The position numbers and the translations under genes are program-made. A DNA stretch of 64,000 nucleotides, taken from assembly GCF_032854445.1 (NCBI RefSeq), contig NC_088302.1:33509979-33573978 (forward strand), written 5' to 3'. This DNA comes from Liolophura sinensis (taxonomy: Eukaryota > Mollusca > Polyplacophora > Chitonida > Chitonidae). The notes under the pieces are model-generated. The model did no database searches and had not been told where the DNA came from. It saw nothing but the letters and a program-made list of their open reading frames with translations. Positions 1 to 64,000 of this stretch are shown here, in pieces; position 1 is the stretch's first letter; every line of letters begins with the position of its first letter.

Positions 1-1815
1 TGGGATAGGTGTGTATCGTTTACAGATCACCACTGATGTACAACTGGTTGATTTACAATCCGTGTAATATTCAACGACGGTATCACAAATTATGTCAGAC
101 AGCAGCATACCGTGTCAGCCCAAAAGACATTCATCTCCCCAGTAGACCATAGGCCTACTTAAACACCCTGTACAAATTATACAAATTATACATTTTTTGT
201 CGTTCATGTTAGTGTTTAGTCATTATGCAGTTGCTAAATAAGAAATATCTGAGAGCGTGAAAAATTCATTAGGGATGCGGAAGGTTAAAAGGAATGATCA
301 AACGGCATCTCATCAGACAAAGTTGAAAATTAATTAAATATTTTTTTCTCTGAATTTATTAAAACTGGAGAATTTAAATTTTGCTCTTCGCTTTTCTTGC
401 ATACAAGGGATGTTTTTTCTGTCTTCTTTCAGAAAATATTGTAAACTTATTATTTACGCCAAAGTGCTTTCTCTGACGTCCACGATAACAAGGTCAGCAC
501 TGCTCTCACATTTGAAGCAACCACAACAAAATTGAAGCATAAAATCTAGTGACAGCCGAAAGCCTACATCAGCCTCAGTCGTGTTTAGATTTATTTCCAT
601 TTGTGTCAGAATCCAGTTCTACAACAATCCTACTGTAATTTTGTAAACATTGAATAGGGGTCAGAATTACTGGTACTAGAACAACCCCTCCAGAGGCTAT
701 AACCAGGAATACACCCGGCCGCGCATCTGCAGGCTACTCGTAAACTGTATAAATGATATAGGCCTACTGTATGAACAGTTCAAGCAGTGGGAGAAATATC
801 CTTCCAGTATGTTTATTTACCGAGAAAGCTATTTATCATTTTGTCTTTCATCGTCGATGTCCACAACTTAAATCTGTCCTAGACTATGTCTTAGACTATT
901 ATAGTATGAGAAATACCTTTGACATTAGAGAGCTAGAGTAAATGTGACATCAACTTGCTGTTGATAATGGAGACGCACTGAAGCTGTGACAAGACAGAGT
1001 TTCACTAAAGTTTTACTGGGTAGAAAAAGTCAAAAAAAAAAAAAATTTACTGCCGGTTTAAGATACTCTGAATGGCAGTCTTTCAGTAGACATAAACGTC
1101 AGTCAGGTGCTGACCAAACGCAAGTTGCAAAAATGGATCATTTGTATTTATTTCTTTTTTGATTTTTGAATTAAACAATAACTTATTATCTCACCATTCT
1201 ACTGCCAAAACAAGCTTTTCTGAATAATTATGTACTAAAAAACCTTTCATTGATATGATGATGACCAGGTTCTTGAGTAAAAGAAACCTAGGCATAATAA
1301 GGAAACTTGGGTGCAATGATGATACACTCTTCCATGTACCTGACAAACCCCTGATATTACAAAACAAACCTTCAACAAAATTTACAAGCTGATATCTAGT
1401 GTATTACAAGCCACAATGTACTTCCATGCTCAAAGCTTAATTATTACCATTCATGCATACTGCTATCAAGCAAAATTAAAATGTTTCCTTCTTGATCTTG
1501 TTTACATTTTATCAGCAACGTGTTCTAATCAACCCTCACTTCTCAGCCTCGATCCCGGACACATGTACAGGTACTTCACCTGTCTACAGTAATTTGTCAA
1601 AATGTGTGAATTGGACAGTTCTACAACCCAATAAATTCTTCCTTTTTTATGACATAACAGGAATAACTAAAAAGTAAAAAAAAAAATATATATATATATA
1701 ATTATTCTGATTAATGAATGTAAGATATTGTGGTATTCATATTACTGCAAACATTTCTTTCTCATATTTCTTTACTGATTCACTCTGTGCTCCAGATATA
1801 TATATAACCAATACT

Positions 1816-2063
1816 CCTGGGCTCAGCTGTTCAAAACTGGTTTAAGGCTTAATACCAGATTTAACTTCATGCCAAGTCTTCAATTTTCCACTTAGCCAAA
1901 AAGAAAAATTGTCTACCAGTATACTAAATATGAACCAAAATGCTGCTGTTACATTTTGACTTTGGAGAACTGCACTGGTTGCCGAGTTTGGATAAAGTTT
2001 TTAATATGAAATAGGATTTAATACAGATATTATCTAAGACACTTTCGAAAAACTGGGCCCAGG
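1816..2063. mobile_element. MITE-like element, family 1 copy 1
   Basis: About 250 bp bounded by inverted ends. The left end reads CTGGGCTCAGCTGTTCAAAA and the reverse complement of the right end begins CCTGGGCCCAGTTTTTCGAA. A second copy is at 6060-6282 and a partial one at 14178-14330, so it is a dispersed family. No coding capacity is seen. The class of parent transposase is unknown. Confidence 0.6.
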
Positions 2064-3254
2064 AGTTAGCATTTCAGGTGAAGGGAATAATATTACGCTA
2101 AGCCCACCAATACACATCACCAAGCATGCATACCAAGCATACTTTCTTTTTTGAAGTTTGCTTTAAACATGACACTAAAATACAGTTAAGGAGAAAACGG
2201 TTACAGTAACTGATGACAAGGCCTTTTCCAACACTGAAGACTTCAATCAAGTCTACAGGCCAATGGGAAGAAGAGTACCACATCAAGAGTCCACTGCCAC
2301 GCTCCCACAGTCAAGGGGAGAGAACTCCGAAATACTATTGCCGATATACAGTCAGTGCTTTGATTACATTCCCAAAGGTTAAACTAGGAAATGTACAAAG
2401 TACAGAAGCATGAAAATAATTGCCTAGATAGTGGAGGCAAAAATGGTTATTCTGGTCCTTCTTCTCAATGTTATGTCTCACAGCCTGTATAACAATCTAA
2501 CCACTTGGATGAATAGGTGACATTTGTTTCATGCCAGTTTGACTAATGGTGCTATTTCATTCACGCTGGTAAACTGCAGTTTGTGCTTGCTGTACTCTAT
2601 TTACATGTGTGTATATCAAGCCTCCTACATGCATGTTGGTCAACAGCATTCTAGCAAGTCTATGACATTTTCATTTGAAGACAACTGAGTGGATCTGAAC
2701 TTATGCCACAGAGTGGCATAAGTTTGACATCTATCTTAAGAGAGATGTTGTCACTTTGTCTGAAGGGAGGGGGGTGGTGGGTTCCATTCAGACTGTGAAC
2801 ATAAATCAAGTCATATTATACATGATACTCACATGATATGGCCATACCCTACACACCAACATTTGTACACTCCTCAATTCACTTCAAAGCTTAGAATTCC
2901 TCTCAAGAATGGGTCACAATACAAGGGAGACAACCATGCAACTAAAACTGCAGTTAACTTGATAGTGACGTCCATACAAAACTGAAGGAGTACACCTTTT
3001 AAAAATGCACCAAACACTAAATCACTTTAATTGTTATGATAGGGAGATAAGTTCAATCGATGCATGTGCTAAAACAAAGAGACAACAAATTTTGGCTTAT
3101 GTACTATTCAGAAATAACAACAAAGAGTGTCAACATCATGAATCAAGGGTTAGGAGAAACTAGGCAGCTCTCTGGTAAGTGCTTCGGCTTGAATTGCACA
3201 CTAAGTTAACCAAAAATTTGGTTCGAGTAGCAACAGACTGGCTGATCTTGGCTA

Positions 3255-3412
3255 TCATTGCTCACCACAGCCCGCTACTTAATTTCCACACTGACTGCTG
3301 GGGCCATAGGAAAACAGTAGGTTAAAACCAGTTTTATGTCCTGAGATGGAAACTACAAAATTTGTTTTTGTACTTTTGTACGTTCGGTCACATCATACAC
3401 TCCGTATTAAAA
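3255..3412 (+). repeat. dispersed repeat, family 3 copy 1
   Basis: A segment with a CTTAATTTCC...GGAAAACWGTAG...TTTTGTACTTTT pattern recurs at 31752-31905 and, more diverged, at 46190-46420. Its proximity to SCAPER exon 23 (ends at 3429) looks incidental. No class is assigned. Confidence 0.45.
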
Positions 3413-3428
3413 AATAAGAAGCACGAAC

Positions 3429-6400
3429 CTTATGACGTCATTGCCCCGGCTCATGAAGGCGTCTCCGCTGTTACTGGTCCTCTCCGCAGCAGCCTCGCTA
3501 CAGTTGAAGGTGGGGTTGTTCTTAGCCAGACAGGAGAGAATGGTGGACAGGGCAAACATCAGGTTACTGACCACGGGATCATAGGGAAGTTTGGTGGACA
3601 GGCGGGATGACCCCTCCTCTCCGCAGGCTGTGCTCATTGTCACATTCTCCGGTAACATCACCTGTCAGCAAAACAGTGGAGGAGTCAACAACCACTGATT
3701 AATTGACTGATTGATTGATTGTTGTGTAACCCCTCACTAAAGAATCTTCCACTTATATGATGGCAGTCAGGTAAAAGAGGAAACCAGAGTGTCTATGGAA
3801 AACCACTGACCTCAGTCAGACAAAACTTCTGACTTAAAGCTGCAACCAAACCAGCAATAGTTAGATTTGAACACAGCACTTCACAGTCAACCAACCGAAT
3901 CATCTGAACCAATGAGAGCCCAGAACCCCTTGATCTAGTAGTCACATGTACTTCTAAATGAACAACTGCTGGACACAGGAACACGGGAGCTTTCAAAAGT
4001 TGCTCACAGGTCTGACTGTTTGCCTTTTCGCTGTTAAAAGATTGTTGACAGTGAGCTGGTACCTAAAGATCGCTCCAATATAGATGTGTTCCGAAATCTT
4101 GACTTCCTTGAACTTCAAACAGATGCGATACATTCTGACAGTCATGGAAAGTGATTTAAAATTCAGTTTAAAACTTGTTTGTTCACCAAGCCAAATATGT
4201 ACCAAAACGAAAGAAATGCTATAGTGCACCGATTTTAGTTGGACAATAATGAGGGCAGGTTTGTCTCCACAGTTCTTGGGGACAGAAATAATGCTGGCAA
4301 TGCACTTTTGAGTCACTATCAAGTTCATTATTTATTTGACAGCTGCTGGCCTCCACACTTAAGAATTATGACCCATATACATGTATGCATCAATAATAAC
4401 CATCCCCACCGAACACGATCACGTCAACCCTTGATCTGGTTTAGGGATTTAATGGTGGTGTCATCAAATATCCAGTACTCCAACTGACTGGTGTATGTCG
4501 ACTATCAGTTACATTTGGTCCAATTATTTTTATTGACAGCAGTGATGTGTCAATTTCTCACTTATACGAGGACGATCAAGATGATCAGTTTTACATGAGA
4601 TTTATAAATTCCCTCCACAGACTGGGACTGAACTTGCTTTTCATGTGTTCCAGCAATCGGAAAACATGCATTCAAGTCAATCACCTGAACACAGCCCACT
4701 TTACAGCTCACAGAAGTGAATAATTGTTTAATGGTGTCACGGAAGAGGCAAATCTGAATTTTCATGTATTTTTTCCACCAAACAAAATGAGATTCTGATC
4801 GATTTCAGAAAAATCTTTAATTTATATCAACCCGGATAACTTACTGATAACTGATGGATGAGAAGATCAACCAAAGTCCCAACTTTATTGCTGAAGAGCA
4901 TGTAATGACAGTTGTCATAGCAACCTTTACAGCTGAATTTGAAAGCATTGCACACCAACACTAAAGACCTGAAAAAAAAAGAAAGGAAAAAAAAGAGGTT
5001 CAGTCACTTCTTGACAAGAGAACGAAGGGAATCAGTTTCCATCAAGGATTCTCTTCAAGGAAAACCATGCCCATTGTTGGATGTATTGGAGGACTGTACG
5101 AAAAACTTTTTCAGTCCTTTCCACTCTTGCCCCAAACTGTATCATACAAATCATGTCATCCAAAACTCACTCAGATAAAAATTATGTTACACTAACATTT
5201 TTTGTGGCATTCCAGCAAAAAAGCCTTAATTCTATCCAAAATTATTAAATATTTTGTATTTGAGGACAATACTATACCACACAACACAATAATACAGGAC
5301 GTCCCCACTCCATACTACAAATACATTGTATAGAAGCGAGTGAGGAACTGGTGAGGGATAATTACCTGGGGGATACTCTCTACTTAAATCTCTACACTTT
5401 TCACTTTACAGAATAAACTATCAACAATAACTACATTTTTATTCTTAATGGAATTATGTTCAATTTTCTAAAGTGATGCACTGAACCGAAGATAAGACGA
5501 TATGAAATCTGAACTTACTTCGGGGGAATAACAGGTGGAAGTGAAGCATTGCTTCTGTTCAGCAGCATTAATAAACGACACAGAGAGGTGAGGCCACCCA
5601 GACGACAGAACGTTATCTGGTCTCCCTGAACCTGTAAGATAGAAAGAAAACAAGAACATGTAATAAACATTCAGGTCAGTTTTAATAACAACATGAACGT
5701 ACATCTCAACCTTTGATACATGTATATGAAAGTAACTATAAGAATAACTCACAGTGTAAATCAGTGTAGATCACAGTATTTATTTATCTGTTTCATTGGT
5801 GTTTTACGCTGCACTCAAGAATATTTCACTTCTAAAACAGTGGCCGACATTATGGCTGGCAGAAACCAAGTTGCCAGACCTTCCCACGTACAACCAACGA
5901 GGAAGTCAGCATCAGCTTTAGTTGAAATCGCAGCAACCACATTAAGAGGGCTCCTAGGTCACTGTGCTAGGCTAACACATTAACTACCAGGCTACAGAGA
6001 CCACCCACAGTGTAAAATGTGACTCTGAGACCTAGTGTTACTCTTTGACACATCAAAGCCTAGTTCTTCAAAACTGTTTTAAGACTTAATACCAGATTTA
6101 ACTGTAAGCTAAATCTTCAATCTTGTAGTTTGACCCAAAACAATGGGGTAATAGTACATTAAGTCTGCTGCTGATATAATCTGACTTTGGACAACTGCAT
6201 TGGTGGCTGAGCTTCAGTAAAACTTTAAAATATGAGTTAATACCAATATTAGCTAAAATACTTTTGAACAACTAGGCCCAGTTGTTTTATTTAGTTGCTT
6301 GATTTGTATTTTGCCATATTGTTACAATCATGGTTAAACTGTCACAAGATATTTTTGCTCAAATATTGTAACTTAGTCAGAGTGATCCTCGTTCTAATGT

Positions 6401-8327
6401 TACAGCTGTCCACAACCATGAGATAGTTTCCTGAGTTCCTCACCTTCTTGTCCAGTATGCGGATGATTTCACCCAGAGCCCTATCAAGGGCAGTAACTCT
6501 GTTCTGAGGCCATGGTCCAGTATCTGGACACTGCAAGTACTTATTCACATCCTTTACCAGTTTCTGCAGTCTAAAATAAAGAATGGTGCCATAACAAAAC
6601 TGCCAGTAAACGAATTTCCCTGAACAAATGGCCTACACTATACTTTCTTATCTTTGTGGACTGGCCCAACAACTCTTGAATCCACTTGCTGTATTTCAAA
6701 TAAAGTTTAGCATTTTTCAAGTAACACATTTTGCTTGATTCTGACCGCATTCATCGACCTTGTAGTACCAGTTTAGAGGGTTTATTGTTAAGTTTGATTA
6801 TTTTTATTTCAGAAAAACTGAAGTATTGGTATCCACAGTATCATTTTATTTATTTATTTATTTGTTTATTTGAATTGTGTTTTACGCCGTACTCAAGAAT
6901 ATTTCACTTATACGACGGAGGCCAGCATTATGGTGGGAGGAAACCCAAGACTAACCACAGGTTGCTGACAGACCTCCCCACTTCAATACCATTTTATGGG
7001 CTTCATTTATGTGCTTCTGAAAGTGCATTTTGACATATCAAACTTCGGGTGAAATATAGTACAAGGCTTTCTGTTCTAACAGAACAACTACTAAGCAAAT
7101 GGCCAGAATAAGATACTCATCTGGTCGAGAACTCTTGAACAAATTGCCTATCTTTTACTCATTTGGATTGTATTATAACTAAACAACTCTTGAACAAATG
7201 GCCTATATTTTACTCATTTGGACTGTGTTATAACACAACAACTCCGGAACAAATTACCTATATCACATTTACCCTAATTCCTGAACCTTTTCACATATGA
7301 AAGAGCAACTTTCAGTGCAATTTATGCATATTTATAATTTGGTTTTGGTGACAAAACTACATTGGTTTCACAAGAATTATAATTTTATAAATTACACGGA
7401 ATAATATGCTTGAGACAACACCTTAAAAACATGCAAAAAGAGTGAAGAACTACAGCTCTTGGGCTTGTATTATGACTCAACAACAACTGAACAAATGGCT
7501 TACACTGCACTTCTTCGACCTTTTTGCATGTTTGGAAGGTGTCTAATCAAGCATATTCAGAGGGGATTATTCTGTGTTGACTGATAAAATTATACTTTCA
7601 ATAAGCCCTGAAACTGGCCAATCGAACAAATGTAGTTTTGTCTCCAAAATCAAATTAAAACGGCATTCAGATAACACTACTAGCTCACCTGATCAAGCAG
7701 TGCGCAAAACTGCATAATTTTTCAATTCATGTGATACGTTCAAATATTTGCCTCCAAACCAAAATAGAGTAGATTGATTGACACTGTCATACATAGATGT
7801 TATTCTCTACTAAGATAGCGATAAGATCTTACCATTAAATCAACAAGAAATGTAAAATTATTATATTGCCACAACTGACTTTTATCGTATGTGTAAAAAT
7901 TGTGGGGCAATGACTTTGTATGTTACAAAGTTGTAAATCACTGCAGGGGTGAAAGACGCTGTGGGAGGTCATGCATAGATTTATTGGAAATTACAAACTG
8001 CTTTTGGCAATACATGTACTATAGATGTGCATAAAGTGCATTGAAAGTTGTTCACAGTTGAGGAATTAGGGTACTTGACTTTGTGTCATGACTCAACAAC
8101 TCCTGAACACACGACCTGTGTTGTACTTACTTAGCTTTGTGCTGGGACTCCACAGGTGACTGTTTCCCAGACAGAGAGCTTTCATACTCCTGCCCACGTG
8201 AACTCATTCTTTGCCTCAGTTTCTTGCATCGTTTCTTCAACGCCTTCTGTCTCTCCTTTTCTCCAACAAGTTTAGGATGGTTGCTGTTGTCCGGAGCATC
8301 AACAATGTTCTTCAGATTGAACATTTC
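3429..8327 (-). CDS. SCAPER: SCAPER exons 19-23: start of C-terminal helical domain
   Basis: Exon 19 is Lys-rich (KERQKALKKRCKKLRQRM). Exon 20 has RVTALDRALGEIIRIL and exon 21 has DQITFCRLGGLTSLCRLL. Exon 22 has LFSNKV..LVDLLIHQL with a CKGCYDNC motif where the vertebrate protein also has clustered cysteines. Exon 23 is weakly conserved and ends at ...RGNDVI plus AG, a phase-2 donor that would join a serine codon as in the human protein. Its donor (GTTCGT) is weaker than the others. Confidence 0.88.
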
Positions 8328-11300
8328 CTGTAAAAAAAGTGAGAAAAACTTGTACATGTAGACCCTTTTGTCCCACAAAAATTGTTTCATAAATTTGATT
8401 TACATGGTGTTTCAAGTGGTACACAAGAATGTTACACTTTTAAGATAACCTATCGTGTTAAGGAGTGAAGATAATTGCATGTGTTTAAACAATACTCAAC
8501 AATATTTCACTTGTTAGGGAGCTAATCATCATTATAGTGCAAATGTTTCAAGACTTCATCTAGAATATTTTAGCTTTAAGAATGCTGTCAGCTTTACCAC
8601 TCCTGAAACCTGATTAGAACCAGGGTAAAAATACAGCAATCTGTCTAGTACCTGACAAATCTAAAGATGTTAAAACCGTAGTTTAGTGTCACACAAAGAA
8701 TTCTTCACTTACATGATGGCGACAGGATGTTGTGTGTGGAGGGTACTTTGTGCAAGACTACACCATTAGGCTCCAATCACTACTTACTATTTCCTGCCTG
8801 GAAGGTGTCTGGCCCAAGTTGCTCTCTTCCAACACCTGTCTGTGTTTCTTGCCTCTCAAGTGACTCAGCAGGTAAACCTCAGAGGTTATCTGGAATTTCG
8901 AAAAGTTACAATGTGATGAAATCAGCATGGTGAATTAAAATATTCCTTCCAAAGAAATCACACTATAACATGTTGGAAATCTAACAACTAAATTGAACTG
9001 AAAATGAAAGAATTCATTACATTAACCCTTGTGTTGGCATATGTAAGTGGTCACCTAGCTGGCAAGACTAACAGTATCTGACTTACTGTGCATAGGAAAT
9101 ACATGCAGTTCAAAACACAGCATTATTCTGTACTTCATCAAAGTAACAGGGAGTATTAGACTAATGGTACAAAGGCCAGTGGATCAGAAAGCTAACAGTT
9201 CCCTTTAACTTCAACTATCATGTCAGATGCCACAAATACCTGTCACACAGTCAGGCATATTATTAGGCTCTCTTCCATCAAAGTCTGTCAATTGTTTTTT
9301 TTGTTGCCATTACAATCAAAACATAATCCTTCTACCCCTGACTCCACAAGATATCATAAAATGAATTTATTACTTGTGTGACAATGGATCAGAATGCCAT
9401 TCACGAATTTTTCACTTCCATTTCCTCAGACTACACAGGATAATGTCCTCATAATATGCTTGAATAAAAATCTTATAAATATGCAAAAACATTGCAGAAT
9501 CACAGATACTAAAATGGGTAAAATATTATTGGCTATCTAGGACAATGATGTCAACACTGCTGAGCAGTTTATGCTGTAACCCTGTTGAGTTGATATTTTC
9601 TTGTGTATTTTGTTATATTATCAAATGGTCTAGTCTGATCTTGTCTCCATTTCACTTACGGCTGTAAGTAGCAACTCTGGTCCTAAGTTAAAGCTTACAA
9701 CATATGACAAAAAACACCCGTCGTTCCATAAAACAATACTATCTCTGCCTTGTTGTGTAAAGCTTACAACCTAAGACTTATGATCAAGATTTAGGAATTA
9801 AGACATGTTTATGAAAGAAAGCCCTCGGTGTGATCATTAACAACGTACCAATACATTACAGACTGTACAGAGTTTTTTCTGGTCATAAGGTATGAGTCTT
9901 GGAGCATCATTGTGATCTTCAGTAGAATGCCTAAGGACGCTCATCTCAAACGCTTTCTTCTGAATCCCTTCCAGCATTTCAATGTGACGACGATGAGTTT
10001 CATCTTGCTGCAAATAAGACATAAATATCTCTTAATAAGAATGATATTCACATATTTTGCGTTCAACTTCGCTGAACCCATGAGTACTGAATTTGACCTG
10101 AAATCTTGTTCTAAAGTTTTACAATATTCTACAGTATCATGACTGGGTTTCTGATTTTGCCTTACTGTAAGTGCCTTGTCGATCTTAGAAAGGTGATTTC
10201 AGATTTGCTTGGAAGGTAGGATGATATTCTACTCTTTAGGCAAATTCTTGAGACAAATACATTATGTCTAATGAGTATATGTGCTTTAAATTTTTAAAAA
10301 TTTTTATATCTCACAAGCAATAATCACCATAAATGTTTCCTGAAATCTAGCTATGCCTGCAATCTTACACAAATGACCACCATACTATAGCACCATATGG
10401 ACATGTAGCAGGTAAGAGATCATAATTACTGTAACACATAGAATCAATGTTACCTTCTGCTGTATTTTTTTCTGCAGCTCCTCAATATGTGCCTGTTGCT
10501 GTGCACTCAAAGCAGCCAGGCGTTCTTGCTTCTCTCTACAAAAAGGCACAGACATTCGCTCTGAAGTCACCAACACCACACACTGAAACCCTTCTTGAAT
10601 TCTACGCCACTGTTGTTCAAGATACAGATCGACTAGGTTTTGCTCATATTCTTTTTTTATTTTTTTTTTTCAGGTTTTATGTAAAGCTCACCTAATTTCA
10701 ATTACTATATGATTGCAATCAGGCTTATGGAATGATGAAACTGGTTACAGATGGGGAAAGGTACTGTATTCCAACTGGCACCCAAAATAGATCCGATTTT
10801 TCTCACTTCTGTCCTTCATTCTTTTTTTCTCATTTGTATCAAATATGAATAAAACTAGGTCCCCAAAGAGTTGGTTTAGTTTATGTGTCAACCCATCCGT
10901 ACAAACTTCTATTAATACCTCTCTTTGTTCCTGAAAGCTTCTTGTCTCTCCTTTTCCCGCTCTTGTTGTTGTTGCTCCACACGGGCATTTCGTAACTTCC
11001 TTCTCTCCTGCATCTCCATTAGTCTGGCAGTCCTTTCAGCTTCCAGGGCTTTTCGTCTCTCCTGATAGAGACACAAAAATGAACACATATAGACAGAAAC
11101 TCTTCACATTTCTGACCAATGTAGGTGATGTGAGAAAAGGTATCATCTATCAACAAACAGTAAATCAACCTATTTTGATTGATTGGTGTTTTAGGAAAAT
11201 TTCACTTATACGATGGCAGCTCAACATATTTTGAGTGCTGATTATAACAGGCCTCCTCTGAATTACCTCCCTTGTCACACAACAGCAGTTAATACATAAG

Positions 11301-12060
11301 CACTGTATGATATAAAACAAGATAAGTTTTTGAGAGGTCTGGTTTAACAAGTTATGAAACGTTCATTCTGGGCTCAGCAAGTAGGTTTACGAACTAAAAT
11401 CTGTGTTGAAAACAGGTCATCAAGTAGCATGATCCACTTTAACCTTGGATCTCGCTATTGGCCGTTTTTGTTTACGAAACTAAAATCTGTGTTGAAAACA
11501 GGTCATCAAGTAGCATGATCCAATTTAGCCTTGGAAATCGCTATTGGCCATTTTTGTTTATGAAACTAAAATCTGTCTTGAAAACAGGTCATCAAGTAGC
11601 ATAATCCACTTTACCCTTAGAAATCGCTATTGGCCATTTTTGTAGGTCGAATGTAAAATTACATCTTGTATCTACTTTGCTAGTAAGTATACTTGTTTAA
11701 GAATGGCATTGGGAAACCTCAAACATCTGCATGACAACCACAATTCTGCACTTCATTTCAACACATGCCATCACAAATGTCCATGTATTTTTGATTTCTA
11801 ATTCTGAATGCGTATATTTCAAATGTATGGTAAAGCAAAGTTTTTGTGAATATACATTTGAATCTCACTGCATATCCACCTGGGTTTATTAAGGTAATGA
11901 ATTGTATTATGGCAAAAAACACATCCAAAGTTATCAATTTGTGCAATAGGAACAGACCTCTACTGCGGCTTCCTTGGCCTGTTTCTCCTCCATTCTCCTC
12001 ATTCTTTCCTCCTGAATAATAAACCAAAAACTGCTAGAACTACTGAAATTTTACCACCAA

Positions 12061-12102
<42 letters not shown>

Positions 12103-15100
12103 ACTTAATAACACTGACATTGAAAGTTTGTTTCACAGCATTATACACATGACTACCTCATAATGTAATGCCTACAGCCATTGTTCATAACATACATGTA
12201 CCTGCTTTGTGAAACAAACTCAGCTTCATGAAACAAACATTGTTACTAAAATCAAATAAGCTAAATGCTGAAAATGTACGTTACTATTTTTGTAAAAGTA
12301 AGACTTTGTCTGAACTATGCCTCATAAGTATACATGTATGTGTAAGCTGCTATTTTAGTTATGACTTTTTGGCACTAAAATTGCTTCCAAAAACTGTTCA
12401 ACAATATGAGCACTTTATAACCACTTAAATTGTTCTGGTTACTATGGTAGTCCCATGTATGTAAGACTAAGAATAGATACTTGTGTGACAAATACAAAAT
12501 TATAACACTGTAGTCCGAAACTTAAAACACTGACAAGCAAAAGAACTAAACATTGACAGTTCATAAAGGTATAAAACCACACCCCATGCAAAATGTTGAA
12601 TTACAAATATACAAACAATCACATTCCCTTCACAACCACTGCTCCACCTATGCCTAAGTTAATTAAACACCAAATACACCTACATATATACAATTCATGC
12701 AGCAAAGTTGCAATGCCAATAACTTGTAATAATGCATACAATTTTTTTTTTTTCAAAACAATAATTGAACATCAAGACAAGGAAGAAGAGAAACATAACA
12801 GTGAGTATAAACAATCATAACACACACATCAGGGGTTATAACTCTGTCTCAGGGGCAGAGAACTCTTGCCTCACCTGGATATCCTGTAGGCGGGCCTCAG
12901 ATTCCTGGTGCTTGGACATAATGTCATGGCGTTTGTTCTGTGCCTCCAGAGTGTTGATGAAAGCTATTTCATTAGCCTAAAAGTTTCGAAAGATTTATTT
13001 CAGTACTGGGTCAACTTACACCAAACCTATGACTATTTGTAAAATTTTTAAATTGGAGTTACAAAGTTTACAGCCAAATGGCAGTGGGAATTGCAGACAA
13101 AAAATTTTGTACGTTTTCATGTAAGTGGACCCAGCATAAATAACTACAAAAGAATAGATATTTTTTAAACATTTTAAAATGCAAGACAACTACAAAAGCT
13201 TCTTTACTGGTTATTCCATGGAGAGCATGTGGATGTTCAAAGTAATAAACTTCCCAGATGAAGCATTTCCTTTCTGCTTCCTTCATCAGCTTTCTAAAGT
13301 AATATTAACGGTAGCTTGTTGATACAAGATTGCATACTTGAGCCAAAAATTTCATTTCCAATGGGCTTATATGAATACATATTTTTGATAACTTACTTGC
13401 ATATATCTTAAATACAAAGTAACAATATTCAGTAATACCACACATAGTTGACTTGTTTTGAAGCACTACCCTCCCTCACAAACCCCACAAATTTCAAACA
13501 AAAACAAACAAGAAGCAAATCTGCAACAACACAATAACAATAGCTCTGCATATTTTATCCCACCACCACAAAACAATATGTATATCTGGTACACCCAGCA
13601 AAATAGACCAGAATAGGTTGACAGGTACTAGTATTAATACACGCATGCTGCAGACTTACACAACACAAGCCTAAGTATACCATGTACATAGAGGTATTCA
13701 GTACTGGAGAATTGTCAAAAAGGTACACCATCAGACACAATGATAACATACATTCACAGCACTGAAGATAGTCCTTTGGCATTTATGAGACACATTCATG
13801 TTCTTAGTATTTGGAGCACTGAGAAGCAAATTTAAAAGTGAGAGTGAAACGTACAGAAAGTGGAAATTATATACTACCTTAGCCTCCTCTTCGTGAGCTT
13901 TCTGTGCTTTCAGTTTCAGCTGTGACTGTCGTTTTTCCTCAGCTCTCAGCATTTTCATTTCGATCGTCTGTTTCCGCTGACGCAACAATTCATCTTTCCA
14001 AGCTCGCACCTCTTCCACCTGCAAAATTACAATGATACACATCTTGAATGATGTATATTTAGTGTGTGCCTTTGTGTAAAATCCTTCACCACTAAATATA
14101 CCTATCAACCAAAGTATATGCTCCTATTGACAAAAGGCAAGAGATACACAGTGATGAGAACAATTTGTATTCAGCAGGGCCCAGTTGTTTGAAATTGTAG
14201 TAACAGTTAAGCCTCGTATTAGCTTTAGTCTAGACTAGCGTTCAAATGTTTTTGTGTTAAAACAAGACTGGTATTAAGATTTAAGCCTGGCTTAACTTTT
14301 AATACACTTCTGATCAACTGGCACCAGGTCTGTAACGTGAAAATGTCAAATGAAATGTAGATGTATAGGGCATTGTTGAACTGAAATAAATCAAAGCTAA
14401 AAATAATACACTAACACAAAAAATGCAGAAAGGCTTTAACAATAAAATCAGCAACAGTATTCAAAGATAAAAATAATTTGGCCGAATGGGTATAAAATAA
14501 ATTTGAACCATGTCACCACCTTTTTCGATAAATCTCGGAGTCTTTCAGCTTTTTCTGTGAGCAGTTTCTCTCTGAGTTCCTGAGCCTTAGCTTGTTTAGC
14601 TTCATGGCGTTTTCTGGATTCTGTCAGTGACCTGTAACCAAGTTAGCCAGGAAAAACATGTAACAACAGAAAACACAGGCATAGTCACATGTACCTGCAC
14701 ATTACAGAATGCCATTTTGACAGTGATATGTACAACTGACACTTTTAGTTCTTGTTTATAGGTACATAATTCATTTAGTCCATTTCATTAACATTGTTTA
14801 GATTTCAAATGCACAACTGTATTTATCAAAGGTTGAGAGGGCTGGAAATGAATCCATACATACACAACAAAATTCTCCACAACAATGAACACTTTCTATG
14901 TATTTTACTGTGTAATGCACAAACATTGTTGTGAGGGCTTTTATTTAGCAAGTCATATCTTTTGTTCTCTGCTAAACAAGATACACTGACCTTTTCCTAG
15001 AGGGAGAGGAGAGTTTCTCATGCATGTGGACTCCATGCCCGGGTGTTCTTCCAGACTCTGCCTCTTCTCGCTCCACAATGTCGCCCCAGGAAGTGTCGTG

Positions 15101-18100
15101 TAGCTTCTCCTCATCAGCTGTGGAGGGCACAGTACACAAAACTTACACAGGAGTTGCCAAGCAATTTGCATTATGAACAAATCAAGGATAACATCTCATT
15201 ACTATCAGTTACAACCTAATGTAAATCAAAAGATGGTTAAAAGCATGCACTCCCAAAGACAACAAAAAACATTTGAAATTGTAGCAAAATGCAATGAATT
15301 CTTTTTAACATTTCTGGAATAGCATTAAATACATTCAAATATTTAAATTCTAATGTGACCTGTATAGATAACTGTCTTTTAAATAAACCATGATTGTTTT
15401 CTTTTTTTCCTTACTGAATACACATGGCCTAATGCTCTAAATACATGTATATATACAGTTATGCTTTGTACATGGTGATAAAGGTAATGCAGATATACCA
15501 ACTCACCATCAAAATTAGCCACTAATGTATCCCAGTCCACACTTGGTGTAGAGGTGTCCAGTGAACTGATGGTGGTCTAAGGAGAGAAATAAGATGACAT
15601 ACACAAACAGTCACAGCATACACAAAACATGTCATAAAAAATAACCTCACACAGATATCTACCTCACAACATATGTAATCCCTGTTCCTTTAATAGTGAC
15701 AAAGAGAAAAATACAACTGATAAGCACAAAGCTTTAGAAATAAAGGGTATGGATGCACAGATGCACCCATGTTTTAAGCAGAGCACCTAAAAAAAGTTTT
15801 CCTAGCTTAACCATTCATCCCCTAATGATCCCTATGATGTGTTACCTGGCTGGCCCCTGATCAATTCTGTTACATGGCTGATCAGTCATCCCCTTAGGAC
15901 CCCCATGATGTGTTAATTGGCTGACCCCTGATGACCCCTATGACAATGTGTTACTTGGCTGAACCCTGAGATTCATTTCCTGATGACCCCTATGATGTGT
16001 TACCTGGCTGACTCCTAGGTCACTCTCTGACTCGGCCTCCACCTCTATCTCCTTGCTCTCCTCCCTGGCCAGCTCCTCCAGCCAGGTCTCCTCTTGTCTG
16101 ATGGCTGTCTGGATTGCCTTCTCTTGCTCCTCCTCTAGCCTCTCCGTCAGGCTGTCTTCCTCATCTTCTGCAGAAGCCAAGGCCTACAACGGGATTAACC
16201 GTGATAAAGCTATGGAAGAATTTCACACCAGATATCTGTTTTACTACCTTTACAGGCAGTGAATACACTATTACAATGAGATATGTCATACAAGAGATCC
16301 TTATACAATGTCCAGGAAAGCAAAGTTTTCTTTTTTTTAAAATATGAAATGTATTGGATTCTACAGTTTCTTTTTTCTCTGACTATACTGTCACCAATGA
16401 GGTCAATTCAGGGTTTTGCCACTTAATACATATGAAAATTCAAATTCAAATTACATAAACAAATGGACCGTGAAACTAATTATTTCCAGCAGAAGATACT
16501 GATGTGTTATCGCTGATACCCATAGAGTCTTAACAGCCCTTGTTAGAGCCTCATGTTACAAAAGCATGAAATTTGATTGCAAAAATTCCAAAAACAGTAA
16601 TCAAACCATTTTCCTGGACAAAATGGTCTTTCATCTGAGCTTTACATGTACTGTATTATCATTTTTATAGAGGGGTTTTTTTTTTTTGCCTTTATTACAA
16701 GCTAATGTGTAACATCAAGTGTAGCCATGATGGATATCCTCTGGTGTAATACCACATGTTGCTGCTGCATTTACATCACGACTATTACCTTGTCAAGGTG
16801 TTGAGCATGCTGTGTAAGCCGGTCATCCATGTCATCATCATCTTCCTTGTCATAGTCATGGTTGATCAGGCTATTATAATGATCAGCCACATTGTTCTCA
16901 GCACAAGCATTGGCGCACAGTACAGCTGTACTGTGCCTGGATATTCCCTGCTCTATGTCTCTCCCCGGGCATTTCTGCTCACCATCAATATCACCTGTCT
17001 TCTCGGTCTTTTCATTTGGCACTGGATCAGATGTTATCACAGAATTTTGGATTTTGCTCGCAACACTGTTCATGATGTTGATGTTTTGCCCAGAAGAATA
17101 TTCTTCATTATTGTTCGTTTTATCCTCGAATACCTCCAACGGTCTGTTTTCCTTCTCACTGTCTTTACTACTAGTCCGCTTTAGAGAAGAGTGTGAATTA
17201 GATGACAGGTCGGGCTGCTGGATGTCTGGTTTATCTCTGGAGAGCTCTGTATGGTTTGACTCTGGCTTTCCAGACATTTGCTTACCGTTTTTGTTCTTTT
17301 GTGACTTAATGTTATCAGTTTTGTTATCACATGGTTTCCTGGTGACTGGTGGTTTGGTGCGACTTTTTCCTCCTCTCTGCACAGTTTCCCACCCATCTTC
17401 CTCTTCTGTAAGTAGGTCAACACCTGGATGTACATCATAAATATCATTACTAACCACCAACCATTTTTTTTTGACAAATGTTTATGAATTTATGTTTAAA
17501 TTCATGGACAAAATCTGAACAAAAAAGGAAGATTGAGTGAAAGATCAATGTTAAATGCTATGTTCAAGAATTTTTTTCACTTACCTGGCAGTGGTCAGGG
17601 ACAAAAATAAATTCAGTATACCTACATTACAACACGAAGAAAACCTCTTCTTACGACAAAATATTAGCTGATTTTATTACAGGGAAAATTGTGTATTGAT
17701 TTGACAGGCATTTCATGCTGTACTCAAGACTGTTTTACTTACCTGCTAATCACAGCTGCCAGGCTTACAACTGGAGGAAACCATACCAGATACTGGTGAA
17801 AATTACCACAGAACACCCGACAAACCTTCTGCCATAAAACTCTAACCAAATAAAGTGTTATGCCAGGCTCAATTTTTCAATTGTATACTGGCTATCTGTC
17901 TTTAATGGGTGGAGGACAGTAAGAGCAGATACATCCACTTCCCAAGGCCTTGATTCAAGGGATAGTGGATTGAAGATAATCTGCTTAAAATGGTCTGGTA
18001 CAGATAAAGCACATAAATGAAAAGTCTTTCCTGTTCACTGAATGTGGCCATAATATTTCAGGCGTTTCTGTTTTCTTACCATCGTCTTGAATATCAATCG

Positions 18101-21100
18101 TTAACTCCAATTCTTTATGATTTGGCACTGGGCTTCCTGAAGGTCCACTGCAAGTCCCTTTCACTCTGTCAGCCCAGCTATTGCCTTGTTTTGAGGGTCT
18201 ATGAACACATATAGTAAAATTTCATGCCAAGGAATGTGACATATATGGAAAATCAGAGCTTAAGTATACATTCAGAGAGTAGATTTGCAAATACACAGGA
18301 CAGCAGGTAACCATGTAACTAGGTTAGCTTTTTTATGTGTGAAACTACAAGGAATGGGAACTGGATAATGAAGCAGGCCAGGAAAGCCCCTCACCCCCCA
18401 CCAGTCAATATGTTACAACAGACAAGCAACAGAATATAGAAGAACATGATATTATGAGTCACAAAAATGACGAGCTCAGAAATGTTTTTCAGCTTACTAG
18501 GAGATAAAATATACAATATCACTGACGCTGTCTGTTGTACATGTATATGTATTTTATTAGTGGATATTTAAATTTCCTATCTATGGCTTAAAAAATTATA
18601 TAACATTTGTCCTGCGCTTTCCAGATCGGTTTACAAAATTAAAATCTATCAAGGTACAAGGTCTTCAACCAATTTAAGTTCCCCGTGACCATTTTTTAAA
18701 GACCCCACTTAACCACAGCTTACTCCTCAAAATCTCACATTTAAATGGAAAAATGAAATCAAGGGAGGTAATTTGGTGTGGCCGAAAAGTCCACATAGCT
18801 TACAGAAAACCCAGTTCTTCCCAGCATTATTCCTATATCACTCAGATTCCACGCATGTTTACTGTAATACAAGATTACTGGTATATTCTCTTTTAAATAT
18901 CTAGATTCAACACAAACAAAAATATTCACGATTGATCACAAGAATCTATGCCTGTTAACTGGCTTATCCACATAGTTCTACTACAAGTACGCATTTTATT
19001 TTTTGACTTACTTCCTAGGTGGTTTTGATCATACTAAAGAGCATTTTACTGATAAGATGACAGTCAGGTTCAATGGCTGGTAGGAGTCAAACAAAATCTG
19101 AGAAGACAAACACACTCTGCCAGGAATCTAACATAAACCTGGCACAAATGTGTGGGTAAACCACCAGGGTTTGATTCAAACATGTGATTTCATCTCCAAG
19201 GGTTGGTGTACCCCACTAAAATATTAACTACTGGTGAATACTGGAACATAAATAATAAATCTGACATACTCCTGCTGTTGAGGTGGAGATCCGAAGTTGA
19301 GATTGCGCTTAGCTGGGCTGGGAGATGACCGCTCCTGCATTGGGGAATGAGAGGTGTTCTTCCCTGGAGACATTTTCCTCACTTCCCAGGCAATGGATGT
19401 TGGTCTAACAAAAAAAAATGAAAGCATTAAGGTGCAAAACAAAAATGATGCACCATCAGTCATAGTCAATAGTCAATAATATTTATAACAGAGATGACGA
19501 CTTACACCATAATGAGCAAAGAGCCTCTCACCAATGCAGTCGCTGTGAGTTCAAGTCCAGCTTGTGCTGACTTCCTCCCCGGCCACATGTGGGAAGGTCT
19601 GACAGCAATCTACGGATGGTCGTGGGTTTCCCCAGGGCTCTTCCCAGTGACCTCCCACCATAATGCTGTCCGCCATCGTATAAGTGAAATATTACTGCAC
19701 ATGGTGTAAAACACCAATCAAATAAATAAATAAATACTTGACTGGCAGTACATATGTTGCTGAGAATTATTTTATATGAGAGAGTTTGGGTATCTGATTG
19801 AACAAACCCCCTATTTTATGCCACAGCCAAAACCAACAAGAGAACGATTGGAATGGAGCTTGAACCAAGTGGTCACAAAGGACTCCTATTACCGGCGAAT
19901 CCATTTTGCCCATTAGTATATGTATACTAGTCTCTTAATTTTTTTCTTCCTCTTTAAAATGAAAGGATTTGGTTGCAGAGTTTCACGTCATGATCTAATA
20001 ATAGCCTTACCTGTCTCCGCCACGGGTAGCATCTTCGTAAGCCCTCATTATGTGTAGCCTTTCAATCAATGAGCGGAAATCTTTGGTACTCTGGTCCAGC
20101 ATCATTATAACTTCCTGTTTTACAGAAAGAAATGCAATATGGTCTCTTTTCAATTGAAAAGCTGCCTATTTTAAAATTAAGTTGGAAGCAACACTTGATC
20201 TACACAACACTTCAACACGGCTTCTTCCTAGCAGAGAGTTTAGAGTTCCACAAACAACATCATTGGCTAAGATTTGGCATTCATCGTCTCGCCATGCTTT
20301 TGCATGCTGGTCGTTAACACACATCTCTGCTGACTTACCTTACATTCCACATCACTCTCGTCTTCCTCACAGGTCTGATAAATAGCATCCACAGCTCTCT
20401 TCAAGTTGTCAAAGAGGAATGCCCAATATCTTGCCCTCAGATCCACTTTCGTCTTTTGGCCGTCACATTTTGGGGATTTAGGGGTCTCAGGGGGACTCTT
20501 CAGCTGATACTCCTCATCAGAGGATTTCTCCTTATACTTTGTTGCAGCTGTTGGGCTATGTCTTTGCGCAAGCGGTTTTCTGCTCTGTCTGATTTTGGAA
20601 CGTCCTGCAAACAAGCATTTACTTTTAAATCATATCAGCCTAAATTTATGTTCAACTGCTATTAAGAGCCTCTGGCAATTTTCGCAATTAATGAAGTGTT
20701 CCTAATGTATTCCTAATTCCTAATCCTAATAATACAACAATTATAATCCAGCATCTTGCTGCAGACACCAGACATGATGTGCCACTCACTCAAAGGACAC
20801 CCGAGGCGTCCGTGGCTCAGTCAGTTAGAGCACTAGCGCAGCGTATTGACCTAAGAGTCTCTCGCCAATGTGGTCGCTTTGAGTTCAAGTCCAGCTAATG
20901 CTGGCTTCCTCTCTGGCCGTACGTGGGAAGGTCTACAGCAACCTGCGGATGGTTGTGGGTTTCCCCGGGGTCTGCCCGGTTTCCTCCCACCACAATGCTG
21001 GCCGCCGTCGTATAAGTGAAATATTCTTGAGTACGGCACCAATCAAAGTACCCACTGTCAATTTTAAAGCTTTAAGAGACGTCACACAGGACTTACTTTC

Positions 21101-22701
21101 ACAAAACTTTGAAACTCATTTACTGTAACATACAATGCATGTTGCTGCACAAAGAACCTAAACAAAGTCATTTATGGAAGAAGTTAACAAGAAAACCGGC
21201 TAACAAAGTTTTATGAAAGTGGGCCCAGGGCTTCCATGCAACATGAAGATCCTAATTACCTGTTCTCTCTTGCTGAACCACAGGAACATTCCATGTGATA
21301 AGGTTTCTGGCTGCCCTTCCTTCCTCCTGGACAATCTTACGCACCCTGTCATAACTGTTGAGTCTCTGGAAGTTCATCTAGAAATAAAAAATTAAGAAAA
21401 GAAAAAAAACATGGCAACTTCACTTTCACACACTTTTGTTTTCTTTACCAACAACAGATTTAAGTATTTTCCCAGACATGAAATGAATGCAGAATTTAAC
21501 ACATACAATTCACAAAACTATGTCAAGACACATTCGCATTTCAGGCTGTGCGCTGCTCTGGCAGAAAGTTTGAGGTTTCAACTGCTTTTTATGGCTAATA
21601 CAGCTGCTACACTTTAAAATAACCCTTCCCGCTTGAAATTCTCAGTTTCTCTTCTGCTTTTCAAACAAGTTGTTGTAACTGGAAATATGATTTACAATGT
21701 AGAATTTCAAATTTCAATGAAATGGATATTTAATTTACTGAAAAATATCACCCAGCTCCTGTGAACTGCGATATCTCGCAAAATATTTTTAAATACTAAA
21801 CAAATGGTAATAAATTTTGTGATACTAAATGAATGGAAGCTGTCTGAATTGCACATGTGGCTTATTGTATATCATGCAGTACTTATAAATTCTGGGGTTT
21901 TGATGAATAGAAATAGAATCAAAATACCACAATGCAATTTTTTTCTACTTCTTTGATTCATTAGACAAAATATATTGAAATACAGTAATAAAATGAAACG
22001 CATTACAACAATCTGAATTTTACTCTATACATGTACTTTTCAGTGATTTCTTTTTCATAAAATTTCATTTGGTCTCTACCATGAGTATTACCAAAAACAT
22101 GTATAAAAAAAAAACAAAAAAAAAAACAGATAGTTTGGCAGCAATACTTTGCCAATCGTGTAAATCTAACACAGGGTTGTTCTGGTCATTTTTATGCTGT
22201 CATTCTTTCAAAATTTTTGTTGACAATTAACAGATTAGTGTGTAACACAAAACATGTTGCTGCATGTTTTTGACGGGTTCCCAAACAGGTTCAGCTGAGG
22301 AAATAATTCAGACAACAACTCGTTAATAAATAAACAGATATATAATTCATTGCTGTAAATAAAACACAAGTGTTATGTTATTTATCAAGTCGTTGTTAAG
22401 TTTGTCAAGAGTGTCGACGGGTAGGTATAGATTACCCTCAGCTTGATGGTGTCTGTTGAAAGAGTTGCTCTCACCTGGGAGTTCTCAGCATGATATCATC
22501 CAATACTTTGTTCTTTAACATTGAACATCTGTCAAACTTAATGTTTAGTTTTCTAATCAAGATACTTACGCCACTATGATTATTATTCCGTCGTCCGTGG
22601 TTTGCAGAATTTGATCCAGAGTGCTGTCGGTGAGAGTTTTCACTGGCGTCTGACCGACTTTTGCCGCCCGCACCATATCGCTTCTTTCTACTATCACTCA
22701 T
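3429..22701 (-). CDS. SCAPER: SCAPER orthologue (S-phase cyclin A-associated protein in the ER), 5' 23 coding exons, partial
   Basis: Coding exons in transcript order: 22701-22570, 21377-21260, 20604-20339, 20114-20011, 19404-19270, 18198-18080, 17423-16789, 16183-16004, 15576-15507, 15117-14991, 14631-14520, 14018-13878, 12976-12875, 12011-11958, 11061-10919, 10535-10454, 10007-9849, 8889-8788, 8327-8131, 6570-6444, 5631-5519, 4968-4845, 3661-3429. All introns are GT-AG and the phases join without a stop to give 1191 codons plus 2 nt. Blocks matching vertebrate SCAPER include RARYWAFLFDNLKRAVD, AFINTLEAQNKRHD, the C2H2 finger and MLFSNKV..LVDLLIHQL. In vertebrates SCAPER is an ER-associated protein that binds cyclin A/CDK2 and is also linked to cilia and translation. 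The human protein is about 1400 residues, so roughly the last 250 are off the left edge. The start is the ATG at 22701, opening a Ser/Asn-rich leader unlike the vertebrate N-terminus; a start at the Met of exon 2 (21377) is the alternative. Confidence 0.95.
5778..5998 (-). mobile_element. tRNA-derived SINE, family A, minus copy
   Basis: Read on the minus strand, it carries the family's central and 3' parts: GTGGGTTTCC-type core (degraded), CTGGC/CCAGCC, TAAGTGAAATATTCTTGAGT and the CACCAATCAAATAAA-like tail. It lies in the SCAPER intron between exons 20 and 21. The central and 3' region looks like the Nin-DC/MetaSINE type described from molluscs; that assignment is from memory. Confidence 0.75.
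6060..6282. mobile_element. MITE-like element, family 1 copy 2
   Basis: Collinear with the copy at 1816-2063, sharing TTAATACCAGATTTAACT, the CTTTGGA.AACTGCA block and inverted ends (right end reverse complement TGGGCCTAGTTGTTCAAAAG). It lies in a SCAPER intron. Confidence 0.6.
6703..7060 (+). repeat. older dispersed repeat interrupted by a SINE
   Basis: The flanks (TTTAGCATTTTTCAAGTAAC on the left, TTATGTGCTTCTGAAAGTGC on the right) recur in the same order at 46645-47105. Here the interruption is a minus-strand SINE at 6842-6983. At the other copy a different segment interrupts a different site. Confidence 0.6.
6842..6983 (-). mobile_element. SINE family A, 3' part, minus copy
   Basis: It begins with an ATTT-repeat tail, then ACGCCGTACTCAAGAATATT and TTCACTTATACGACGG, the reverse complement of the family 3' end. 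It is truncated before the tRNA head. Flanking CATTTTAT appears on both sides and may be the target duplication. Confidence 0.8.
7267..7680. mobile_element. two MITE-like copies, family 2
   Basis: Copy one (7267-7445) opens CCTAATTCCTGAACCTTTTC and ends with ATGCAAAAAGAGTGAAGAA, a diverged inverted pair. Copy two (about 7508-7680) is the same family in opposite orientation. The best full copy is at 44700-44927. Confidence 0.55.
8788..10007 (-). CDS. SCAPER: SCAPER exons 17-18: C2H2 zinc finger
   Basis: The two exons split one C2H2 finger. Cys887 and Cys890 (LCTVCNVL) are at the end of exon 17, and His903 and His909 (SHLRGKKH) are in exon 18, giving C-x2-C-x12-H-x5-H. This is the long-linker finger type of RNA-binding and matrin-like proteins and is at the same place in vertebrate SCAPER. 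All four ligands are present. The region before it (RLIPYDQKK) is also conserved. Confidence 0.94.
10454..16183 (-). CDS. SCAPER: SCAPER exons 8-16: charged coiled-coil region
   Basis: Exon 8 is very acidic (LTERLEEEQEKAIQTAI...). Exon 9 carries VDWDTLVANF. Exon 10 carries TSWGDIVE followed by PGHGVHMHEKLSSPSRKR, one of the best conserved stretches of the family. Exons 11-16 (about residues 629-840) are Lys/Glu/Arg/Gln-rich with no proline, as expected for a long helical coiled coil, and include the near-invariant AFINTLEAQNKRHD of exon 13. Exon 14 is only 54 nt. The exon 8 donor region is tandemly duplicated (see 15826-16012). Confidence 0.93.
11378..11645. repeat. 86-bp tandem repeat, three copies
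   Basis: Three copies of an 86-87 bp unit with AACTAAAATCTGTSTTGAAA, GGTCATCAAGTAGCATRATC and TCGCTATTGGCC start near 11390, 11476 and 11562. They lie in the SCAPER intron between exons 14 and 15. A single diverged copy seems present at 18632-18705. Confidence 0.8.
12061..12105. repeat. TG/TA microsatellite
   Basis: A short TG run passes directly into a TA run of about 13 repeats, in a SCAPER intron. Confidence 0.95.
14178..14330. mobile_element. MITE-like element, family 1, short copy
   Basis: It opens GGGCCCAGTTGTTTGAAAT and ends with CTGATCAACTGGCACCAGG, the inverted ends of the family, but the interior is shorter and different from the two longer copies. Confidence 0.45.
15826..16012 (-). 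repeat. minisatellite made of the SCAPER exon 8 splice-donor region
   Basis: On the minus strand the true junction reads GTCAGCCAG|GTAACACATC. Downstream in the intron come four further, partly degenerate copies of this 36-45 bp block. The last (around 15845) again reads GCCAGCCAG|GTAACACATC, an intact duplicate donor. The array begins in the last codons of exon 8. Confidence 0.85.
16789..17423 (-). CDS. SCAPER: SCAPER exon 7: long low-complexity exon
   Basis: A 635-nt exon coding residues 292-503. It opens with EEEDGWETVQRG, the vertebrate SCAPER motif, then runs into a Ser/Asn/Lys/Glu-rich poorly conserved stretch expected to be disordered, and ends in an acidic patch (KEDDDDMDD) just before HAQHLDK. 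It contains no recognisable domain. It is the largest coding exon of this gene in the window. Confidence 0.9.
17695..17830 (-). repeat. degenerate SINE-like fragment
   Basis: It shows a faint minus-strand match to the SINE family A 3' region (CTGTACTCAAGACTGTTTTAC, GCCAGGC, GGAGGAAACC). Similar weak fragments are at about 3720-3800, 8690-8720, 11185-11225 and 19030-19110. Confidence 0.4.
18080..22701 (-). CDS. SCAPER: SCAPER exons 1-6: N-terminal conserved region
   Basis: Residues 1-44 (exon 1) are polar and specific to this lineage. Exon 2 (MNFQRLNSYDRVRKIVQEEG) aligns with the start of the vertebrate protein. Exons 3-4 carry the conserved SCAPER N-terminal domain around residues 140-207, including RARYWAFLFDNLKRAV and the following VECKEVIMMLD. 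Exon 5 holds the SIAWEVRKMSPG motif and exon 6 the NSWADRVKG motif, both in vertebrate order. The domain has no known catalytic activity. Confidence 0.93.
19517..19736 (+). mobile_element. SINE family A, plus copy
   Basis: It contains the B-box region GAGTTCAAGTCC, GGGAAGGTCT, GTCGTGGGTTTCCCC, CATAATGCTG, CGTATAAGTGAAATATT and a (AAAT)n tail. The 5' A-box part is missing. It is inserted in the SCAPER intron between exons 4 and 5, antisense to the gene. Confidence 0.9.
20806..21048 (+). mobile_element. SINE family A, nearly full-length copy with tRNA head
   Basis: It opens with a tRNA-like promoter: A box in TGGCTCAGTCAGTTAGAGC and B box in GAGTTCAAGTCC. The conserved central part and 3' part follow (GGTTGTGGGTTTCC, CCGCCGTCGTATAAGTGAAA, TTGAGTACGGCACCAATCAA). 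The poly-AAAT tail is short. It lies antisense in the SCAPER intron between exons 2 and 3. Confidence 0.92.
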
Positions 22702-23246
22702 TATATCACCTAGTCACGAGACAAACCAGGTTGCTGCAGAATTAGCAATCAGACATACTAAAATAACCCAGCATTTCTGCAGCTAGCTTCAGGTCAGAAC
22801 TGACACCTAAACATTCTGTTTGTTTGCGGTACTAGCTGATTCATTTCCAAATACAGCCTACAACATGCTATGCGCAATCCCGCAGAAACCTATCCAGTTT
22901 GAACCCGATTGGTTGAAAATCTTGACAGCTACAAACTCCTCGCAGTGATGAAAGTAGTGTACAAGTGCACCATACAATGAGCACACCGTTCGTACATTGC
23001 GCAACTGCTGTCCTCATGCGAATTACTTTTACGTTTTCCATGAGTTTTCTTTGACGCTAGATTTCTAGCCAAATAAATCACACAATGACATTTCTGTTTC
23101 ATTTGGCTGATGTTTTGCACAGAGCGGCCAGCAAATATTATGGTGGCCAGGAAACTCAAGATCATTCGCAGCTTTCATAAAATCAAAATTATGTCAAATG
23201 TATGGAACATGGGCCATGTTTCCTCAGTAGGCACCGGTATATGGCA

Positions 23247-23307
<61 letters not shown>

Positions 23308-24430
23308 TCTTCAAAACTGTACGCCTCAACACATATTGATACACTATGCTATAGAAGTATAGAAGTGCGTGGTACACACAAACGATCGAAATAACGGAAT
23401 ATATGTTCACATGCAGTGTTTAGCCTGTAACATTGAATGTGAATGTACCGGGTATACATATTTAGACATATGTTTTATATGCCTTGTACACTATAGTTTA
23501 TATGTGATAAATATATAAACTTTTCGAATACCGTGACACAAAATCCCGAACAATCCTTGGTCGGGTACGTGTACACACATTGGCGTAGACTATATGCATT
23601 TGCGTACCCTAAAAAACAACGTTAAATGCACTACTTCGACCGACAAGATAATTGTCAGTGTTACCTAATGAAAGAGATCATTTAGCTCGCGAAATTACCT
23701 GAATAATTATCTGCCGCAGCACCGCGCGATTATTATTGGAAATGTTTCTTCTTCACCTGAATACATGTATGCAACAATTAACAACAAAAATGTCTTCAAC
23801 ATTTTATCTCTTGCCTGAATTATGTACTATAGGCGTTCTAGACAAATATTCTGCCGAATTAATACACGCACGTGCATGTATGGGTGCGTATGATATAACA
23901 AGCGTGCACTGAGATGTGCGGTTAACACCATAGGCATTTTACAATTTTTACTAATAACAGACGCAAATATTTGAAAGTGTAATTGAAAGAAAATCTTGAA
24001 CTAAAGCTAAATCTACAGCTTACGTGTTTCTATCTTAAATGTACATACAGGCCATACAGATCTTGTATGAACAGATTTTCAGATTTACAAGCTGTCTGCA
24101 TGTACGGTTTAATTTTGGGACTATAATGCGTCATGTAAAAGAGATCCGTTATATTAGCCCCAAGTACAATGTAGCCTAGTACATGAAAACTTGTCACATA
24201 AATTGGGTATTTAATTTGGGGATGAAAGTTGGAGGTTTATAGAAAATTCATCTTAACTTCTGTATTCATCTGGTCACATTTTATTTCAACATCATTGTTT
24301 CCTTTCACCTTGCCACGGCTCACAAGTTGACCTTTGACCAGACAGCTGACGACATGGCCCACCAATAGAAATGACTCATCCGGTCACGTGGTCTTCCTCT
24401 ATATAATCATCCTGGGCTTGACAACAGAAA
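22702..24430. other. SCAPER / polyubiquitin divergent intergenic region
   Basis: About 1.7 kb between the SCAPER ATG and the polyubiquitin transcript start. It should contain the SCAPER 5' UTR and promoter (no TATA recognised) on the left and the polyubiquitin promoter on the right. It holds a long AT microsatellite at 23249-23306 and no convincing gene. Confidence 0.7.
23249..23306. repeat. (AT)n microsatellite, about 29 repeats
   Basis: An uninterrupted AT dinucleotide run in the intergenic region upstream of SCAPER. Open frames across it, such as a run of alternating Ile-Tyr, are artefacts. Confidence 0.98.
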
Positions 24431-24469
24431 ATTCAGTCAGCTGTGGTTACGGAAGACGTCAAATTTAAG
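24326..24469 (+). promoter_or_regulatory. polyubiquitin core promoter and non-coding exon 1
   Basis: A TATATAA box at 24400-24406 would place transcription start near 24431. Upstream are CACGTG at 24385-24390, an AP-1-type TGACTCA at 24372-24378, CCAAT at 24362-24366 and a DR1-type nuclear-receptor site at 24327-24340 (TGACCTTTGACC core). A short exon ends at 24469 before a GTAAGG donor. The factors are inferred from motifs only. Confidence 0.75.
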
Positions 24470-25055
24470 GTAAGGAATACAAAATGCCTGATTGAAATCC
24501 TGGTAACATTTGGTATCGAATCCTATTCTTCCACGTCTAATGTAATTTATTGAGATAAACGTGTATTTTAAACGAGTTAGATGATTTTAGTAAAGTATCT
24601 GTCTTGTAATCTCGGCGAGAGAATCTTTTTTTGTTTTTTTTGTTCCGATGCGAAAATTGACTCGAACGACTAGGCACTAAGAGTAAGACAATTCTAGGTC
24701 TACTCTGTCATGCCTGCGATGGATTCTTCTATAAAGTGTACATTTTTGATCACATTTTGTATCTCATAGAGTTAGTGTGAAAAACAGTGAATGTTGGGTG
24801 AGAATTTCGTAACCTTTGCGCACAATTTGCGTTGTCCGTTTGACATAGCAAAATGGCGAACAGGATGTTCAACTTCTCCGCAGAGCATGAAGATAGGTTT
24901 TCACAGACGGATGAACATATCTTTTTCATGTAACATATTATTCTTGAAACTGGGACAGGTAATTACCAGGAAAATGTAAGAAAACTGAAACACTGACGTT
25001 CAACTGAAACGTTAGGGGCATTTCATCTTGCTCTTTCCTGGGATGCTCATATGGG

Positions 25056-25601
25056 CTGTAGTAGAGCCAGGTGGCTACTTCAGCTGCCTACTTTATATTG
25101 GGTGGGTATCGGAGTACCGTAGCTACAGGGAGAACCAGTGGTGAACCATACACCGATTCATGCAACATCCCAGGTATATTCTTCGGTAATGGTACACCAG
25201 CCCTGTATTCACGACATGGCAGACCATTTCTGTACAAGGCAGCCATTAGGCTCGTCTCTTCAGGTTCAATGTGCTTGCGCCATCTAGGAATGATAACTTT
25301 TTAAAGACCCATAACTGTGACGAAGGCAAAATGGGTTCTGCGTTAGTGATGACTGTGAGGTGAATTTTCATCTCGTGTGTCCTTACCAAGTGGAACATAC
25401 GAGACATGTTGCATGTGCAGGCGAGCTGATAGGTAAGAGCCAAAGTTGACACCACTTTTGGACTGCAGACATTGTTTAGAAAGGACTTATCGGACATGGC
25501 ATGAATCGGTGCATATGATTTACTATTGGTTCCCCCTATGGCTACGATACTCAGCCAGCCTAATATAAAGAGAGGAGTTGAAGTAGCCGGCTAGGGCTGC
25601 C
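25056..25601. mobile_element. foldback element with about 115-bp inverted arms
   Basis: The left arm (25056-25172) and the reverse complement of the right arm (25490-25601) share GGCTACTTCA, TTATATT, GTATCG, CGTAGC, GAACCA and ACCGATTCATGC in order with scattered mismatches. About 320 bp of unrelated loop separates them. No transposase reading frame is present, so it is likely a non-autonomous element. Confidence 0.7.
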
Positions 25602-25659
25602 GTGAAGCCTGGATCAGGTGCTGTAATATGGTCATTTAATTGAAAGTCCTCTTTTAACA

Positions 25660-25925
25660 TTGACCGGCCCCAGTAGCACAGTTGGTAGAGCATCCCCTTT
25701 GGGAACGGTAGATCCAGGGTCAATCCTGGGTCAGGCTAACACCGAAGACCTTAAAAGAGGAAGTTGTTACTTCCTTGCTTGGCGTTCAACATTAAGGGGA
25801 TAGTAAAACTATTGGTTGACCTGTATCAGTATAATGGCTTGGTCGTCTCAGTGAAACAGCACTAGATAAAAGAGCAGTGGAAATCCGTCCTGCAACAAGC
25901 AGGCACATTACAGCACCTAAGTTTT
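25660..25925 (+). mobile_element. tRNA-derived SINE, family B, partial
   Basis: The head resembles a tRNA gene: TAGCACAGTTGGTAGAGC as A box and GGGTCAATCCTGGGTC as B-box region. The body AAAAGAGGAAGTTGTTACTT, TTGACCTGTATCAGTATAAT and GAAATCCGTCCTGCAACAAG matches the fuller copy at 37314-37682. The 3' end is truncated. Confidence 0.85.
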
Positions 25926-26396
25926 CAGCACCAATCACAATGGAGTGCCACAGATGTTCAAAATGTCTTTCTTCATCACATGCAAACAGTAAAGTCTCCT
26001 ACAAAATTGAAGTTTTCTGATCAAAGTCCTACTTACAGCTTCACATGATTAAGCTACAGGGTGTAAAATAATCAGGTACAAAATGACCTGATACCATTTT
26101 GCGTTGAACATGAAGGATTATGAATTGTACTGAAAAAGATGCCAGATATAAACTTTTTATCAAGAATCCCTCACCCCATAAATTTGTTCAGAAAAACTGT
26201 ATCCAGTTAACTGTGATATAAGAATTCTTTGGCATAGTTCGTGAACTTTTTAGGTCAAAATCAAGTTAAAAAAAATCAATCATCTCCAGTTTGTCAGTAC
26301 ATATGATCTAAACTGGTTAGAAAGCACCTGTGCCAGCAAGATGTGGATAATATTTTTCATTAATCTGAAAGAAAAGAATGTTTTGAGCGGAATTAG

Positions 26397-28298
<1,902 letters not shown>

Positions 28299-28666
28299 TA
28301 CTGCTTGTTTTGTGATTCTTGGACTGGGACTGACCTGAACCGCTTTACATTCTTTCTCATCTTGCTCTTGCACTCATGTTTTTAGCTACTGCGTAACTTT
28401 CAGCTCACTGTGGCAAATCTTTGAAAATTTAATGTGTTTATCGAGATAAAGAGAAAATCAAGTGTTAAAGTCGAGCAGTCTGTGTACCATGTGTTCTCTC
28501 TTTAAAAGTAGAAGGATGGTGTGTTGGTCTGAGGCAGTTTATACTAGAGCGTGCGATAACTTTTTCAAGGTCTTGCTGCCATTTTGGGGAAAAGATGTTT
28601 TCTGTCCAGTCAAAAGAGAAGCAGTTTAAATGGGAGGTTAGAATTCAAAAGCGTTTGTCCCTAAAG

Positions 28667-28856
28667 GTTAGCACGCCAGCGCGGCGCTATGACCTAAGAG
28701 CCTCCCACCAATGCAGTCATTGTGAGTTCAAGTCCAGCTCATGCTGGCTTCCTCTCATGCGGATGGTTGTGGGTTTCCCGCTACCATAACGATGGCTGCT
28801 GTTGTATAAGTAAAACATTCTTGAGTACGGCGTAAAGCACCAATCAAATAAATATG
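28667..28856 (+). mobile_element. SINE family A, internally deleted copy
   Basis: Head remnant TTAGCACGCCAGCGC, B box GAGTTCAAGTCC, CTCATGCTGGCTTCCTCTC, a shortened central part, then TTGAGTACGGCGTAAAGCAC and CAATCAAATAAAT. It is the first repeat downstream of the polyubiquitin gene. Confidence 0.88.
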
Positions 28857-29329
28857 TCTCAAACTACAAGTTATTTCGGATACATGAACTTGCCTTAAGA
28901 TGGCTTGGTATATGAGAGATGTTTGAAATAATCAATGAATGCCAAATTACTGCACCTAAACAATCTCACCATGAAGTTAAATACCTGGTTGTTGCTGAAG
29001 GCCGTAAATGAAATTTTTCATTTGTAGAATTGGAGGTCTGTTTATGGGTAAACATGGACAGTTCTGCAGAAAGCGCGACAACCTAGTGAACGCAGATAGC
29101 CAAAAGCTGAAGTAACCATGACACTGTGAAAACTAACGTTTATTAATGTTTTGAAACGGCCTCCGCTGGGTCATCCAACACCTCTATACTGGGTAATGAT
29201 GGTTTCCTTTTGGATTTGGCTGCATGTGAAGTGTAATACATTATGCCAGAAAGAGTGGATTTTTACTCGCATGTTCTTAAAATTACGACTGCCATTACAC
29301 AAAAAATCCATACCTTAGCGGTCACGTAT

Positions 29330-29480
29330 GTCTCCGGCGGTTAAAGCGATAACCACTGTTCTTAAATCCGGACGTGCGCGGTAGTTCACATAGGGCGCTA
29401 CGGTTTCCTCTGACCGCCATCGTATAAGTAAAAAAAAAAAATTCCCAAATACGCCGATAAGACATGCAGACAAATAAATA
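29330..29480 (+). mobile_element. SINE family A, decayed copy
   Basis: Only GGTTAAAGCG, TTTCCTCTGACCGCCATCGT, ATAAGTA and a disrupted tail are left. The order fits the family. Confidence 0.5.
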
Positions 29481-29607
29481 TAACTATCTTCAACCATGAT
29501 GGAGGTTCCATGTTAACAGTTGTGAGATAAAGTTAACTACCAAAACAACCAATTCACCACAATTAAGGGAGTGACAATAAAACCTACAGCAAAGAAATGC
29601 ATGCAAG

Positions 29608-29861
29608 CCGGTGGCACAGCGGTTAAAACTCTAACTCAACGCAATGATCCAGGAGCCTCTTGTACTAATGCGGTCTCTATGAGTTCATGTTCAGCTCGTG
29701 CTGGCTTCTCTCCAGTCGTACGCGTGAGGGTCTTCGAGCAACCTGTATGGATAGTGAGTTACCCCTGCGCTCTACTCTTGTTACCTCCCGACATAATGCT
29801 TGACCCCGTCGTATAAGAGAAATATTCTCGACTACGGCGTAAAGCATCAATCAAATAAACA
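29608..29861 (+). mobile_element. SINE family A, full-length diverged copy
   Basis: Head GGTGGCACAGCGGTTAAAAC (A box), GAGTTCATGTTC (diverged B box), CTCGTGCTGGCTTCTCTCC, ACATAATGCTTG, CGTCGTATAAGAGAAATATT and an ATCAATCAAATAAAC tail. Confidence 0.88.
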
Positions 29862-30186
29862 AGCATGTAAACATGTATTTGAACTTGTGTATATACAAAA
29901 ACTCGTAACGACTCATTTCCCTGGATACAGTTTGTCATTGCAGAAAGAGCTGGGCGTATATAGGCTAATTTAGTGCCTTCTCCACACAATTACTTGGAAA
30001 CGACGAACAGAGGAAAATATAAAATGCAACAAAATATAGGTGGTGTCCTGGGGTAGTAATAATCTACTATCCTAGGGCAAAATATTATTGTAGTATTTCA
30101 TGGTCGGTTCCAAGTGCCGGTTCTTCTCCATTCGATCAGGCATGTTGATTAATGGCCCTCATCATATATGCAAGTAATTATTGAGC

Positions 30187-30433
30187 GGGGGGGGGGGGGG
30201 GGGGGGGAATTCCGTGGCTCAGCTCCGGGGCCTCTCACCAATGCGGTCGCTGTGAGTTCGTACAGCTCATGCTGGCTTCCTCTCCGTCCGTATGTGGGAA
30301 GGGCTGTCAGCAACCTGTGGATGGTCGTGGGTTTCCCCCGGACCGTCCGGAATCCCCCCACCATAATGCTGGCCGCCGTCGTATAAGTGAAATATTTTTG
30401 AGTACGACGTAAAACACCAATCAAATAAATAAA
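30187..30433 (+). mobile_element. SINE family A preceded by G-run
   Basis: A poly-G run at 30187-30206 leads into CCGTGGCTCAG, then CGCTGTGAGTTCG, CTCATGCTGGCTTCCTCTCC, GTCGTGGGTTTCCCCCGG, CCGCCGTCGTATAAGTGAAA and the AATAAATAAA tail. The head has lost part of the region between the A and B boxes. Confidence 0.9.
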
Positions 30434-31033
30434 TTATTGAGCGACGGAAGGGAAATATTACCCCACAATCCATGCATCCATGAACCCCAAGTTATAGGAG
30501 GCAAACTTAGCAATGCAATAAATCCGGAATAAAATACCATATATCCCATATGTTTTCCATTTTTTGATATTGTGGTGGTGCCAAAATCACAACCTCAGTC
30601 CATTCCGGTACAAATTATAGGCCAGCATATTGACTTCATGTCAAATTAGCCAGTACTTGCTCTGCATTTTTACGGCCAATTAAATGGCTCATTAGGCCTA
30701 AATATAAAATTTTGATCAGTCGCTTTATATCATAACGACTTTGCATTGACTTGGATGTAAGTGACACCCGTGTAGGTCTACCAGTCGACAACCATAATGG
30801 GAGTTCCAGCTCGGTAATCGCAAGTTTCCGCTCACAAACCTCACAAGAACTAAGAAAGTATATAAATTAACTGATTAGATAACTCAATTACGACGAATTA
30901 ATTTGAAGAGAATCAATCAACTGTTTCCAATGATGACAGGAAGGTGTAATTATCTGGTCCCATATAAATTTAACCCGTAGGCCTATATCCAAATCAGGTA
31001 GATGTATACGCATAGTATAGGATATACCGGCCA

Positions 31034-31043
31034 ATGCACACAC

Positions 31044-31086
<43 letters not shown>
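31034..31086. repeat. AC microsatellite
   Basis: An AC run of over 20 repeats followed by a short TA run, intergenic. Confidence 0.95.
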
Positions 31087-31088
<2 letters not shown>

Positions 31089-31329
31089 GAGACCTGGGAT
31101 CAAGCACATGTCGGGTCACGCTAAAGATTTTTAAAAACGGTACTTGTTGCTACCTCCCTATAGACGCTCAGCGCTCAGAGGTTACAACAAGGAATCAGGA
31201 CTGGTTGACCGGGTCTCGGTATATGTAACGTGACTGCATGGATGAGTGTCACGTTCGGAAATGCCGTGATCTATGAACTTATACGTGTGCTGGGAACGCT
31301 AGACCATGCAGCTCATAGCACACTATATC

Positions 31330-31690
31330 AAATCTGAACCGGTTTAAATCGAAGCCAGTTGTAAAAATGCGTGCGTTCACACACCATGTGGCCAAGCCGG
31401 CTTTAAGCCAGTTCAGGGATTTGCCCGTTCACACGGTCACATATAAGCCGGTTTAGTAATTACGGCGTCATCCTGACCTCCACGTATCCGGGGCATTTAA
31501 TCCAGTTACCGTTCACACGACAAAGATAAACCGGCTCAAGACCTGATACAGGCTTGAAGCCACGTCGCTAGCAGGGACAAATAAACGGGATTGAATGCCC
31601 CCCGCTTTGCATTCGCACGAGCGACGTCAAACTGGTTCACGGCCACTTTCGGATTTAAACCAGCTAACTTTGCTCGTGTGAACGGGATAT
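31330..31690. repeat. possible non-autonomous element with GTTCACAC motifs
   Basis: A C+G-richer block holds CGTTCACAC near 31374, CCGTTCACACGG near 31427 and CGTTCACACG near 31509, several AACCGG/CCGGTT/AGCCGG motifs, and an end CGTGTGAACGGG near 31673. The first and last motifs are inverted relative to each other. No coding capacity is seen. The assignment is uncertain. Confidence 0.4.
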
Positions 31691-31751
31691 TAGAGTTCAT
31701 CCCCTCCAAAAAGTTGTTTTGAGAGTGAGTATAATCATAGTTTACTTCACC

Positions 31752-31905
31752 AAAGCAGGCTACTTAATTTCCGGGACTGACCACTCGGGCCACCGGAAAA
31801 CTGTAGATTAAAGTCCCCTTTCAAGCTCCAAGAAGAAAGTTGAGAAGCTGTTTTGTACTTTTATGTTCTTGACCACATCCCATAAACTCCATATAACTTA
31901 AGAAA
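31752..31905 (+). repeat. dispersed repeat, family 3 copy 2
   Basis: It shares CTACTTAATTTCC, GACTG, GGCCA..GGAAAACTGTAG, TTTTGTACTTTT and CATAAACTCC in order with 3255-3412. Confidence 0.5.
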
Positions 31906-32688
31906 GAAAAAGCGTTTTGTGTACCCTTTAATTACACTGAGCAATATGAGAAAGGCCAGTGAAAAGGTCTTTGAGAATATATTCGCTTATAGAAACAGAA
32001 AGCTTGAATTGTATAAGGTGGGTAATGTATATGGATCATACTGCGTGCCAGTCGCTGACGTCGCATCACCTTTTCCGCCTTTTACTCACCTACATGTGAA
32101 TATTTTGAGAATACTATTTAAATAATAGTTTATTCCATCGATGGCAATAAGAGCTATTCTAACATTAAAAGCTATGTTATTTTAGAGTGAAAAGTAGTGG
32201 AGAACTGCTTTTGAGCTAGGTCAGATCGAGTACGTAAACACTGGGATTATTATAACAGTTATACTTGTCTCGGGTAAACACTAGCTATTTGGACCGTACA
32301 AAAGCCCAACAGGATGTGATTCTACAGTTAATGATCCATAAAAAGAAATAAAAAAAAAAAAGAAAACGAAAAAAACGATTAAGGTATTTCATTGTAAGCT
32401 ACTGCAATGTGCCCATAAGTCACCATGCAAAATTTTAAATTGTTCACGCTCAGAAGGGCTTTGTTATCAGTGTGTTCAGATTTTTGTCTTCAGTCTAGTC
32501 CCAGGTTTAGCTAAGAGAAATATTGTTATAAAAACACACGCGGCATAATGACAGCTCCCTGTATTTTTGACCAATGAGGTTTGTGATAATTCGTCATTGC
32601 CGTCTGTTTCGCTTTCACCGCCAGGAAGTTGATTTCAACACAGTGGGTTTTGTGTTGGCTGACTTTTGTGAAATATTGCGCAGCAGAA

Positions 32689-35600
32689 ATGTCTAGGCGT
32701 CGACGGAATTCCTTTAGCGACGATGAGGAAGACAGTGAGTATAGCCGTATTCCGTTTTTCACGGGTGCACAAGCGTATCCTGTTCGAATTTCTTGCAGAC
32801 ATTTTAAATGTTTTGTTGTTGTTGTTGCAACACGTGTGTTGTATGGACAATCGGATAATTCGTACCCATGCCGCAGTGGCAGTTGTAAACACCAGGTTGA
32901 TGCTTTTTTTTAGTAGCTGAGGCAGTAGGTCCTGAGTGCTGGGCCTGCCAAACTGCATATAGATGGCTTTATATCCCCTGAAGCGATTACAATTATTGAA
33001 AAGTGAAGAAAGACGGTAGAATTTGGTGATCAGACATCAGAAAATCTACTTCACTACGGTCGAGCCACCGTTGACCTTGTGAAATCATTGTGGTACATAC
33101 TCTGCAGGCATGTGGGTCTTTTCTATATGCGTACAGCATAGACCACAGGAGACAATTGCTTTTGTTTTAGAACTGAATAAGAGATTATTGCATGCCGATG
33201 TGTGGCTTGCAGCGTACTGCAGTAACACAACACAGGATACTGTAAAGGTACACAAATGGCCTAAATAAACCAGATTGAGAAAATATGGATGAGATCTCAT
33301 GATAAACACCCTTCGATTACAGAGTATTCAATCATAGTTGTATGAGACTTGTTAATTCATCCAGACCTACTTCAAGAAAATGTCAAAGGACGAGGCTTAA
33401 ATCCCCCCCCCCCCCCAAAAGCCAAATGAGTTGTAGAGAGCTGCTAGCCTTTGCTTACAGGGCGACCCAGCTCAGTTCACACCTTGCCATGAGGCTTTTG
33501 TGCGCACGTTGATTGTCGGTGTGGTTTCTTATAGTGGATAGACAGATATCGGTACAATGAATTGGATTTTACATTTAGTTGAAGTGTTGAACTGATGAAT
33601 TTTGAACCACACATTTATGAGCAGGGAACTGAAAATAGCTGCCTGTGTCATAATTCGTACATGTTGGCCAATTTCAGGGCTTTACAAAAGTATAATTTTA
33701 TGTCTACACAGGATATTACCTTCAGAATTTGCTTGATCGAACATCTTGCAAACATGCGAAAAGGTTGAAGAATTACAGTAGCTGGATTGTTACTTTCACC
33801 AGTGTGGAGCGAAGGATTGTTTTGATCAATGCCACTCACAGCCCGTTGGCCCTAATGTATGCTTCCTCCTGTCTTATCCAGTATAATTCAGTTTGGCTAT
33901 AAAAACGCATATTCTGTGAACTGCGAAACCGTGTCAGATTGTCCATTGGTACTACCATCCTTCCATAAATGTTCAATTCGTGTCGGACAAACCAGTGAGG
34001 AGCACGTTAGTGGCATCTATGGTGGCCGATATACAAGCGAAATGTTATTAATGCTTTACCAATACTTGCAAAGAAAGGTTACTCATAAAACTTCATAGGG
34101 CTGGCCAGAAGATCGAAATGATAAACCTGATAGTCCAGGCCGTAGTTTCGGTTTTCAGTCATATATATCTAGCCAACCCCTCTCAAATCCAGTTTTTACA
34201 CCAGTTGGATCTATCATTACAGTATTTATGCTGGAACAGGCTCATTGAAGTCAGATTTTGATAGCACGTTTTATTCTTGATCTAGGTCCTGGATATGGTC
34301 GTAAGAGACGCCGTACCTCAGAAATCTTGGATATCGAAGAGCGTCTAGAGTCCCTTATAACAAGAGTTGGAGAGAAGGTAATATAATCATTTTATCAAGC
34401 TGATTAGTTCTGATAAAGTCAAGTCTGTTCTCTGCTGTACTATGGCTTGTCTTGTATAAGGAGGAGTGTCCAATTGTTTGACATCTAGGCTCATCATGAG
34501 TAAAACTAAGGCAATTGCTTCATCATTTGTCTAGATTTCAGATGAGTGAGGCAAGAGACTGGGATGGTATCACTCATATAATTTGCTGCCTAAAGATAAA
34601 ATGGAAAACATCTTGAGTTGAAAGCTCAAAAGGTTTACCTTTACCCACAAGCCATAATTTCCCCGTACAGGTGCCTCCCTGGCTCAGCTGGTTAGCGCGC
34701 TAGCGCAGCGTAATGTCCAGCTCATGCTGGCTTTATCTCTGGCCGTACATGGGAAGATCTGACAGCAGCCTGCAGATGGTCGTGGGTTTCCCCCAGCTCT
34801 ACCAGGTTTCCTCCCACCATAATTCTCTCGTATAAGTGACATGCGTAAAACACCAATTAAATAAATACATTTCGCGATATATATTCACTTTCAACACAAA
34901 ACTACATGTACAGTATGGTGTACTAACCTTGGCATTACTTAGTGTGTGATTATTTTAGGTGTCATAAAATTGGCCAAGGATAGCCTTAACCAACGTCATT
35001 GACATAGTACGTAGCATTTAAAGAACTGATGTAGTTACCTGCCCTTGTAAAATTTTAGTAGGCTGGGAGTACAGGATGTTGCCTTGAGCATAACTCAAAA
35101 AAAATGGGGGTTACTTTGGAAATTGACGTTGTAGAACGTGTGCTTGTGGTAAATCGACACATGTAACTGAAAACTTATGTCTGTGGAAAACTATTTGACA
35201 GGTAATTTTTGTGTCATCTGCTGTTGGCAAACTGCGTCAGATTTGTGACCTAGGTTTGGAGCCATCTATGTCTAAATAAAATCTAAGAGCCATCTTGGAC
35301 TAGGTATTGTATAGGGTTTTTGACAGAACATAATTGTTCACACTGGAAATAGATCGGGTCTGTTAGAAATGGGAACTACACTGCTGTAACGGACATTCAC
35401 TGATTTGATGCTTAAAGGCAGGCACCAGATCCGAAAATTTTAAGCAACACAACATAAAGTTTTTAGAAATTTGTCAAAGTACAGAGATTTAAGCAGAAAC
35501 CATTATGAAATCTATTAGGTCAGACTGGTCTGATAGTTTAGCAGTGGTACTTGCCACATTCTAAATCTAAATTTAGGTGAGTGTGAGGTGCACGCCTGCA

Positions 35601-38600
35601 TCATTTGCCCCCCTTGATGAGCCCCGTGACATACAATTAGCAATACCTGCTTTTTTGCTGCATATGTAAAGATAATGCTTCATTAAAAAAGCATGTCACT
35701 GTGGGTCAAAGAATAGGAGATTCATAGAACTATTGTGTTGTCTTTGTTGCCTTGTTCATAAAATTATGATATCAAAATGATGTTACTAAATTTTATAAGA
35801 AAGTGGTAGAATGATTATGAGATACTAGCTACATGTAAGCTACGTTTTCAAGGGGAGATAAATTCAGGTTAAGGTGATGAAATGTATTTATCCTAAATAT
35901 GCCTAGACTTATGTTCTGTTGAAGTGAGATGACTGCTAAAATCTGGATATAATATCAGTGGCATATTCTCCCTCCCCTTACTTGTTTACAGAGTACCTCC
36001 TCTCTGGAGAGCAATTTGGAGGGACTGGCCAGTGTTTTGGAGGCAGATCTTCCAAATTACAAGCCAAAGATTTTGAGGATTCTATGTGAATGGTGAGTAA
36101 CAAAATCAGACTAGCTATAAAGGTGGTAGATTAATTTTAGTCAAACTTTTAAGTCTCTGTGATTAAAGTGTTAATGTCAGCAGGGGTTATAGTATGAAGC
36201 TGTCTTTGACTTCTGCAGAAATTGTGAGAGAACCAGAGGATTTTGCAAGCTTAAATTAACAGGAAGTGCAGGAAGGCAATATGCCATACTCACCAGTTAT
36301 GCAATATGCTATACTCACCAGTTATGCAATATGCTATGCTCACCAGTGATGCTATATGCTATACTCACCAGTTATGCAATATGCTATACGCACCAGTTAT
36401 GCAATATGCTATACTCACCAGTTATGCAATATGCTGTACTCACCAGTTATGCAATGTGCTGTACTCACCTGTTATGCAATATGCTATATGCACCAGTTAT
36501 GCAATATGCTATACTCACCAGGTATGCAATATGCTATACTCACCATTGATGCAATATGCTATGCTCACCAGTGATGCAATATGCTATACTCACCAGGTAT
36601 GCAATATGCTATATGCACCAGTTATGCAGTATGCTATACTCACCTGTTGTGCAATATGCTATATGCACCAGTTATGCAATATGCTATACTCACCTGTTAT
36701 GCAATGTGCTATACTCACCAGTTATGCAATATGCTATACTCACCAGTTATGAGTTATGTGCCATCCTCACACAGTATCCCATGAATTTTTTTTTACGTTT
36801 GATGGCATTTACTGTTTTCAGTAGCATTAGAACTTGGTGAGGAAAAATGGTAACACTATGTTCCTTAGGGATGTACAACTTCTTAGGTTTATTAACATAA
36901 TGTTTCGATGTAGTTACTAACATCATTATAAAGTAAATGACATCATTGGAGTAATGGGTTTGAACATACTTTAAATACTAACCTGATCAATGCTTACTTA
37001 GTCACTTCTTTTCAAATGTGTGTTTTTTTTTTATTTTTTGACATTTATAACTCCAATTATTCTACTTAAACCCATCGCTCCAATGATGTCTGTCACTTGA
37101 TAAGGATGTTAGTAACTACATTGGAATGTTGTGTTAATAAACCCAGGAAGTTGTAAATTCATAAGCAACATAGTGTTAGCGTATTTGATTGCATTTGTGT
37201 GTAAGCGTCAAACTTTATTATAATCCAAAAGTAGTATTGTTCGTGCAAATTCAGTGTGTAAAGTCCTGTTACAACTCTAACAAGGGAAATCCTGTTGCTC
37301 TTGTGATTTTCGACCGGCCCGGATAGCACAGTTGGTAGAGCGTCCGCTTCGGGACCGGTAGATCCAGGATCAATCCTTGGTCGAGTCACATCTAAGACTT
37401 TAAAAGAGGAAGTTGTAACTTCCTCGCTTGGCGTTCAGCATGAAGGGGATAGTGCAACGACTGGTTGACCCGTATCAGTATAATGGCTCGGGCGGGGCGG
37501 CTTACTTGCCTTCGGTAAGTCGTCTCAGTGATGCAGCACTAAATAAAAGAGCGGTGGAAATCCGTCCTGCAACAAGGAGGCACAATTACACGTGCATGCA
37601 CCCTAATGATTCCTTCGTCGTCATATGACTGAAAAATTGTTGAGTACGACGTTAAACCCCAAGCACTCACTCACACTCACTCTTTTGATTTTCACCAAAC
37701 ATGACTAGAACTTTAAAATGTGCAAGTTCCAAAAACTAAGTAAATAGTGCAACTTATGTAGTTGTAAGTAGACTTGCTAATAAACAGTCAGGCTTCAGTT
37801 GAGCTTCACATTCTTCACAGTCGTGTTGTCTTTTTTTCAGTGTAACCAAACTGCCAGAAAAGTTGACGGTATATACTACACTGGTCGGGTTGCTGAATGC
37901 AAAAAATTACAACTGTGGTGGAGAGGTTAGTCATTTGTGTTCCACGTACATGTAGCAGTCATTGTTTGTAGTTTTGTAGGAAATGTCAGTGTGGAAAATA
38001 GAGCCAAATTAATAATTAAATAACGAAGTCAAAACGTCACAAACCGTAATTGCGAAAACAGAAGAGATCTTGGTTCAACCTGAAACCTTTAAATCATCAG
38101 ATTTGACCAGTGTCTGGCAAAGAGCAGTGTTTCTACCATAGCCACTCCAGTCTCTTCCACCCTCCGAGCTGATGGGCATTGTGTCAGCATATAAGTGAAA
38201 TATTTATCAAAATGGTGTTAAGCACCAAACAATGTTATGTTGTTGAATAGAATGACAATACTCCATATGTACCTGCGTTTAAACATTTTAAATGACCATA
38301 AATTTTGCCTATGACTGACTTGCCCATTATTCCTGATTCTGTGAGTTCTATTTTTTTTTTAGAAAGGTATTTTGAGGCTTGCTTGGAACATTGGATAATA
38401 TTCTATTGAATTGTGCACTTTTATGAGCGAAATTTTATGTCATGTAGGGTACATTGAAAGAAGGAAAGATTTCCATCTGTGTGAATATTTTTTTAAGGAA
38501 TGAATATACATGTATATTTTGTTTGGATTGTTGCCAATATTTGTTGTTGCAGTTTGTGGAGCTCTTGGTGAGAAACCTGAAGGAAGCTCTGAAGACCGGG

Positions 38601-40875
38601 GACTTTGATGGAGCAAGAATAATGGTATGGTGATCAGGATTGGGTTCAGGGTGAAGAAGAGTGGTATGGTGATCAGGGTGGGGTTCAGGGTGAAGAAGAA
38701 TGGTGTGGAGTTCAGGGTGAAAAAGAATGGTATGGTGATCAGGGTGGGGTTCAGGGTGAAGAAGAATGGTGTGGAGTTCAGGGTGGGGTTCAGGTTGAAG
38801 AAGAATGGTATGGTGATCCGGATGGGGTTCAGGGTGAAGAATAGTATGGTGATCAGGATGGGGTTCAGGGTGAAGAATAGTATGGTGATCATTGTGGGGT
38901 TCAGGTTGAAGAAGAATGGTATGGTGATCCGGATGGGGTTCAGGGTGAAGAAGAATGGTATGGTGATCCGGATGGGGTTCAGGGTGAAGAATAGTATGGT
39001 GATCAGGATGGGGTTCAGGGTGAAGAATAGTATGGTGATCATTGTGGGGTTCAGGTTGAAGAAGAATGGTATGGTGATCACAATGGGGCTCAGTGTGAAA
39101 AAGAATGGTATGGTGATTTGGGTGGGGTTCAGGGTGAACAAGAATAGTATGGGGATCAGGATGGGGTTAAGGGTGAAGAATAATGGTTTCGTTATCACAT
39201 TGAGGTTTAGGGTGAAGAAGAATGGCATGGTGACCACAGTGGAGATTAGGGTGAAGAGTAATGGTACGGAGATTTTTATCCATTTCACCCAGAATTGTTT
39301 TAGTGAAAGCTGGTCTTAAAAAACTGCACCAGGATGTGTTAAGTGATCAAATTTCAAGTAGCAAAGTTTTATTGTAGGTACGTTTTCTCTCAGACCTCGT
39401 CAACTGCCATGTTATCGTAGCTGGCTCTCTTCTCGCACTTTTCGACAACTTTGTGGAGGTGACATTGGAAGACAGTATACCACAGGTGATTTTTTTTTTA
39501 ATCAAATACTATCAATCAATTTTTGTATTTTCTTCACTGAATTTAACAAATAAACTGTGGATAAGACCATCAAAATATTATCAAAGTGACTTTGGTTTTA
39601 ATCAAGGGATTGTGATTGTTACTACAAAAGTCATCCATGACCACTATTAAATTGCAGAGACTTTCAGTGTTTTCAAGAGTGTTTTCATTATGGAGTGACT
39701 CAGCAATATTGATATTCAATCTTAGAGTGTAAAATGTTACATCCAGCGGTATAATGTTTCAGTATAAATAACTGGCACCTAATTAATATGAATAATGCAG
39801 GATAATGACACTCACATGGATGCATTAATTTTGCATTTGTACAGTTATTTATCTGAAACTGGCTGTTTAGCACCCTAACAAGAGTGTCTCACTTACTAAC
39901 AGTTCTCATTTTTTTATAGGTACGATCTGACTGGTACACCTATGCCGTGTTGTCAGCATTACCTTGGGTGAGTCCATAATGTAGTGATGCGGATAAGTGA
40001 GCTGAAGTCAATAATGGCATAGATTTATACATGTGGTATATTTATGCTATTTCCTATGATATGCAAGAGGGTATGGGCTCAGTCATAGCAGGAAGGACGT
40101 GTAATTTTACCGTATTCCATGTTTTATTTGTACCGAAGAAGGCTATCAAAAACTATGTGTATTGGTGCTATTATTTTCAGGTGTTATTTTGTACGCAAAA
40201 TACAATAATGTAAGAAAAGAAATGAAGTGTATTTATTCTTGTTATTTTCTAGGATACGTTGCCCATACATATCATGTGCTCAATGCCAGCACGGAGAAAT
40301 GTACCAGTGTTTTTGTTATTTCCCAGGTTGGCAGAGAGCTTTTTGAGAAGAAAGAAGCAGAACTAAATAAGTTATTAGCAACAATAGAAAGCTATGTGAC
40401 GTAAGTTATATCAGAACTTGTCATTCTTATCACAAACACTACCATTTTACCGTGATAATTTTTCACGGTCAAATTATGTCTTAACCCTGATTGAAATTCC
40501 CCTGCTTTCTTGATAGAAAACACACGTGCATGATAGTTTAACATTTTATTCATGGTGATTAAGGTTTTCTTACCCGATCTGTACAAGTTGGTATGTATAG
40601 TCAACTCTCCATCCATTTGTCACAGAGGAATATTTTACAACTGACATGAAACCCATGGGGAACAAAATATGTAGCCATGTCACTACTACTGATGATTGAT
40701 CAATGTGTAGTTTGTGTTTTTGAATACCTTACAGATTAGTACATTAGATTTCCTAGGAAACAACGGATAATTGATCAGTATATTTTATCTTCTTGAATTT
40801 TGTAGGAAGCGACAGAAGATCCACTTGCCCGCTCTGAAAGTGTGGCAGGAAGATACCCCCCATCCTCAGGAAGAG
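32689..40875 (+). CDS. NCBP1: NCBP1 exons 1-9: basic N-terminus and first MIF4G-type domain
   Basis: Residues 1-30 hold two basic clusters (SRRRRN and GRKRRRTSE), the expected importin-alpha-binding nuclear localisation signal. From residue 35 on ([82 protein letters not shown]) the sequence follows the first helical MIF4G domain of CBP80 closely. Exon 7 is only 48 nt. Exon 5 (38553-38624) is followed directly by a minisatellite that copies its donor. Confidence 0.93.
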
Positions 40876-43800
40876 GTAGTACAAATAAATTTTTGTAACC
40901 AGGGTTTCAGAAAAACCACAATTATCATTGGTCAAGAGGATTTTGCATGTTCCAGCATCGAGGTTGTCGTAATAGTAATGCAAACTCCTCGATATCTGAA
41001 AAACTCTCGAGTCTTTACGGTGAATGACCTTAAGTTTCGCCTATAGACTTGGAAAGTGTACATGTATCCCATGATTCATTGCATTGATTGTGACTTATAC
41101 TGACATGGCGTCGCCGGAGAGCAGGGGTGGTCAGGAGGTTATATGGATAGTTCCGGAATGTAATAAACAAGCTCACGCTTCAATGGGCAGTCGGTCTATG
41201 CTCCTATAACCAACAGTTCATGTTTTCTTCAGTTTTAATCATGACGAATTTAGTACATATATGCTTACTTCACAACAGGTTGATTGTTTTATGATCGCCA
41301 TTTTATGATGAACGGGAATTCAGGAGAAAACTCCCTGGAGATTGCACAAGTGTGACAACCTAGTACCTTTACACATGTGGAGTGGCATGTCAAAATGCAG
41401 AGCTCTTCATGTTCAAAGCTATCACATAACTTAGCACCCTGTGAATCCTTACTTGCAAACTACCAGCAGATGATGTCAAACTGCGTTTACAGTGACAACT
41501 TACAATCAGCAGGGCTCAAATCTCCATGTGTCTATTATACCCGTCGATGGCGGGATTTTTGCAGATGAAGGGCAAGAAAGATAATCTTACCTGTCGCTGG
41601 CAACACATAAATCCCGCCTGGGAAAATTTACATACCGGTAATCATAAAACATACACTTTATTTCAATATATAGCCAGTCAGTGTTGTGCGAACTTCTTAC
41701 ATGTCAACAACACGGACAAATCCTGTCGCCGGGCTCGCACACAGTGCTACTGAAAAGGGGTCAAAGGTAGTCGCCATAGTTTTCCGAAACCTCGCTTTGA
41801 GTATATTTTCTGTGTTCAATGGGAGGTTCCCGATTTCAAAATGCAGGAATGGTAACTCTTCTGCAATAGAAAAGTTCAGATTGTAACAATACAAAATGTG
41901 CATGTTGAGTAATATACTCCATTCAGATTATATGGGAGGCTGGTGACAGATATTTCTCAGTGAAATCCGTTTGTACCTGAAATACGTGTGTACAAATATT
42001 TGTTGCATGACGAGGGCTCTGAATAGGCAACCGTTCACGAGATAATGCTGCAACGTGAATTCCACGTTACCCGTGCAGTTGCACATTCGCCGTTTCAAGG
42101 CCTGTGGTGTACATTGTAGCATTTGTACACAGCTTGTTTGGCATGGCCATGGATTGAGACAGGTGTTTGCAATTTATAGGTTTGTAATAGTCATCATCTG
42201 ACTTGATACTAATTCACTAATTCCTTTTGGTTTAATTCATGAGTATAATTATAAATGTACATGGGCTGGTCGGGAGATCTGTAAAGGCTGTCATTGACTT
42301 GACCCCACATGGCGTGGATTAGAGACCATAGCTGCCATACAGTGTAATGGAATGGTTGGTGGTGGTGGGGGGGGGGGGTGGGGCTAATCACCCACCTCTG
42401 TCATCTTGCCGCTGAATGCCTGTGCGAAAAGTTTACGACAGAAACCAATGGACGAAACTTTACGCCATTTACCGTAGTCTTCATACACTGTCTATACTCG
42501 TGGTTCAAGATATTATGGATGAGATTTATGGACAAAATTTGTTGTTAATTGTTTGCTACATTTGTATTTACATATGTATTCACCAAACATAGCAGGACAT
42601 TCTGATTGATAACAGACCCTTTCATTCAGATTTTGGGAAGATACTTTTGTAATAACTCTGACTTTGCTAAGGAAAAATAATGCAAAGTAATGCAAACAAT
42701 ATTCTTCTTCAAGCAATGACTCTCCCGAGGCAGTCTTCCTGCCAACTCACCTCGACAAGTTACTGCAGTATCCTGCCCAACATGTATGTATTGCGACATG
42801 GGCTTCGCCGTTTTCAGTTTCCTGCTCATAAATGTCTGGTCCAAAATGCATCAGTTCAACACTTAAACCGTAAAATCCAGTGTATTGCCTCGATATCTGT
42901 CTATCCTCTATAAGAAACCACACTGACAATCGAGAGCTAATAGGGTTTGTGACATGACAGCCAATTATGACTTGATGCTTTCAGCACTAGTAATTGGCCT
43001 GGCTCATTTTACAAGGGCTTCTACAACATGGCTACTCAGAGTGAATTGTCCGTCAGTGCCATATCCCCAATGCTGAATTTCATCTTCTCGGCTTTCAAGG
43101 CTTTATAGACTTTTTACGTATTTTTCTGTGATAAGTGTGTCCTATATCATTTTTTCTATTTATATATAGTGGCAGACTTTATGCTCACTTTAAATTAAAA
43201 GGGTGCATAAATTGCAATGAAAACATCTTTTGAAATGCAAAACAGTTTAGGAATTAGGGTACTTGTTGTTTAAGCATTGCAAATGTGATGTATGTATTTT
43301 TGCCTGTGTTTGTCCTACAGTACCTGGACTCACTGTGGGCGCAAATCACCAACCTGCGGAACAACAAGTGGCTGGAGAAGCAGGTCTTGCGACCGTACCT
43401 GGCGTTCGACAGCGTGCTCAGTGAGGCATTACAGCACACCTTACCTCAGATCATTCCCCCGGGGCACCATGAGGATGTCCAGTACCCTCTCCCCAGTGTC
43501 GTCTTCAGGCTGTTCGATTACACAGATGTGCCAGAGGTACGTAGTGACACTTTCTCATAACCTTGTGGGATGGTTGTGGGTTTCCCCCTGAGCTCTGACC
43601 AGTTTCCTCCCACCCCTATGCTGGCTGCAGTCGTATAAGTGAAATATTCTTGAGTATGGTGTAAAGTACCAACCAATAAATACATAATAAATCAAAACTT
43701 TGCGAGGCATATTCTTTGTAACTCATTTAGCAAGTCATGTTGTCCAGGATACAGCAACACAAGGCAACACGAGGCAACATGCTTTATTGAGAAAAAAGAC

Positions 43801-46800
43801 GCAAATAGGATTCACAAGTCTTTTTTTTTTATGGAGACCATGAATTTTGTAGTGAAGATACACGTGTTTTGTGAGTGCTTGAGCCATTTTAATTCTGTAA
43901 CATATTTACACACCAATACTTTTGGGAGCCCAAAACTAATAGGTCTTATAAAACTAACTAACTAATGTAAATTGAAAAAAATGACGGTTTATCAGTAAAA
44001 AGTTGTTTTCATACACATTTCTTTCATGCACAGACGTAAAAGCTCTAAAAGCGTCTAAAGTTGCATTTTTTGAAACTTTTTATGCTCGGTAACAGTGTCT
44101 CCTTTAATGTTTGGCATCATGACCTTCAATTTTTTTTTCAAGATATGGCATTGTTGAGGGTGTTTTCTAGCTAGTTTGTGTCGAGGGGTACATGTGTGAC
44201 TATCGTATTGATTTCTTCGCTATTCTGCTGTAAAGAAAGACAACCTCTGATGCGTTTGCTGTAATGAAACTATCCTGTTTTTGTTGTCATGAAGCATTCT
44301 CTTAAAATCTCGAAATACATGAACTCAAACTCTCAGATATGTATTGCATTTGTGGAAGTAATTTATTTTATTGGATAAAATATAAACTTTTGTTTGCAAG
44401 TCGAAATCTTAATTCATTTCCTCTAATTTTACTAATAAAGCTTGTATGGTTTCATGTATGACAAGTCTACCCATTTGAATGTTGAATGAGAATAATTCCA
44501 ATATTCCTTTTTGAACAGGGTCCAGTCTTGCCCGGAGCACATGCTATAGAGAGATATCTGATAGAGGAACAGCTCCATCGTATCATCCACACCAATCATT
44601 TGGAAAGGAAAGATTGGTAGGTATCCTGATGGTTTATTATAGACATTGTTATCAGTATGAAATCAACACTGGTTTCCTAAACCAGTAAAACTGGTTGTCA
44701 TTGTACCCTAATTTCTCAACCTTTCTGCATATGAAAAAGCAAATTTCAGTGCAACTTTGGCACATTTTTAATTTGATTTTGGAGACAGAACTACATTAGT
44801 TGTATCGGCCAATTTCAGGGTTTCACAAAAAGAATAATTTTATCAGTCTACACAGAATATTTCTTTCAAAGTGTGCTTGAATAAACATCTTGCAAACATG
44901 CAAAAAGGTGAAAGAATTAAAATATAAGTGATAAGTGGCAACTTTATGTAAGTCTATACTGTAGTCTATAGCATGGTAGATTAATACATAGATAGTACAT
45001 TTACTCTTCAGTAGTATAAGTGAAATATTCTTGAGTACGGCGTAAAACACAAATCAAATAAATAAATAAATACTCTTCAGTAAGGAACTACACTTATCTA
45101 AATCTTTCAGTATTTCCCACAATGCACACTTTTTGAAATACAACATGAGTGATGTCCCTTTGCAGTGCAGTATGTAGAAAACTATGGAAAAAATTAAACA
45201 GGATTGCATTATTCTTATGAATTGTGTTCTTGGGTGTATTTGGATGGCAGATATTGCAATAATGATAATACTCTGCCGGCAAAATGAGCTACACGAATAC
45301 TGCCATGTTAAAAGATAGGCTGGTATTCCTACCTTGCCTTAAATCCATTTTACACTGGAATGTCACACTGTTGTTGTAGTTACCTGAAAATTTCATATTG
45401 GTATTGAAAGTTGGTGAGATTAAAACACTTTGTAGTTGGATTTATAGTCATGTATTTGTAATGTTAGATATTTCTGCAGAAACAAATCTGCAGTTCATTT
45501 TTTTTATTAATACCATTGCTGGTGTTGTTTTTTGCCAGTGTCTTCACATATCTGTCCTGCCATTTTCTGAACACATGGTCTAACATTATATTTGTGCTTG
45601 ACAGTGCGGCAGCTCTCCTAAGTTTTCCTACAAAGAATAAATTCCCGCTCAACTATATGATTGTTGAGGTGAGTAAGAAAGTTAAGCTATCTTAGATTCA
45701 TTGTTCACATCAGGTTAATTTCATTCAGAAGACTTAACTGCAGTAACATTGAAATAAGATCCATGTGTGTTTCTGTCCTGTCATGGAATTGCATTTTCAA
45801 TATCCTAACATTGTAGAATTTAGAATTCGAAGATGAAGATCTTCTATTGCCCAGTGGCTAGCTTGCTAGCCCAGCACAGTGACCCATGAGCCTCTCACCA
45901 ATGCGGTTGCTGTGAGTTCAAGTACAGCTCATGCTGGCTTCCTCTCCGGCCGTATGTAGGGAAAGTGTATGGTCGTTTTTTTCCCCGGGCTCTTCCAGGT
46001 TTCCTCACACCATCATGACCATAATGCTGGCTGCCAATGTAAAACTGAAATGTTCTTGAGTACCAGTACATCATAAAACTCCAATCAAATATTAAAGAAA
46101 TTAATATATAAATTCAAAGGTTATCAAAAATATTTTAAAGAAAAGTGTTTGGTCCTGTTTATCTGTTGGCTAAAGCAGTGTTCTTGTTACTCCCAGTCAG
46201 TCATTGACCTGTGAAGTGGCAGGCTCAAATCCAGCTCTTGTTAGATTGGCTGAGGCTTTAAGTGAGGAGGTCTGTCAGATACCTGGTGAAGACCAGTGAT
46301 TTACTGCTGGGGCCTTCAGAAAACTGTACTTTGAAGTCATTTTTACCCACCAAAGTGAAAGTTAAAAAATTTGTATGTACTCTTATATGTTATGACACAT
46401 CATAATCTGCACATTAAGACACAGCACAAAACCATTTCATGAATCCTTCAACGCCAGGTTTCTTTGTGTGACAGGTCATGTTTGGCCAGCTCTTCCAGAT
46501 ACCCCGCCCCCCATACCTGGAGATATTCTACGGTTCAACATTGATAGAGCTGTGCAAACTCCAACCTGGCTCTATGCCACAAGTTGTATCTTTTAACATG
46601 TCTGTGAAAATCTTTGCTCTTTGGTTACCGTATGTCATCTAAAATTTAGCATTTTTCCAAGTGATACGTTTTGCTACGTTTTAAATGCATTTATGTCTAG
46701 GATGAATCTATGTATATTGTAAGCATGCTACCCGACTTAGTTTGACGTCCTGATCATGAACCAGGTCATGTTTCTTTTCTGTGACATATAGTTTTGCCGC

Positions 46801-47291
46801 AAATTGCGATCAAATTGCGAAAAAGCACAGTTTCCACCATCTTTAGTGGTCATGTGACAGAAACTTTTTACAGCTGTAAAGCTGTTAATCGTTGTGTAAT
46901 AAGGGCTATGTATGTATTATACGTATGCCGAAAATCTGATCATATCAATTCTGATCAATTCATTCATCTTATAGGGCCACCTAAAAGTTCTTTTCAGAAT
47001 AGTCTAAGTAATCTTAAGTGTACTGTAGGTATCAAAAGTATCATTTTAAGGCCTTTATGTGCTTCTGAAAGTGCATTTTTACATATCAAACTTTAGATGA
47101 AGTACAGTATATTAGTCGTTTAACTTGAGAAAATAATGTAAAAAATTCTGCTCTGTTTTTAAAATGTGTACTGTAGTAAAATAATTAAAACAATGAAAGT
47201 TCAGCCTTCCTTTAACAGTCTCTCAGTTGGCACAAGCTGTAGAGATGCTGTTTGCCAGACTAGATTCAATGAACACAGCAAGTATGGAAAG
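32689..47291 (+). CDS. NCBP1: NCBP1 / CBP80 (nuclear cap-binding protein subunit 1), first 14 coding exons, partial
   Basis: Coding exons: 32689-32734, 34286-34377, 35992-36092, 37841-37925, 38553-38624, 39378-39485, 39920-39967, 40327-40400, 40806-40875, 43321-43536, 44519-44616, 45605-45668, 46475-46585, 47227-47291. All are GT-AG and joined in phase to give 416 codons plus 2 nt. CBP80 forms the nuclear cap-binding complex with NCBP2 on the 5' cap of RNA polymerase II transcripts and serves splicing, 3' processing, export and the pioneer round of translation. The start [15 protein letters not shown] matches the vertebrate N-terminus in kind. The human protein is about 790 residues, so the second half is missing here. 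No further exon is visible in the 16.7 kb to the right edge, which is filled by a repeat array. Confidence 0.95.
33655..33782. mobile_element. MITE-like family 2, partial copy
   Basis: It shares GGCCAATTTCAGGG, TTTTAT.TCTACACAG and CATCTTGCAAACATGC with 44700-44927. The left end is missing. It lies in NCBP1 intron 1. Confidence 0.5.
34672..34872 (+). mobile_element. SINE family A, copy lacking the B box
   Basis: A clear A box (TGGCTCAGCTGGTTAGCGC) joins directly to CCAGCTCATGCTGGC, so the B-box segment is deleted. The 3' end is CTCGTATAAGTGAC and CACCAATTAAATAAAT. It lies in NCBP1 intron 2. Confidence 0.88.
36277..36757. repeat. 25-bp minisatellite, about 19 copies
   Basis: The unit is a 25-mer built from GCAATATGCTATACTC plus ACCAGTTAT, with point variants such as ATGCACC and ACTCACCTG. 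It lies in NCBP1 intron 3, about 190 bp after exon 3. All frames stay open for long stretches because the unit lacks stops. There are no unique spacers, so it is not a CRISPR array. Confidence 0.97.
37314..37682 (+). mobile_element. SINE family B, full-length copy
   Basis: tRNA-like head with ATAGCACAGTTGGTAGAGCG (A box) and GATCCAGGATCAATCC (B-box region), then CTTTAAAAGAGGAAGTTGTA, CGTATCAGTATAATGGCTCG, GTCGTCTCAGTGATGCAGCA, GTGGAAATCCGTCCTGCAAC and a tail TTGAGTACGACGTTAAACCC ending in CACTCACTC repeats. I associate this family with gastropod genomes. It is in NCBP1 intron 3. Confidence 0.9.
38140..38235 (+). mobile_element. SINE family A 3' fragment, decayed
   Basis: TCTTCCACCCTCCG, ATATAAGTGAAATATTTATC and GTTAAGCACCAAACAA are remnants of the 3' end. 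It lies in NCBP1 intron 4. Confidence 0.5.
38613..39265 (+). repeat. 36-39 bp minisatellite starting at the NCBP1 exon 5 donor
   Basis: The unit is AATGGTATGGTGATC, then AGGRTGGGGTTCAGGGTGAAG and AAG; short units lack 3 nt. About 17 copies are visible, partly in a higher-order pattern (38809-38925 repeats at about 38940-39070). The first copy spans the true exon 5 end and donor (AATAATG|GTATGG at 38624/38625), so most units carry a copy of the splice site. Confidence 0.93.
40876..43320 (+). other. NCBP1: NCBP1 intron 9
   Basis: The longest NCBP1 intron before the array (2.4 kb). Apart from a G-run near 42367 and a family 2 MITE fragment near 43200-43265 it looks unique. The open frames here are short and not recognisable. 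Confidence 0.7.
43321..47291 (+). CDS. NCBP1: NCBP1 exons 10-14: middle region up to the array
   Basis: Exon 10 (216 nt) carries [20 protein letters not shown] and [13 protein letters not shown]. Exon 11 carries [20 protein letters not shown]. Exon 12 carries [12 protein letters not shown]. Exon 13 carries [15 protein letters not shown]. Exon 14 carries [21 protein letters not shown]. These match human CBP80 in order. Exon 14 uses the acceptor at 47225-47226 and ends with a good donor (AG|GTAAGA) in phase 2. Confidence 0.93.
43565..43690 (+). mobile_element. SINE family A, 3' half
   Basis: GGTTGTGGGTTTCCCCCTGA, AGTTTCCTCCCACC, CAGTCGTATAAGTGAAATAT, TTGAGTATGGTG and an AATAAATACA tail. It begins 30 bp after NCBP1 exon 10. 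Confidence 0.88.
44700..44927. mobile_element. MITE-like family 2, full copy
   Basis: About 228 bp with inverted ends: left CCCTAATTTCTCAACCTTTC, and the right end in reverse complement starts TTTTAATTCTTTCACCTTTT. Copies at 7267-7680 and 33655-33782 align. No open frame. Confidence 0.65.
45011..45072 (+). mobile_element. SINE family A, terminal 3' fragment
   Basis: Only GTATAAGTGAAATATTCTTG, AGTACGGCGTAAAACAC and the (AAAT)n tail are present. Very little divergence, so probably a young 5'-truncated insertion. Confidence 0.85.
45848..46105 (+). mobile_element. SINE family A, full-length diverged copy
   Basis: Head CCAGTGGCTAGCTTGCTAGC, B box GAGTTCAAGTAC, CTCATGCTGGCTTCCTCTCC, a disturbed centre, then ATAATGCTGGCTGCC, TTCTTGAGTACCAGTACATC and CCAATCAAATATTAAA. 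It lies in NCBP1 intron 12. Confidence 0.85.
46190..46420 (+). repeat. dispersed repeat, family 3 copy 3
   Basis: A tRNA-like stretch (GCAGGCTCAAATCCAGC) is followed by GACCAGTGATTTACTGCTGG, GGCCTTCAGAAAACTGTA and TTTGTATGTACTCTTATATG. The last part aligns with 3255-3412 and 31752-31905. The tRNA-like start suggests the family may itself be a SINE. Confidence 0.45.
46645..47105 (+). repeat. older dispersed repeat carrying a B-module insertion
   Basis: Flanks TTTAGCATTTTTCCAAGTGA and TTATGTGCTTCTGAAAGTGC match 6703-7060. Between them, at 46676-46945, is a segment related to the tail module of the array units. The right flank resumes with ATTCTGATCAATTCATTCATC, matching ATTCTGACCGCATTCATCG of the other copy. 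Confidence 0.65.
46676..46945 (+). mobile_element. solo copy of the array's B-tail core
   Basis: It shares TTTTAAATGCATTT, GTAAGCATGCTACCCGAC, TAGTTTGACGTCCTGATCAT, GTTTTGCCGCAAAT, GCGAAAAAGC and TACAGCTGTAAAGCTG, in order, with 52030-52300. About 270 bp long, inserted in an older repeat inside NCBP1 intron 13. Confidence 0.75.
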
Positions 47292-47400
47292 GTAAGATCA
47301 ATGTACATCAAGCTTTGTATTGTGTCTTACCTGGAAATGTATATCTAACTAGTCTCAGTACTAGCTCACATAATTATAATCAGTATTTTGTTTATTATTA

Positions 47401-47593
47401 GGGATCCCGTTCTCCCGAACGGGATACCTATTGTTATTGTTCTGTTTTTTAGGGATCCCGTTCTACCCGAACGGGATCCCTATTGTTATTGTTCTGTTTT
47501 TTCTTCTTATTATTAGGGACCCCGTTCTCCCGAACGGGATACCTATTGTTATTGTTCTGTTTTTAGGGATCCCGTTCTCCCGAACGGGATCCC
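47401..47593 (+). repeat. four tandem head hairpins at array start
   Basis: Hairpins GGGATCCCGTTC / GAACGGGATCCC (some with GGGATACC) at 47401-47428, 47452-47480, 47515-47542 and 47566-47593. Each is followed by TATTGTTATTGTTCTG and a T-tract. They open the first array unit. Confidence 0.9.
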
Positions 47594-48912
47594 TATTGTA
47601 ATCGTTCTGTTTTTTCTTATTATTATTATTATTATTATTATTATTTTTTTTTCACCGACTTTGTTAGCAAGGAAACTTTTTTACCGTTCAACATAGAGGT
47701 CTCAAATTTTGCACACATATTCTGGCGGAGATTTTCCAGGGATAAATTCTCCACTTTTTTTTCATGTCACGTGGTTCGGCCGCCATATTGGATTTTGTGT
47801 AAAATCTTTAAAAATCTTCTTCTCCAGAACCACTGAACCGATCGTTTTCAAATTTGACATACAACTAATAGGTCACGAGTTCTTTAAAGTTTGCGAAAAT
47901 GGTTCACTTCCGGTCAAAATTCTGGAAGCTCGCTATTGGTCGAATTTGTGACGTCACAAAAAATTCTCAAAGTTCTAATGTTCTGAACGTATTCTGATGT
48001 ATCTTGAGCTGCTGATTCCGAATCTAGTTGTATTTTTTGCATATCTGTGTAACTTTTTGAGATATTAGCAAAAAACTCAAAAAACTTACGTAAGTTCAAT
48101 GACCTGTAACTCGAGATCTATGGCAGCTAGAAATGCGCAACCTGCACGAAATTGTAGCCCAAGACATGCTCTTTCGATCATGCGTCAACAGATTTGAGCT
48201 CCGATCAATAGTTTTTTCGCTAGAAGCGTTTAAATCAGAAAACCGTTTTTTGTTTAGAAAAAGGTTGGAATCCTATTGCTTTAACATGGAGTTAGATGGG
48301 GACTGGACTGGGTTTGTAGTATTTGACCTGATGCTTTCGGCTACACTGTCCGTGATCTCCCGAAACGGTTGTAGGATGACATTGATTCCAGTTCCCATCT
48401 AACTCCAGTACTCTATTAGAAGGCGTAGAGATCTAACTACAACAGCAAATGACATGGACCTGTAAAAGTTAGCTTTGTTTTGCGCAGACCTCGTCCTCTT
48501 TACTATACGTTAAACAGTTCAGGGTGATTGACAGATATGGACATGTGCCGTGGTCCAAGTGCTGACTTTCTAACGATGGCCAAGCTATCAGTGGAGCTGT
48601 GAGTCTGTACAAACTTTGTGTTGCACTAGTCGTGTTTTTGCATTATTTCTTACAATTAATGGGCTAAGTCTGCCAAGGAACGACCGTTTTTCACTGGGCA
48701 TAGCGTAGTATCATCAAGGTCGCCGATCTATTCGAGGGATTGCAAATGACCGGCCGACTGCCTCAGTGACAAACGGTGTAAGGTCGCATAGAAACTTTGA
48801 AAGCCGTGTATGTGGAACATGGGTCCTTCGAACACAGATCATGAAGGGGAAAACGTCATCGATCAGATCCGGGATCCCGGCCTAGGATCTGCTATTCGCA
48901 GATCCATTCTAG
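47594..48912 (+). repeat. array unit 1 (head X, tail A)
   Basis: Head with CACCGACTTTG and AAGGAAAC. It holds CACGTG at 47768-47773, GCCGCCATATTGG just after, and the palindrome TTTGTGACGTCACAAA at 47945-47960. Inverted pair 48288-48306 / 48388-48406. Tail of A type. The terminal block has one variant base. Confidence 0.85.
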
Positions 48913-50231
48913 TTATTATTATTATTATTATTATTTTTTTTTTCGAATTTGTTAGCAGCAGAACTCAAACACCGTTTAAGACAGAAGTTCAAAATTTCGC
49001 ACACATAATTTTGAGAAGATTTTCTAGGGGTATATTTTTTTTTTTTAGGCTATGTCACGTGGTTCGGCCGCCATATTGGATTTTGTGTAAAATCTTTAAA
49101 AATCTTCTTCTCAAGAACCACTAAACCGATCGTTTTCAAATTTGACATGCAGCTAGTAGGTCACGAGTTCTTTAAAGTTTGCGAAAATGGTTTACTTCCG
49201 GTCAAAATTCTGGAAGCTCGCTATTGGTCGAATTTGTGACGTCACAAAAAGTTCTCAAAGTTCAAATGTTCTCAACGTATTCTGATGTATCTTGAGCTGC
49301 TGATTCTGAATCTGCTTGTATTTTTTTGGTATCTGCAAAACTTTTTGAGATATGAGCAAAAAACTCAAAAAAGTGACGTAACTTCAATGACCTGTAACTC
49401 GAGATCTGTAGCAGCTAGAACTGTGCAACCTGCACGAAATTGTAGCCCAAGGCATGCTCTTTCGAGCATTCGTCAACGGATTTGAGCTCCGATCAATAGT
49501 TTTTTCGCTAGAAGCGTTTAAATGACAACACCGTTTTTTGTTTAGAAAAGATTGGAATCCTATTGATTTAACATGGAGTTAGATGGGGACTGGACTGGGT
49601 TTGTAGTATTTGACCTGATGCTTTCGCCTACATTGTCCGTGATCTCCCGACACGGTTGTAGGATGACATTGATTCCAGTTCCCATCAAACTCCAGTACTC
49701 TATTAGCTGGCGTAGAGATCTAACTACAACAGCAATCGACGTGGACCTGTAAAAGTTAGCTTTGTTTTGCGCAGACCTCGTGCTCTTTACTATACGTTAA
49801 ACAGGCCTGGGTGACTGACAGATATGGACATGTGCCGTGCTCCAAGTGCTGAGTTTCTAACGATGGCCGAGCTATCAGTGGAGCAGTGAGTCTGTGCATA
49901 GTAGGTCGTGGATTGAGATGTGAATGTACAAACTTGCTGTTACACTGGTCGTGTTTTTGCCTTATTTCTTACAACTAGCCGGCTAAGTCTGCCAAAGAAC
50001 GACCGTTTTTCGCTGGGCATGGCGTAGCATCATCAAGGTCGCCGATCTATTCGAGGGAATGCAAATGATCAGCCGACTGCCTCAGTGACAAACGGTGTAA
50101 GGTCGCAAGGTAACTTTGAAAGCCGTGTATGTGGAACATGTGTCCTTCGAACACAGAACATGAAGGGGAAAACGTCATCGATCCGATCCGGGATCCCGGC
50201 CTAGGATCTGCTATTCGCAGATCCATTCTAG
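48913..50231 (+). repeat. array unit 2 (head Y, tail A), 1319 bp
   Basis: Head GTTAGCAGCAGAACTC with no hairpin. The tail has private variants (CATAGTAGG, AACTAGCCGG, GCAAGGTAAC) shared only with unit 5. Confidence 0.85.
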
Positions 50232-52397
50232 TTTCTTATCATTATTATTTTTTTTTCACCGACTTTGTTAGCAGCAGAACTCCAACAGCGTTCAACATAG
50301 AAGTCCCAAATTTCGTACACATAATCTGGCGGAGATTTTCCAGGGGTATATGTTTCATTTTTTTTTTATGTCACGTTTTTCGGCCGCCATATTGGATTTT
50401 GTGTAAAACCTTTAAAAATCTTCTTCTCCAGAACCACTGAACCGATCGTTTTCAAATTTGATATGCAGCTAGTACGTCACGAGTTCTTTAAAGTTTGCGA
50501 AAATGGTTCACTTCCGGTCAAAACTCTGAAAGCTCGCCATTGGTCGAATTTGTGACGTCACAAAAAGTTCTCAAAGTTCAATTGTTCTGAACGTATTCTG
50601 GTGTATCTTGAGCTGCTGATTTCGAATCTGGTTGTATTTTTTGCATATCTGTGTAACTTTTTGAGATATAAGCAAAAAACTCAAAAAAGTTACGCAATTT
50701 CAAGGACCTGTAACTCAAGAACTAAGGCAGCTAGAAATGTGCAACCTGCACCAAATTGTAGCCCTAGACATGCTCATTCGAGCATTCGTCAACGGATTTG
50801 AGCTCCGATCAATAGTTTTCTTGCTAGAAGCGTTTAAATGACAACACCGTTTTTTGTTTAGAAAAAGATGGTAATCCTATTGCTTTAACATGGAGTTAGA
50901 TGGGGACTGGACTGGGTTTGTAGTATTTGACCTGATGCTTTCGGCTACACTGTCCGTGACCTCCAGAAACGGTTGTGCTATGACATTCAGTCCAGTTCCT
51001 ATCTAACTCCAGTACTCTATTAGATGGCGTAGAGATCTAACTACAACAGCAAACGACGTGGACCTGTAAAAGTTAGCTCTGTTTTGCCCAGACCTTGTTT
51101 ACTATACGCTAACCAGGCCAGGGTGATTGACAGATATGGACATGTGCCCTGGTCCAGGTGTTGACTTTCCGACAACAGCCGGGCTATCAGTAGAGCTGTG
51201 AGTCTGTGCATGGCAGGTCGTGGATTGAGACGTGGAAGTTCAAATTTGCTGTTACACGGGCTGTGTTTTTGCATTATTCCTTACATAAAGCCAGCCAAGT
51301 CTGCCAAGGAATGACCGTTTTTCACTGGGCATAGCGTCGCATAGGGAATGACCGGCCGACTGCCTCAGTGACAAACGGTGTAAGGTCGCATGGAGACTTT
51401 GAAAGCGGTGTAGCTAGTTATGTGTTGATTTTCGACCAATAACTTATGTTCTCATATAAAAGATGAAAGCATAAAGAAAATTTGTATATAGACTTGAAGT
51501 GAGATTTGCGACTTCCTTGGGGACTACGTGAGATATACAATAGTGTGGGTGGTAGGGGAGATGCTGGCGAAATTTTCTAAGACTTGACCTAATTACACAA
51601 GGATTTAAACGCTAACCGTCTTCCGTCTGCGTGGTGTGACGCCTGTCAGTCATGTCAGAGTTCGATCCCAGCTTAGGCAATTTGTCAGGCTATAAAAATG
51701 TTGTGAATTTTAAGGTTTCAAGTAGGCTGCTAGGCGTAGTTCGATGTTCTGATGACGAATTTGGTGGTTTTTCCTTTGTCCGATGCACGGTTTTGTCGCC
51801 AATTGCCATCGAAGTGCGAAAAAGTGCAATTTTCGCCCATGTTTGGCGGTCACGTGACACAAAACTGCTGCAGCTGTGGAGTTGAAAATCACTGAGTGCA
51901 AAGGGCAATATGTGTACTGTAGGCGTGCGTAAAATCATGGAAGTGTGTCAATAAATGTGGGAGTTGCAATGCTTCAAATATTGTCCAAAGGCCGATTGGC
52001 TATATTTGGCACTTTGACGTCCCCATGTTATATGATGCATTTTAAATGTATTTGCGACTGGGATAAAGGCACGAACAATGTAAGCATGCTACCCGACGTA
52101 GTTTGACGTCCTGATCATAAATCTGGACTTATTTCTTTCCGGCGACGCATAGTTTTGCCGCAAATGACGATGAAAACGCGAAAAAGCGCAATTTTTCACC
52201 ATATTTGGAGATCTATTGCGAGGAAACAGTAACAGCCGTAAAGCTGAAAATCACCGAGTGCAAAGCGCTAAATACGTACACTATGTGTGCCGAAAATCTT
52301 TGATCTGTGTCAACAACCACAGGACATGCAGGGGAAAATGTCATCGATCCGATCCGGGATCCCGGCCTAGGATCTGCTATTCGCAGATCCATTCTAG
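50232..52397 (+). repeat. array unit 3 (head Y, tail C), 2166 bp
   Basis: The longest unit. An A-type tail start to about 51415 is followed by a segment with two diverged B-core copies in tandem (about 51650-51960 and 52030-52310) and then the terminal block. The CACGTG of other units is changed to CACGTT here. Confidence 0.85.
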
Positions 52398-53851
52398 TTA
52401 GGGATTCTAGCATTCTAGCTATTGTTATTGTTCTGTTTTTTCTTATTAGGGATCCCGTTCTTCCGGAACGGGATCCCTATTGTAATCGTTCTGTTTTTTC
52501 TTATTATTATTATTATTATTTTTTTTTCACCGACTTTGTTAGCAAGGAAACTTTTTTACTGTTCATCATAGAGGTCTCAAATTTTGCACACATAATCTGG
52601 CGGTGATTTTCCAGGGATAAATTCTCCATTTTTTTTTCATGTCACGTGGTTCGGCCGCCATATTGGATTTTGTGCAAAATCTTTAAAAATCTTCTTCTCC
52701 AGAACCACTGAACCGATCATTTTGTAATTTGACATGCAGCTAGTAGGTCACGAGTTCTTTAAAGTTTGCGAAAATGGTTCACTTCCGGTCAAAACTCTGG
52801 AAGCTCGCTATTGGTCGAATTTATGACGTCACAAAAAGTTCTCAAAGTTCAATTGTTCTTAACGCATTCTGATGTATCTTGAGCTGCTGATTCCGAATCT
52901 GCTTGTATTTTTTCTATATCTGTGTAAGTTTTAGAGATATTAGCAAAAAACTGAAAATTGTTACGTAACTTCAATGGCCTTTTAATCCAGAACTATAAGA
53001 GATAGAAATGTGCAACCTGCACGAAAATGTAGCCCAAGACATGCTCTTTCGATCAGTCGTCAATGGATTTGAGCTCCGATCAATAGTTTTCTCGCTAGAA
53101 GCGTTTAAATCACAACACCGTTTTTCGCTTAGAAAAAGATGGGTATCCTATTGCTTTAACATGGAGTTAGATGGGGACTGGACTGGGTTTGTAGTATTTG
53201 ACCTGATGCTTTCGGCTACACTGTCCGTGATCTCCCGAAACGATTGTAGGATGACATTCAGCTATAGAGTACTCTATTAGGTCGCGTAGAATTCTAACTA
53301 CAAAAGCAAACGACGTGGACCTGTAAAAGTTAGCTTTGTTTTTCGCAGGCCTTGTCTTCGATTGGCTATGTTTAGCACTTTGACGTCCCCATGTTATATG
53401 ATGCATTTTGAATGCATTTGCGACTAGGATGAACACACGAACATTGTAAGCATACTACCAGATGTAGTTTGACGTCCTAATCATAAATTTGGACATATTT
53501 TTTTCCGGCGACTTACAGCTTTTCCGCATAATTGCGATCAAAAGGCGATAAAGCCGAACTTTTGACCATATTTGGAGGTCTGGTGAGAGATATCCGTTAC
53601 AGCTGTAAAGCTGAAAATGACTGAGTGCAAAGCGTTACACATGTAGTCTATGTCTGCTAATACTCTTTGATCTATGTCAACAAACACAGGACATGCACGT
53701 TTTCAAAGAATGTCCTAAGGCAGATTTACCACATTCGGCACATTTCCATAAGCTTGCTTTTACAAGGGCCGTGTATTATTGGTTGGGGAAAACGTCATCG
53801 ATCCGATCCGGGATCCCGGCCTAGGATCTGCTATTCGCAGATCCATTCTAG
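52398..53851 (+). repeat. array unit 4 (head X, tail B), 1454 bp
   Basis: It begins with a damaged head copy and then an intact head hairpin at 52449-52477. Mid-region of the CATTCAGCTATA type, tail of B type. Nearly the same as unit 7. Confidence 0.85.
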
Positions 53852-55167
53852 TTATTATTATTATTATTTTTTTTTCACCGACTTTGTTAGCAGCAGAACT
53901 CAAACACCGTTCAACATAGAGGTCTCAAATTTTGTAAACACAATCTGGCGGTGATTTTCCAGGGGTATATTTTTTGTTTTTTTCTTAAGTCACGTGGTTC
54001 GGCCGCCATATTGGATTTTGTGTAAAATCTTTAAAAATCTTCTTCTCCAGAACCACTGAACCGATCGTTTTCAAATTTGACATGCAGCTAGTAGGTCACA
54101 AGTTCTTTAAAGTTTGCGAAAATGGTTCACTTCTGGTTAAAATTCTGGAAGCTCGCTATTGGTCGAATTTGTGACGTCACAAAAAGTTCTCAAAGTTCAA
54201 TTGTTCTGAACGTATTCTGATGTATCTTGAGCTGCTGATTCTGAATCTGCTTGTATTTTTTTGGTATCTTCAAAACTTTTTGAGATATAAGCAAAAAACT
54301 CAAAAAAGTTACGTAAGTTCAATGACCTGTAACTCGAGATCTGTGGCAGCTAGAAATCTGCAACCTGCACGAAATTGAAGAACAAGACATGCTCTTTCGA
54401 GCATTCGTCAACAGATTTCAGCTCCGATTAATAGTTTTTTCGCTAGAAGCGTTTAAATGACAACACCGTTTTTTGTTTAGAAAAAGATGGGAAGCCTATT
54501 GCTTTAACATTGAGTTAGATGGGGATTGGACTGGGTTTGTAGTATTTGACCTGATGCTTTTGGCTACACTGTCCGTGATCTCCCCAAACGGTTGTAGGAT
54601 GACATTGATTCCAGTTCCCATCTAACTCCAGTATTCTATTAGATGGCGTAGAGATCTAACTACAACAGCAATCGACGTGGACCTGTAAAAGTTAGCTTTG
54701 TTTTGCGCAGACCTCGTCCTCTTTACTATACGTTAAACAGGCCAGGGTGACTGACAGATATGGACATGTGCCGTGCTCCAAGTGCTGAGTTTCTAACGAT
54801 GGCCGAGCTATCAGTGGAGCAGTGAGTCTGTGCATAGTAGGTCGTGGATTGAGATGTGAATGTACAAACTTGCTGTTACACTGGTCGTGTTTTTACGTTA
54901 TTTCTTACAACTAGCCGGCTAAGTCTGCCAAAGAACGACCGTTTTTCGCTGGGCATGGCGTAGTATCATCAAGGTCGCCGATCTATTCGAGGGAATGGAA
55001 ATGACCGGCCGACTGCCTCAGTGACAAACGGTGTAAGGTCGCAAGGTAACTTTGAAAGCCGTATATGTGGAACATGTGTCCTTCGAACACAGAACATGAA
55101 GGGGAAAACGTCATCGATCCGATCCGGGATCCCGGCCTAGGATCTGCTATTCGCAGATCCATTCTAG
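53852..55167 (+). repeat. array unit 5 (head Y, tail A), 1316 bp
   Basis: No head hairpin. It shares private tail variants with unit 2. Confidence 0.85.
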
Positions 55168-56489
55168 TTATTATTATTATTATTATTTTTTTTTTTTTTC
55201 GATTTTGTTAGCAGCAGAACTCAAACACCGTTCAACATAGAAGTTTAAAATTTTGCACACACAATCTAGAGGAAATTTTCTAGGGGTATATTTTTTTTTT
55301 TTTTTGCTATGTCACGTGGTTCGGCCGCCATATTGGATTTTGAGTAAAATCTTTAAAAATCTTCTTCTCCAGAACCACTGAACCGATCGTTCTCAAATTT
55401 GACGTGTAACTAGTAGGTCACCAGTTCTTCAAAGTTTGCGAAAATGGTTCACTTCCGGTCAAAACTCTGGAAGCTCGCCATTGGTCGAATTTGTGACGTC
55501 ACAAAAAGTTCTCAAAGTTCATATGTTCTGAACGCATTCTGATGTATCTTGAGCTGCTGATTCCGAACCTGCTTGTATTTTTTCAATATCTGTGTAACTT
55601 TTTGAGATATCAGCCAAAAAATCGATAAAGTTACGTAACTTCAATGACCTGTAACTCGAGAACTAGGACAGCTAGAAATGTGCAACCTGCACCAAATTGT
55701 AGCCCAAGACATGCTCTTTCGAGCATTCGTCAACAGATTTCAGCTCCGATCAATAGTTTTTTCGCTACAAGCGTTTAAATCACAACACCGTTTTTTGTTT
55801 AGAAAAAGGTGGGAATCCTATTGCTTTAACATGGAGTTAGATGGGGACTGGACTGGGTTTATAGTATTTGACCTGATGCTTTCGGCCACACTGTCCGTGA
55901 TCTCCCAAAACAGTTGTAGGATGACATTGATTCCAGTTCCCATCTAACTCCAGTACTCTATTAGCTGGCGTAGAGATCTAACTACAACAGCAAATGACAT
56001 GGACCTGTAAAAGTTAACTTTGTTTTGCGCAGACCTCGCCCTCTTTACTATACGTTAAACAGTCCAGGGTGATTAACAGATATGGACATGTGAACTGGTC
56101 CAAGTGCTGACTTTCCAACGATGGCCGAGCTATCAGTGGAGCAGTGAGTCTGTGCATGGCATGTCATGGATTGAGATGTGAATGTACAAACAGGCTGTTA
56201 CACTGGTCGTGTTTTTGCCTTATTTCTTACAAATAGCGGGCTAAATCTGCCAAGAAACGACCGTTTTTCACTGGGCATAGCGTAGCATCATTAGGGTCGC
56301 CGATCTATTCGAGGGAATACAAATGACCGGCCGACTGCCTCAGTGATAAACGGTGTAAGGTCGCATGGAAACTTTGAAAGCCGTGTATGTGGAACATGTG
56401 TCCTTCGAACACAGAACATGAAGGGGAAAACGTCATCGATCCGATCCGGGATCCCGGCCTAGGATCTGCTATTCGCAGATCCATTCTAG
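55168..56489 (+). repeat. array unit 6 (head Y, tail A), 1322 bp
   Basis: Head CGATTTTGTTAGCAGCAG with a long T-tract near 55290, AGCCAAAAAATC and AAATCTGCCAAGAAACGAC. Unit 11 shares all of these. Confidence 0.85.
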
Positions 56490-57901
56490 TTAGGGATCCC
56501 GTTCTTCCGGAACGGGATCCCTATTGTAATCGTTCTGTTTTTTCTTTTTATTATTATTATTATTATTATTTTTTTTTCACCGACTTTGTTAGCAAGGAAA
56601 CTTTTTTACTGTTCACCATAGAGGTCTCAAATTTTGCACACACAATCTGGCGGAGATTTTCCAGGGATAAATTCTCCATTTTTTTTTCACGTCACGTGGT
56701 TCGGCCGCCATATTGGATTTTGTGCAAAATCTTTAAAAATCTTCTTCTCCAGAACCACTGAACGGATCATTTTGTAATTTGACATGCAGGTAGTAGGTCA
56801 CGAGTTCTTTAAAGTTTGCGAAAATGGTTCACTTCCGGTCAAAACTCTGGAAGCTCGCTATTGGTCGAAATTATGACGTCACAAAAAGTTCTCAAAGTTC
56901 AATTGTTCTTAACGTATTCTGATGTATCTTGAGCTGCTGATTCCGAATCTGGTTGTATTTTTTGCATATCTGTGTAACTTTTTGAGATATGAGCAAAAAA
57001 CTGAAAAAAGTTACGTAATTTCAATGGCGTTTTAATCCAGAACTATAAGAGCTAGAAATGTGCAACTTGCACGAAAATGTAGCCCAAGACATGCTCTTTC
57101 GATCAATCGTCAACAGATTTGAGCTCCGATCAATAGTTTTCTCGCTAGAAGCGTTTAAATGACAACACCGGTTTTCGCTTAGAAAAAGATGGGTATCCTA
57201 TTGCTTTAACATGGAGTTAGATGGGGAATGGACTGGGTTTGTAGTATTTGACCTGATGCTTTCGGCTACACTGTCCGTGATCTCCCGAAACGATTGTAGG
57301 ATGACATTCAGCTATAGAGTACTCTATTAGGTCGGGTAGAATTCCAACTACAAAAGCAAACGACGTGGACCTGTAAAAGTTAGCTTTGTTTTCCGCAGAC
57401 CTTGTCTTCGATTGGCTATGTTTAGCACTTTGACGTCCCCATGTTATATGATGCATTTTGAATGCATTTGCGACTGGGATGAACACACGAACATTGTAAG
57501 CATACTACCAGACGTAGTTTGACGTCCTAATCATGAATTTGGACATATTTTTTTCCGGCGACGTACAGTTTTTCCGCATAATTGCGATCAAAAGGCGATA
57601 AAGCGGAAGTTTTGACCATATTTGGAGGTCTGGTGAGAGATATCCGTTACAGCTGTAAAGCTGAAAATGACTGAGTGCAAAGCGTTACACATGTAGTCTA
57701 TGTCTGCTAATACTCTTTGATCTATGTCAACAAACACAGGACATGCACGTTTTCAAAGAATGTCCTAAGGCAGATTTACCACATTCGGCACATTTCCATA
57801 AGCTTGCTTTTACAAGGGCCGTGTATTATTGGTTGGGGAAAACGTCATCGATCCGATCCGGGATCCCGGCCTAGGATCTGCTATTCGCAGATCCATTCTA
57901 G
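56490..57901 (+). repeat. array unit 7 (head X, tail B), 1412 bp
   Basis: Head hairpin at 56493-56521, CATTCAGCTATA mid-region and B tail ending in ATTATTGGTTGGGGAAAACG. Almost identical to unit 4 through the tail. Confidence 0.85.
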
Positions 57902-59794
57902 TATTATTATTATTATTATTATTTTTTTTTCACCGACTTTGTTAGCAAGGAAACTTTTTTACTGTTCAACATAGAGGTCTCAAATTTTGCACACAAATTC
58001 TGGCGGTGATTTTCCAGGGATAAATTCTCAATTTTTTTTTCATGTCACGTGGTTCGGCCGCCATATTGGATTTTGTGTAAAATCTTTAAAAATCTTCTTC
58101 TCCAGAACCAATGAACCGATTGATTTCAAATTCAACATGCAGCTAGTAGGTCACGAGTTCTTCAAAGTTTGCGAAAATGGTTTACTTCCGGTCAAAACTC
58201 TGGAAGCTCGCTATTGGTCGAATTTATGACGTCACAAAAAGTTCTCAAAGTTCAAATGTTTTTAACGGATTCTGATGTATCTTGATCTGCTGATTCCGAA
58301 TCTGGTTGTATTTTTTCGATATCTGTGTAACTTTTTGAGATATAAGCAAAAAACTCAAAAAAGTGACGTAATTTCAATGGCGTTTTAATCGAGAACAATA
58401 GAAGCTAGAAATGTGCAACCTGCACCAAATTGTAGCCCAAGACATGCTCTTTCGATCATTCGTCAACAGATTTGAGCTCCGATCAATGGTTTTTTCGCTA
58501 GAAGCGTTTAAATGACAACACCGTTTTTCGCTTATAAAAAGATGGGAATCCTATTGCTTTAATATGGAGTTAGATGGGGACTGGACTGGATTTATAGTAT
58601 TTGACCTGATGCTTTCGGCTACACTGTCCGTGATCTCCCCAAACGGTTGTAGGATGACATTCAGCTATACAGAACTCTATTAAATGACGTAGAGTTCTAA
58701 CTACAACAGCAAACGAATTGGACCTGCAAAAGTTAACTTTGTTTTGCGCAGGCCTTGTCTTCTTTACTTTACGCTAACCAGGCCAGGGTGATTGACAGAC
58801 ATCGCCATGTGCCCTGGTCCATGTGTGGACTTTCAAACAACGGCCTAGATATCAGTAAAGCACTGAGTCTGTGCATGGCAGGTCGCGGATTGAGACATAA
58901 AAGTACAAACTATGATATTTCTTCTTTCTTTGTTTCCTCTTACCGCTGACGCGTGTCAGCCATGTCAGAGTTCGATCCCAGCCTAGCGAATTTGTCAAGC
59001 GATGAAAATGTTGTCAATTTTAAAGTTTTAAGTTGGCTGCTAGGCGTAGTTGGATGTTCTGATGACGAATCTGGTGTATTTTTCTTTCTCCGACGCACGG
59101 TTTTGTCGCCAATTGCTATGAAATTGCGAAAAAGTGCAATTTTAGACCATGTTTGAAGGTCACGTGACAGAAAATCGCTGCAGCTGAGGAGCTGAAAATG
59201 ACTAAGTGCAAAGGCCTATATCGATACTGTATGCTTTCGGAAAATCGTTGAACTGTTAAAATAAATGTGGGAGTTGCAGGGCTTGAAAAATTGTCCAAAG
59301 GCCGATTGGCTATGTTTGGCACTTTGACGTCCTCTTGTTATATGATGCATTTTAAATGCATTTGCGACTAAGATGAACACATGAACATTGTAAGCATGCT
59401 GCCAGATGTAGTTTGATATCTTGATTATGAATCTGGACTTATTTTTTGATGGCGACGTACAATTTGGCCGCAAATTGCGATCAAAAGGCGAAAATTCGCA
59501 AATTTTCACCATATTTGAAGGTCTGGTGAGAGAAAACTGTTACAGCTGTAAAGCTGAAAATCACTAAGTGCAAAGCGTTACACATGTAGTCTATGTGTGC
59601 TAAAACTCTTTGATTTGTGTCGACAAACACAGGACATGCACGTTTTCAAAGAATGTCCTAAGGAGCATCTACCACATTCGGCACATTTACATAAAGTTGC
59701 TGTTACAAGGGCGGTGTATTATTGGTTGGGGAAAACGTCATCGATCCGATCCGGGATCCCGGCCTAGGATCTGCTATTCGCAGATCCATTCTAG
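57902..59794 (+). repeat. array unit 8 (head X, tail C), 1893 bp
   Basis: X-type head sequence without the hairpin, CATTCAGCTATA mid-region, then a double B-core tail (first core from about 58960, second from about 59330). Confidence 0.85.
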
Positions 59795-59979
59795 TTATTA
59801 TTATTAGGGATCCCGTTCTTCCGGAACGGGATCCCTATTGTTATTGTTCTGTTTTTTCTTATTATTAGGGATCCCGTTCTTCCCAAACGGGATCCTTATT
59901 GTTATTGTTCTGTTTTTTCTTATTATTAGGGATCCCGTTCTCCCGAACGGGATCCCTATTGTAATCGTTCTGTTTTTTC

Positions 59980-60014
<35 letters not shown>

Positions 60015-61303
60015 TTTTTTTCACCGACTTTGTTCGCATGGAAACTTTTTTACCGTTTAACATACAGGTCTGAAATTTTGCACACATATTCTGGCGGTGA
60101 ATACCTCGGGACAAATTCTCCACTTTTTTGCCATGTCACGTGGTTCGGACGCCATATTGGATTTTGTGTAAAATCTTTAAAAATCTTCTTCTCCAGAACC
60201 ACTGAACCGATCGATTTCAAATTTGACATGCTGCTAGTAAGTTACGAGTTCTTTAAAGTTTGCGAAAATGGTTCACTTCCGGTCAAAATTCTGGAAGTTC
60301 GCCATTGGTCGAATTTATGACGTCACAAAAAGTTCTCAAAGTTCAATTGTTCTGAACGTATTCTGGTGTATCTTGAGCTGCTGATTCTGAATCTGCTTGT
60401 ATTTTTTGCATATCTGTGTAACTTTTTGAGATATTAGCAAAAAACTCAAAAAAGTGACGTAACTTCAATGACCTGTAACTCGAGATCTGTGGGAGATAGA
60501 AATGTGCAACCTGCACGAAATTGTAGCCCAAGACATGCTCTTTCGATCATTCGTCAACAGATTTGAGCTCCGATCAATAGTTTTTTCGCTACAAGCGTTT
60601 AAATGACAACACCGTTTTTTGTTTAGAAAAAGGTGCTAATCCTATTGCTTTAACATGGAGTTAGATCTGGGTTTGTAGTATTTGACCTGATGCTTTCGGC
60701 TACACTGTCCGTGATCTCCCGAAACGGTTGTAGGATGACATTGATTCCAGTTCCCATCTAACTCCAGTACTCTATTAGATGGCGTAGAGATCTAACTTCA
60801 ACAGCAAACGACATGGACCTGTAAAAGTTAGCTTTGTTTTGCGCAGACCTCGTTCTCTTTACTATACGTTAAACAATCCAGGGTGATTAACAAATATGGA
60901 TATGTGAACTGGTCCAAGTGCTGACTTTCTAACGATGGCCGAGGTATCAGTGGAGCAGTTAGTCTGTGCATGGCATGTCGTGGATTGAGATGTGAATGTA
61001 CAAACTTGCTGTTACACTGGTCGTGTTTTTGCCTTATTTCTTACAATTAGCGGGCTAAGTCTGCCAAGGAACGACTGTTTTTCACTGGGCATAGCGTAGC
61101 ATCATTAAGGTCGCCAATCTATTCGAGGGAATGCAAATGACCGGCCGACTGCCTCAATGGCGAAAGGTGTAAGGTCGCATGGAAACTTTGAAAGCCGTGT
61201 ATGTGAAACATGTGTCCTTCGAACACAGAACATGAAGGGGAAAACTTCATCGATCCGATCCGGGATCCCGGCCTAGGATCTGCTATTCGCAGATCCATTC
61301 TAG
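59795..61303 (+). repeat. array unit 9 (head X', tail A), 1509 bp
   Basis: Three head hairpins (59807-59835, 59868-59896 imperfect, 59929-59956). Head variant TTCGCATGGAAAC shared with unit 10. A short deletion removes part of the left arm of the internal inverted pair near 60665. Confidence 0.85.
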
Positions 61304-62660
61304 TTATTAGGGATCCCGTTCTCCCGAACGGGATCCCTATTGTAATCGTTCTGTTTTTTCTTATTATTATTATTATTTTTTTTTCACCGACTTTGTTCGC
61401 ATGGAAACTTTTTTACCGTTCAACATACAGGTCTGAAATTTTGCACACATATTCTGGCGGTGAATATCTCGGGACAAATTCTCCACTTTTTTGTTATGTC
61501 ACGTGGTTCGTCCGCCATATTGGATTTTGTGAGAAATCTTTAAAAATCTTCTTCTCCAGAACCACTGAACCGATCAGTTTCAAATTTAACATGCAACTAG
61601 TAGGTCATGAGTTCTTTAAAGTTTGCGAAAATGGTTCACTTCCGATCAAAACTCTGGAAGCTCGCCATTGGTCGAATTTATGACGTCACAAAAAGTTCTT
61701 AAAGTTCATTTGTTCTGAACGAATTCTGATGTATCTTGAGCTGCTGATTCCGAATCTGGTTGTATTTTTTGCATATCTGTGTAACTTTTTGAGATATGAG
61801 CAAAAAACTAAAAAAATTACGTAATTTCAATGGCGTTTTAATCGAGAACTATGGCAGCTAGAAATGTGCAAATTGCATGAAAATGTAGTTCAAGACACGC
61901 TCTTTCGATCATTCGTCAACGGATTTGAGCTCCGATTAAAAGTTTTCTCGCTAGAAGCGTTTAAAAAACAACACCGTTTTTGTTTAGAAAAAGATGGGAA
62001 TCCTATTGCTTTAACATGGAGTTAGATGGGGAATGGACTGGATTTGTAGTATTTGACCTGATGCTTTCGGCTACACTGTCCGTGATCTCCCGAAACCGTT
62101 GTAGGATGACATTCAGCTATACAGTACTATATTAGATGGCGTAGAGATCTAACTACAACAGTAAACGGCATGCAACTGTGAAAGTTAGCTTTGTTTTGCG
62201 TAGACCTCGTCCTCTTTACTACACGTTAAAGAGGCCAGGGTATTTGACAGATATGGACATGTGCCGTGGCCCAAGTGCGGGCTTTCTATTGATGGCCGAG
62301 CTATCATAAGAGCCGTGAGTCTGTGCATGGCGTGTCGTGGATTGAGATGTGAATGTACAAACTTGCTGTTACACTGGTCGTGTTTTTGCGTTATTTCTTA
62401 CAAATAGCGGGCTAAGTCTGCCAAGGAACGACCGTTTTTCACTAGGCATAGCCTAACTTCATTAAGTTCGCCGATCTATTCACGGGAATGCAAATGACCG
62501 GCCGACTGCCTCAGTGACAAACGGTGTAAGGTCGCATGGAAACTTTGAAAGCCGTGTATGTGGAACATGTGTCCTTCGAACACAGAACATGAAGGGGAAA
62601 ACGTCATCGATCCGATCCGGGATCCCGGCCTAGGATCTGCTATTCGCAGATCCATTCTAG
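61304..62660 (+). repeat. array unit 10 (head X', tail A), 1357 bp
   Basis: One head hairpin at 61310-61337, TTCGCATGGAAAC head, B-like CATTCAGCTATA mid-region but an A tail, so it is a mosaic. Confidence 0.85.
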
Positions 62661-63978
62661 TTATTATTATTATTATTATTTTTTTTTTTCGATTTTGTTA
62701 GCAGCAGAACTCCAACACCGTTCAACATAGAAGTTTAAAATTCTGCACACACAATCTAGAGGAAATTTTCTAGGGGTATATTTTTTTTTTTTTTGCTATG
62801 TCACGTGGTTCGGCCGCCATATTGGTTTTTGAGTAAAATCTTTAAAAATCTTCTTCTCCAGAACCACTGAACCGATCGTTCTCAAATTTGACATGCAACT
62901 AGTAGGTCAGGAGTTCTTCAAAGTTTGCGAAAATGGTTCACTTCCGGTCAAAACTCTGGAAGCTCGCCATTGGTCGAATTTGTGACGTCAAAAAAAGTTC
63001 TCAAAGTTCATATGTTCTGAACGTATTCTGATGTATCTTGAGCTGCTGATTCCGAATCTGGTTGTATTTTTTCAATATCTGTGTAACTTTTTGAGATATC
63101 AGCCAAAAAATCAATAAAGTTACGTAACTTCAATGACCTGTAACTCGAGAACTAGGACAGCTAGAAATGTGCAACCTGCACCAAATTGTAGCCCAAGACA
63201 TGCTCTTTCGAGCATTCGTCAACGGATTTGAGCTCCGATCAATAGTTTTTTCGCTACAAGCGTTTAAATCACAACACCGTTTTTTGTTTAGAAAAAGATG
63301 GGAATCCTATTGCTTTAACATGGAGTTAGATGGGGACTGGACTGGGTTTATAGTATTTGACCTGATGCTTTCGGCCACATTGTCCGTGATCTCCCGAAAC
63401 GGTTGTAGGATGACATTGATTCCAGTTCCCATCTAACTCCAGTATTCTATTAGATGGCGTAGAGATCTAACTACAACAGCAAACGACGTGGACCTGTAAA
63501 AGTTAGCTTTGTTTTGCGCAGACCTTGTCCTCTTTACTATACGTTAAACAGGCCAGGGAGATTGACAGATATGGATATGTGTCCTGGTCGAAGTGCTGAC
63601 TTTCTAACGATGGCCGAGCTATCAGTGGAGCAGTGAGTCCGTGCATGGCAGGTCGTGGATTGAGATGTGAATGTACAAACTTGCTGTTACACTGGTCGTG
63701 TTTTTGCCTTATTTCTTACAAATAGCGGACTAAATCTGCCAAGAAACGACGGTTTTTCACCGGGCATAGCGTAGCATCATTAGGGTCGCCGATCTATTCG
63801 AGGGAATACAAATGACCGGCCGACTGCCTCAGTGACAAACGGTGTAAGGTCGCATGGAATCTTTGAAAGCCGTGTATGTGGAACATGTGTCCTTCGAACA
63901 CAGAACATGAAGGGGGAAATGTCATCGATCCGATCCGGGATCCCGGCCTAGGATCTGCTATTCGCAGATCCATTCTAG
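62661..63978 (+). repeat. array unit 11 (head Y, tail A), 1318 bp
   Basis: Close relative of unit 6 along its whole length. After its CTAG the next unit begins with TTA repeats and runs off the window at 64000. Confidence 0.85.
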
Positions 63979-64000
63979 TTATTATTATTATTATTATTTT

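Follow-up and report, generated by a model that had tools for sequence, protein, structure and literature searches.

At least 11 head-to-tail units of 1316 to 2166 bp, all in the same (+) orientation, occupy positions ~47392 to 63978 of the 64-kb window (the whole stretch of DNA that was analyzed) and adjoin an NCBP1 exon. Judged from their anatomy, the units are likely copies of one nonautonomous rolling-circle transposon family, an element kind that is already known. We give roughly even odds (probability, ~0.5) to the full reading, namely, that a HINE-style family with a CTAG tip built the array by serial, oriented insertion and that recombination followed.

Array of same-orientation units adjoining an NCBP1 exon

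Eleven copies of the unit body, all in one orientation, were found at spacings of 1288 to 2271 bp. The terminal motif GGATCTGC-TATTC-GCAGATCC occurs in 11 exact copies on the + strand (0 in 100 shuffles) and is directly followed by ATTCTAG in 11/11 units. The first unit starts with TTATTATTA at 47392 to 47400. Units 1 to 11, all on the + strand, span 47392 to 48912, 48913 to 50231, 50232 to 52397, 52398 to 53851, 53852 to 55167, 55168 to 56489, 56490 to 57901, 57902 to 59794, 59795 to 61303, 61304 to 62660, and 62661 to 63978, the second coordinate of each range being the unit end. A TTA run follows unit 11 up to the end of the window.

The first-pass annotation had described at least 11 same-orientation units of about 1.3 to 2.2 kb that end in a hairpin, ATT, and CTAG, and the 11 perfect ends bear this out. 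Its statement that the TTA of the next unit comes directly after CTAG holds at nine junctions (TTATTA at seven) and fails at two, where the next unit starts with TA and TTTC, respectively. The base after CTAG is T at all 11 junctions. The lack of a clear 5′ TC, also remarked on there, agrees with these same starts.

The exon to the left of the array lies at 47220 to 47291 (+ strand; borders set by eye), with a donor-like GTAAGA after it. The joint translation of this exon and the preceding one matched NCBP1 chains in the PDB (E value, 1.2e-16); the NCBP1 name comes from PDB matches, and the NCBP1 stretch at 43258 had no match in Pfam. The array had been said to fill an NCBP1 intron. Its left neighbor is indeed an NCBP1 exon, but the array continues past the end of the window, and its full length and right border lie outside. 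Within the intron that precedes the 47220 exon is a relative of the central modules (46679 to 46937, + strand), with 69 to 77% identity to the six module copies in units 3, 4, 7, and 8.

Anatomy of the units

The units are laid out as a 5′ hairpin (in 5/11 units), a TTA microsatellite, optional central modules, a 3′ palindrome, and a terminal hairpin. Where the 5′ hairpin is kept, a leading TTA precedes GGGATCCCG, which is part of a 14-bp stem (folding of the repeat consensus; z = −7.9), and (TTA)n comes behind it. The hairpin forms a block of 50 to 61 bp before the TTA run, present in one to four copies in five units (11 blocks in total, one of them degenerate) and absent from the other six (units 2, 3, 5, 6, 8, and 11). 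Inner blocks read TAATCG (5/5) and outer blocks TTATTG (6/6). In unit 1, the 5′ block (47392 to 47614, + strand) comprises (TTA)3 plus the hairpin block in four copies, each a subterminal repeat with its complementary arm, and a (TTA)9 microsatellite lies at 47617 to 47643 (+ strand). Unit 9 carries three blocks, unit 4 carries two, the first degenerate, and units 7 and 10 carry one each. Central modules are found twice in the long units 3 (~51700 to 52035 and 52036 to 52330, diverged) and 8 and once in units 4 and 7; units 1, 2, 5, 6, 9, 10, and 11 lack them.

A TTA run of at least four repeats is present in 10/11 units, with only a short ATT run in unit 3 and a TTA phase in unit 8 that is shifted after the preceding CTAG. 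Since the remaining 47 kb of the window contains no TTA or TAA run of at least four repeats, the microsatellite is associated with the element. The sequence GGGATCCC likewise occurs 27 times in the array and 0 times in the remaining 47 kb, and BLAST searches with the element ends against the 47 kb to the left of the array returned no match.

The conserved 67-bp 3′ end, exemplified at 63912 to 63978 (+ strand), contains the palindrome CCGGGATCCCGG, a hairpin with an 8-bp stem, ATT, and CTAG. The terminal hairpin is perfect in 11/11 units and stops 7 nt short of the 3′ terminus; the common form of the last 28 nt folds at −8.5 kcal/mol (z = −6.9). The palindrome, set 34 bp in from the 3′ end, has 9 bp in common with the 5′ hairpin; of 5000 composition-shuffled 5′ blocks, 40 reached this agreement. 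In unit 7, where one TTA precedes it, the shared 9-bp palindrome sits 3 nt from the 5′ end.

Coding capacity and database searches

Ten of the 42 open stretches of at least 70 amino acids in the array were tested, and these ten yielded no element protein, no Rep, helicase, or endonuclease domain, and no reverse transcriptase. Their sole Pfam match, to CbiQ (0.041), did not reach the cutoff for that family. Variable columns were distributed over the three codon positions as 29, 22, and 29 (of 84 each) in one repeated open stretch and as 28/92, 26/92, and 21/90 in a second. On these counts and the Pfam result, a coding function for these stretches was rejected. A known structured RNA was also rejected, the region from 44000 to 64000 giving only four subthreshold CrcZ matches (E values, 0.21 to 0.97). 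Three patterns each had 0 matches in viral contigs, and unit 3 had none in phages and plasmids. Prokaryote genome contigs gave 0 matches, and a shorter pattern gave 10; the latter were judged to be chance matches because their number is near the ~7.5 expected (a hand estimate based on 18 fixed bases and a search space of 257 billion) and their titles are bacterial.

Assignment to a transposon class

The units best fit a Helitron2/Helentron (HINE)-type layout, which we favor over that of a canonical Helitron on sequence features, with the CTAG tip as a canonical-Helitron mark. The rolling-circle class proposed in the first-pass annotation therefore agrees with the anatomy, more closely for the Helitron2/Helentron-HINE type than for the canonical one; the accompanying proposal that the family had turned satellite is weighed below.

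The available parts of the published descriptions credit HINE/DINE-1 elements (nonautonomous Helentrons such as oyster Cg_HINE and bivalve Pearl) with features resembling those of the units: a 5′ subterminal repeat and arm, a microsatellite, optional central repeats, a 3′ subterminal palindrome, a 3′ hairpin, and T-rich surroundings; no coding capacity was found here. Oyster HINEs carry the complementary arm and microsatellite behind the 5′ subTIR, followed by the 3′ subTIR and palindrome, and in the array the arm is present in 5/11 units, the TTA run in 10/11, and the perfect 3′ hairpin in all. Mite HINEs are described with a 5′ subTIR 2 to 4 nt from the 5′ end and a 3′ one ~38 to 60 bp from the 3′ end, versus 3 nt (unit 7) and 34 bp here. 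Differences from the HINEs so described are the CTAG tip, which is not a HINE hallmark, a shared repeat of 9 bp rather than 11 to 15 bp, missing at the 5′ end of 6/11 units, and the tandem arrangement of whole units with intact 3′ ends. Helentron/HINE elements are further characterized by insertion into TT, with no duplication of the target, and by an autonomous partner that has the same ends and encodes Rep/helicase/endonuclease.

Parallels to the array are described for the Fusarium Helitron2-type FoHeli elements: a hairpin at either end plus an inverted repeat 38 to 51 bp from the 3′ end in FoHeli1/2, extra copies of the 5′ end, a proposed self-insertion, and a three-copy tandem case in Metarhizium that was explained by insertion into a 5′ end or by rolling-circle copying. 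Hairpins at both ends and a set-back inverted repeat, here of 9 bp, are combined only in the five units that keep the 5′ block. The terminus of FoHelis is ATTTT or CTCCTGT, and a transposase gene is present in some copies, in contrast to the at least 11 copies here, none of which was seen to code. The Phytophthora infestans proto-Helentron has a 5′ TT, a 3′ CTAG, and insertion between A and T, similar to the 5′ TT(A) and the CTAG followed by T in the array. Unlike the units, it is ~14 kb long with a Rep/helicase, and no subterminal repeats are mentioned in the available parts of its description.

Canonical Helitrons (Helraiser/Helibat and those of plant arrays) differ in their 5′ TC, which is lacking in the units as delimited from the base after CTAG, a putative 5′ border. 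The canonical 3′ CTRR and hairpin are present, with CTAG in 11/11 units and a hairpin 7 nt from the end, somewhat nearer than the described 10 to 12 nt. The T after every CTAG can be compared with the A/T insertion of Helitrons, with a left border that is ambiguous, as the head itself is TTA. Counting against the favored reading, the 5′ hairpin is absent from six units, which would be odd if that hairpin were the left end; Helraiser needs its left end.

Conservation and relatedness among units

Only 4 of the last 67 shared columns vary, versus 30.2% of the other 824 (binomial P = 1e-6), and the longest invariant run spans 47 columns (mean of 17.6 and maximum of 49 in 2000 shuffles). These statistics are indicative, since the 67-bp limit was chosen after the alignment was viewed, the columns cannot be treated as independent, and a longer run came up in at least 1 of the 2000 shuffles. 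Conservation of the 3′ end would also follow from gene conversion confined to it. Elsewhere, the unit bodies differ by 3 to 13% over shared columns and are mosaic (PHI, 0.270, versus 0.361 [standard deviation, 0.012] in shuffles; 0 of 1000 shuffles as low), which supports recombination among the units or among their sources. The closest relatives are scattered along the array: unit 7 is nearest to unit 4 (97%) and unit 11 to unit 6 (~97%). Flanks of the closest pairs are dissimilar, units 4 and 7 having an identity of 0.969 and their neighbors 0.907 and 0.889.

A local satellite, in which one or a few inserted units were multiplied by unequal crossing over between TTA tracts or bodies and the array has lost its mobility, would account for the mosaic bodies, the differing counts of 5′ hairpin blocks flanked by TTA tracts, and the element ends confined to the array within the window. 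Against it, similarity is no higher between adjacent units than between distant ones (Mantel r = 0.10; P = 0.77), and the units show no pattern of block duplication (block statistic, −0.23; P = 0.97), a result that also led us to reject a simple higher-order repeat. Moreover, one specific end is conserved and the body is not, which homogenization alone does not predict. We therefore consider such an origin unlikely, and the "turned satellite" claim is not supported as the main process; recombination as such is.

Origin of the array

Rather improbable, in our view, is a rolling-circle concatemer, in which the 3′ hairpin termination was missed or a circle was copied repeatedly and a multiunit strand was inserted once and then diverged. 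In its favor, CTAG abuts the next TTA-rich head at nine of the 11 junctions. Tandem arrays of Helitrons and precise junctions between head and tail have been described, and bypassed termination has been offered to explain arrays. However, unit divergence of 3 to 13% with a near-invariant 3′ end is unexpected for one event plus neutral decay, and the central modules differ among units. Plant arrays ascribed to the loss of terminators also have, for the most part, many 5′ ends and one 3′ end, the reverse of the 11 intact 3′ ends and varying 5′ ends found here.

A SINE/LINE-like retroposon with a 3′ hairpin that inserts into its own (TTA)n tail would fit the TTA microsatellite after the hairpin, and 3′ hairpins, as well as microsatellites that serve as tails and as targets, are features of some non-LTR elements. 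We regard this as very improbable given the lack of graded 5′ truncation among the 11 units, the palindrome common to the 5′ hairpin and the 3′ end, and the lack of reverse transcriptase in the ten stretches tested; in addition, the microsatellite also separates the 5′ hairpin from the body, an arrangement shared with oyster HINEs. Long repeat arrays are often misassembled, but the stacking of a dispersed or shorter repeat by the assembler is scarcely credible in a window without N and with units that differ and have several lengths, which are hard to get from one unit.

We favor serial insertion, in which related copies arrived one after another at T-rich junctions and recombination came afterward, over both a single concatemer and simple satellite growth. 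Perfect tails throughout and frequently missing heads suggest growth of the array through copies that inserted next to existing ones. Whereas the anatomy, orientation, junctions, conserved 3′ end, mosaic bodies, and lack of a block-duplication signal were observed, we infer the class membership, mobility, target choice, and order of events, as follows. A Rep/helicase made elsewhere in the genome would nick at the 5′ hairpin end; one strand would be copied, with a stop at the 3′ palindrome and hairpin and a cut after CTAG, and the copy would enter a T-rich target, which is not duplicated in the process. As the head of every resident offers an oriented (TTA)n/T-run, subsequent copies would land there in the same orientation, yielding a head-to-tail array. 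The number of 5′ hairpin blocks may then fall or rise through recombination across TTA tracts, and mosaic bodies may result from exchange among the units or among their source elements.

Implications

Tentatively, the family may use its own oriented TTA/T-rich head as a preferred landing site, so that arrays grow in one direction inside genes, in an element that combines Helitron2/HINE hairpins with a canonical CTAG tip and in which the 3′ end is constrained, whereas recombination in the microsatellite deletes or multiplies 5′ ends. Tandem Helitron arrays have often been ascribed to missed termination of rolling-circle copying. In this array, the 11 intact 3′ ends, the variable 5′ ends, and closest relatives that are not neighbors point instead to insertion beside residents, and such a pattern offers a sequence-based way to distinguish the two. 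The array also illustrates how a rolling-circle element could seed long tandem DNA beside a housekeeping exon.

Extent and setting of the array

A hairpin scan recovered 11 exact copies of the terminal hairpin, all on the + strand, compared with 0 in 100 shuffles. Unit borders were set by cutting after ATTCTAG, yielding eleven units in succession, each 1316 to 2166 bp long, with TTA-rich sequence at nearly all joins. These results bear out the first-pass annotation, which had claimed at least 11 same-orientation units ending in a hairpin, ATT, and CTAG, with TTA directly after CTAG. Among the 20 largest of 58 overlapping repeat families, copies of the unit body lie in a single orientation and in register. 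The array starts at about 47392 and extends to the window's final base, which makes eleven the lower limit on unit number.

The array likely sits within an NCBP1 intron. Matches to solved NCBP1 chains come from peptides at 43.3-44.6 kb (E = 1.8e-41) and at 46.5-47.3 kb (E = 1.2e-16). The last exon before the array ends near 47291 at a donor-like GTAAGA, which puts the array start roughly 100 bp inside the following intron. The earlier claim that the array fills this intron thus holds on the left side; the right side, with the next exon, lies beyond the window.

Elsewhere, a likely SCAPER gene occupies 13731-20629 (− strand), where one open stretch matches SCAPER_N (1.1e-18) and two others have no Pfam match; one of these two presumably resembles SCAPER. 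At 26469-28284 lies a polyubiquitin gene built of roughly eight 228-bp repeats; the seventh is interrupted by a one-base frame break and the final one has diverged, irregularities that may reflect either sequencing error or decay. Minisatellites are located at 36276-36751 (19 copies of a 25-bp unit, one frame open throughout) and 38615-39273 (39-bp units, longer period of 150 bp).

Anatomy and conservation of the units

After a CTAG, the order of parts is (TTA)n, optional hairpin blocks, (TTA)n, a T-run, the body, and a 67-bp end composed of the palindrome CCGGGATCCCGG, an 8-bp-stem hairpin, ATT, and CTAG; unit 3 lacks any TTA run of at least four repeats. The 5′ hairpin block (50 to 61 bp) occurs in one to four copies in 5/11 units, and its arms, GGGATCCCGTTC and GAACGGGATCCC, pair into a strong hairpin (z of the consensus, −7.9). 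There are 11 such blocks, one degenerate. Blocks adjoining a body carry TAATCG (5/5), whereas those further out carry TTATTG (6/6), which argues against the outer blocks being recent copies of the inner one. In unit 4, whose first block is the degenerate one, two extra copies of ATTCTAG (52398-52419) stand where the hairpin would be; their letters are identical to the element's 3′ tip, and they are perhaps a scar of insertion or end-joining.

Diverged central modules of ∼300 bp are present twice each in units 3 and 8 and once each in units 4 and 7, with no match at E = 1e-4 in the other seven units. A sequence in the preceding intron (46679-46937) is 69 to 77% identical to these modules and is perhaps a dispersed repeat carried by the element. 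No coding signal was found in the stretches of the array tested, and no RNA family scored above threshold.

Across the 891 columns common to all eleven units, 4 of the last 67 are variable versus 30.2% outside, and the longest invariant run (47 columns) lies at the 3′ end (2000 shuffles: mean, 17.6; maximum, 49); these figures are indicative, as columns are interdependent and the 67-bp limit was chosen once the alignment had been seen. Within the stretches that almost every unit has, conservation is lowest over the first 100 columns (mean identity, ∼0.80).

Class and growth of the array

The units share an identical order of parts with mite and oyster HINEs (PMC4067079 and PMC7492417). The termini of a proto-Helentron are 5′ TT and 3′ CTAG (PMC4067079), and FoHeli elements have terminal hairpins, a set-back inverted repeat, and extra 5′ ends (PMC5148889). 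In Helraiser, the hairpin serves as the terminator, the left end is indispensable, and CTAG joins to T (PMC4778049). Judged by anatomy alone, the rolling-circle (Helitron-like) class proposed previously is likely, in a Helitron2/HINE-like form.

Pairwise identity among units is 0.870 to 0.971 (median, 0.906) over shared columns and 0.830 to 0.972 over all pairwise aligned columns. Units further apart in the array are no less alike (r = 0.10, P = 0.77); the closest pairs are three (units 4/7 and 2/5) or five (units 6/11) units apart, their neighbours are not more similar than average, and no block structure was detected (statistic, −0.23; P = 0.97). At 108 informative sites, closer sites agree better than far-apart ones (PHI, 0.270 versus 0.361 in shuffles; 0/1000 as low), indicating that the unit bodies are mosaic. 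The mosaicism may have arisen within the array or within source elements.

We rank serial insertion first, with a probability of roughly 0.5 jointly with the class: copies would insert serially, in one orientation, at the T-rich heads of units, and recombination would come later. A self-insertion route has been proposed for FoHeli (PMC5148889), and a review reports that Drosophila transposon dimers arise mainly from insertion-site preference (PMC12628747). Local satellite growth of the array, ranked second, is unlikely, and a concatemer, ranked third, somewhat more so. Tandem arrays in plants and bats are mentioned in a second Helraiser paper (PMC5876387); many plant arrays, according to the review, combine multiple 5′ ends with a single 3′ end (PMC12628747), whereas the present array shows the reverse pattern. 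Serial insertion, satellite growth, and concatemer formation are each already known processes; what makes this case moderately interesting is that the pattern of the array helps to discriminate among them.
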